This document shows positions 1 to 40,053 of a stretch of DNA of 40,053 bases, one piece after another. Source of the DNA: Aquipuribacter hungaricus. GTDB lineage: Bacteria > Actinomycetota > Actinomycetes > Actinomycetales > JBBAYJ01. The stretch is from positions 1 through 40,053 of the forward strand of contig NZ_JBBEOI010000011.1 of NCBI RefSeq assembly GCF_037860755.1, written 5' to 3'. Position 1 is the first letter of the stretch, and each line of letters begins with the position of its first letter. The translations under genes and the position numbers were made by a program. A model generated the notes under the pieces. The model was not told where the DNA came from. It was given only the letters and a program-made list of their open reading frames with translations, and did not search any database.

Positions 1-2
1 AG

Positions 3-1535
3 GGCGAGCGGTGGCTGCCGAGGTTCTGGCAGCAGGCCGCGGCCGGTCGGGCCGCCGCCCGCCGGCGTGCCGGGCGGCGCGGCTGGCCCGGTCGCGGCAC
101 CGGGAGGGTGAACTACGTCGAGCCGGCCGTGGAGTACCAGGGCACGACGGTGCAGGTGTGCGGCCTGTGGCCGATGGTGGCGGGCTCGGGCAACCCGGTG
201 CGGGGCGTGCCGCTGGGCCGCAGCCTCCTCAACGGCTCCACCGTCTGCGCCGACCCGATGCACTGGTTCCTCGCCGGGCTGGCGCCGAACCCGTCGTGCT
301 TCGTGCTCGGCCGGCCCCACCTGGGCAAGAGCAGCCTGGTGCGGCACATGGTGACGATCCTGCACGCCTGGGGGATCGTCCCCATGGTCCTGTCCGACAC
401 CAAGCCGGACTACGTCGACCTGGTCCGCGAGCTGCAGGGCCAGGTCATCCCCGTCGGGGTGGGCCGCGGGTCCATCAACCCCCTCGACCAGGGGCCCCTG
501 GTCGCCGAGCTGGAGCAGATCACCGACCCCGCCCGGCGCCGGGCCGCGCTGGAGGAGATGCGCGGGCGCCGGCGCACCACCCTCCAGGGGCTGCTGGACC
601 TCGTCGGGGGCGCCCGGATGGAGCCCTACGAGCAGTCCATCGTCGCCGAGGCGCTGCGGGTCCTCGACGAGACCCACCCCGGCGTCCCCCTCGTCCAGGA
701 CCTGAGCGAGCTCGTCGCCTCCCGACCGGACCGGCTCGCCGCGATCGCCCTGGACCGCGGGGACACCGACTACTACCACCAGCGGGTCGAGCGGCTGCTC
801 GGTGCGCTGCACGCCCTCGGCCCGTCCGGGCCCTTCGGCGACGTCCTGGCCCGCCCCACGAGCCAGCACATCCGGATGGGCCAGCCGGTCGTGTTCGACC
901 TGTCGGGCATCGACGACGCCGAGCAGCAGCTGCTCGCCGCGGTGCAGTCGGTGTGCTGGTCGTACGGCTCGGCGATGGTGTCAGCCGACAAGCACCTCGC
1001 CGAGTCCGGGCTGCGACCCAGGCGCCACTACTTCCTGGTCATGGACGAGCTGTGGCGCATCCTGCGCGCCTCGGAGCAGATGGTCTACTTCCTCGACGCC
1101 CTGACCCGGCTCAACCGCCAGCGCGCCATCGGCCAGGCGATGATCACCCACACCATGGACGACCTCAAGCTGGCCACCCCGCACCTGACCAACATCGCGC
1201 GGGGCTTCGTCGAACGCTCCGGCATGGTGTTCCTCGGCGGGCTCGCGGTCCGGGAGATGGGCAACCTCGAGGAGGTCTTCGCCATGTCCGGGCGGGAGAA
1301 GGCCCTGATCGACGACTGGTCCGTCGACGCCGGCGTCAACCCGGAGACCTCGCAGGCCGCGGCCCCCGCCGGCCGCGGGAAGTTCCTGCTCAAGGTCGGC
1401 AAGAAGGCCGGCGTGCCGTTCAAGCTCACGCTCGTGGCCAGCGAGCTGGCGGTCAACGACACCAACCGCGCCTGGTCGCAGGCCCGGCAGCGCGTCATCG
1501 GCCAGCGCGCCGCGCGCCCGGAGGAGACGGCCTGA
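3..1535 (+). CDS. VirB4/TraC-like conjugative transfer ATPase (5' partial)
   Basis: Probable hexameric ATPase that powers a conjugative type IV secretion channel at the inner face of the membrane. The reading frame is open to the window edge, so the true start probably lies upstream; the first internal start is GTG at 108. Counted from there, the segment VEYQGTTVQVCGLWP is typical of actinobacterial conjugation ATPases. GRPHLGKSS at residues 68-76 is the Walker A motif and YFLVMDEL near residue 310 the Walker B motif. The stop overlaps the start of the coupling protein gene (TGATG), so the two are translationally coupled. The residues before 108 (GERWLPRFWQQAAAGR, then an Arg-rich stretch) look coding. 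Family assignment is good; the exact subfamily is inferred. Confidence 0.85.
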   Translation, partial: GERWLPRFWQQAAAGRAAARRRAGRRGWPGRGTGRVNYVEPAVEYQGTTVQVCGLWPMVAGSGNPVRGVPLGRSLLNGSTVCADPMHWFLAGLAPNPSCFVLGRPHLGKSSLVRHMVTILHAWGIVPMVLSDTKPDYVDLVRELQGQVIPVGVGRGSINPLDQGPLVAELEQITDPARRRAALEEMRGRRRTTLQGLLDLVGGARMEPYEQSIVAEALRVLDETHPGVPLVQDLSELVASRPDRLAAIALDRGDTDYYHQRVERLLGALHALGPSGPFGDVLARPTSQHIRMGQPVVFDLSGIDDAEQQLLAAVQSVCWSYGSAMVSADKHLAESGLRPRRHYFLVMDELWRILRASEQMVYFLDALTRLNRQRAIGQAMITHTMDDLKLATPHLTNIARGFVERSGMVFLGGLAVREMGNLEEVFAMSGREKALIDDWSVDAGVNPETSQAAAPAGRGKFLLKVGKKAGVPFKLTLVASELAVNDTNRAWSQARQRVIGQRAARPEETA

Positions 1536-3283
1536 TGGCGCCAGAGCCCAACCGCCGCAGCGAGCCCGCCGGCAGCGACACCCCCTGGCTCGTCCTGGGC
1601 GGCGTCCTCCTCGCCCTCCTGCTGCTGGCCGCCGCGGTGTGGGCCGGCGCGGCCACCAACCCCGCGCTCACCGGGCGCGGCGACGACCCGGTCACGGTCG
1701 TCCTGCGCGTCCTCACCGGCCAGGTCCCCACCACAGCCACCCAGACGGCCGTCACCGGCGCCCTGCTGGTGCTCCTCGTCCTCAGCGGCGCCGTGCTCGG
1801 TCTCACCGCGCTCCGGCACCGCCGTGGCCGTTCCCGCGTGGACTACAAGGCACGCTGGCTGGCCAGCAGCCGCGACGTGCACCGCCTCACTCAGGGCCCC
1901 GCCGCCGCGGACAGCGAACGTCTGGGCGCCGGGGGCGCCGGGGTCGGCGTCACCCTCGGCACCCACCTGCCCTCCTCCCAGCGGCTGTGGGCCTCGTGGG
2001 AGTCGGTCCAGGTGTGGGTGATGGGCCCGCGGTCGGGCAAGACGACCTGCGTGTGCATCCCGCAGGTGGTCGAACCAGCCGGACCGGTCATCGCCACCTC
2101 GAACAAGCCCGACCTCGTGGACGCCACCCGCGGCCCGCGCAGCGAGACCGGCGTGGTGTGGGTCCACGACGTCCAGGACATCATCGGGGAGCCGGCCAGC
2201 TGGTGGTGGGACCCGCTGTCGTTCGTGGTCGACCTGCAGACGGCCGAGAAGCTGGCCGACGTGTTCATCAGCTCCGCGACGTCGGCCGGGGACACCCAGG
2301 ACGCCTACTTCAAGTCCGCCGGCAAGGAGCTGCTGGCCCGCCTGCTGCTCGCCGCCGCCCTGGCCGGGCGGCCCATCACCGACGTGCAGCGGTGGGCGAA
2401 CACCCCCCGGCCCAGCGCCGACGACAACCCGGCCCGGCTCCTCAAGGACCACGGCCAGGACGCCCTCGCCCTCGCCCTGGACGCCACGCAACGGCTGACG
2501 GAGAAGCAGCGCGACGGGGTCTACGGCACCATGCGCCCCTGGATCGGCGTCCTCGCCAACCGCCAGCTGCTGCCCTGGATCACCGATCCCGCCGGCACCC
2601 GCCCCCACTTCGACCCCCAGGCGTTCATCAGCTCCACCGACACCGTCTACCTGATCAGCAAGGAGGGCGAGGGCTCCGCCCGCGCGCTCACCGCGGCCCT
2701 GACGATGGCCATCCTCACCGCCGCCGAGGCCCACGCGTCCCGCCAGCCCACCGGGCGCCTCAGCCCCGCGCTCACCGCCGTCCTCGACGAGGCCGCCAAC
2801 GTCTGCCGCTGGCGGGCCCTGCCCGACCTCTACAGCCACTACGGCTCCCGCGGGATCGTGCTGTCGGCGTTCTTCCAGTCCTGGGCCCAAGGCGTCGAGG
2901 CCTACGGCGCCACCGGCATTGACAAGCTCTGGTCGGCGGCCAACGTCCGGGTCGTCGGCCCCGGCCTGGCAGAGGAGAAGTTCCTCACCGTGGTGTCCTC
3001 CCTGATCGGGGACTACGACCGGCTCAAGCGCACCTCCTCCCAGCAGAGGACCACCCGCAGCACCACCACGTCGGTCCAGCGCCAGCGCCTCTTCGACGTC
3101 TCCGACCTCGCTGCGCTGCCCCTCGGCCGCGCCGTCGCGCTGATCTCCGGTGTGCCCGCGGTCCTGCTGCAGCTGGACCACCACTCCACCCGCCCGTACG
3201 CCGGGTCCGTGACCGCCTCCCAGGCTGTCTACGAGACGGCCAGAGCCCGGCCCCTGGGCCTGGCTCTGGAAAGTGCCCGATGA
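1535..3283 (+). CDS. VirD4/TraD-type conjugative coupling protein
   Basis: Type IV coupling protein of 582 residues, expected to bring the relaxase-DNA complex to the secretion channel. Two N-terminal membrane helices are visible (about residues 17-39 and 73-92). Next comes the Walker A motif GPRSGKTT (164-171), followed by the SNKPDLVDATR segment that is characteristic of TraD/TraG-like proteins. The Walker B region TAVLDEAANVC lies near residue 415, and the HYGSRGI segment follows it. The ATG overlaps the stop of the ATPase gene by one base, and the downstream DUF4913 gene overlaps by ATGA, so the three form one operon. Length is normal for the family. A much longer open frame runs upstream in the same phase, but it is a shadow of the ATPase gene. 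Confidence 0.9.
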   Translation: MAPEPNRRSEPAGSDTPWLVLGGVLLALLLLAAAVWAGAATNPALTGRGDDPVTVVLRVLTGQVPTTATQTAVTGALLVLLVLSGAVLGLTALRHRRGRSRVDYKARWLASSRDVHRLTQGPAAADSERLGAGGAGVGVTLGTHLPSSQRLWASWESVQVWVMGPRSGKTTCVCIPQVVEPAGPVIATSNKPDLVDATRGPRSETGVVWVHDVQDIIGEPASWWWDPLSFVVDLQTAEKLADVFISSATSAGDTQDAYFKSAGKELLARLLLAAALAGRPITDVQRWANTPRPSADDNPARLLKDHGQDALALALDATQRLTEKQRDGVYGTMRPWIGVLANRQLLPWITDPAGTRPHFDPQAFISSTDTVYLISKEGEGSARALTAALTMAILTAAEAHASRQPTGRLSPALTAVLDEAANVCRWRALPDLYSHYGSRGIVLSAFFQSWAQGVEAYGATGIDKLWSAANVRVVGPGLAEEKFLTVVSSLIGDYDRLKRTSSQQRTTRSTTTSVQRQRLFDVSDLAALPLGRAVALISGVPAVLLQLDHHSTRPYAGSVTASQAVYETARARPLGLALESAR

Positions 3284-3792
3284 CCACCGACGCCACCTCA
3301 GCCGCCGGCGACGCCCCCGGGACCGTCACAGCAGCCGGCGACACCGCGGCCGGTGCGGCCGTTGTGGACGGCGAAGCTGACGTCGGCGAGCCCGGCGTGC
3401 AGGAGTTCGACGGCGAGCCCGTCGATTTAGGCGAGGACGCCCCGGCCAGCACCTACTACCCCAACGCCGCGGAGTGGGTCGAGCGCTGGCTGCTGCCGCA
3501 CTACAAGCGCGACCCCGCCAGCCACCGGTGGGACCCCCGCTGGTGGGAGTACACCGAGGTCGTCGCCCGCCTGGAGGCCCTGTGGCGGGCGTGGGAGTAC
3601 CTGCGGACCGACGGCATGACCGGCCCCGCGCTGTTCTTCCGCGACTTCCTCGACCCCACCATGCGGGAGCTCACCGCCGCCGACGGCCCGTTCTGGGACG
3701 TCAGCGACATCCACGACCGGACGCTGCCCCAGGTGTGGCCGCACGAGCCCCCACCCGCGGGCCTGTTCGACGACGCCCCCGACGAGCAGTGA
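3280..3792 (+). CDS. DUF4913 domain protein
   Basis: Protein of 170 residues. The first ~55 residues are an acidic, Ala/Gly-rich tail. The conserved part begins at YYPNAAEWVERWLLPHY and continues through RWDPRWWEYTEVVARLEALWRAWE, a Trp-rich pattern typical of DUF4913. It ends with FFRDFLDPTMREL and GPFW. The family has no known biochemical role but recurs beside coupling-protein genes in actinobacterial conjugative elements, as here (ATGA overlap with the upstream gene). The final residues and stop codon lie in the first copy of a 15-bp tandem repeat, so the C-terminus may vary between strains. A role in conjugation is inferred from position only. Confidence 0.85.
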   Translation: MTTDATSAAGDAPGTVTAAGDTAAGAAVVDGEADVGEPGVQEFDGEPVDLGEDAPASTYYPNAAEWVERWLLPHYKRDPASHRWDPRWWEYTEVVARLEALWRAWEYLRTDGMTGPALFFRDFLDPTMRELTAADGPFWDVSDIHDRTLPQVWPHEPPPAGLFDDAPDEQ

Positions 3793-3829
3793 CCCCACCA
3801 GCAGTGACCCCACCAGCAGTGACCCGGCG
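3786..3829 (+). repeat. 15-bp tandem repeat at the DUF4913 stop codon
   Basis: GCAGTGACCCCACCA occurs at 3786-3800 and 3801-3815, and a third, partial copy starts at 3816. The TGA at 3790-3792 inside the first copy ends the DUF4913 gene, and each later copy carries the same TGA. Confidence 0.8.
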
Positions 3830-3865
3830 CACCTCACCGGCACGCCACCTTGAGAGGACGTGAGC

Positions 3866-4669
3866 ATGAGCGAGAGCGCCGAAGACGAGATCGGCCAGGA
3901 CGTGGACCGGCTCGTCCGGTCCGCCCTGATGGCCGCCGGGCAGATCCGCGAGCACGCCGCGCGCCACAGCCAGACCGGTGCCTGGGCGCTGCAGCAGCAG
4001 CAGAGCGCCGCCGTCGCCGAGCACCGTGAGACCACCCGCCTGGTCTACGACCGGGTGCGCCGTGAGGAGTTCTGGAACCAGGCCACCCCAGCCCAGGTCG
4101 CCGACCTCGTGACCTTCACCACCGCCGTCGCACCGCACGACGCCCTCGGGCGCGAGGCCCACGACGTCATCCGCGAGCAGCTGCACGCCCGCCACGGCAT
4201 CGACCTCGCCACGATCACCGCCGCGCACGACGACCCCGCAGACCGGCGCAACGCCCTCATGCACGCCCTCGACGACCGCGCTGCAGCGCGCCGCGAGGAC
4301 GCCGAGCTCCGCGGCTCGGGCATGGGCCGCGGCGACGACGGCGCCCAGGCTGCCACCGCCTCGAACGGCGTCGGTGGCGCACCCACGGCCTCCGCCGAAG
4401 GTCCTGACGCCGCCTCTCAGCCAGCTGCCGCTCCCGACCTCGCCATAGCCACCGCGGGACGCGTCGACGCATCGTCGACCGAGCACACCCGTACGGCTGA
4501 CGAAGGGCTCGCTGGCGTCTCGTCGGCCGCGGCGCAAGCACGCCGTGAGGCGGCCACGAGTTTCCCCCAGTCCGCGAGCTCGACGTTGCGCGACGGCGGC
4601 AACCGCCCCACCAAGCCCGCCGCGCCCGGCCACGGCCCCCGCGACCGCGTCCCCGAACTCACGCGCTAA
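3866..4669 (+). CDS. Coiled-coil protein of the conjugation operon, function unknown
   Basis: Protein of 267 residues from the ATG at 3866, which is favoured because AGAGG at 3853-3857 is correctly spaced for it. A GTG at 3860 would sit too close to that ribosome binding site. The N-terminal half is helical, Gln- and Arg-rich and probably coiled coil (SALMAAGQIREHAARHSQ, ALQQQQSAAVAEHRE). A conserved-looking segment follows (RVRREEFWNQATPAQVADLV, then ARHGIDLATI). The C-terminal ~110 residues are Ala/Ser/Thr-rich and probably disordered. Similar proteins, as I recall, occur in actinobacterial plasmids next to coupling proteins and may handle relaxosome or channel contacts, but that role is inference. 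It is the last gene of the plus-strand transfer block. Confidence 0.75.
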   Translation: MSESAEDEIGQDVDRLVRSALMAAGQIREHAARHSQTGAWALQQQQSAAVAEHRETTRLVYDRVRREEFWNQATPAQVADLVTFTTAVAPHDALGREAHDVIREQLHARHGIDLATITAAHDDPADRRNALMHALDDRAAARREDAELRGSGMGRGDDGAQAATASNGVGGAPTASAEGPDAASQPAAAPDLAIATAGRVDASSTEHTRTADEGLAGVSSAAAQARREAATSFPQSASSTLRDGGNRPTKPAAPGHGPRDRVPELTR

Positions 4670-4716
4670 GCACCCCCGCTGCCCTTCCGGCGCAGCAGCT
4701 GCCCTACAAGATGTCG

Positions 4717-4755
4717 CCGGGGTGAGTCGATCAGCCTCGTGAGGCGCCACCCCGG
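4717..4755 (+). terminator. Hairpin between converging genes (candidate terminator)
   Basis: CCGGGGTG at 4717-4724 pairs with CACCCCGG at 4748-4755 across a 23-base loop. It lies ~50 bases past the end of the transfer operon, and the next gene converges. No T-run follows, so termination is uncertain. I see no gene in the rest of 4670-4997. Confidence 0.35.
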
Positions 4756-4997
4756 GGCCAAGCCGGGTTGCCTCGAGCAGGAGAGCTGGCACGTTCTGAC
4801 CCTTAGCGAGACGTGGGCCGGTAGCCGCAGGCCCGACGGTCGCCTCGCCTGGAAGTGGCCCCACCCGTAGCAACATCCGTCCGCTCTGTTGTGGGTCCGC
4901 CATCACTGCCTAGTCGTAGCCGTGGAGTTGGTCAGCAGAGCCCAGCCCCTCTGCCGTCAGGGACCGGGCTCACTGACTGCCGGGTGCGTGGGCGAAC

Positions 4998-5429
4998 TCA
5001 GGCCCGGGTGTCGACTCGGGTGACGGGGCTGCCCCCGGTGAGGTAGTCCAGCGCCTTGCTGATCATGTCCTGGAAGGCTTGCCCGCTGTCGTCGCCGACA
5101 CGGAGGAGGAGGGCGTGGAAGTAGTCAGGGGAGACGTCGCCCTCGATAGCCCCCCGCTGCCGGTCGGCCATCAGCTGCATGGCGAGCTGACCCGCCGCCA
5201 TGGCGTCGTCTCCGCTGAGCCCTTCCAGCCCGTGGAAGGTCATCGAGTCACCCTGGGTGGTGACCGTCATGCCGAAGGTGTTGAGCAGGAAGCTCCGGTC
5301 GGATCCGGTCAGCGCGCCGACAAGTGATGCCGAGGTGTGAAGAGGCGGAGCCGGCTGTGCTGCCCTCGTACTCGGGGCCTCGCTGGTGCGCCCGACGTGC
5401 GGCATGGGCATGGTGCTCGAAATCTTCAC
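4998..5429 (-). CDS. Conserved-looking hypothetical protein
   Basis: Protein of 143 residues read from a GTG at 5429, preceded by a strong GGAAGGAG ribosome binding site 9 bases upstream, which fixes the start. After a Pro/Ala-rich N-terminus (~35 residues) comes a compact domain. It contains SLVGALTGSDRSFLLNTFGM, a Gly/Asp-rich turn, MAAGQLAMQLMADRQRG and SPDYFHALLLRVGDD, and ends with a helix, QAFQDMISKALDYLTGG. No signal peptide, membrane helix or catalytic motif is evident. It lies downstream of the relaxase on the same strand, separated by a stretch with gene debris. I do not recognise the family. Codon use and the ribosome binding site make it a convincing gene. Confidence 0.75.
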   Translation of the reverse strand: MKISSTMPMPHVGRTSEAPSTRAAQPAPPLHTSASLVGALTGSDRSFLLNTFGMTVTTQGDSMTFHGLEGLSGDDAMAAGQLAMQLMADRQRGAIEGDVSPDYFHALLLRVGDDSGQAFQDMISKALDYLTGGSPVTRVDTRA

Positions 5430-5466
5430 GGGGCGGCTCCTTCCTGCAGGGCACTATCGGCAGGTG

Positions 5467-5625
5467 TCAGGGCCGGATGAAGCCGGCGGTGATGCGGTCG
5501 TCCGCGCCGTAAAAGTCCTCGCGCGCACCGTGATCACGATGCGGTCACCCTCGTAGAACTCACGCGCACGTCGAACTCGAAGCCCACACCGCTCTCGCCA
5601 CGGTTGCGTGTACCGGGACTTCCTG
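5467..5625 (-). pseudogene. Degenerate gene remnant with two frameshifts
   Basis: Three short protein-like segments lie end to end on the minus strand in different frames. They are TRNRGESGVGFEFDVR (near 5610-5565), REFYEGDRIVITVRA (near 5565-5518) and EDFYGADDRITAGFIRP, which ends in a TGA at 5467-5469. One-base shifts would join them into one sensible acidic/aromatic C-terminal domain. No intact start was found, and the relaxase gene ends at 5666 just upstream. I read this as a decayed small gene. Sequencing error is an alternative, and the parent family is not recognised. Confidence 0.4.
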
Positions 5626-5665
5626 CTCGTCGACGAGGCTCCTACGCCCTGGGGTGCGGGCGGCG

Positions 5666-7201
5666 TCAACCGCGCTCGAGGTCGCCATCGGCGCGCGGAC
5701 CCTTGCCGCGTCCGGTCAGCAGGTCCGTCTGCGAAGGCTCGATCCTCGCGCGTCCGGCGCCGGCGAGCTGTGACACGGACCGCATGGCGGCGTGCATGGA
5801 CGCGTCCGTCGCGGCCGCCGCCTGGACGCGGCCCTGAGCCCGCTGGGCGGCAGCGACGGCCTTGGCGGTCCGGTCGGCCTGGCGCAGCACCGCCAGCCAA
5901 CCAGTCCTCGAATCACGACCCGTCCCCCGGCCCATCAGACGCAAGCTGTAAGCAGCGTTGGCGGCCGACGACTCCTGCTTGTGCTGGTCCCGGTCCGCCC
6001 CGAAGGCGACCGGCTGCGCCGCGCGCGCCAAGACCTCCGACGCCGCCGCCAACGGTCCCGGCCGGTCCTTCTCGATAGCCAGCGACGCCCGCGCCAGCGC
6101 CGCCGCCGCAGCACCCGCCGCGGCACGGTCCTCGGCCGCGCTGCTGCGGTCGCGGTAACCCCCGAGCACCCGACCCGCCCGCACCGGAGCACCGGTCGTC
6201 CGCACCGTGGTGGCCACGTCACCGCCGGCCCACCGGCGCGTCCACAGCCCGGCCACGTCCTCGGCCCCGGCCGGGTCCTGACCCCACCGCGTGCGCAGCT
6301 GGCCTAGGCTCAGCGTGCGATCCAACCGGCCGGCGCCGTACCAGACCGGTGCCGCCCGTCGACCGTCCCGCTCGAGCGACACCAGCGCGACGGAGTACCC
6401 GACCACACGCTGCCGGTCGCCCTCGGCGTAGCGGGGCCGGACCAGCACACGAGCGTCCCGCAGCCCGTCGACGAGCTCCCGCTCACTTCCTGCCTCGGCG
6501 GCCACCGCCCTGACACGACGCCGCAGCTCGTCCCGGGCGGGTGCCAGGGCCGTTTCGCGCTGCGCCCGCGCGAGCTCCGCCGGCTTCACACCGACCGCGG
6601 CTCCGCGGCCGCTCTCACGGGACTCCAGCACCCTCAGCCCGTGCCGGCGCTCAAGGAGGTTCGCGGCGCGCTGCGCCCGTGCCGCATCGTTGTGGACGCG
6701 CGCCTTGGTCCCGTCTTCCCGCACCAGGTTGACCACGATGTGCACGTGGTCGTTCCCCGCCGTGGAGCGACCATGGTGCACCGCCAGCCACCGGCAGGCG
6801 GCACGCTCGCTCGTGCCGCTGAAACCCATCTCGTCCACGAACTCGGTCACAACCCGGGACCACACCTCGTCACCGATCTGACCCTCGTCCGCACGCAGCG
6901 ACAGCGAGCAGTGCCACACGTGCGCCGGCTTGGTACCGACCTGGACCTGCGCCTGCGCCTCGTCGCTCCACTGCTTCACCGGCGCGCTCACCTTCGTCCC
7001 GAACACGCGCATCGGGTGGTCCAGCAGGTTCGCCGCGTCCAGCGCGTCGTCGCTCGACAGGCGCCCCTCCGGTAGCTCCGACACCAGCGTGTCGTGACCC
7101 GCGACCACGTGCGGGTTGACGTGCTCGTTGTGCCTCCCCGGCCCCACCAGGTACACCGTCACGCCCGCGGTCCTGCCGCCGCGGGTGATGTTCGGCATCA
7201 T
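5666..7201 (-). CDS. Relaxase/mobilization nuclease (MobP/VirD2-like)
   Basis: Protein of 511 residues that should nick the element at oriT and stay covalently bound to the transferred strand. The N-terminal relaxase domain (about 1-200) carries YLVGPGRHNEHVNP near residue 17, a candidate for the catalytic-tyrosine region. It also has HVWHCSLSL at 94-102 and the metal-binding three-histidine motif at 142-157 (HHGRSTAGNDHVHIVV), followed by an asparagine and a RxxxLERRHGLRVLESR segment. The C-terminal ~300 residues are Arg/Ala-rich and helical. The start overlaps the stop of the mobC-like gene by ATGA, so the two are coupled. The family is clear; the exact MOB class and nucleophile are inferred. 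Confidence 0.9.
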   Translation of the reverse strand: MMPNITRGGRTAGVTVYLVGPGRHNEHVNPHVVAGHDTLVSELPEGRLSSDDALDAANLLDHPMRVFGTKVSAPVKQWSDEAQAQVQVGTKPAHVWHCSLSLRADEGQIGDEVWSRVVTEFVDEMGFSGTSERAACRWLAVHHGRSTAGNDHVHIVVNLVREDGTKARVHNDAARAQRAANLLERRHGLRVLESRESGRGAAVGVKPAELARAQRETALAPARDELRRRVRAVAAEAGSERELVDGLRDARVLVRPRYAEGDRQRVVGYSVALVSLERDGRRAAPVWYGAGRLDRTLSLGQLRTRWGQDPAGAEDVAGLWTRRWAGGDVATTVRTTGAPVRAGRVLGGYRDRSSAAEDRAAAGAAAAALARASLAIEKDRPGPLAAASEVLARAAQPVAFGADRDQHKQESSAANAAYSLRLMGRGTGRDSRTGWLAVLRQADRTAKAVAAAQRAQGRVQAAAATDASMHAAMRSVSQLAGAGRARIEPSQTDLLTGRGKGPRADGDLERG

Positions 7202-7596
7202 GCGTCGGCTCCCAGCGCGTCGAGCACCCGGTGGACCCGCGCGCTGGTGGCGCGTACCGCCGCCAGGGTGCTCGCCAGGTCCTCCTGCACCTCGCGGGTC
7301 GCGTTGGTGGCCTTCGCGACCTGGTTGACGTTGTTCGACACCGCACCCAGGTAGCCGCGCACCCGGAACAGCTCCTCCAACGCCTCACGGCGGTCCGTGG
7401 CCGTCTCCCCGTGCTGGGCCAGCGCCGCCTCGATCAGCAGCCGGGGCACGGAGATCCGTGCCGCCTCGGCCCGCTGTGCCAGCACCGCCTCTTCCTCCGG
7501 TGTCACGAGCACCCGGTGCGAGTGCTTCCGGCCACCCTCCACGTTGGCGCGACGGCGTCGACCCAGCGCCCGCCGGCGCGGTGTCTCCTCGCTCAT
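7198..7596 (-). CDS. mobC: MobC-like relaxosome accessory protein
   Basis: Protein of 132 residues. A basic N-terminus (RRRALGRRRRANVEGGRKH) is followed by HRVLVTPEEEAVLAQRAEAARISVPRLLIEAAL, a ribbon-helix-helix-like segment. Then comes the MobC signature region LFRVRGYLGAVSNNVNQVAKATNA and a C-terminal helix. In known systems such proteins bind oriT and help open the duplex for the relaxase. It is immediately upstream of, and translationally coupled to, the relaxase gene, and it starts beside the predicted oriT, where it may also repress its own promoter. Function rests on motif and context, and both agree. Confidence 0.85.
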   Translation of the reverse strand: MSEETPRRRALGRRRRANVEGGRKHSHRVLVTPEEEAVLAQRAEAARISVPRLLIEAALAQHGETATDRREALEELFRVRGYLGAVSNNVNQVAKATNATREVQEDLASTLAAVRATSARVHRVLDALGADA

Positions 7597-7626
7597 GTCC
7601 CACCGTCCTCAAGCCCAGCGCAGCGA

Positions 7627-7708
7627 CCCACCCTGGTGGGACCACACGCAGTGTGCCAGCCGAGGCGCCGCCGGGCAGCCATTTACGGCACGTAAATGTA
7701 TAGCTTGC
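7627..7708 (+). other. Predicted origin of transfer (oriT)
   Basis: Three perfect inverted repeats are packed upstream of mobC: CCCACC/GGTGGG (7627-7640), CACAC-gca-GTGTG (7643-7655) and CATTTACG-gca-CGTAAATG (7680-7698). The last is AT-rich in very GC-rich DNA. It is followed after one base by ATAGCTTGC, which matches the RP4/Ti-type nic consensus ATCCTG|C at 5 of 7 positions. This would place nic between 7707 and 7708, nine bases from the repeat, much as in RP4. Position next to mobC-relaxase and structure both support oriT; the exact nick site is inference. Confidence 0.55.
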
Positions 7709-7807
7709 TCTGTCCAATAGGGCTTCCGCGTCCATCCCCACCCAGCCAAAGCCGGGATCGTTCACAGCCACACGATGAGGGGTCTGGCGCGTTACGTGGC
7801 CGGTTCG

Positions 7808-7820
7808 TACCGTGACGCCC
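7808..7820 (+). promoter_or_regulatory. Leaderless-type -10 box (TACCGT)
   Basis: TACCGT at 7808-7813 lies 7 bases before the ATG at 7821, with no ribosome binding site between. The spacing suggests a leaderless mRNA. The block GACGCC before ATGGCC recurs at 10587-10598. Confidence 0.4.
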
Positions 7821-8159
7821 ATGGCCACGCCCAAGCTCGACACCGACCGCATCCAGGCTGCCGCCCGCGCCCTGCTCGACGACAAGGTCAAAGCCGTCCG
7901 CGTCCTGGCGCAGGCCCGCCAGGCACGTGAGGACGCCCGTGCCGCCCTGGAGCAGGCCGAGCGCGCCGACACCGCCGCCTACACCGCCGCGCTGCGCGAC
8001 GGCTGGACCGCCGACGAGCTCAAGCGCGTCGGCCTCGACGCACCGACCAAGCGTGCCCCCGGCCGGCCCCGGAGCACCGCAAAGACCGACGGCCGCAGCA
8101 CGGCTGCGACGTCCTCCCCAGGACCGCAGTCCGCGCCGGCAGGCACCGCGACCGGCTGA
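7821..8159 (+). CDS. Small helical protein, function unknown
   Basis: Protein of 112 residues from the ATG at 7821. An in-frame GTG at 7812 overlaps the likely -10 box and is disfavoured. The first ~55 residues form a predicted long helix rich in Ala/Arg/Glu (AARALLDDKVKAVRVLAQAR, QAREDARAALEQAERAD). It is followed by LRDGWTADELKRVGLDAP and a basic, Pro/Ser-rich tail with KRAPGRPRST. The tail resembles a DNA minor-groove-binding AT-hook (GRPR), though only one copy is present. It lies divergent from mobC across the predicted oriT, so a role in the relaxosome or in controlling the element is possible but unproven. The family is not recognised. Confidence 0.65.
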   Translation: MATPKLDTDRIQAAARALLDDKVKAVRVLAQARQAREDARAALEQAERADTAAYTAALRDGWTADELKRVGLDAPTKRAPGRPRSTAKTDGRSTAATSSPGPQSAPAGTATG

Positions 8160-8432
8160 ACGTCCCAGGCGCGAGACCGAAGTCTGCTCACCAGGCGGGG
8201 GGTTCACCGTCGCCCGGTCGACCGGAGGTCACCACGGCGGGGGGCCGGCCGCTGCGCTCTGCGGAGGCACCCGAAGTGATCCTTACGGCCAAGAACGGGC
8301 CGCAAGCATCATCGGGACCCGCCTCCTCCGCCGCTCCCCCACCGTGGTCCTGCTGCGCATCGCCCGAACGACGGTGAGACCCCAGCACCACCCGACGTCA
8401 CCAGCCCCGCCGCTCGCCCTCCGAACAACTAC

Positions 8433-8453
8433 CCGGCGCCCTGACGGCGCCGG
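8433..8453 (+). other. Perfect GC-rich hairpin in the leader of the next operon
   Basis: CCGGCGCC at 8433-8440 pairs with GGCGCCGG at 8446-8453 across the loop CTGAC. It lies in the 414-base gap 8160-8573, ~120 bases before the next start codon. No T-run follows. It could be a terminator for the preceding gene or a leader structure. I see no gene in the gap. Confidence 0.35.
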
Positions 8454-8573
8454 CAACAACCAAGACCGCCGGGGCTCCGCCCCCGCACCCCCGGCCCTCA
8501 CTCCGATGAGGCGGGGTAAGGCAGGAACACCCACCGCCGAGCACACCACCCGACCACCGGGAGACGACACGAC

Positions 8574-8987
8574 ATGAGCACACCCAGCCCACCCCCCAGC
8601 CAGCCACGAGAGCCACGGTCTGCACCCGGGACCATCCCGACGCAGCGCCCCTCCGCGCCGCTGTCTCGCGCGCTGGACCTGCTCGACGGGCTGCTCTGCC
8701 GCAGCGACGTCCCCGGCCCCGTCCGCCGTGACCTCGCCGACGTCTTCGACGACCTGGTCGACGTCCGACCCCCCTACCCGCCGACCACACCGACCCACCG
8801 CCGGGACCAGCCATGGCCCGCCGTCGCCCAGGAGATCGCCGACGCCCTGCGCGAGCTCATCGACCACCCCGACCCCGCCACCGTCCCGGCGGTCGCCATC
8901 CGGCACTCCCTGGCCCTGCGTGCCCTGCGCGGCGCCATCGCCCACACCCGCTCCCCCGGCGTCGAGGTCCCCGCGGAGCAGGGATGA
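8574..8987 (+). CDS. Hypothetical protein with DHPDP motif
   Basis: Protein of 137 residues from the ATG at 8574, with GGGAG about 10 bases upstream. A Pro/Ser-rich N-terminus (~30 residues) precedes LSRALDLLDGLLCRSDVPGPVRRDLADVFDDLVD. The last third is WPAVAQEIADALRELIDHPD followed by PATVPAVAIRHSLALRALRGAIAH. That last region resembles the N-terminus of the next gene's product (DHPDP, then Thr-Pro and H-x4-R-x-L). The stop overlaps the next ATG (ATGA), so the two are one transcription and translation unit. No membrane segment or enzyme motif is seen and the family is unknown. It is probably cargo of the conjugative element. Confidence 0.7.
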   Translation: MSTPSPPPSQPREPRSAPGTIPTQRPSAPLSRALDLLDGLLCRSDVPGPVRRDLADVFDDLVDVRPPYPPTTPTHRRDQPWPAVAQEIADALRELIDHPDPATVPAVAIRHSLALRALRGAIAHTRSPGVEVPAEQG

Positions 8988-10480
8988 GCACCCCCGTCCC
9001 CGCCACAGCCCCCGGCTCTGTCTCTGCTTCTGCCTCCGGCTCTGCTGCCAGGCACGACGACACCTGGACCCGGGCCTGGCATGCCGTCGGCCACCGCGTC
9101 GCCAGCCTCCACGACCACCCCGACCCCGTCACCCCCGACACCCTCCCGCTCGCCGTGGCCAGCCACGCCGCCACCATCCGGCTGCTCGTCACCGTCCACC
9201 GCGACCTCACCAGACCAAGCCACGACACCCGCAGCCACGACACCCGCGGGGACGACACCCGCGGGGACCGGGGTGGTGGGCGGACTGACGCGCCGACCCT
9301 GCGCCAGCTCGAGGCCGACCCGGTGCGTGCCCTGGGCCTGGCCCTGGGACGGCACCCTGCCGACCCCGGTGTCGCGCTGTCCGACGTCCTCACCACCAAG
9401 CCCCCGCCCGGTGCCGGCAGGCTCTGGCACGACCTGGCCCGCGCCGCCACCGTCGCCGCGCACCAGTGGCGCACTGCGGACCCCGGCTCACGTCCCCGCG
9501 CCCACCAGGCCTGGTCCCTGATGGCCGACGTTGCCGCGATCGGTCAAGGCCTCGCCGTCCTGGACACCGACATCTCCCGCGCCGCCACCCGCATGACCGC
9601 CGCCGTGCAGGCCCAGCTCGGCACCGCCCCCGGCGTCCTCTCGGACCGCTACGCCGGCGCCGCCACCGAAGGGCTCCGCGCAGCCGGGGAACGCACCCGC
9701 CACCTCGCCGAACAAGGACCCCTGCCCGCCGTCGCCCCACTGCGACAACCCACCACCCGACCCCACATCCTCCGTGCCCCCATCGACGTCCCCTTCGCCC
9801 AGGACGCCACCGCCGCGCTCCTGGACCGCGCCGACACCATCGCCCCCCGCGACCTGGCCCTGCTCGTCCGCGTCCAGGCCGCCCTCAGCGAGCACGCCGC
9901 CCGCCTCAGCCCCGACCCCGGCCTGGCCGCTGCCGCACGCCAGCACGCCGACCTGCTCGACGGCACCCTCACCCGGGAGCTCGCGACCGTCGAACCGCTC
10001 AGCGACCAGCGGCCCCTGCAGCAGGCCCGGGCCGTGCTCGGCTACGTCGCCAAGCTCCAGCCCACCCACCCCCACGCCGGCCGGGTCGCCGCCGCGATCG
10101 CCCGCAGCCAGCCCGACATCGTCGACGCCCTGCACCGCGCCGCCCGCCACCAGCTCGCCACCGGCGCCTGGCTCGTGCCCAACCCCAACGAACGCCACAC
10201 CAGCGCCATCTGGGTCCGCCAAGCCCCCACAGCCACCGGGACGCAATGGCAGCCCGACCTCGTGCACCGCCTCGTCGAGGCCCGCACCACCGCCCACCAT
10301 CTCGCCCGCACCGCCGGCCCCAACCCCTTCCCCGACACCGCAGCCGCCATCGCCGTGGCCACCGCCCGCCAAGGCCTCCCCCCACGAGACGCCGTCCGAC
10401 CACCCTCCTTCCACACCACCACCGCACGACCCGCCACCCCCGCCCGAGGAACCGACCGCGCGGCCGACCTCGAACGCTGA
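8984..10480 (+). CDS. Large helical hypothetical protein of the mobile element
   Basis: Protein of 498 residues. The ATG at 8984 overlaps the preceding stop and is preferred to the open frame further upstream, which is a shadow. The N-terminus has WTRAWHAVGHRVASLHDHPD and then PVTPDTLPLAVASHAATIRLL, similar to the preceding protein. Next comes a hydrophilic repeat (HDTRSHDTRGDDTRGD) encoded by 15-bp tandem repeats. The remaining ~380 residues are Ala/Arg-rich and helical, with conserved-looking islands such as AAHQWRTADPGSRPRAHQAW, ALLVRVQAALSEHAARLSPD and GAWLVPNPNERHTSAIWVRQ. No catalytic motif, signal peptide or membrane helix is recognised. Position suggests an accessory gene of the integrative or plasmid element. 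Confidence 0.75.
   Translation: MSTPVPATAPGSVSASASGSAARHDDTWTRAWHAVGHRVASLHDHPDPVTPDTLPLAVASHAATIRLLVTVHRDLTRPSHDTRSHDTRGDDTRGDRGGGRTDAPTLRQLEADPVRALGLALGRHPADPGVALSDVLTTKPPPGAGRLWHDLARAATVAAHQWRTADPGSRPRAHQAWSLMADVAAIGQGLAVLDTDISRAATRMTAAVQAQLGTAPGVLSDRYAGAATEGLRAAGERTRHLAEQGPLPAVAPLRQPTTRPHILRAPIDVPFAQDATAALLDRADTIAPRDLALLVRVQAALSEHAARLSPDPGLAAAARQHADLLDGTLTRELATVEPLSDQRPLQQARAVLGYVAKLQPTHPHAGRVAAAIARSQPDIVDALHRAARHQLATGAWLVPNPNERHTSAIWVRQAPTATGTQWQPDLVHRLVEARTTAHHLARTAGPNPFPDTAAAIAVATARQGLPPRDAVRPPSFHTTTARPATPARGTDRAADLER
9221..9268 (+). repeat. 15-bp in-frame tandem repeat
   Basis: Three units at 9221-9235, 9236-9250 and 9251-9265, consensus CACGACACCCGCGGG. Being a multiple of three, they expand or contract the HDTRG-type peptide without shifting the frame. 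Confidence 0.75.
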
Positions 10481-10580
10481 CCGCGAACGCTGACAACACT
10501 CCGGCCCCTGCCACCCGCCCGACCGCACCACCACGGCCTCACCCCCCGGCCTCACCCGGGACGGCGTCGGTGCCGCGACC

Positions 10581-10592
10581 TACAGTGACGCC
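10581..10592 (+). promoter_or_regulatory. Leaderless-type -10 box (TACAGT)
   Basis: TACAGT at 10581-10586 lies 6 bases before the ATG at 10593 and no ribosome binding site is visible. The bases from the box to the start codon closely match those at 7808-7820. Confidence 0.4.
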
Positions 10593-10721
10593 ATGGCCAA
10601 GATCGGCAAGGAAGACCAGCCCATCACCGTGGAGCCCGACGCCCCGTTCGAGGCGCCCGCCGAACCGGCCCCCGCGACGCAGCCAGTGCCGGAGCAGGTG
10701 CCGGTCCCCTCCCCGTCCTGA
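10593..10721 (+). CDS. 42-residue Pro/Glu-rich small protein
   Basis: A short frame starting MAKIGKEDQPITVEPDAPFE, followed by a proline/alanine-rich tail. It starts 6 bases after a TACAGT box, in a context (GTGACGCC then ATGGCC) nearly identical to that of the gene at 7821. It is followed only 7 bases later by the start of the membrane-protein gene at 10729. The acidic Pro-rich composition is not typical of random GC-rich frames. Function is unknown. It may be a leader that sets translation of the downstream gene. Confidence 0.45.
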   Translation: MAKIGKEDQPITVEPDAPFEAPAEPAPATQPVPEQVPVPSPS

Positions 10722-10728
10722 CCCGCTG

Positions 10729-11679
10729 ATGGCGACGTCAACGCCGGTCCACCACGGGTCCGTCCGGGGGGTACGGACCTTCCGTGTCCTGCCCGACGGA
10801 CGGCTCGCACCCGTCACCGACCGGCCGCCCTGGGCACCCGGCGTCAACACCGCGGTCTGCGACCGGCGCACCCTCACCCGCCGGCTGGCGCCCGCCCACC
10901 GGGCACCCGCGCACCCGGCACCCGGCGTCGGGTGTGTCTGCGGGTTCTGGGCCTGCGGCAACGTGCCCGCGCTCCGCCAGACCGGCGTCCTCGGCACCTC
11001 CCGCGTCCTGGCCGTCGTCGCCGCCCACGGCCAGCTCGTCCCCGCCGAGCGCGGGTTCCGCGCCCAGCACGCCCAGATCGAGGCGCTGTGGCTGTCCCCC
11101 CGCATCCCCACCGGACGGCGCGCCGCCGTGGCCCGCGCCTACCCCGCCGCCGCCCTGTACACCAGCAAGGCCGCGATGCTCGCCGAGCACCCCCCGACAG
11201 TGCTGCCGAGCTACCGGCTGCCCGCCCGGCCCCGGGCCTCCCGGCTGCTGTGGCAGCTCGCCCTGCTCACCGCCTGGACCCTCACCCTCACCGTCCTCTG
11301 GTCCTTCGCCCCCTACCCGGCCACCGTCGCCGAACCCACCCCGCTCGTGCCCACCGCCAACGCGCAGGTCGCCGTCGGCGTCGCCCTGGCCACCACCCAC
11401 CTCACCCTCGCCACCACCACCCTGCTGCTGGCCATGCACCCTCGGCTGTGGCGGTGGTCCCCCACCGCCCTGCTCCCCCAGACCGTCCTGCTCATCGCCG
11501 GGCAGCTCACCCTCGACGACGCGACCGCCTGGCTCCAGCTCGGCCTCACCACCACCTCCACCGCCGTCATGCACCTGCTCACTGCGGCCGTCGTCATCAC
11601 CCGCCTCTGCCGCCTCGACACCGACGAGCACCGACGACCCGCGGCCGTCAGCCGGACGACGGACGGTGGACGCACGTGA
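10729..11679 (+). CDS. Multi-pass membrane protein with Cys-rich N-terminal region
   Basis: Protein of 316 residues from the ATG at 10729, chosen because the frame upstream is a shadow of the preceding gene. The soluble N-terminal ~185 residues include the motif GVGCVCGFWACGNVPAL near residues 65-82, with three cysteines that could bind metal. They also include LAVVAAHGQLVPAERGFRA and a YPAAALYTSKAAMLAEHP segment. The C-terminal ~110 residues form about four membrane helices (LLWQLALLTAWTLTLTVLW; VAVGVALATTHLTLATTTLL; ALLPQTVLLIAGQLTL; TAVMHLLTAAVVITRL). I do not recognise the family. It is the last plus-strand gene of the cargo group. Confidence 0.7.
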   Translation: MATSTPVHHGSVRGVRTFRVLPDGRLAPVTDRPPWAPGVNTAVCDRRTLTRRLAPAHRAPAHPAPGVGCVCGFWACGNVPALRQTGVLGTSRVLAVVAAHGQLVPAERGFRAQHAQIEALWLSPRIPTGRRAAVARAYPAAALYTSKAAMLAEHPPTVLPSYRLPARPRASRLLWQLALLTAWTLTLTVLWSFAPYPATVAEPTPLVPTANAQVAVGVALATTHLTLATTTLLLAMHPRLWRWSPTALLPQTVLLIAGQLTLDDATAWLQLGLTTTSTAVMHLLTAAVVITRLCRLDTDEHRRPAAVSRTTDGGRT

Positions 11680-11757
11680 CGTTTCACCGGGAGCCCCCGA
11701 CGCGATACTCAGGTGCAAGCTTCAACCACCGTCAGTCGCACCACGTGGAGGCCATCC

Positions 11758-11865
11758 ATGAACCCCGAGACCACCGAGCTCACGCTCCCCACCGCCGACA
11801 GCCTCACAGCCATGCTGGACCTCCCCGAGTCCTCGCTGGCCAACCCCCGACGCACCCGCCTCTGA
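11758..11865 (+). CDS. 35-residue small peptide
   Basis: A short frame, MNPETTELTLPTADSLTAML then DLPESSLANPRRTRL. It is preceded by GTGGAGG 7 bases before the ATG at 11758 and by a possible -10 box GATACT at ~11704. It ends just before a strong hairpin at 11882-11919. Ribosome binding site, acidic start, basic end and terminator together look like a real small gene. The layout (acidic/aliphatic leader region, basic C-terminus) could suit a modified peptide precursor, but no modifying enzyme gene is adjacent. Confidence 0.45.
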   Translation: MNPETTELTLPTADSLTAMLDLPESSLANPRRTRL

Positions 11866-11881
11866 CGCACCCGCCACGCAG

Positions 11882-11919
11882 GACAGCCCCGGCACCGCCT
11901 GACGGGCGCCGGGGCTGTC
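11882..11919. terminator. Bidirectional terminator-like hairpin
   Basis: GACAGCCCCGGC at 11882-11893 pairs perfectly with GCCGGGGCTGTC at 11908-11919 (12 bp, 14-base loop). It lies between the converging small peptide gene and the Lsr2 remnant. Confidence 0.7.
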
Positions 11920-11949
11920 GGGGGTCGCGCCGTCAGACGCCGGCCAGGC

Positions 11950-12198
11950 TCAGCCGTTGGCGGCCCGGTACGCCTGCACCACGTCGGCCTTGATCCGACC
12001 CCGCTCAGACACGGTGTGACCGTTGGCGCGGGCCCACTCCCGGACCGCACCGTTGTCGGTGCCGTCCGCCGACTTCGTCGAGGTCGAGGACTTCGACGTA
12101 GCGCGGGTTCCCTTCGAGCGGCTCCCGCCGGCCCGGCGACCCTTCTCCACGAACGGAGCCTGACCCGGTTTCCCGGACACGGACGGTGTGGTGATCAT
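11950..12198 (-). pseudogene. 5'-truncated Lsr2-like nucleoid protein fused to IS end
   Basis: An 82-residue frame. Residues ~15-82 match the C-terminal part of Lsr2. FVEKGRRAGGSRSKGTRATS is the end of the dimerisation domain plus the linker, and VREWARANGHTVSERGRIKADVVQAYRAANG is the minor-groove-binding domain with its central RGR. The first ~14 residues (MITTPSVSGKPGQAP) are encoded by the left end of the IS3-family element, so the normal N-terminal dimerisation strands are missing. The ATG overlaps the stop of the transposase gene (ATGA), so it could be expressed by coupling. A full Lsr2 is ~110 residues. This is probably a dead gene, but a DNA-binding-only product is possible. Confidence 0.8.
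12155..12180 (+). repeat. IS terminal inverted repeat, left
   Basis: Begins GGAGCCTGACCCGGTTTC and is complementary to 13391-13416 with one mismatch. Confidence 0.9.
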
Positions 12199-13067
12199 GC
12201 CGCGGTAGTGGCGGCGGTGTGAAGGTTCTCGTACTCGGTTGGGGCGAGGTAGCCCAGGGCGGAGTGGCGTCGGCGGGGGTTGTACCAAGCCTCGATCCAC
12301 TCGAAGATCGCCGACCCCAGGTCGCTGCGGGTGGCCCAGGTGCGGGTGTCGAGGAGCTCGCGCTGCATGGTCGACCAGAACGACTCGACCATCGTGTTGT
12401 CGACGCTGGAGGCGACGCGGCCCATGGAGCCGAGCAGGCCGGCCTCCCGCAGCCGGTGCCCGAACGCCCAAGAGGTGTAGACGCTGCCGCGGTCGGAGTG
12501 GACCACGGTCCCGGGGCCGGGACGGCGTCTCCACTGGGCCATCTGCAGGGCGTCGACGACGAGCTCGGTGCGCATGTGGTCCGCGATCGACCAGCCCACG
12601 ACCACCCGGGAGTAGGCGTCGATGACAGCGCAGCAGTAGACCTTCCCCTCAGCCGTGGGGTGCTCGGTGACGTCGGTCGCCCAGAGCCGGTCGGGTCCCT
12701 CCGCGGCGAACCGGCGCTGGACCAGGTCGTCGTGGACGGCCGGGTCGGGCTTCCGGCCCCGCTTGCGACGGTGGCTGATGCCCTGCAGGCCGGCCAGGCG
12801 CATCAGCCGCGCGATGCGTTTGCGGCCGCAGCGCAGGCCCAGCCCTAGCTTGAGCTCGGCATGGACCCGCGGGGCGCCGTAGCTGGCCCGCGACGACCGA
12901 TGGATCTCGGTGATCCGGTCGGTCAGCGACGTGTCCGCGACGGAGCGCTTGGAGGGCCCGCGGGCGGCCCACTCGTAGTAGCCAGACCTGCTCACCTCGA
13001 GCTCCCGGCAGGCCACCGCGACGGGGATCCCGTCGGCGGCGAGCTCCTGGACCAGCCGGAACATCAT
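12195..13067 (-). CDS. IS3-family transposase OrfB (DDE integrase core)
   Basis: Catalytic subunit of 290 residues from the ATG at 13067, normally made as an OrfAB fusion through a -1 frameshift. It begins with the HTH_21-type region (ELEVSRSGYYEWAARGPSKR, YGAPRVHAELK). The rve core follows with the catalytic triad: Asp in LWATDVTEHP, Asp in VVHSDRGSVYTS and Glu in NTMVESFWSTMQREL, then the IEAWYNPRRRHSALGYLAP ending typical of IS3/IS150 elements. All active-site residues are present. It lies inside intact terminal repeats. Whether the element still moves depends on OrfA, which looks frameshifted. Confidence 0.92.
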   Translation of the reverse strand: MMFRLVQELAADGIPVAVACRELEVSRSGYYEWAARGPSKRSVADTSLTDRITEIHRSSRASYGAPRVHAELKLGLGLRCGRKRIARLMRLAGLQGISHRRKRGRKPDPAVHDDLVQRRFAAEGPDRLWATDVTEHPTAEGKVYCCAVIDAYSRVVVGWSIADHMRTELVVDALQMAQWRRRPGPGTVVHSDRGSVYTSWAFGHRLREAGLLGSMGRVASSVDNTMVESFWSTMQRELLDTRTWATRSDLGSAIFEWIEAWYNPRRRHSALGYLAPTEYENLHTAATTAA

Positions 13068-13350
13068 TTTGGGAGGACGTTCTCCCTCGCGAAGTAGGCG
13101 CTGGCCCGCTTGAGGATCTCGTTCTCCAGCTCCAGGACCCGGGTCCGGCGTCGCAGCTCGACGAGCTCGTTCCGCTCGTCGCTGGTCAAGCCTTCCTTGC
13201 GGCCGGCTTCGACGTCGTCGACCGACATCCAGCGGCGCAGGCACGACTCGCTGATCCCGAGGTCCTTGGCGACTTTCGCCACGGAGGTGTCAGGTCGGCG
13301 GGCCAGCTCGACTGTCGTCGGCGGAACTCCGGAGGCTTGGCAGCGGGCAT
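13064..13350 (-). pseudogene. IS3-family OrfA with a one-base deletion near its start
   Basis: The natural start is the ATG at 13350, preceded by GGAGAGGAG; it encodes MPAAKPPEFRRR. The rest of the helix-turn-helix protein (VELARRPDTSVAKVAKDLGI, then the leucine-zipper part VELRRRTRVLELENEILKRA and YFARENVLPK) is in another frame. One extra base near 13310-13322 would restore the usual EFRRRAVELARR. Without it the open frame begins only at an internal start at 13282 and lacks the first part of the helix-turn-helix. The stop at 13064-13066 follows the CCCAAAA heptamer. A sequencing error cannot be excluded. Confidence 0.75.
13067..13073 (-). promoter_or_regulatory. Programmed -1 frameshift heptamer CCCAAAA
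   Basis: On the minus strand CCCAAAA immediately precedes the OrfA TGA and fits the X-XXY-YYZ slippery pattern; slipping back one base joins OrfA to OrfB, as in other IS3 elements. Confidence 0.7.
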
Positions 13351-13390
13351 CGAAGGACTCCTCTCCGAGACGATCCTCGCCTCAGAACAG

Positions 13391-13416
13391 GTGTCCGGGA
13401 AAGCGGGTCAGGCTCC
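13391..13416 (-). repeat. IS terminal inverted repeat, right
   Basis: Ends AGCGGGTCAGGCTCC and is complementary to 12155-12180 with one mismatch. Confidence 0.9.
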
Positions 13417-13434
13417 GGTCGAGGTGGGGCGGCA

Positions 13435-13446
13435 TAGGTTGGTGCG
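13435..13446 (+). promoter_or_regulatory. Leaderless-type -10 box (TAGGTT) beside the IS end
   Basis: TAGGTT at 13435-13440 lies 6 bases before the GTG at 13447. The -35 region falls in the IS terminal repeat, so the insertion may have changed expression of the acetyltransferase gene. Confidence 0.4.
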
Positions 13447-14055
13447 GTGTCTGCACCGGAGATCCGCCTGCGCCCGTTGGGCGTCGCTGACGCTCCGGTG
13501 CTGGCCGGCTGGGCGAAGGATCGTGAGTTCTGCCGTGAGGCCGGGTGGTCGACCGGGCTCGACCAGGACGCGCACCTGACCTTCTGGCAGCGACACATCA
13601 CGCGACCGCCCGCAGACCTCGTGCGCCTGGGCGCCGTCAGCGGGGAAGACCTCGTCGGGTACGTCGACCTCCACGGTTCGCTGCCCCGTCTCCGCGAGCT
13701 CGGCGTCCTCATCGGCGTCCGGGACCGCTGGGGCCAAGGTCTCGGGCTGCAGACGGCACGCGCCGCCCTCGCCCATGCCTTCCAGGTGCTGCACGTGGAC
13801 GAGGTCTGGGCCGAGACGCTGGATGCGAACACCCGCTCGGTGCGGCTCCTGCGGCGCCTCGGCATGCAGGAGACCGGCAGGGGCGAGGCCGGCCGGTTCC
13901 TCGGCCAACCGACCTTCTACCGCCGGTTCACCACCGAGTCCCCGACGCCCGCACAGAGCGCTGACCGAGCCCCCGGCGCGGGCGACTGCTGTGATCGCTG
14001 TCGACCACTGTCGACTGCTGTCGACTGCCCTCCACCCACCCCACCCAGGCGCTGA
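13447..14055 (+). CDS. GNAT-family N-acetyltransferase (RimJ/RimL type)
   Basis: Protein of 202 residues from the GTG at 13447. The N-terminal IRLRPLGVADAPVLAGWAKD matches the start of RimJ/RimL-type acetyltransferases. The acetyl-CoA-binding motif A is VLIGVRDRWGQGLGLQTARAALAHAF (about 93-118, with R-x-x-G-x-G-L), followed by VDEVWAETLDANTRSVRLLRRLGMQETG. The substrate cannot be predicted. The domain ends near residue 160 (FYRRFTTE). The last ~40 residues are encoded partly by 10-bp TGTCGACTGC repeats and look non-conserved. The gene starts only 30 bases from the IS end, so its original promoter has probably been lost or replaced. Confidence 0.88.
   Translation: MSAPEIRLRPLGVADAPVLAGWAKDREFCREAGWSTGLDQDAHLTFWQRHITRPPADLVRLGAVSGEDLVGYVDLHGSLPRLRELGVLIGVRDRWGQGLGLQTARAALAHAFQVLHVDEVWAETLDANTRSVRLLRRLGMQETGRGEAGRFLGQPTFYRRFTTESPTPAQSADRAPGAGDCCDRCRPLSTAVDCPPPTPPRR
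13999..14028 (+). repeat. 10-bp tandem repeat in the GNAT gene tail
   Basis: TGTCGACCAC then two copies of TGTCGACTGC (13999-14028). I see no supported gene in the following stretch 14056-14391. Confidence 0.6.
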
Positions 14056-14380
14056 GGCTCACCGCGACGCACCGAGGCACCGAGGCACCGCGTGATGGCT
14101 CGTGTGCGGGCCTGCAGGCATCCGGTGGGGCGGACGCGTCCGCAGAGGCGCCGCGATTGCCGCGCGCCCGGCTGCACGTGCCAGTCCCGTCGACCCAGAG
14201 CGTGGTCTGTCCACGGGGTCGGGCGTGATGGCGGCGCCTGAGGCTGGAGCCGGTCGCGCGCCGCACCAGGGTGGACGGCCCGCCGGGAAGCCCTCGACCC
14301 TCCGGCGCCGCCCCGGTTAGCGTTGTTCGGTCGGTCCCGTCCGCCGGAGCCCTCCCCAGCGGTCGACGGCGGTCGGGGCC

Positions 14381-14407
14381 GACGCACCCGGTCAGTCCGG
14401 GTGCGTC
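14381..14407 (-). terminator. Perfect hairpin at the end of the 119-residue gene
   Basis: GACGCACCCGG (14381-14391) and CCGGGTGCGTC (14397-14407) pair perfectly over a 5-base loop. The stop codon of the minus-strand gene lies in the loop, so this is a likely terminator despite having no T-run. Confidence 0.55.
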
Positions 14408-14751
14408 TCGTGGCCTCTCGGGGAGCGGGACGGCCCGGCCGGGGGTGGAGGGGTCCCACCCGGCTGGGCCGCACCCCGCCACCAGCGCGCGAGCCGTGTG
14501 CGGCGGACGGGCGGGGCGGGCGTGGTGGGCGGGACGGGCGTGGCGCCGACGACGGACCAGCAGTCCTCGAGGTGGTGGGGCCCGGGTGGGCAGTACAGCG
14601 GAGGGTCCGTCCAGGTCCGGCGTCCGCTGAGCGGGTGCGGGGCTCCTCGTGGTGCGGCCTCGAGGTCGAACTCCGTGAGCCCGGCGGGGTAGATCCACCC
14701 GCCGTGGTCACCTCCGGGACGGATGATGCTCGGGTCCTGCACGCGTGCCAT
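14392..14751 (-). CDS. Hypothetical Trp/Pro-rich small protein
   Basis: Protein of 119 residues from the ATG at 14751. The first ~70 residues look like a folded domain with varied composition: MARVQDPSIIRPGGDHGGWI, YPAGLTEFDLEAAPRG, RRTWTDPPLYCPPGPHHLED. The rest is Pro/Arg-rich. Its stop coincides with a perfect 11-bp hairpin and its start follows a perfect 14-bp palindrome, and both support a real gene. The ribosome binding site is weak. No motif or family is recognised. Alternative longer frames here have biased composition and were rejected. Confidence 0.5.
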   Translation of the reverse strand: MARVQDPSIIRPGGDHGGWIYPAGLTEFDLEAAPRGAPHPLSGRRTWTDPPLYCPPGPHHLEDCWSVVGATPVPPTTPAPPVRRTRLARWWRGAAQPGGTPPPPAGPSRSPRGHETHPD

Positions 14752-14776
14752 CTGGTGGTGCTCGTGGCTGCCCGGC

Positions 14777-14790
14777 AGGTCGTACGACCT
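14777..14790. promoter_or_regulatory. Perfect 14-bp palindrome (candidate operator)
   Basis: AGGTCGTACGACCT is its own reverse complement and lies 25 bases upstream of the minus-strand ATG at 14751, a typical place for a dimeric repressor site. The cognate regulator is not visible in the window. Confidence 0.4.
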
Positions 14791-14898
14791 CCGAGGTCCG
14801 GGTCTGGCTGAAGGCCTGTTCCAGCCGTGACGGTCGACGGAGCGGTCGTGCGAGGTCGATGCACGGCAGGGGCGGGTGGGGTGGTCAGGGCGTTCTGG

Positions 14899-15744
14899 TC
14901 AGCCGGTGGACCCGACGATGGCGCGGGCGGTCTCTGCGGGGGCGCTGACGTGGGGGCAGTGTCCGCTGGCGTCCATGCGCAGCAGCGTGCTGCCGGGGAC
15001 GGAGTCGTGGACGAAGCCGACGGCCGACGGCGGCGCCAGGGCGTCGTGGCGGCACTGCAGGGTCAGCGTCCGGGCGCGCACCGCCGCCAGGTCGTCGCGG
15101 TGGTCGGAGGTGAACAGCACCTGCGCGAAGTGCGCGGCGACTCCGGGGTCGGTGCGGCAGAACGCGGCCGCGAGCCGCTCCCCCAGCTCGGGCCGGTCGG
15201 CGTTACCCATGATCATCGGCGCCGTGACAGCGGACCAGGCGAGGTAGTTGTGCCGCAGGGAGACCAGCAGCTCCGCCACGTCCTCCACGCTGAAGCCGCC
15301 CACGTAGCCCGTCTCGGGGTCGTCGAGGTAGCGGGCCGAGGGTGCGACGAGCACGAGCCCGGAGGCGAGGTCCGGGCGGGCGGCGGCGGCCAGGGCCACG
15401 ACCGTGGCGCTCACGCTGTGCCCGACCAGGGTGGCACCCCGCAGACCGTGGGCGTCGCAGACGTCCAGCAGGTCCTGCGCGTGCCCGTGCAGGGTGCCGT
15501 GCCGCTCGATCGACCGGTCGTAGGCGGACACGTCCGAGCGCCCGGCACCGGCCAGGTCGTAGCGCACCACCCGGTACCGGGACCCGAGCTGCTGCACCAC
15601 CGGCTGCCACACCGTCTGGTCCGAGCCGAACCCGTGGACCAGGACCACCGTGGGCAGCTCCTGCGCCCCGGACACCGTCACGTGATGGCGCACCAGGACG
15701 TCGACCGACCGCGACGCCGGTGCCAGGGTGGTGCGACCTGGCAT
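14899..15744 (-). CDS. RsbQ-like alpha/beta hydrolase
   Basis: Protein of 281 residues from the ATG at 15744, with a strong GGAGGAGAGGGG upstream. The sequence follows Bacillus RsbQ and its relatives KAI2/D14: VVLVHGFGSDQTVWQPV, VVRYDLAGAGRSDVSAYD, AQDLLDVCDAHGL, then the nucleophile elbow GHSVSA. It continues through APSARYLDDPETGYVGGF, FCRTDPGVAAHFAQVLFTSD, TLTLQCRHDALAP (Asp) and ASGHCPHVSAPAET (His), so the Ser-Asp-His triad is complete. RsbQ is needed for energy-stress sensing by the PAS phosphatase RsbP. No RsbP is adjacent here; instead a chemoreceptor gene lies upstream on the same strand. The substrate is unknown. Confidence 0.88.
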   Translation of the reverse strand: MPGRTTLAPASRSVDVLVRHHVTVSGAQELPTVVLVHGFGSDQTVWQPVVQQLGSRYRVVRYDLAGAGRSDVSAYDRSIERHGTLHGHAQDLLDVCDAHGLRGATLVGHSVSATVVALAAAARPDLASGLVLVAPSARYLDDPETGYVGGFSVEDVAELLVSLRHNYLAWSAVTAPMIMGNADRPELGERLAAAFCRTDPGVAAHFAQVLFTSDHRDDLAAVRARTLTLQCRHDALAPPSAVGFVHDSVPGSTLLRMDASGHCPHVSAPAETARAIVGSTG

Positions 15745-15790
15745 GGCTGTCCCCTCTCCTCCGGTTGCCGGCAGCGCGGCATCTTTCGGT

Positions 15791-15817
15791 ACGTCGGCGA
15801 GCCCCCCGCAGACATGA
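15791..15817 (-). promoter_or_regulatory. Sigma28-like promoter of the RsbQ-like gene
   Basis: On the minus strand, TCAT (15817-15814), 15 bases, then GCCGACGT (15798-15791), about 47 bases before the ATG. Compare the sigma28/WhiG consensus TAAA-N15-GCCGATAA. It is weaker than the chemoreceptor promoters. Confidence 0.4.
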
Positions 15818-15985
15818 GCGTCACGGGAAGCCTCGGCAACCCTGTCGAGCACCGACCGTGGTCGTCGACGCCCCTGTCCCGCAGCGGCACGTCCCGAGGG
15901 CCGTCCACGTCGTGCGCCCCGACCAGCCCGACCAGCCCCGTGGTCCTGGTGGGTATCGCTGGCCTGGTGGTTCCGGCCGGTGCGC

Positions 15986-17578
15986 TTAGAGGGTGAAGGT
16001 GGCGACGGTGGCGGTGAGGTCGTCGCTGAGGGTGGTGAGGCCGCGGGTGTGCTCGGCGCTGGTCTGGGCCTGGGCGGAGGACTGCTCGGCGGCGGCGGCG
16101 ACGGCGGTGATCCCGGCGCCGATCTCCGCGGAGCCGGCAGCGGCCTCGGCCAGGGACCGGCCCATCTCGCTGGTCGTCGCGGTCTGCTCCTCCACCGCGG
16201 AGGCGATGGTGGTCTGGATGTCGTTGATCCGGTCGATCGTGGCCTGGATCGAGCCGATCGCGGTGACGACGTCGCCGGAGTCGGACTGGATCGCCGCGAC
16301 CCGCTTGCCGATGTCCTCGGTGGCCTTGCTGGTCTGGGAGGCGAGCTCCTTGACCTCGGTGGCCACGACCGCGAAGCCCTTGCCGGCCTCGCCGGCCCGG
16401 GCGGCCTCAATGGTCGCGTTCAGGGCGAGCAGGTTGGTCTGCTCGGCGATGGAGGTGATGACCCGGACGACCTCACCGATGAGCTGGCTGGACTCGCTCA
16501 GCCTGGCCACGATCTGGTTGGCGTCGCTGGCCACGGTCACCGCGTCACCTGCCACGGAGGCGGCCTCCTGGGCGTTCTGGGCGATCTCGCGGATGGACTG
16601 GCCCATCTCCTCCACCCCGGCGGCGACGGTCTGCACGTTGCGGGTGACCTGCTCCGCGGCGGCGGCGACGACGTTGGCCTGCTGGCTGGACTCGTCCGCG
16701 GCCGCGGCGACCTCCGCGGTGCCGGAGTGCAGCTGCTCCGCGGCACCGAGCAGCTGCCCGGCACCGGCCTGCACCTGGCCCAGCGACTGGCGCAGCTGGA
16801 CCGCGAGACCTGTCACGGCGGTGCCGATCCGGCCGACCTCGTCGGTGCGCCCCAGCTCGGCGCTGACGCGCAGGTCACCCGCAGCGAGGGTCTCCAAGGC
16901 GGTGACCATCGAGCGCAGCGGCGGGGCGGTGAGCCGGTACAGGACCAGGCCCGCGCCGCCGGTGAGCAGCGCACCGATCACGACGCTGAGCCACAGCACG
17001 AGGCTGGTGATGTCGCCCAGGCTCGCGACCCGGGCCTCGTCGGCGGCGAGCAGCTCCGCCATGTCGGCCTTCACCCCGGCCAGCACCTCGTCCGTGGCGG
17101 CGGCGGCCTGCGCGACCTGGGTCTGGGCCGTGCTGGAGACGGTGTCCCCGGCGGTCCCCTCGGTGGTTGCGGACTCGACGACGTCCTCGTAGGCGGTGAC
17201 GGCCTGGACGGCGCTGTCCACGAGGGCGCGGCGGTCCGGGCGCAGGTCGAGGGCCTCCAGGGCCTGCACCGCCTCGGCGGTCTCGGCGCGCGTGGCCGCG
17301 ACGCGGTCGCCGGTGCGCGCCGGGTCGCCGGCCACGACCGCCTCGTCGACCGTCGCGCGGTGCTCCACGACCAGGCGGCTCACCTCTCCCAGCGCGATCT
17401 CCGCCTTCGCGTCGACCCGGAAGTCGGCGTTGCCGACCGTGCGGATGTCGCTGACGTGCTGGTTGGCGACCGCGATCGCTACCAGGACGGCCACGGTGGT
17501 CCCGATCAGGACGGCGATCTTCACCGCCAGCGACCAGCTGGCGATCCCACGGGACCTGGTACGACGGACATCAGACAT
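15986..17578 (-). CDS. Membrane methyl-accepting chemotaxis protein
   Basis: Chemoreceptor of 530 residues. A membrane helix lies at about 18-40, and a four-helix-bundle-like external domain covers ~41-190. A second helix ([23 protein letters not shown], ~191-213) follows, then a HAMP domain ([20 protein letters not shown], to ~265). The long cytoplasmic signalling domain contains the conserved hairpin [20 protein letters not shown] then [17 protein letters not shown]. It should control a CheA-CheW complex. No cheA is in the window, but a triple-CheW protein is 2 kb upstream. The start ATG at 17578 lies ~50 bases after a sigma28-like promoter. The external domain carries no recognised ligand motif. 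Confidence 0.93.
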
Positions 17579-17629
17579 GACAGAACTCCAAGGGCGGCTG
17601 CAGCGTCACCAACGATTGGTGCCACCGGC

Positions 17630-17656
17630 ACATCGGCACCAGCCGGCAGCACCTGA
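17630..17656 (-). promoter_or_regulatory. Sigma28-like promoter of the membrane chemoreceptor gene
   Basis: On the minus strand, TCAG (17656-17653), 15 bases, then GCCGATGT (17637-17630). It shares GCTCA-G and GCCGAT-T with the four-PAS receptor promoter. Confidence 0.55.
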
Positions 17657-17752
17657 GCCGTTCCGTCAGCGCAGACCACCCCGGTCTCGTCCTCCCCGCA
17701 GACGCACCGAGCTCTCCATCGACGCGCCCCGCCACCGCCACGCCGCCACCTG

Positions 17753-17772
17753 CCCCCCCCCCCCCCCCCCCC
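17753..17772 (+). repeat. Homopolymer of 20 C
   Basis: An uninterrupted run of 20 C lies between the small-protein gene (ending 17875) and the chemoreceptor gene, about 100 bases upstream of the chemoreceptor's sigma28-like promoter. Such runs slip during replication and are also error-prone in sequencing. Confidence 0.85.
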
Positions 17773-17874
17773 ACCGGCATGCCGCCGCCGGCCTGCGAGC
17801 ACGAGCAGCACCGGCGCACGACTGCCGACCCTGGCCGTACAGGCACGGACCACTCGTCGTGGGGACCAGACGGG

Positions 17875-18144
17875 TCAGGGGGCGGTGGTGGTGCCGTCCT
17901 GGGTGGCGGCCAGCTGCACGGCCAGCGCCTGCAGCACGGTCGTGTAGTGCCCGGGCGTCGCCCGCTCCAGCTCACGCTCCTGGAACTGGTCCGCAGCCAG
18001 CAGGGCGCAGAACATGGCGACGTCCCGGGCCCGGGCGAGGTCCATGTCCTCGCTGAGCAGCGCCAGCGCCTCGGTGTCCTGCCGCAGCGCAGCCAGCATC
18101 AGCGCCACACCGTCACGCGTGCTCGGGTTTCTCGAGACAAGCAT
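17875..18144 (-). CDS. Small helical protein, paralogue of 23932-24195
   Basis: Protein of 89 residues from the ATG at 18144, with AGGAGGGG 6 bases before it. It aligns without large gaps to the protein encoded at 23932-24195. Shared blocks are STRDGxAL, AAxRxD, VAxFCAxLAADQ, xARPGHY-like (ATPGHY here) and LQAxAxQLAA. It is predicted to be all helical and soluble, with one conserved Cys in FCA. Both copies lie directly upstream of a chemoreceptor gene on the same strand and have sigma28-like promoters, so a role in chemosensory signalling is the natural guess. No known domain is recognised. Confidence 0.8.
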   Translation of the reverse strand: MLVSRNPSTRDGVALMLAALRQDTEALALLSEDMDLARARDVAMFCALLAADQFQERELERATPGHYTTVLQALAVQLAATQDGTTTAP

Positions 18145-18217
18145 GCTGCCCCTCCTGACTGTTGAGGCCGGGCCGGGCCGGGCAGCAGGCACACCACCAC
18201 GTCCGGCTGTCGACCTC

Positions 18218-18244
18218 CTCTCGGCACGCCGCCACGGGCACTTA
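18218..18244 (-). promoter_or_regulatory. Sigma28-like promoter of the 89-residue gene
   Basis: On the minus strand, TAAG (18244-18241), 15 bases, then GCCGAGAG (18225-18218). CTTTTAAG is a rare AT-rich patch here. I see no gene in the rest of 18245-18520. Confidence 0.45.
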
Positions 18245-18520
18245 AAAGCGCGACGGGCCCGCCTCGCGCACCCGTCGTCTCGGCTGCGGGCTGGCTGGGT
18301 CTGCCGGCCGTACCCGCCGGGGGGGCCTCGCGCTCACCCGTTAGGTCCCGTCATGGCGGCCCGGTGGGTGCCGATGACGGTGGTGACGCCGTGCACCGTG
18401 CGCGGCGCTGAGCTAGGAGCACCGATGTCTCGCCCGAGCGCGGCCGACTTGCCCGAGCTGCCCGAGCTGTCCGGGTGGTCCCTGGAGCGGCCCCGCGGCG
18501 GCCTCCCCGGCCCGCCGGCC

Positions 18521-19192
18521 TCATAAGAACGGGGGTGCCGCTTCCCGGGTAAGACCGCTCTGTTCGTCGTGGTGCTTCCTGCAGCGGTCCTTGCCGTGAC
18601 GCGGGGCCTCGCAGCCCCGCACCGAGCACAGCTCCGGCACGGCCGGGCCGGGGGCTGCGGTGGCGGTCGGGTCGCCGTGGCGCCGCCACGCCTGGTAGTG
18701 CCGCCTGCACCAGCCGCGCGTGACCGCCACCGAGGTGCACGCCTCGACCGCGCAGGCAGCGGCGGGGGGCGGCGGCCGCAAGGATCCAGCGCCCTGGCCC
18801 CTGGCGATCTGACGTGCGTGCGCCCTGCACCAGCCCTTGCTGTCGTGGGGTCGGGGACATCCCTGGACCGCGCACTCGTCGCGGCCTGGCCCTGGTCCGG
18901 CCGGCAGCACAATGTCCGGGTCCCCGTGCCGCCGCCACCGTCGGTAGTGCAGCCGGCAGTAACCCTTGGCGCTGTGGGGGCGGGGGCAGTCCGCCGCGGC
19001 GCAAGTGCGGGGCGCCTGCGTCTGTCCTGGCGCCGCCCCCCGCCGCCACTGCTGGTAGTGCGCGGCGCAGTAGCCGCGACCCTTCTGCGGCCGGGTGCAT
19101 CCGTCGACCGAGCACCCCGAGGTGCCACCCGAGGTGCCACCCGATGTGCCATCAGAGGTGCCACTGGTTGTGCCCGCTGTCGGGGTGGGCAC
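18521..19192 (-). CDS. Protein with five C-x4-C-x9-C-x2-H zinc-finger-like modules
   Basis: Protein of 223 residues from the GTG at 19192, with GGAAGGAG upstream. After a TSG-repeat N-terminus it contains five evenly spaced modules that start at Cys27, 64, 107, 147 and 189. Each keeps exactly C-x4-C-x9-C-x2-H, and several continue as HYxxWRRxGDP. An example is CAAADCPRPHSAKGYCRLHY. Single modules of this kind occur, as far as I know, next to HNH endonuclease domains and in small phage or actinobacterial proteins, and probably bind one zinc and DNA or RNA. No HNH or other catalytic domain is present here. Linkers are Gly/Pro-rich. It lies between the chemosensory genes but without a sigma28-like promoter. 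Zinc binding is inferred. Confidence 0.8.
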   Translation of the reverse strand: MPTPTAGTTSGTSDGTSGGTSGGTSGCSVDGCTRPQKGRGYCAAHYQQWRRGAAPGQTQAPRTCAAADCPRPHSAKGYCRLHYRRWRRHGDPDIVLPAGPGPGRDECAVQGCPRPHDSKGWCRAHARQIARGQGAGSLRPPPPAAACAVEACTSVAVTRGWCRRHYQAWRRHGDPTATAAPGPAVPELCSVRGCEAPRHGKDRCRKHHDEQSGLTREAAPPFL

Positions 19193-19432
19193 GCGCTACC
19201 AGCTCCTTCCACCGGCTCACTCAAGGGTTCGTCGAAGGTCGTCGGGAGGGAACGTCGGGGGTCGTCTGGCACGGGCAGAGGGACCCGGTGGTGGAGCGTA
19301 GATGTCGCTGCCTGTCGCCGGCGGCGCCGGCGTGTGTGCCCAGGTCGGGGGTGTCACCTGGAGCGGCACGGTCGGCCGGTCCCACGCCGGCGACCGGCCT
19401 GTCGAGCAGGACGGCATGCAGAGCCCCGGCGG

Positions 19433-19503
19433 GGGCCACAGCAGGGCCACAGCAAGGCCACGGCAGGGCTACGGCAGGGCCACGGCAGGGCTACGGCAGG
19501 GCC
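19433..19503 (+). repeat. 11-bp minisatellite spanning the triple-CheW stop codon
   Basis: Six copies of an 11-bp unit (GGGCCACAGCA to GGGCTACGGCA) at 19433-19498 plus a partial seventh. The minus-strand stop TAG of the CheW gene (19491-19493) exists only because one unit has CTA where others have CCA. I see no gene in 19193-19490. Confidence 0.8.
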
Positions 19504-21422
19504 CCGTTCTCCACTGCCGACGCCAGCAGCCGCAGGTCCAGGCGCGGGAGGAGCTGGGTCTCCTGGCCCAGGCGGACCAGCTGCGCCTGCTGCAAGAACG
19601 CCCGAGGGGGGCGGGGGAGCGCCCCTGGGCCTGGACGACCCAGTCGGCCCGGTCGGCCCGGTCGGCCCGGTCCGGTCGCCGGGAATGCTTGCGTCGGGGC
19701 CGGCTTGTCGCTCGGTGCATCCGGGCCACACCCCGGGACGTGCTCGGGGTCGGCCCATGCCACGGTCTCGATCCGGTCCAGCCCGCCGACCACGAAGCCG
19801 ACCATCCCGTGCCGTGCTCGGACCAGGAGCAGGCACGCGGTCGCGCCCGGCTGGCACGGCCCAAGCCCGAGCTGCTGCGACAGGTCCAGGACGGGGACCG
19901 CCGCGCCCCGGTGCGCGAACAGCCCCAGCAGGGCAGACCCGGGACGAGCAGCGCCGCCCGGGGGCGGCTCCATGGTTCGGCGATGGTCCTGGGCCGGGAC
20001 GCCGACGCCGACGCCGACGCCGCCGGGGCTACCGGTACGGATGAGCTTGGCCTGGTATGGCACGACCTCGCTGACCTGCTCCAGCGGGGTGACGGCCCGG
20101 ACCCCGCACTCGTAGGCCAGGTGGGGTCTGGCGTCCTGGTGGCCGGTGACGTCGCCGGCCCCGCCCGGGCGGCGCTGACCGGGCCCGGGCACAGGGCCGG
20201 CACCAGGACTCGCGCCGGGTGTGGCATCAGGGCTGGCGGCGAGGGTCACGTTGACCGAGGCCATGCTCAGCAAGGTGCTGTGGGCCAGCAGGGCCTGACC
20301 GTCCAGGACGAGGCCGGCCGGCCGGCCAGGGACGTCCAGGAGCCCGGCGAACAGCTCGGGGGCGGGCAGGGCGAACGGGTGCACCGGCAGGACCTGCCCG
20401 GGGTCCACCTCCTGCAGGTCGACCAGCTCGTCCAGCGCCATGACGACGTACCCGGTCCCGAGGTCCATGACCAGCCCGGCCGTGTGCTCCGGGACCCGGT
20501 CCAGGCGGCCGAGGCCGAGCAGGACGAGGGGGTCCACGACCGGTACCTCGAGGCCGGCGTACTCCACGACCCCCAGGCACAGCTCGCTGGTGAGCACCGA
20601 GGTCGTCGGGCGCACCCGCGGCAGGGTGGTGTGCACGTGCGCGACGTCCAGGGCCAGGGCGTGCTCTCCGGCCCGAACCAGGGTCAGCACCCTCGTCTCG
20701 GACTGGCCCGGGCGGCCCGGCGACGCTGCGACAGATCCCATGCTCGGACTTCTGTCCATGGGGGACGTGGCCGGGACCGGTGCGCTCTGCCCCCGGCCAC
20801 GGTCGGGGATGGTTGGGATTCCGGTGCTCTGGAGCAGGACGCCGACGTCGAGGACACTCACGACACGGTCGGTGTCCGCGTGGTGAAAGGCACCGGACAG
20901 CAGCAGCGCCCCCTGCTGGGTGCGGACATCCTGCACCAGCAGGGCAGGGACCTGCCCGACGCCGCGCAGCTCGTCGACCAGGAGCCCGACGAGGCGCTCG
21001 GCATGGGCGACGACGACGACGAACCGCTCACTGACCTCAGCCTCGTTGCCCGGTTCACCCGTTGGCCCCGGGGCGGCTTCCAGCGCCCCGTCCAGCAGGA
21101 CGCCCAGGTCGACGACGGGTAGGACGGTCCTGCGTAGGTGCATGGCACCGAGGACGGCTGGTGCGGTCGTGGGCAGAGGGTCCAGCCGCTGCGGGCAGGG
21201 CACGACCTCCCGCAGCACGGCCAGCGGCAGGGCGATGTCGATGCCCTGTACGCGCAGCAGACCGAACACCGTGCCCGCCGTGTCCGCCGCCGCCTCAGGC
21301 GTCGTGCCGATGGCGGCACCTGCGTCTGGGCTCGGCGGGCTGGGGTGTGCGGGTCCGTCGGCCGGCAGGAGGGTGCCTGGTCCCGGCACGGTCTGCGTCC
21401 CGGCGGGGCTGAGCGTGCTCAC
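19491..21422 (-). CDS. Protein with three tandem CheW-like domains
   Basis: Protein of 643 residues from a GTG at 21422, three bases after the four-PAS chemoreceptor stop, so it is co-transcribed and translationally coupled. Domain 1 (~52-205) has VFGLLRVQGIDIALPLAVLREVV and VLPVVDLGVLLD. Domain 2 (~245-395) has VLTLVRAGEHALALDVAHVH and VPVVDPLVLLGLG. Domain 3 (~430-600) has YECGVRAVTPLEQVSEVVPY and GAAVPVLDLSQQLGLG. CheW couples receptors to CheA; chains of three are rare and could cross-link arrays. Linkers are Pro/Gly-rich, with a GVGVGVGVP run and GRPGRPGRLGRPG, both encoded by tandem repeats. The C-terminus ends inside an 11-bp minisatellite. Domain 3 is the most divergent. Confidence 0.85.
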   Translation of the reverse strand: MSTLSPAGTQTVPGPGTLLPADGPAHPSPPSPDAGAAIGTTPEAAADTAGTVFGLLRVQGIDIALPLAVLREVVPCPQRLDPLPTTAPAVLGAMHLRRTVLPVVDLGVLLDGALEAAPGPTGEPGNEAEVSERFVVVVAHAERLVGLLVDELRGVGQVPALLVQDVRTQQGALLLSGAFHHADTDRVVSVLDVGVLLQSTGIPTIPDRGRGQSAPVPATSPMDRSPSMGSVAASPGRPGQSETRVLTLVRAGEHALALDVAHVHTTLPRVRPTTSVLTSELCLGVVEYAGLEVPVVDPLVLLGLGRLDRVPEHTAGLVMDLGTGYVVMALDELVDLQEVDPGQVLPVHPFALPAPELFAGLLDVPGRPAGLVLDGQALLAHSTLLSMASVNVTLAASPDATPGASPGAGPVPGPGQRRPGGAGDVTGHQDARPHLAYECGVRAVTPLEQVSEVVPYQAKLIRTGSPGGVGVGVGVPAQDHRRTMEPPPGGAARPGSALLGLFAHRGAAVPVLDLSQQLGLGPCQPGATACLLLVRARHGMVGFVVGGLDRIETVAWADPEHVPGCGPDAPSDKPAPTQAFPATGPGRPGRPGRLGRPGPGALPRPPRAFLQQAQLVRLGQETQLLPRLDLRLLASAVENGALP

Positions 21423-21425
21423 GGG

Positions 21426-23678
21426 CTAGGCCTGCTCACCGGTGGACAGCTGGCTGATGAGGGTGTTGACCTGCTGGGACGCGGCCTGCTGGACCCGGGT
21501 GGACTCTGAGATCGTGGCGATGGCCTGGCGGGTCTGCTCGACGCTGGTGACGATGCGCTTGAAGGCGTCCTCAGCGCGCTGGGACACGTCCGCGCCCTGG
21601 TCGACCCGGGTGGCGGACTGCTTGATCAGGTCCCCGATCTGCTGGGCGGCCTGGGAGGAGCGTTCGGCGAGCTTGCGGACCTCGCCGGCGACGATGGAGA
21701 ACCCCACGCCGTGCTCCCCGGCGCGTGCGGCCTCGATAGAGGCGTTGAAGGCGAGGAGGTTGGTCTGGCTGGCGATCTCGCCCATGACCCGGACGATCTC
21801 GCCGATCTCGCTGGAGGAGCTCTGGATCAGCCCGATCGCCTCCAGGGAGGCCTGCAGCGCCTGCACGCCCTGCTGGGCGTTGTCGTGGGTCTGCGCGGCC
21901 AGGGACGTGGCGGTGGTGGAGTTGATGGCGATGTCCTCGATGGACCCGGCCAGCTCCCGGACGCACGCGGTCATGTCCTGCGTCCCCTGCGCGACTCGCT
22001 GCTCCTGCTCGACCTGCGCGCTGACGTCGTAGGCGTACTTGACGATCTTCACCGGCGCGCCGTTGAGGTCGAGGATCGGGTTGTACGTGGCCTGGATGTG
22101 CACGTCGCGCCCGTACTTGCCGACCCGGTGGAACCGGCCGGCGATGACCTCGCCCTTGCCCAGGCGCAGCCAGAAGTCCCGGTACTCCACCGAGCGGGTG
22201 TACTCCGGCGTGCAGAACGTGCTGTGGTGCTGACCGACGACCTCCCGCAGGGAGAAGCCCATCACCCGAAGGAAGTTCTCGTTGGCGTGCAGGACCACGC
22301 CTTCCAGGTCGAACTCGATCGCTGCCTGGGCGCGGTCCACGGCGTCGACCCGGGCCTGGACCTCCGCGGAGCGGACCTTGGCCGCGGTGACGTCGCTGGC
22401 GAACTTGACCACGCTGACCGGTACCCCGTCGGGGTTCATGATCGGGTTGTAGGAGGCCTGCAGCCAGACCTCCCGGCCGTCCTTGGTGAGGCGCTTGTAC
22501 TCGCCGGTCTCGAACTCCCCCGCCCCGAGCCGCTCCCAGAACTCCCGGTACTGCCCGGTCTCGGCGTGGCCGGGCTCGCAGAACATCCGGTGGTGCTTGC
22601 CCTGGACCTCGGCCAGGGAGTAGCCCATCGTCTGCAGGAAGTTGCTGTTGGCGGTGAGGATCGTCCCGTCCAGGGAGAACTCGATGACCGCCTGGGACCG
22701 GTCGATCGCGGCGACCTTGCCGAGGAACTCCGCGGTCCGGGCCTTGGCGACGGTGATGTCGGAGGCGTACTTGACGACCTTCACCGGATTGCCGTTCGGG
22801 TCCATGATCGGGTTGTAGGTGGCCTGCAGCCACACCTCCCGCCCGTCCTTCGCGACCCGCCGGAACTCCCCGGACAGGAACTCCCCCCGGCTCAGGTCGT
22901 CCCAGAACTCCCGGTAATCCGCCGAGGCGGTGTACTCCCGGTCGCAGAAGATCCGGTGGTGCTTGCCCTGCACCCCCGCCAGCGTGTAACCCACGGTGTC
23001 CAGGAAGTTCCGGTTCGCGGTCAGGACCCGCCCGTCCAGGGAGAACTCCACCACCGCCTGGGAGCGGTCCATCGCCGCGACCTTACCCAGGAACTCCGCC
23101 GCCGTGGCCTTGGACTCGGTGATGTCGGAGGCTAACTTCACGATCTTCACGACCGTGCCGTCCTCGGCGATGACCGGGTTGTACGTGGCCTGCAACCACA
23201 CCGGCTTGCCGCCCTTGGCCAGACGGGAGAACTCCCCGGACTCGAACGCCCCACCGGCCAGGCTGTCCCAGAACCGCCGGTACTCCTCCGAGGCCGCCAG
23301 CTCCGCGTCGCACAGCACCCGGTGGTGCTGGCCCTGCAGCTCGCCCAGCCGGTACCCGACCACGTCCAGGAAGTTCCGGTTCGCGGTCAGGATCACACCG
23401 GAGGGGTCGAACTCGATGACCGCCTGCGACCGGTCGATCGCCTGAGCCAGACCCCGCAGCCCCACCAGGTCCACCGAGTCCACCAGCTCACCAGCGCTCA
23501 GCGTCCGGCCACCCGAAGGAGCGGTAGCACCGTCGGGAGCGACAGGGACGGCAGAAGAGGCCACGGCAGGAGCGGTGGGGGCGATGGGGGCGGGGGTGCT
23601 GGACCCCGGTGCCCTGGGGGCGGGTGCAGTGCGGGCCGCAGCCCCGGTCGAGACGGGACGGTCGGGTGCAGTGGGCAT
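21426..23678 (-). CDS. Soluble chemoreceptor with four PAS domains
   Basis: Protein of 750 residues with no membrane helix. After a Pro/Ala-rich N-terminus (~65 residues) come four closely similar PAS units at about 75-190, 197-310, 318-432 and 440-555. Each has AxxDRxQAxIEF, ANxNFLxxxGYxLxEVQGxHH then xFC, a WLQATYNPI-type strand and VKIVKxASDIT. This is the Aer/BdlA-like PAS_3 arrangement, which often binds heme or flavin. The C-terminal ~190 residues form a short signalling domain with IASQTNLLAFNASIEAARAG then EHGVGFSIVAGEVRKLAERSS. It is followed at once by the triple-CheW gene. The cofactor is unknown; the near-identity of the units points to recent duplication. The ATG at 23678 has GGAGC upstream. 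Confidence 0.92.
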   Translation of the reverse strand: MPTAPDRPVSTGAAARTAPAPRAPGSSTPAPIAPTAPAVASSAVPVAPDGATAPSGGRTLSAGELVDSVDLVGLRGLAQAIDRSQAVIEFDPSGVILTANRNFLDVVGYRLGELQGQHHRVLCDAELAASEEYRRFWDSLAGGAFESGEFSRLAKGGKPVWLQATYNPVIAEDGTVVKIVKLASDITESKATAAEFLGKVAAMDRSQAVVEFSLDGRVLTANRNFLDTVGYTLAGVQGKHHRIFCDREYTASADYREFWDDLSRGEFLSGEFRRVAKDGREVWLQATYNPIMDPNGNPVKVVKYASDITVAKARTAEFLGKVAAIDRSQAVIEFSLDGTILTANSNFLQTMGYSLAEVQGKHHRMFCEPGHAETGQYREFWERLGAGEFETGEYKRLTKDGREVWLQASYNPIMNPDGVPVSVVKFASDVTAAKVRSAEVQARVDAVDRAQAAIEFDLEGVVLHANENFLRVMGFSLREVVGQHHSTFCTPEYTRSVEYRDFWLRLGKGEVIAGRFHRVGKYGRDVHIQATYNPILDLNGAPVKIVKYAYDVSAQVEQEQRVAQGTQDMTACVRELAGSIEDIAINSTTATSLAAQTHDNAQQGVQALQASLEAIGLIQSSSSEIGEIVRVMGEIASQTNLLAFNASIEAARAGEHGVGFSIVAGEVRKLAERSSQAAQQIGDLIKQSATRVDQGADVSQRAEDAFKRIVTSVEQTRQAIATISESTRVQQAASQQVNTLISQLSTGEQA

Positions 23679-23716
23679 GTGCGGGCTCCAGCTCGGATCG
23701 TTGGACGTTGAGCCTC

Positions 23717-23743
23717 AGATCGGCCGCGCACGACAGACCTTGA
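23717..23743 (-). promoter_or_regulatory. Sigma28-like promoter of the four-PAS receptor operon
   Basis: On the minus strand, TCAA (23743-23740), 15 bases, then GCCGATCT (23724-23717), ~38 bases before the ATG. It matches the TAAA-N15-GCCGATAA consensus at 3/4 and 6/8 positions. Confidence 0.6.
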
Positions 23744-23931
23744 GCCGGACCGGCGAACCGTCCAATCAGGTGCCGAGAAGCGTTCGAGGCGGACCGATCG
23801 CCGAAAGGAACCGGGGTGGAGAACGGGGGGAATTCGGGGGAGGTCGACATCCCCCCTGTGACGTGGCGACTCGTCGCCGGGGTCACCGCCGAACGAGACC
23901 GCCGAACGACACCGCCGGCGAGTTTCGGGCG

Positions 23932-24195
23932 TTAGAGCATGGTGCGGCCGCTGGCCGCCAGCTGCAGCGCCACCGCCTGCAGGGCGTCGGCGTAGTGGCC
24001 GGGCCGGGCAAGGCTGGCTTCGGCGGCCTTGAGCTGGTCAGCTGCGAGGAAGGCACAGAACACGGCCACCTCCTGCGTCTGCTTCGGCGTCATCTGCTCC
24101 AGCAGCACAGCCACCGCTGCGGGGTCGGTCCGCATGGCGGCCATGACCAGGGCGATCCCGTCGCGGGTGCTTGAACCCGTGGGTACGACGCTCAT
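23932..24195 (-). CDS. Small helical protein, paralogue of 17875-18144
   Basis: Protein of 87 residues, MSVVPTGSSTRDGIALVMAA onward, with VAVFCAFLAADQL and LARPGHYADALQAVALQLAA. It shares these blocks with the 89-residue protein at 17875-18144, and like it sits just upstream of a chemoreceptor gene on the same strand. Its ATG overlaps the stop of a 21-codon frame that has its own good ribosome binding site, so translation is probably coupled. It is soluble and helical, with one conserved Cys and a PGHY motif. No known domain. The duplicated gene-receptor arrangement suggests a receptor-linked function. Confidence 0.8.
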   Translation of the reverse strand: MSVVPTGSSTRDGIALVMAAMRTDPAAVAVLLEQMTPKQTQEVAVFCAFLAADQLKAAEASLARPGHYADALQAVALQLAASGRTML

Positions 24196-24257
24196 GCTGC
24201 CGTACCTGTCGTCATGCCGTCGGTGGTGCGGTCCTCGAGGATGCTGCCGTCCACCAT
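24192..24257 (-). CDS. 21-residue leader peptide coupled to the small-protein gene
   Basis: A short frame, MVDGSILEDRTTDGMTTGTA then A, from the ATG at 24257, preceded by AAGGAG 6 bases upstream. Its TGA overlaps the next ATG (ATGA). The next gene has no good ribosome binding site of its own, so this frame probably delivers ribosomes to it. Confidence 0.45.
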   Translation of the reverse strand: MVDGSILEDRTTDGMTTGTAA

Positions 24258-24332
24258 GGGTGGCTCCTTGTCCGTGGGCGTCCCGCCGCGCTGTCGCGGA
24301 GCCAGAGCATGACGGCTGGTCCGTGCTTCCCG

Positions 24333-24360
24333 TACTCGGACAGCGTGGAGCGCACCTTGA
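24333..24360 (-). promoter_or_regulatory. Weak sigma28-like promoter of the 87-residue gene
   Basis: On the minus strand, TCAA (24360-24357), 16 bases, then TCCGAGTA (24340-24333). Spacing and core CCGA agree with the family; other positions are poor. Confidence 0.3.
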
Positions 24361-24494
24361 GGCTCGCGCAGTACCGGCTTCGGAGGTGGCCGCCCCCGCC
24401 GGCCCGTGCCTCGCGCTGGGCTTACCGGCGCGAGCCAGGGGTGATCACCGGCTCGTGCGACCGCGGGCGCCGCTCAGGACTTGGCGCGACGATG

Positions 24495-24522
24495 TCAAGG
24501 CCTGGTCGTCGGCTGCCGATCA
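24495..24522 (+). promoter_or_regulatory. Sigma28-like promoter of the CheY/HD-GYP operon
   Basis: TCAA (24495-24498), 16 bases, then GCCGATCA (24515-24522), 34 bases before the GTG at 24557. Same core as the chemoreceptor promoters, with spacing one base longer. Confidence 0.45.
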
Positions 24523-24556
24523 AGGTTCTGAGATCTAGCTCCCGGGGGGCCGTGCC

Positions 24557-24970
24557 GTGCTGACGATGCTCTACGTGGAGGACCAGCCCTCCGACGTGCT
24601 GCTGGTCACCCGGCTCATGCAGCGCCGGGGCGGGGTCCAGGTGCACGTCGCCCGCACCGGGGTCGGTGGGCTCGCGGCCGCGGCGCGGCTGCGTCCGGAT
24701 GTCGTCCTGCTCGACCTGCACCTGCCCGACCTGCCGGGGGAGACCGTCCTGTACGAGCTGCGCCGGCTGCCCGGCCTCTGCTCGCCACCGGTGCTGGTGC
24801 TGAGCGCCGACGCCTCTCCTGCCAGCGTCGAGCGGCTCATGGCCGCCGGGGTCACCGCCTACTTGACCAAGCCGCTGGACGTGGCCAGCCTCTTCGCCCA
24901 CCTGGACGCCCTGGAGCCGGCTCTGCCCTCCCCGGCCCCACCGTCCGCCCTGACCGGGTCCGTGGCGTGA
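24557..24970 (+). CDS. CheY-like single-domain response regulator
   Basis: Protein of 137 residues from the GTG at 24557, with a G-rich ribosome binding site 7 bases before it; an ATG at 24566 is an alternative. It is one receiver domain: LYVEDQPSDVLLVTRLM (acidic pair), VVLLDLHLPDLPGE (phospho-acceptor Asp), VLVLSADAS (Thr/Ser switch position) and AYLTKPLDVASL (Lys). A short Pro-rich tail follows. The final bases overlap the start of the REC-HD-GYP gene (GTGA), so they form one operon. Partner kinases may be the DICT histidine kinase at 26016-27455 or a distant CheA; this is inference. Confidence 0.88.
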   Translation: MLTMLYVEDQPSDVLLVTRLMQRRGGVQVHVARTGVGGLAAAARLRPDVVLLDLHLPDLPGETVLYELRRLPGLCSPPVLVLSADASPASVERLMAAGVTAYLTKPLDVASLFAHLDALEPALPSPAPPSALTGSVA

Positions 24971-26160
24971 ACCCGGCAGGGCTGTTGACACCCGCAGAGC
25001 ATCCGCGCGCGAGGATCGTGGTGGTGGACGACGAGCAGGCGAACCTGGACCTGATCGACCGGGTCCTGGCCCGGCAGGGATACCAGCACGTCGTCCTCAC
25101 CACCGACCCGCGGTGGTTGCTGGACAACCTCGCAGACCTCGCCCCGGACCTGGTCCTACTAGACCTGCAGATGCCCGACCTGGATGGCTTCGAGGTGCTC
25201 CGCCGGCTGCAGACCGCCGTCACCGCCGACGACTACGTCCCCCAGCTCGTCGTGACCGCCGACTCCACCGCGAGGACCAGACGGACAGCCCTGGCGCTGG
25301 GTGCCCACGACTTCCTCACCAAGCCCATCGACGTCACCGAGACCGCACTACGGGTGTCGAACCTGCTGGCGACCCGGATGCTCCACGTCCGCCTCCGCGA
25401 TCAGAACCAGCACCTGGAAGAGCAGGTCCACGCCCGCACCGCCCAGCTCCAGCTCGCCCACACCGGGCTGGTGCAGCGGCTGGCCCTGGTCGGTGAGTAC
25501 CGCGACGACACCACCTCCGAGCACGCCGCCCGGGTCGGCGTCGCCGCGCACCGGCTCGCCACGCGCCTGGGCCTGCCGGCTGCCGAGGCCCGCCTGGTGG
25601 GCGAGGCGGCGCCGCTGCACGACATCGGCAAGGTCGGCATCCCCGACGCCGTCCTGCTCAAGCCCGGTCCGCTGACGCCCGCGGAGTTCGAGACCATCAA
25701 GGGTCACGCCGCCGCCGGCGCCCACATCCTCGCCGGCGGCGAGTCAGAGCTGCTGCGCCTGGCCGAGCAGGTCGCCCTCACCCACCACGAACGCTGGGAC
25801 GGCACCGGCTACCCCCAGGGCCTCGCCGGCCAGTCGATCCCCCTGGCCGGGCGCCTGGTCGCCGTCGTCGACGTCTTCGACGCCCTCACCAGCCAGCGCC
25901 CCTACAAGCCCGCCTGGACCATCGACAGGGCCGCGGAGCACCTGCAGGCCCACCGGGCCAGCCACTTCGACCCCGAGCTCCTCGACGTGTTCCTCGACGG
26001 GCTGAGCAGCACCCATCAGGTCCTCACCCTGGGCTCGGCGTCATCCTCAGGCTCTGCGTCGCCCACGGGCTCGGCGTCAGCGTCCATGCCGGTCGCTGCG
26101 GCGGGGAGGGCGACGGTGAACGTGGACCCGGCTCCGGGGCGGCTGTCGACCTCCAGCTGA
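24967..26160 (+). CDS. REC-HD-GYP response regulator (c-di-GMP phosphodiesterase)
   Basis: Protein of 397 residues from a GTG overlapping the previous stop. The receiver domain spans ~15-130 ([39 protein letters not shown]). A coiled linker (~140-175) follows, then an HD-GYP domain: EHAARVGVAAHRLA, HDIGKVGIPDAVLLKPGPL, HAAAGAHIL, THHERWDGTGYPQGLAGQSI and RLVAVVDVFDALTSQRPYKP. The HD and GYP signatures are complete, so it should hydrolyse c-di-GMP when the receiver is phosphorylated. The catalytic domain ends near residue 350. The last ~45 Ser/Ala-rich residues lie over the 3' end of the opposing histidine kinase gene. Confidence 0.92.
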   Translation: MNPAGLLTPAEHPRARIVVVDDEQANLDLIDRVLARQGYQHVVLTTDPRWLLDNLADLAPDLVLLDLQMPDLDGFEVLRRLQTAVTADDYVPQLVVTADSTARTRRTALALGAHDFLTKPIDVTETALRVSNLLATRMLHVRLRDQNQHLEEQVHARTAQLQLAHTGLVQRLALVGEYRDDTTSEHAARVGVAAHRLATRLGLPAAEARLVGEAAPLHDIGKVGIPDAVLLKPGPLTPAEFETIKGHAAAGAHILAGGESELLRLAEQVALTHHERWDGTGYPQGLAGQSIPLAGRLVAVVDVFDALTSQRPYKPAWTIDRAAEHLQAHRASHFDPELLDVFLDGLSSTHQVLTLGSASSSGSASPTGSASASMPVAAAGRATVNVDPAPGRLSTSS

Positions 26161-27455
26161 CCGCCCATCGCCTGGACCAGGGCACGGCTGACCACCAGCC
26201 CCAGGCCGTTGCCCGGGATGCCGCGCTGCGCTGCACCGAGACGCTCGAACGGGGTGAACAGCCGCTCCAGCTCCCCCACGCTCAGACCGGGCCCGGTGTC
26301 GGAGACCGACAGCCGCACCGCGTCAGGGGTGCGCGTGACACCCACCTCGACCTGGCCGCCCGCGGGGGTGTACTTCACGGCGTTGGACAGCAGGTTCAGC
26401 AGCACCTGACGCAGGCGTGCCTCGTCCGCCCTGACCCGGGGTCCCGGCTGCTCGACCCGGTCGCGCAGCACCAGCGAAGCCGACGCGACCAACGGGCTCA
26501 TCATCGACACCACCCCGGCCACCAGCGGCCCGACCGGGACCGGCTGCAGGTCGAGGTTGAGGCCGCCGGCCTCGATCCGCCCGATGTCGAGGAGCTCGTC
26601 GACCAGGCCCACCATCCCCCGGCCCGCGCGCAGGATCTGCTCCACCGACTCTTGCGCCTCGGGCTGCTCGGCATCGAGCTCCAGCAGCTGCGCGAACCCG
26701 AGGATCGCGTTGAGCGGGGTCCGCAGCTCGTGGCTCATCCGCGACAGGAAAACGCTCTTCTCCTGGCTAGCGGCGGCCAGGACCTGCTGCTCGCGCCTGC
26801 CCACCGCCTCCACCCGACGGACCATCCCCGCCAGCAGGGCGTCCGAGGCCCGCGCCGCCTCCACCGGCGAAGGCGGACGACGACCGGCCTCCGCGAGCAG
26901 GGCGGCCACCTCCTCCGCACGCTCGGGGGCGGTACGTCGCACGCCCGCCACGACGACCTGCGCCGCGACGGCCGCCACCTGCGGGTCCAGGCTCCACACC
27001 ACGTCGAAGACCCGCTCGGCCTGCCGGACCGGTGCCTGCGCCGCGGAGTGGGCGTCCCCGTCCAGCCCGCACAGCGTGACCGCCAGGCCCGGCCCCACCG
27101 CCAGCACGAACCACTCCTGCGCCAGAGGGTCCCCGGTGCGCAGCCGCAACCCCACATGGTCCACCCCCGACCCCGCCGGCAGCTCCCGCCCGGCGAACAG
27201 CGCAATCACGTCGTGGTCGCCGGACAGCTGCAGGTAACGGTCACGCTCGCCCGCCCAGTGCCGGCCGTGCTGGAAACCCGACACCAGCACGCACCGCTGC
27301 CCGTGCTCGTACACCAGGGTCTCGATGAGGTGGCTCGTCGCCACCAACGTCGACTTCGTCACCGACAACGTCGCGATACCCGGGTCCACCTCCCGCAGAC
27401 GGTCGAACAGCGAGTCCTCGACCGGGAGCCGTCCCGACGCTGGGATACGAGTCAT
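26016..27455 (-). CDS. DICT-domain sensor histidine kinase
   Basis: Protein of 479 residues with no membrane helix. Residues ~15-140 match the DICT sensory domain found with diguanylate cyclases and two-component proteins (KSTLVATSHLIETLVYEHGQ, VSGFQHGRHW, FVLAVGPGLAVTLCGLD). A helical linker follows, then HisKA with the phospho-acceptor His at ~242 (FLSRMSHELRTPLNAILGFA). The ATP-binding domain comes last: N-box LLNLLSNAVKYTP, SVSDTGPGLSVGELERLF, GNGLGLVVSRALVQAMGG. It converges on the REC-HD-GYP gene and overlaps it by 145 bases, which makes it a plausible kinase for that operon. The overlapping C-terminal tail is acidic and low-complexity. Confidence 0.9.
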   Translation of the reverse strand: MTRIPASGRLPVEDSLFDRLREVDPGIATLSVTKSTLVATSHLIETLVYEHGQRCVLVSGFQHGRHWAGERDRYLQLSGDHDVIALFAGRELPAGSGVDHVGLRLRTGDPLAQEWFVLAVGPGLAVTLCGLDGDAHSAAQAPVRQAERVFDVVWSLDPQVAAVAAQVVVAGVRRTAPERAEEVAALLAEAGRRPPSPVEAARASDALLAGMVRRVEAVGRREQQVLAAASQEKSVFLSRMSHELRTPLNAILGFAQLLELDAEQPEAQESVEQILRAGRGMVGLVDELLDIGRIEAGGLNLDLQPVPVGPLVAGVVSMMSPLVASASLVLRDRVEQPGPRVRADEARLRQVLLNLLSNAVKYTPAGGQVEVGVTRTPDAVRLSVSDTGPGLSVGELERLFTPFERLGAAQRGIPGNGLGLVVSRALVQAMGGQLEVDSRPGAGSTFTVALPAAATGMDADAEPVGDAEPEDDAEPRVRT

Positions 27456-27593
27456 AGGCGCTGTCTAACAGCGTCGCCCACCTCCGGCACGCGGTCACGC
27501 GGCCGCGCGGTCACGCCTGCTCGGCCGTCCGCGGCAGCGGGACCGGCCCGGACTCCCGCCCTTGCCGGGCACGGGGCCTGCGTGCAGCACGGC

Positions 27594-27647
27594 GAGAGCC
27601 CGCCTGCTAGCTCGTGGGGTCCGAGAAGGGGAATCAGGCGGGCTCTC
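27594..27647 (-). terminator. Long inverted repeat, candidate terminator
   Basis: GAGAGCCCGCCTG (27594-27606) and CAGGCGGGCTCTC (27635-27647) pair perfectly over 28 bases, ~125 bases past the end of the upstream minus-strand gene. The rest of 27456-27771 shows no gene. Confidence 0.45.
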
Positions 27648-27771
27648 GTTCCTCGCAGTACCCAGGTCTGACGCAAACGCACCCCGGGACGGGGCAGCGG
27701 ACCAACAGCGCCAAGAGCCAGGACCGCTCGTCGTGGTAGAGGAACGACGTCGAGCGCACCCCCCGCTGCAT

Positions 27772-28350
27772 TCACGAGCGGTCAGTCCTCGGGGCGCAGG
27801 ACCTCTTCATAGGCGGGGGCCAGCCTGGCTGCAGAAGACCCATGCCGACCCCTCGGACGACGTGACGCCCCTCCAGCAGCCGCATGATGAGGGGGTACGT
27901 CTGCCTGCCCTCGCCGACCGGCAGGACGTGACGACCCCTGTCGTCGACGGGGAGGCCGTCGAGGTCGAAGACGACGACCACCTCCAGGTCTGGGGCGACG
28001 AAGCGCGGCCTCGTGCCGATCCCGTAGCGGACCCCGCGCTGGCCCTCCACCAGACGTTCGACGGTGCGGCGCACCGCCCTGCATCCGCACGCATGCCACA
28101 GCCAGTGGGTCGGCGCCGCCGACGCCAGCTGCCGGGCGAGGTCGTCACGGTCTACCTCGACCAGCTCGAGGACCTCCGCGTTGGAGGAGATCCACTCCTG
28201 CACGACCGCCAGACGAAACACCGGGTCCAGCCCGCCCCACGCGGTCTCGAAGCTCCCGCTCAGCGTGGCCTCCAGCCACACCAGCGCCGCCAGACCCGGA
28301 GCCACCACGGCAGCAGCCGACTTGTACGCGCTCAGCTCGTCCTCCGGCAT
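27772..28350 (-). CDS. Hypothetical protein with HACGC motif
   Basis: Protein of 192 residues from the ATG at 28350; the longer open frame upstream is not supported. The N-terminal half is helical (MPEDELSAYKSAAAVVAPGL, AALVWLEATLSGSFETAWGG, AVVQEWISSNAEVLELVEVD). The middle has THWLWHACGCRAVRRTVERL, and the C-terminal half is strand-rich (VVFDLDGLPVDDRGRHVLPV, YPLIMRLLEGRHVVRGVGMG). There is no signal peptide or recognised catalytic motif, and I do not recognise the family. A TACAGT box 8 bases before the ATG suggests a leaderless mRNA. It is divergent from a GGDEF-EAL gene, with four 19-bp repeats in between. Confidence 0.7.
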   Translation of the reverse strand: MPEDELSAYKSAAAVVAPGLAALVWLEATLSGSFETAWGGLDPVFRLAVVQEWISSNAEVLELVEVDRDDLARQLASAAPTHWLWHACGCRAVRRTVERLVEGQRGVRYGIGTRPRFVAPDLEVVVVFDLDGLPVDDRGRHVLPVGEGRQTYPLIMRLLEGRHVVRGVGMGLLQPGWPPPMKRSCAPRTDRS

Positions 28351-28358
28351 GAAGCGTG

Positions 28359-28364
28359 ACTGTA
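28359..28364 (-). promoter_or_regulatory. Leaderless-type -10 box (TACAGT)
   Basis: TACAGT on the minus strand ends 8 bases before the ATG at 28350; a TTG-containing -35-like region lies upstream. Confidence 0.4.
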
Positions 28365-28471
28365 GGACGCAGGTGGCTCCACAACCCCGACACGGATCAG
28401 CACCTGGAGTAGGGAACCGCGCAGCTGTCCCCGCGACAACAACCGTGCGAGAGAGCAGGTGGACGTGATCT

Positions 28472-28547
28472 GCCGTGCGGAGTGGTTCCTGCCGTGCGGA
28501 CTGGTTCTGGCTGCGCGGGCTGTTTCTCGCCGTGCGGACAGGTTCTT
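28472..28547 (+). repeat. Four 19-bp tandem repeats in a divergent promoter region
   Basis: Units at 28472-28490, 28491-28509, 28510-28528 and 28529-28547, consensus GCCGTGCGGACTGGTTCT-. They lie between the divergent starts at 28350 and 28612. The near-two-helical-turn period would place copies on one DNA face, as in a regulator-binding array. Confidence 0.7.
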
Positions 28548-28561
28548 GCTCGTCGGCGGGG

Positions 28562-28589
28562 TGAAGGGGCGGTGCTGGTGTGCCGATGC
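28562..28589 (+). promoter_or_regulatory. Possible sigma28-like promoter of a GGDEF-EAL gene
   Basis: TGAA (28562-28565), 16 bases, then GCCGATGC (28582-28589). The -35 part is poor. It would start transcription just before the GTG at 28612. Confidence 0.3.
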
Positions 28590-28611
28590 ATCGCGGGTGG
28601 AGCGTGCGACC

Positions 28612-30414
28612 GTGGTCCCGGAGGTGGCGACGCCGCCGCTGATGGCGCGTACCGCCGGGGTGTTCTACTGCGCCGGGGGGCTGGCGGCGCTGGCCGTGGC
28701 CGTGGACCTGCCGCGCCCGTTCGCTACCACGACGACCGTGCTGGTCGGGCTGGCGGTGCTGTCGTTCCTGACTGGCGCGCTGCTCCTGTGGTGCGGGCGG
28801 CGGCTGCCGCACCACGCCTACCACGCCGTGGTGGTGTACGGGACGGTCGTCCTGACCGCCGCGGTCATCCTGTGCCCGACGCCGGGCGCGGCGCTGACCG
28901 TCGCCTCGCTCAACACGTTCGTGGCCATCGACGCATTCCTGTTCTTCTCCTCCCGCACGGCCAGCCTGCACCTTCTGGCCATGCTGTGCGGGCAGGCGGT
29001 CGCGCTGGGCACCCACGACGAGCTGGGCACAGGTGCCGTGGTCTCGGCGTCCCTGGTGTGCCTCGCCGTCTCCGTGGTCGTCGGGCCCCTGGTGCGGCGC
29101 GCCTCCAGCGCCAGCCGCGACAGCCTCACCGGGCTGCCGAACCGGCGCGGGTTCGACGACGCCCTCGAGGCGGCCCTGGCCACGGCCTCCCGCACCTCAG
29201 AGGCTCTGTCGCTGGCGCTGGTGGACGTCGACCGGTTCAAGGCGGTCAACGACCACGGTGGCCACGCCGCGGGTGACGCGCTCCTGCAGACGCTGGCCGC
29301 GCGCTGCGCCGCCGCGCTGCCCCCGGGCGCCCTGCTGACCCGCCACGGCGGCGACGAGTTCGCGGTCATCCTGCCCGCCACGACCGCCGTGGCGGCCCTG
29401 CAGGCCCTGGAGGTCATGCGGACCTCCATCACCGAGCACGGCCTGTCCTGCGGGGTCGCGCAGCACCACAACACCGAGAGCGGGGCCGACCTGCTGCGTC
29501 GCGCCGACATCGCCCTGTACGCGGCCAAGGCAGCCGGTCGCGGCTGCTCCAGGCTCAGCGCCACCCAGACCGACCACCTCGCCGATGACCTCGCCGCCGC
29601 GATCAACGCCGGCAGCATCGACGTGGCCTTCCAGCCGATCGTCGCCCTGCCCTCACGGCGCGTGGTGGGCGTGGAGGCACTGGCCCGCTGGGAGCACCCG
29701 CGGCGCGGCACCGTGCCCCCCTCGGAGTTCGTGCCGGCCGCCGAGGCGAACGGGCTCATCCACGACCTTGGCGCCATGGTCCTGGCCCAGGCCTGCCAGG
29801 GCGCCCTCGACCTCCAACGGGCGTGGGGCACCCGGCTGCTGCTGACCGTCAACGCCTCCGGCCGGGAGCTCGCCGACCCCGGCTACGCCAGCACCGTGCT
29901 CGCCACGCTGCTGCACGAGGGCTGGCCAGCCCCTCAGCTGGTCGTCGAGATCACCGAGAGCCTCATCGAGGGCGCCAGCACGCCAGCCCTGCACACCCTC
30001 ACTGAGCTCCGCAGCCACGGCATCGCAGTCGCGATCGACGACTTCGGCACCGGGTACTCCGCCTTCAGCCGCCTGGACACCCTGCCCGCCGACTACCTCA
30101 AGCTGGACCGGTCCTTCATCTCCACCATCACCACCAGCCCCCGACGCCTCGCGATGCTCCGAGCCCTGCTCGACCTCGGCGACCGCCTAGGGCTCACCGT
30201 CATCGCCGAAGGCATCGAGACCACTGCACAGGCAGAGCTGCTCACCAGCGCCGGCTGCCCGCTCGTGCAGGGCTACCTCTACGGCCGACCGGGCCCCGCC
30301 GCCTCCTGGACCACGGTCCCGACCACACCGTCGGCACCTCAGCCCCGCACTCACGCCCAGGCACACGCCCAGGCGTCTTTTCAGGCGGCTGTCCCCCCCG
30401 GCAGGCACCCCTAG
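28612..30414 (+). CDS. Membrane GGDEF-EAL protein (c-di-GMP synthesis/breakdown)
   Basis: Protein of 600 residues from the GTG at 28612, preferred because GGTGGAG lies 9 bases before it. The frame is open from 28459, but that part encodes the 19-bp repeats; ATG at 28642 is another option. The N-terminal ~150 residues contain about five membrane helices. The GGDEF domain has DSLTGLPNRRGFDDAL, VDVDRFKAVND and an intact GGDEF at ~246-250. The EAL domain has VGVEALARWEHP (EAL from ~355), TVNASGRELAD, VVEITESLIEG, AIDDFGTGYSAFSRLD, LKLDRSF and VIAEGIETTAQ, with key acidic residues present. Both activities are therefore possible. The C-terminal tail is Ala/Gln/Pro-rich. Confidence 0.9.
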   Translation: MVPEVATPPLMARTAGVFYCAGGLAALAVAVDLPRPFATTTTVLVGLAVLSFLTGALLLWCGRRLPHHAYHAVVVYGTVVLTAAVILCPTPGAALTVASLNTFVAIDAFLFFSSRTASLHLLAMLCGQAVALGTHDELGTGAVVSASLVCLAVSVVVGPLVRRASSASRDSLTGLPNRRGFDDALEAALATASRTSEALSLALVDVDRFKAVNDHGGHAAGDALLQTLAARCAAALPPGALLTRHGGDEFAVILPATTAVAALQALEVMRTSITEHGLSCGVAQHHNTESGADLLRRADIALYAAKAAGRGCSRLSATQTDHLADDLAAAINAGSIDVAFQPIVALPSRRVVGVEALARWEHPRRGTVPPSEFVPAAEANGLIHDLGAMVLAQACQGALDLQRAWGTRLLLTVNASGRELADPGYASTVLATLLHEGWPAPQLVVEITESLIEGASTPALHTLTELRSHGIAVAIDDFGTGYSAFSRLDTLPADYLKLDRSFISTITTSPRRLAMLRALLDLGDRLGLTVIAEGIETTAQAELLTSAGCPLVQGYLYGRPGPAASWTTVPTTPSAPQPRTHAQAHAQASFQAAVPPGRHP

Positions 30415-30601
30415 AACCAAGACACACGGACACCCACGCCCAGACCGCACGAAGGTCTACCCACGGCCGCACGACAACCGCTGCCTGGCGGGGGGCCGAG
30501 GCTCATCTGGGCCGGCGTATGCCCAACCTGGTGGGGCGCGACCCGGCCGGAGGGACCCCTGGAGACCATACCGGGCCGCCCCGCTGCCTGGAGGCACGGG
30601 A

Positions 30602-30625
30602 CGCACCCGGACTTCCCGGGGTGCG
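30602..30625. terminator. Weak hairpin between converging genes
   Basis: CGCACCC (30602-30608) pairs with GGGTGCG (30619-30625), and one more pair is possible inside the loop. It lies between the GGDEF-EAL gene and the converging 94-residue gene. I see no gene in 30415-30724. Confidence 0.3.
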
Positions 30626-30724
30626 CCCGGCCCACTCGTCGTCAACCGTCGAAGGCTGAAGCGGGCGGGACAGCCGACAGCGCCAATCGGACGGTGAGCC
30701 GGCGGCTGCGCCGGCGAGATCGGC

Positions 30725-31009
30725 TCAGCCGAGCGTGCGAGAACCGAAGAGCAGCACCTCGCGCTCCATGTCGTAGTAGGCCTCGTCGCTGGCCGTCAGC
30801 CAGTCGAACAGGTTGTCGGCGTCGTCGACGGTGACGCTGAGGACGACCTCGCTGGCGCCGTTGTCAAGGACGAGCTGGAACAGGTAACTGCCGGGCTCCC
30901 CGGCCCCGGACGGAGAGAAGTTCGGCTGCCAGGCAGTGACCTTCCGGGTCTTGATGACGCTCTTGCCGAGGTCGCTGGCGCCCGCACCCTGCTCAGTTGA
31001 GGTAGTCAT
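30725..31009 (-). CDS. Conserved-looking 94-residue hypothetical protein
   Basis: Read from the ATG at 31009, with TAGGACG upstream. After a short Ser/Gly-rich start, the sequence SVIKTRKVTAWQPNFSPSG, SYLFQLVLDNGASEVVLSVT and DDADNLFDWLTASDEAYYDM then EREVLLFG suggests a small alpha/beta fold of strands followed by a helix, with a high Asp/Glu and aromatic content that is unlike random frames. No signal peptide or active-site motif is seen, and the family is not recognised. It is flanked upstream by a 10-bp inverted repeat and a 17-bp tandem repeat array and converges with the GGDEF-EAL gene. Confidence 0.7.
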   Translation of the reverse strand: MTTSTEQGAGASDLGKSVIKTRKVTAWQPNFSPSGAGEPGSYLFQLVLDNGASEVVLSVTVDDADNLFDWLTASDEAYYDMEREVLLFGSRTLG

Positions 31010-31033
31010 GCCGTCGTCCTACCCACCAGCCGG

Positions 31034-31106
31034 ACGCACATCCCCGCGGCGCGCCTCTGAGTCATGCGTGGACTGATAGGACAACTGGTGATGCCCGGAT
31101 GTGCGT
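31034..31106. repeat. 10-bp perfect inverted repeat upstream of the 94-residue gene
   Basis: ACGCACATCC (31034-31043) is the reverse complement of GGATGTGCGT (31097-31106), with 53 bases between. This could be paired regulator half-sites. Confidence 0.4.
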
Positions 31107-31142
31107 GGACCTAGGGACCGCGACCCCTTGCCGCCGGTGACC

Positions 31143-31234
31143 GTCATGGCGCGCGACTCGTCATGGCGCGCGACTCGTCATGGCGCGCGACTCGTCACGA
31201 CCTGCGACTCGACACGACCCGCGACTCGACACGG
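31143..31234 (+). repeat. 17-bp tandem repeat, five copies
   Basis: Units at 31143-31159, 31160-31176 and 31177-31193 are identical (GTCATGGCGCGCGACTC). The copies at 31194-31210 and 31211-31227 are diverged, and a partial sixth follows. The array lies in the ~400-base gap 31010-31410 between two minus-strand genes, where I see no gene. Confidence 0.85.
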
Positions 31235-31410
31235 CGAGCCCGGACCGGCGGGACCGCCTGGGCCGGGGAGCCACGGGACGATCGGGTTGCAGGTGTGACG
31301 GGCGGGGGGCGGTTCCGGCGAGGCCACCGGTCGCTCCTGCTGTCGGGGCCCGTGGGCGGGCCGTCCTGACCGCCAGTGCTCGTGTTGCCGTCCGGAGCGG
31401 GCTCGGAGTC

Positions 31411-34008
31411 TCACCTCTCGCCGGCGGCCCCGGTGGGCTCGATGGGCTCGCTGGACCGGGTGGTCTGGTGGGTCTGCTGGGCCTGCCGTGGCCTCACCAC
31501 CGGGGGGCGGTCGGGTCGCTGTCTGTTGGTGCTGGTCGTGCTGTGGCTTGCTCGGAGGAAGCGGTCGGCGTAGATGTCGGCGGGTACCGGCCGGGAGAAG
31601 AGGTACCCCTGCCCGTACCGGACGCCGTGGCCGATGAGCTGCTCGCGCTGCTGCTCGGTCTCGACCCCTTCGGCGAGGACGTCCAGGCCGAGGGTGAGGG
31701 CCAGGGCCTGCACGCCTGCCACGAGCGGGGCCCCGCCCTCGGTGACGGTGGACACGACGGAGCGGTCGAGCTTGAGCACCTGCACCGGGAAACGGTCGAG
31801 GTAGTCCAGCGAGGTGTAGCCGGTGCCGTAGTCGTCCAGGTGGATGTCGACACCGGCCTCGCGCAGCGCGGCCAGCGACGACGCGGCGGCGCTGTCGACG
31901 GTGAGCTGGTCGTGCTCGGTGATCTCCAGGTGCAGGCTGGCGGTCGGCACGCCCGCCCGGGCCAGGTGGCCCAGGACCCGCCCGGGCAGGCCGGGGTCGT
32001 CCAGGCTGTCCCGGGTGAGGTTCACGCTCACCGGCGGCACCCGCAGACCCTGCCCCCGCCAGCGGGCCAGCTGCGCTACCACCTCCTGCAGCACGGTGTC
32101 GTCCAGCTGGGCGTCCAGCTCGTTGCTGCTGACCACGGGCAGGAACGCCTGCGGGCCGAGCAGCCCCCGCCGGGGGTGGTCCCAGCGGACCAGCGCCTCC
32201 GCGCCCACCACCTCCGCGGAGACGAGGTCCACCAAAGGTTGGTAGTGCAGCTCGAGCCGGCCCACCTGCACCGCCGAGCCGCCCAGCAGCTGACGGACGT
32301 CACCGGCGAGGGAGTACCGCTCGGCGACCTCCTCACGCATCTCGGGCCGGAACACCACCGCCCGCGACCCGCCCGCCGCCTTCGCGGCATACATGGCCAC
32401 ATCGGCCCGGGTCAGCAGCTCCGCCAGCGGAACCTGCTCCCCGCCCGCAGCACCGGCTCCGTCAGCCGCATCATCAGCGTCGCCGACGTCAGCACCGTCG
32501 CCGCCGTCAGCACCGTCTCCAGCCTGCGCCTGGCCGTCAGCGTGGTCGTCGGCGTGGGCGACCCCGACGCTCGCGCCGACCCGCAGCCGTCGACCCCCCA
32601 CCACCACGGCAGGCTCCAGCGCGACGAGCAGCCGCTGGGCCAGCCGCTCGGCGTCGCCCGTCTCGCTCAGCAGGACGAACTCGTCACCACCCAGGCGGGC
32701 CACCACCGTGGCCGGGTTGCCGCCCGCAGCGCTCAGCAACCGGTCGCGCACCTGCAGCAGCAGCGCGTCCCCGGTGTCGTGCCCGTGGGTGTCGTTGACC
32801 TGCTTGAAGTCATCCAGGTCCACCAGGAGCAGGCTGCGCCCCTCCCCCGCACCGGGCCCCCCAGCCCTCCCGCTCCCCCCGGGTCTCCCGGGCCTCCCGG
32901 GCCTCCCGGGCCTCCCCCAGGAGGCCTCGTAGGTCCGGGCCAGGCCACGGCGGTTGGCGAGGTCGGTCAGCGGGTCGTGCTCTGCCAGGTGCTCGCTGTC
33001 GCGCAGCGCGGACACCGCCCGCAGCAGGCACAGCACCCCGATCAGCGCCCCAGCGACCGGCACCGCCCAACCCGGCAGCCCCGCGGCCCCGCCCAGCTGC
33101 GACACCCCCCACAACCCGGCCGGCACCAGCACCAGCGGCAGCAGCCCCAGCAGCGCCACCGACGGGCGCCGGGCACGCGCGAACGTCCCCGGCTCGTACA
33201 CCGCGGCCATCGACGGGTGCAGCGCCGCCGCCGCGAACAACATCGAGGCCACGACACCGACGACCTGCTCCAGGTCCCCCGGCACCGCCAGCCGCCGGCC
33301 GTCCAGGGCCAGCGTGAGGTCGTACACGATCGTCACCACAGCCGCGCCCAGCAGCAGCCACGAGCTCACCGACAGACCACGCCGCGACACCGTGAACCGC
33401 AGCAGCAGCCCCACCAGCGCCACGTCGATGCTGGCCATCGCCACGTTCGCCGCGCCACCCTCGGCGGCCACGGTCACCGCCAGCAGCTGTGCCGCCACCA
33501 CGGCCAGCACCGTGACGATGATCACCAGGTCTAACCAAGCCCCCGGCGTAGCCCCCGGGCCACGCGCGCCACGGGTGCCACGGCTTGCTCGGGTGCCGCG
33601 TCTTGTTCGGGTGCCGCGTCTTGTTCGCGTGCCGCGTCTTGTTCGCGTGCCACGGACCTGTTGGGCACTGCGGACGAACTGGCACACGTGCAGCGCGGCC
33701 ACGACCTGCCCCGCCCACACCAGCACCGTGCTGACGGTGCTCAGCTGCCCCTGCACCTGCACCATCACCCCGGCACAGCCCCACAGCACCAGCATCAGCA
33801 CCACCGGCCACCACCCCGAGCCGATGGCAGCAGCAGCCGGCCGGTGCCAGGCGATACCCACGACCACCAGGGCCACAGCGCCGACCGACGCCACCACCAC
33901 CGCTGCCGACCGCCACCCCGGCACCAGCACCAGGACGACCGTCCCCACGAGGACCACGACCAGCAGCACCCAGGTCGCGCGGCCGGCCCACCACGCGCGT
34001 GTCTCCAT
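31411..34008 (-). CDS. Membrane GGDEF-EAL protein with low-complexity insertions
   Basis: Protein of 865 residues from the ATG at 34008 (GAGG 7 bases before it); the open frame extends 26 codons further but without support. About 8-9 membrane helices occupy residues 10-340, interrupted at ~120-150 by an Arg-rich repeat (RGTRTRRGTRTRRGTR) encoded by 18-bp units. The GGDEF domain has HDPLTDLANRRGLA, LLVDLDDFKQVND and GGDEF at ~440-444. It carries two unusual insertions: a (GRP)n/Gly run before the Asp motif and an Asp/Ala/Gly run after GVAHADDH. The EAL domain is intact (EALVRWDHP at ~604, SVNLTRDSL, LEITEHDQL, DDYGTGYTSLDYLD, LKLDRS, VLAEGVET). Confidence 0.9.
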   Translation of the reverse strand: METRAWWAGRATWVLLVVVLVGTVVLVLVPGWRSAAVVVASVGAVALVVVGIAWHRPAAAAIGSGWWPVVLMLVLWGCAGVMVQVQGQLSTVSTVLVWAGQVVAALHVCQFVRSAQQVRGTRTRRGTRTRRGTRTRRGTRASRGTRGARGPGATPGAWLDLVIIVTVLAVVAAQLLAVTVAAEGGAANVAMASIDVALVGLLLRFTVSRRGLSVSSWLLLGAAVVTIVYDLTLALDGRRLAVPGDLEQVVGVVASMLFAAAALHPSMAAVYEPGTFARARRPSVALLGLLPLVLVPAGLWGVSQLGGAAGLPGWAVPVAGALIGVLCLLRAVSALRDSEHLAEHDPLTDLANRRGLARTYEASWGRPGRPGRPGRPGGSGRAGGPGAGEGRSLLLVDLDDFKQVNDTHGHDTGDALLLQVRDRLLSAAGGNPATVVARLGGDEFVLLSETGDAERLAQRLLVALEPAVVVGGRRLRVGASVGVAHADDHADGQAQAGDGADGGDGADVGDADDAADGAGAAGGEQVPLAELLTRADVAMYAAKAAGGSRAVVFRPEMREEVAERYSLAGDVRQLLGGSAVQVGRLELHYQPLVDLVSAEVVGAEALVRWDHPRRGLLGPQAFLPVVSSNELDAQLDDTVLQEVVAQLARWRGQGLRVPPVSVNLTRDSLDDPGLPGRVLGHLARAGVPTASLHLEITEHDQLTVDSAAASSLAALREAGVDIHLDDYGTGYTSLDYLDRFPVQVLKLDRSVVSTVTEGGAPLVAGVQALALTLGLDVLAEGVETEQQREQLIGHGVRYGQGYLFSRPVPADIYADRFLRASHSTTSTNRQRPDRPPVVRPRQAQQTHQTTRSSEPIEPTGAAGER
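33587..33658 (-). repeat. 18-bp in-frame tandem repeat in the GGDEF-EAL gene
   Basis: Units at 33587-33604, 33605-33622, 33623-33640 and a diverged 33641-33658 encode the peptide repeat RGTRTR on the minus strand. Confidence 0.8.
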
Positions 34009-34145
34009 GCCTGCACCTCGGCCCGCAGCGCACGGGACTTGACCCCCACGTGAGGGCCTCGACCCCTCCGGGCGCACCACCCCCACGTGACAGCCGGCGT
34101 GGCTGCCAGGCCCACGCGGAGCTCGTGGTCCGGCCTGGCGCGGGG

Positions 34146-36422
34146 TCAGGCGGTGGTGGCCGCGGTCCGCCGGTTGCGGGCGATGTGGTCGAGGACGGCC
34201 GTGAGCTGCTCGGCGTTCCAGGGCTTGGGCAGGACCCCGTCCATCCCGGCCTGCAGGCAGGCGTCGCGGTCGGTGGCCAGGACGCTGGCGGTCATGGCGA
34301 ACACGGGCAGGCGCGCCGACCCCTCCTCGGTCTCCGTCGCGCGGAGAGACTCCACGGTCCGGATGCCGTCCAGGACGGGCATCTGCAGGTCCAGCAGCAC
34401 GCCGTCGTAGCGACCGGCGCGCAGCGCCTCCAGCGCCTGCTGCCCGTCACCGACGACGTCGACCTGCACCCCTGCTCGTCTCAGGGTCATCTTCGCGACG
34501 AGCTGGTTGACCTCGTTGTCCTCCGCCACCAGCACCCGCATGCCCGGCTCGGCCTGCCCGACCGGGTCACCGGCACGGCGCGCCGGCGAGGACGTGCCGG
34601 GGGGACGGGGGCCTGGGACACGTCCCGCAGCACCCGCCGCGACCCTCCCTCCCACCTCAGGCGAGGCGCACGGGAGGGGGACGTCCACCCGGAACGTCGA
34701 CCCTCGACCGGGCGCGCTGGTGACGGTGATGGTGCCACCCATGCGCTGGATGAGCCCGCCGGCGATGGCCAGGCCCAGACCCGTGCCGCCACAGCGGCGG
34801 GTGACCGAGGCGTCAGCCTGGGTGAAGGGCTGGAACAGCCGCGCCTGCTGCTCCTCGCTCATCCCGATCCCGGTGTCGGCGACCTGCAGCCAGACCTGCT
34901 CCTCGTCGCCGCCGACCGTGACGACGACCGAGCCCTGCTCGGTGAACCTGACGGCGTTGGAGGCCAGGTTGGTGATCACCTGCCGCAGCCGGGAGGGGTC
35001 ACCGACCCGGTCCTGGCGCAGCGACGGCCGCACGACCACCACCATCGTGACGCCGGCCTCGTCGGCGGCCAGCCTGACCGGTAGCAGCGCGTCCTCCAGG
35101 ACGTCGCCGACGCTGAAGCGCACGGCCTCGAGCTCGACAGCCCCGGCCTCGACCTTGGACAGGTCCAGGACGTCGTTGACGATGGTCAGCAGGGCCCGCC
35201 CGGACCGGCTGGCTTGGCGGGCCCAGCCCGCTTGCTCCTCGGGTAGCCCAGAGCCGGACAGCAGGTCGGTCAGGCCGAGGACCCCGTTCAGGGGGGTTCG
35301 GATCTCGTGGCTCATGGTGGCGAGGAAGGCGGTCTTGGCCCGCGAGGCGCGGTCCCGTTCCTCTGCCAGAGCGTGCGCCTGCCGGGTGGTCTCCTCCAGC
35401 CGCGCCACGAGCCGTCGCCGGTCGTCGCGCTGCAGGGCCAGGACGAGCGTCACCAGCCCCACGACGGACACGCACGCCTGGGCCAGCAGCACCCGGTTGA
35501 CGGGCGAGGCGGCACCGAAGGGACCCAGGCCCTGCAGCGTGCTGACGACCATGAGGACGCCCGCGAGCAGCACGTGGACCGCGGCGAACGTGGTGTGGAA
35601 GCGCAGCGCGATCCACATGCTCAGCGGCAGCGGCAGGAACGCCAGAGGGAGGTTGGAGTCCAGGGCGAACACGGAGAGGTAGCCGACCGAGATGACGACG
35701 CCCGCCACCACCAGCTCTGCCCACACCCGCCACCCCTGCCGGGGATGCCGTTCTTGGGGGTCGGCCAGCCTGAGCGCCGGCGCGGCGAACACGAACACGC
35801 TCGCGGCGTTGCGCAGCGTCCATGCCCCCGCCGTCGGCAGCAGCGCCGCGTCCTGCAGCAGCCACAGCCCGACAGGGCCGATCAGGGCCGCCACGAGGGA
35901 CCCGGCCGTCGAGGCCAGGACGAGGGCTGCGAGGTCCTGGGTGTGCCGCAGCCGGAACGGCTCGTGACCGCTCGCACGCTGGAGCCCGACCAGGACCAGG
36001 CACACCACCAGGGACTGCACGACGTTGGCGACCGCGAACACCACCGCCATCTCCCAGCTGACCCCGGTCAGGTGGTTGATCACACCGGCCACCACCGCCA
36101 GGAGGGAGCCGGCGATCAGCACCCGGCGCGGACGCCCCCACGACGCGGCGACCCACAGCACACCCACCGCTGCCGCAGGCCACACCAGCGCCAGCTGGGT
36201 CCCCTCCACCCGGGTCGCACGCCCTAGAGCGACCGCACCGGCGTAGAGCACGAGGAAGAACACCGTGGTCAGGACCGGGTGCCCCGAACGCAAGCCATCG
36301 AGCCTGGCCGCGATGCCACCGCCAGCCCCCGTCACCCCTGGCCCATCTACCTCACCCACCGCATCCACCTGTGAGGTGTCGACACCTCGCCCGGCCGGGT
36401 CGAGCCCCCGTACGTGTGACAC
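34146..36422 (-). CDS. MASE1 hybrid sensor histidine kinase with receiver domain
   Basis: Protein of 758 residues from a GTG at 36422; the ribosome binding site is weak and the first ~45 residues look non-conserved, so a later start is possible. The MASE1-type membrane region (~48-330, about eight helices) includes [25 protein letters not shown] and [22 protein letters not shown] coiled segment leads to HisKA with His372 ([20 protein letters not shown]). The ATPase domain follows ([55 protein letters not shown]). A C-terminal receiver (~645-758; [38 protein letters not shown]) completes it. MASE1 is common in c-di-GMP and stress sensors; the ligand is unknown. Confidence 0.92.
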
Positions 36423-36567
36423 GGCCCAGCCGAGACCCTCTCCCGTCGCCGCTGCCTACCTGGGCGGCGCCGCCCGCCCGGGACTCAGGTCCCCGTCAGG
36501 ACGGCCCGATAGCCAGCGCAAGGTTCGGTCCGGGTGTCGCGTCCAGTGTCGGTTGAGTAGGGGCGAG

Positions 36568-37437
36568 ATGAGCACAGCAGGGCACGGCGCACGCCAGCAG
36601 CAGGCAGCCGCTCGACGCAGCGTCGAGGAGGCCGAGCGGAAGCTCGCCGCCGCCAGGGCCCGCGAGCACGCCTGGTCCGCCGGCGCCGCCGGCGAGGAGC
36701 AGGTCGCCGACACCCTCGCCGGCCTCGCTCAGCTGGGGTGGGTCGTCCTGCACGACGTGGCCTGGCCCGGACGGGCCCGCGCCAACCTCGACCACGTCCT
36801 CATCGGACCCGGCGGCGTCCTCGTCGTGGACACCAAGAACTGGTCAGGCACCGTCACCGTCGACACCGACCGGGGCCTGCGCAGCAACGGCTACCGCAAG
36901 ACCAAGGAGATCGAGGCGGTCCAGACCGCCCGGCAGGCGCTGCTTACCCTGGTCCCCGCCCTGCCCCCCGAGGTCGTCGCCGGCCTGATCTGCCTCGCCG
37001 CCCAGGACCAGGAACCCGTCCTCCTGGACGGCGTCGTGGTGGTCGGGCGCGGGCAGCTGCTGCAGCACGTACTCCAGCGGTCGGCCGTGCTGGGCGCCCA
37101 GGCCGTGATGGAGACCGCCATGACGCTCGGGACCGCCCTGCGACGGCAGCCCCAGGACCGCATTCCCGCCCAGGCGGGCCCCGGCCGGGCGCCCCGGAAC
37201 ACCGCGAAGCCCCGCGCCGGCTCGACACGCCCACGCAAGCGTCCAGCCCGTAGCGCCCGCGCCGGCGTCCTCAAGCTCGCGGCCTTCGGTGTCGTCCTCG
37301 GTGCACTCGTGCTCTTCCCCGACGAGGTGTGGCGGGCGTACATGTCGGTGGTCACCGCCGTCGTCACGCCCGTCGCCGACGACCTCACCCAGGACCTCCT
37401 CGGGAACGTGGTTCCCACGACAGCCCCGGCCCCCTGA
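36568..37437 (+). CDS. NERD-domain protein with C-terminal membrane anchor
   Basis: Protein of 289 residues from the ATG at 36568, with AGGGG 5 bases upstream; the open frame before it is not supported. A helical N-terminus (AARRSVEEAERKLAAARARE) leads to the NERD (nuclease-related) domain at ~40-175. This has AAGEEQVADTLAGL, LDHVLIGPGGVLVVDTKNWSG (the D-x-VLIGP and D-TK motif of the PD-(D/E)xK-like fold), AVQTARQAL and VLLDGVVVVGRGQLLQHV. A basic linker (RPRKRPARSARAG) and one hydrophobic helix (VLKLAAFGVVLGALVLFP) follow. The expected role is DNA processing or defence-like, but most NERD proteins are uncharacterised. It is divergent from the hybrid kinase gene. Confidence 0.88.
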   Translation: MSTAGHGARQQQAAARRSVEEAERKLAAARAREHAWSAGAAGEEQVADTLAGLAQLGWVVLHDVAWPGRARANLDHVLIGPGGVLVVDTKNWSGTVTVDTDRGLRSNGYRKTKEIEAVQTARQALLTLVPALPPEVVAGLICLAAQDQEPVLLDGVVVVGRGQLLQHVLQRSAVLGAQAVMETAMTLGTALRRQPQDRIPAQAGPGRAPRNTAKPRAGSTRPRKRPARSARAGVLKLAAFGVVLGALVLFPDEVWRAYMSVVTAVVTPVADDLTQDLLGNVVPTTAPAP

Positions 37438-37575
37438 CCAGCCATCCCCCCGCGTTCAGCCCTGCCCCGTGGGTGGCCCTCCCGCAGGCCGCGGCCTTTC
37501 CGATCCGGTCTACGACAGCGCCATCAGGCTGATAGGTGCTCCACTCCTGTCCGGAGGAAGCGCGGGCGGCTAGCC

Positions 37576-38400
37576 CTAGACCGGAAGACAGTCCAGGCGG
37601 AAGAGGTCGGTCAGACTCCTGCTTTCCAGGGCCCGTCGCACTGCTCGGTCCCCGAACCAGTACCCGGCGCGCGACGGTACCGAGACCGGCTGGGCGGCCC
37701 CCTCGAACAGCCGGCCCAGGACGGCTGGGTCCCGCGTCTCCAACGCGGCCACCGCGACAGCCTCGATGGCCCCTGCTCGTCGTTCGCAGTCCTGCACCCA
37801 CGCGTCGTGGTCACCGTCGAACCAGAAGTACGCGGACGCGGTGAGGCCAGGGCACAGCTCTCGTGACACCGCGACCGCCAGGCCCTCGATGAACGCCATC
37901 TCCCCCACGGAAGCCGGCCAGGTGATGCCCGACGCACGGGCGTGCGCGACGTGAGCCGCCTCGTGCGCGACCAGGACAGCGTCATAGGGCGACGGCGGGA
38001 AGTTCTCCAACGCCAAAAACAGGGCCGGCTCCCCCGCGTACGGGGCGACCCAGCCGTTGGCGGTACCGCCACCCACCATCAGCACCGTCGGCAGCCACGG
38101 CCGGTCCAACAAGCCGCGCTCGTGCATCGCCGCGGCGGTGGACCGCACCAGGCCGGCTGCCCGTCCCTCCCGCTCCTGGATGCCCCCGACAAGGGCTTCG
38201 ACAGTGTCGGCGGCCTCACTCCGCAGGCTGGGATCGCCCCGGCCGTCGTAGTAGACGTCGAAGACATCGCGATGGGCGGCCTCGTACCGGTCGGCCCACG
38301 CCGCCTGGCGCGGGCCACCTGCTGGCACCTCGAGCAGGCGCATGTAGGCCGGTGTGGTCGTCGTAAAGATGGCAGCCCCCGCACTCGGATCCGCATACAT
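37576..38400 (-). CDS. Putative HExxH zinc metallopeptidase (DUF2268-like)
   Basis: Protein of 274 residues from the ATG at 38400; the frame is open to an ATG at 38568, but those extra 56 residues look non-conserved. The active-site helix is AVLVAHEAAHVAHARASGI (HEAAH), followed ~24 residues later by AFIEGLAVAVSRELCPG, whose Glu could be the third zinc ligand. This is the layout of DUF2268-type predicted Zn-dependent proteases. Upstream, VLMVGGGTANGWVAPYAGEPALFLALENFP forms the strands that normally precede the HExxH helix. The C-terminus has GYWFGDRAVRRALESRSLTD. No signal peptide is visible, so it is probably cytoplasmic. The substrate is unknown. Confidence 0.78.
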   Translation of the reverse strand: MYADPSAGAAIFTTTTPAYMRLLEVPAGGPRQAAWADRYEAAHRDVFDVYYDGRGDPSLRSEAADTVEALVGGIQEREGRAAGLVRSTAAAMHERGLLDRPWLPTVLMVGGGTANGWVAPYAGEPALFLALENFPPSPYDAVLVAHEAAHVAHARASGITWPASVGEMAFIEGLAVAVSRELCPGLTASAYFWFDGDHDAWVQDCERRAGAIEAVAVAALETRDPAVLGRLFEGAAQPVSVPSRAGYWFGDRAVRRALESRSLTDLFRLDCLPV

Positions 38401-38719
38401 CCCGGTCGTCCTGACCGGGGTCCCACCGGCCTTAGCCCGGCACGGTAGCTCGACCAGGCGACGCCGGGCGCAGGTCGCCCCGGTCCGCGTGACCGGTCGG
38501 CTCGCTGCCGTGTCGCCTGTGAAGTCCTCGGCGACGGCTGGCCGGGGCGCGTCCGTCGTTTTCCACATGAAGACCCGTCCCGATCGCCGATCCTCTTGTG
38601 GCCCAGCCCGGCACGGCCCCTGGTCCCAGCGGCGGCTCCCGCACCGACGCGCACCGGTTGGGGCCGCCAGCTGGGATCTGTGTCGGGCAGCTTCACGTGT
38701 GTCCGGGCCGGCGTCAGAG

Positions 38720-39649
38720 CTAGGAGATGGTCGCGGTGCCCTCGGCGTCGACCCGCTCGTCGTGCAGCAGCTCGCCCGCGGCGTCGACCGGGATGTAGGT
38801 GACGTCGAACGTGATCGGGGACCCGGGCTGGTGCTCGAAGTTGTCGCCGTAGGAGAAGCGCTGACCGGGCTCGAAGGTGTAGATGCCCGCCTCGCTGTAG
38901 CCCTCCACGCTGACCCCTGGCTCGTTGATCCCCTGGGCGGCCCAGAGCTCGTCGCCGGTCAGGCCGTCCATGCCCTGCATGTAGGGCCAGTCGTCGTAGC
39001 GGGCCGAGACGTCGACCAGGGAGGGCCCCAGGTCGACGGCCGCGCCGTTGTTGCTCACGACGTAGTTGAGGAAGACCAGGGTGTCGCCCACCTCGATCAA
39101 CGGCGTGTTGGTCTCCGGGTCGACGAAGGAGCCGGTGTCGTCGGCCGGCATCGTGCCGACCTGGTAGACGTCGACCGTCAGGTCGCCGGCCTCGATGCTG
39201 CTGAGCAGCTCGCCGGGCTCGGTCACCGGGTTGGCCCAGCTGGGCTGCCCGCCCGAGGCGCTCGCCTCGGCCGGGCTCTCGGCGCTCCCCGGGCTCTCCG
39301 TCACCTCAGCGCCGGCCGTCTCCTCGGTGCTGTCGGTGCTGTCGGTGCTCTCCGGTCCCGGCGTCGCGCTGGTGCTTGCCTCGCCCGTGGAGCCGGATGA
39401 CTCGGCGGCGGACTCGGCGTCGGCGCCGCAGGCCGTGAAGCCCAGGGCGCTCACGGCCACCAGGCTGGTGAGGGCGAGACGGGTGCGTGCAGTCGCATGG
39501 AAGGTCCTGTCGGTGAGGGGCGTCGGGCGCAGGGGGCCAAACCTGACCAGCCGGACACCGGCTCGTCCGCGGTCGCGGACTGAGCGGCGTACGTCGCCCA
39601 GGATCCGGGGGACGGGGCCGAACTGGTGGCCGAGACGGTCGGCCCACAT
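38720..39649 (-). CDS. Putative lipoprotein, 5' end probably frameshifted
   Basis: The coordinates give the longest open frame (309 residues), but the real start is probably the ATG at 39498, which has AGGA upstream and is out of frame by one base. An extra C in ACCC near 39482 would give MRLHAPRLALTSLVAVSALG then FTAC, a standard lipoprotein signal with the lipidated Cys. After it comes a ~60-residue Ser/Thr/Glu-rich spacer, then a soluble domain (LTVDVYQVGTMPADDTGSFV, TPLIEVGDTLVFLNYVVSNN, SEAGIYTFEPGQRFSYGDNF, ITFDVTYIPV), which is strand-rich. It is presumably anchored outside the membrane. The function is not recognised. The shift may be a sequencing error or a real lesion. Confidence 0.75.
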   Translation of the reverse strand: MWADRLGHQFGPVPRILGDVRRSVRDRGRAGVRLVRFGPLRPTPLTDRTFHATARTRLALTSLVAVSALGFTACGADAESAAESSGSTGEASTSATPGPESTDSTDSTEETAGAEVTESPGSAESPAEASASGGQPSWANPVTEPGELLSSIEAGDLTVDVYQVGTMPADDTGSFVDPETNTPLIEVGDTLVFLNYVVSNNGAAVDLGPSLVDVSARYDDWPYMQGMDGLTGDELWAAQGINEPGVSVEGYSEAGIYTFEPGQRFSYGDNFEHQPGSPITFDVTYIPVDAAGELLHDERVDAEGTATIS

Positions 39650-39722
39650 CTGTTCTACACCGACCGGATTCGCGCCGGCACGGGAGTCCGGGGGGCTCCG
39701 TCCGATCCGCCGAATACGTCCC

Positions 39723-39732
39723 GGGGGGGGGG
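39723..39732 (+). repeat. Homopolymer of 10 G
   Basis: A run of 10 G lies 8 bases before the GTG at 39741. It could act as a ribosome binding site or be a slippage/sequencing hotspot. Confidence 0.7.
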
Positions 39733-39740
39733 ACCTCTAC

Positions 39741-39974
39741 GTGCACGCTCAGACCGCTCGGCCCCCCGACCGGCGTCGCCGGGTCGAGCAGCCCCCGGCC
39801 CTGTCAACCCTCTACCGACCGGGCGGCAGCGCCACCGAGCACTGGCAAGCCCGACTCGGGAGAGCCGAACGCCTGGTCAGCGGACCACTCGTGCGGACCG
39901 GGCCTCGCCTGCTCCGCTACGCAGAAGCCCTGTCGCGGTCGCCCGACGAGGTGGAGCGCCGCACCCGGGCGTGA
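39741..39974 (+). CDS. Possible 77-residue hypothetical protein
   Basis: Read from the GTG at 39741, 8 bases after a run of 10 G. The C-terminal two thirds (STLYRPGGSATEHWQARLGR, AERLVSGPLVRTGPRLLRYA, EALSRSPDEVERRTRA) have varied composition and look helical and basic. The N-terminus is Arg/Pro-rich. No family is recognised. Overlapping frames on both strands cannot be excluded, so this is a weak call. Confidence 0.3.
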   Translation: MHAQTARPPDRRRRVEQPPALSTLYRPGGSATEHWQARLGRAERLVSGPLVRTGPRLLRYAEALSRSPDEVERRTRA

Positions 39975-40053
39975 CCCCGCCACGGGCGCTCTGAGAGTGG
40001 GAGCGTGGTCTGGCCCCAGGGTGGCGGTCTGATTTGGCCCCACCTGCGGGGGC

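Follow-up and report, generated by a model that had tools for sequence, protein, structure and literature searches.

A family of small proteins encoded directly upstream of chemoreceptor genes in Aquipuribacter hungaricus

Small genes A, B and C and the receptors that follow them

The window analysed here is a stretch of 40,053 nucleotides of an Aquipuribacter hungaricus contig. On its minus strand lie small gene A (23932..24195), coding for a predicted four-helix cytoplasmic protein of 87 residues, and its paralogue, small gene B (17875..18144; 89 residues). Both open reading frames were found where a first-pass annotation of this DNA had placed them, and their products indeed share the motifs that it had quoted (STRDG.AL, VA.FCA.LAADQ, PGHY and LQA.A.QLAA). 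A BLASTP alignment of the two proteins spans 80 residues, of which 51% are identical (E 2e-26). A search of the whole genome returned exactly one additional copy, small gene C (contig C6:44300-44569), the product of which shows 65% identity to A and about 47% identity to B.

The GC content of the small genes per codon position (about 0.73/0.50/0.89) matches the usual pattern of the host. A and C differ at 11 first, 20 second and 42 third codon positions, so that third-position changes dominate, and dN/dS is about 0.28 for the A-C pair, 0.43 for A-B and 0.65 for B-C. As judged from these substitution patterns, the small genes are under purifying selection. In addition, DNA similarity between the loci is limited to the coding sequence, starting at the start codon when A is compared to C, while the flanks are dissimilar and were not copied along. 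Taken together, the codon-position changes, the dN/dS values below 1 and the confinement of similarity to coding DNA indicate that A, B and C constitute a true protein family.

Pfam gave no match to A or B at E values up to 1, nor to any of the four members (including the distant relative described below) at E values up to 10, and no significant match to the small proteins was found in NCBIfam, PHROGs or PDB sequences. Searches of the published literature turned up no account of a protein of this kind. The proposal of an undescribed family holds. Structural models of A (mean pLDDT 75) and B (mean pLDDT 64), computed from an alignment of just two sequences, are entirely helical, each with four helices, and this medium-confidence modelling suggests a helical fold for the family, which would contrast with the beta-barrel of CheW-type coupling proteins. 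Fold searches with both models yielded no significant structural relative, the Z values of up to 7 being within the chance range for helical bundles. Reading of the sequences revealed no evident transmembrane segment or signal peptide.

As first reported, A and B each lie directly upstream of a chemoreceptor gene on the same strand, and the third copy, C, occupies the same position; the gaps between small gene and receptor measure 253 bp (A), 296 bp (B) and 192 bp (C). The claimed difference in sensor design between the two receptors of the window was also borne out. Specifically, receptor A (21426..23678, minus strand; 750 residues) consists of four PAS domains followed by an MCPsignal domain, with no HAMP match, whereas receptor B (15986..17578, minus strand; 530 residues) carries an N-terminal membrane sensor, a HAMP domain and an MCPsignal domain. 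Directly after receptor A lies a gene for a triple CheW-like domain protein (19491..21422, minus strand), which gives a strong CheW domain match; no cheA was seen in the window. A minus-strand open reading frame (18521-19192) located between the genes of the triple CheW protein and of small protein B encodes about five CxxxxC...CxxHxxxWRR-like repeats, and its product looks like a small zinc-binding repeat protein. Downstream of receptor B, the C-terminal part of the product of 14899-16410 (minus strand) resembles, by eye, the alpha/beta hydrolase RsbQ.

Ten MCPsignal matches, corresponding to ten receptors, were counted in the 4.3-Mb genome. All three small genes precede a receptor, and three of the ten receptors carry a small gene; a related small open reading frame was sought around the other seven and none was found, not even beside the receptor adjoining cheA-cheW on contig C110. 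By a size-based estimate of roughly 4,000 genes, it is very unlikely that three random genes would each land before a receptor. The three linkage events need not be independent, since receptors B and C are paralogues with 85% identity over the cytoplasmic part. Receptor A shares only 39-46% identity with receptors B and C over 116-136 residues of the signalling part, and with designs so dissimilar a simple co-duplication fails to explain all three pairs. The closest pair is A-C among the small proteins and B-C among the receptors; the two rankings disagree, and strict pairwise co-evolution is not apparent. The high similarity of the cytoplasmic parts of receptors B and C (15986-16970), set against that of the corresponding small proteins, raises the possibility of gene conversion of the signalling domain.

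Promoters between the small genes and the receptors

The genome encodes flagellins, and a CTCAGG-N14-GCCGAT site is common to the flagellin genes of the host genome and of its two congeners, with a close variant ending in GCCGAA in a fourth species; the cheA genes show TTAAGG and CTAAGG variants of this sigma28-type site. A sigma28 matrix was built from an independent set of flagellin, cheA and receptor sites, using 250-bp genomic chunks as background. At each of the three loci, strong CTCAR-N15-GCCGAT sites appeared in the gap that separates the small gene from its receptor: the sigma28-type promoter of receptor A (CTCAA-N15-GCCGAT) maps to 23719..23744 on the minus strand, downstream of small gene A, and that of receptor B (CTCAG-N15-GCCGAT) to 17632..17657 on the same strand, downstream of small gene B. 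Matrix scores in these gaps range from 16 to 22, values reached by at most 0.6% of the 250-bp chunks, whereas upstream of the small genes they are just 5-9.5, and 20%, 6% and 31% of the chunks reach the best upstream score of A, B and C, respectively. A sigma28-like promoter for each small gene, as first suggested, is therefore at odds with these data: the strong scores fall in the gap and not upstream, and the motility promoters belong to the receptor genes. Because the receptor has its own strong promoter after the small gene, the two genes need not be co-expressed.

The same arrangement bears on the idea that the downstream receptor gene is under the control of the small protein or of its translation, in the manner of a leader gene or small regulator. 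Such control would fit the constant 5' position of the small gene and a receptor promoter located just after it in three of three loci. We consider it unlikely, as no DNA-binding domain was recognised in the small proteins with Pfam, scans of the region for sigma70-type promoters and terminators found nothing, an Rfam search of the region gave no match, and the receptor promoter looks like a standard sigma28-type element shared with flagellin.

The gap that separates small gene B from its receptor contains an uninterrupted run of 20 C (17753-17772; 20 G on the coding strand), located about 95 bp before the sigma28 site of the receptor. In 118 kb of other DNA of the same genome, the longest C or G run is 9. 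The tract is possibly phase-variable, or possibly an assembly artefact.

Distribution of the family and a distant relative

About 1,300 genomes were sampled; the large searches at the phylum, class and order levels scored 13 first-look candidates per genome, and contigs were scanned with short exact peptide patterns, which would miss relatives of about 50% identity; the resulting family counts are for these reasons lower bounds. One credible distant relative emerged, in a genome of another family of the same order (G063). It scores 33 bits, compared to a best value of 12 bits among 2,000 shuffles, and is 40% identical to C over 70 residues, its start codon being putative. No copy was present in the two congeners, even at an E value of 1, or in 11 other sampled genomes of the family to which G063 belongs. 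A tblastn search of phages and plasmids gave no match, and the short exact peptide patterns matched IMG/VR and GTDB contigs without revealing relatives. Weak matches in five further genomes (G321, G272, G242, G084 and G604) were rejected: those inspected covered part of the profile only or ran across other genes in another frame, and two of the five contain stops. The repeated linkage to mcp/cheW genes that had been anticipated across motile actinomycetes is thus not what we observed, the family being absent from the congeners and from nearly all of the genomes sampled.

The G063 relative lies directly upstream, on the same strand, of a gene whose product reads as a membrane PAS-GGDEF-EAL protein. 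This neighbour lacks a receptor tip with which CheA or CheW could interact, and no domain is common to all four neighbouring sensory proteins; G063 encodes 14 receptors, none of them in the 12-kb stretch examined at the small-gene relative.

These observations weigh on the role first proposed for the small protein, a component of the chemoreceptor array or an adaptor binding the receptor tip, CheW or CheA. The linkage to receptors of two designs, with the signalling domain as their only common part, speaks for it. Against it, neither the core cheA-cheW-receptor locus nor the congeners, which have this core system too, carry a copy; A, B, C and the G063 relative gave no match to the CheW-like domain PF01584, while the triple CheW protein of the window matches it strongly. 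Since seven of ten receptors, including the one next to cheA-cheW, do without a copy, the small protein is not a general array component, and the GGDEF-EAL neighbour in G063, together with the lack of a copy in the core chemotaxis locus, disfavours a structural element at the receptor tip. A specific array or adaptor role is accordingly not favoured, and we rate it as rather improbable; of the original proposal, the new family and its non-random receptor linkage stand, while the general array function does not. In conclusion, A, B and C represent a real, undescribed and apparently rare small-protein family with a genuine linkage to sensory genes.

A proposed accessory of the adjacent sensory protein, or possibly a passenger

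The reading that we prefer, with a probability of a little under 0.4, is that of a lineage-restricted, soluble, all-helical family encoded 5' of sensory-output genes and acting as an accessory of the neighbouring sensory protein. The identity of the partner would follow from gene position: three chemoreceptors of two unrelated sensor designs and, in another genus, one PAS-GGDEF-EAL enzyme. Through helix-helix contacts, the small protein might modulate the assembly, stability or signalling of its own neighbour, rather than serve as a universal array brick. This reading is supported by the position of all three copies directly upstream of receptors, in a 4.3-Mb genome with just ten of them, and by the finding that the G063 relative again directly precedes a sensory gene. 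Against it stand the seven receptors that do without the small protein, the 192-296 bp that separate the small genes from the receptors, the receptor's own promoter, the lack of pairwise co-evolution and the absence of a domain common to the four neighbours.

In a rival reading, the small gene has a function of its own and came to adjoin receptors through a common past of mobile or duplicated accessory segments. Genes resembling those for a T4SS coupling protein, a relaxase and MobC were recognised by eye in the window (11-7596), which probably belongs to a conjugative or mobilisable element carrying receptors and CheW. Moreover, other paralogous pieces are common to the contigs of A/B and of C, receptors B and C are themselves paralogous, and the congeners do not possess the family. 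Such a passenger origin has to contend with receptor A, which is no recent copy of receptors B and C, with the dissimilar DNA flanking the small genes, and with the G063 relative, which also adjoins a sensory gene. We regard it as possible, although doubtful; the accessory reading is the best single one, with a passenger on accessory DNA close behind.

To our knowledge, few accessory proteins are dedicated to a subset of receptors, and most of these derive from CheW. ParP, an array-localising accessory of Vibrio, integrates into arrays through its C-terminal part (PMC5706961); as a non-core protein working with chemoreceptors and CheA, it offers a model for receptor accessory action, whereas the proteins described here are about 88 residues long and all-helical by prediction, and lack a family match. 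FrzB, a divergent CheW of Myxococcus xanthus, serves one chemosensory system without binding its CheA (PMC6952110). It is likewise a small accessory of a chemosensory system, but is CheW-like, while the small proteins have no PF01584 match. CheV is a coupling protein that combines a CheW-like domain with a receiver domain and acts on some of the receptors only (PMC12691637); service to a subset is the shared trait, but neither of its domains is matched in the small proteins.

If the accessory reading is true, a lineage-restricted protein that is not of the CheW type, linked to receptors of two designs and, in a relative, to a GGDEF-EAL gene, would imply that sensory systems recruit orphan helpers; if the small protein is a passenger only, it represents an undescribed orphan family of local interest. 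At present, we consider the family of modest interest. A broader proposal, that these proteins are a new kind of small helical adaptor, encoded 5' of a sensory partner (a chemoreceptor or a GGDEF-EAL enzyme) and linking chemotaxis to cyclic-di-GMP sensing in some actinobacteria, appears to us a long shot.

The paralogous pieces shared with contig C6 comprise two further protein-coding segments. A minus-strand gene (30725-31009) encodes a protein of 94 residues with no Pfam match and a nearly identical copy on contig C6, the DNA identity being 91% over 317 bp (30724-31040). A second orphan family, with a product starting MPED..., occupies 27785-28318 in the minus-strand frame of the 27772-29016 open reading frame, and is duplicated on contig C6 with 77% DNA identity. 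In addition, the window and contig C6 end in the same 63 bases (39991-40053 in the window), which suggests that both contigs break at one repeat.
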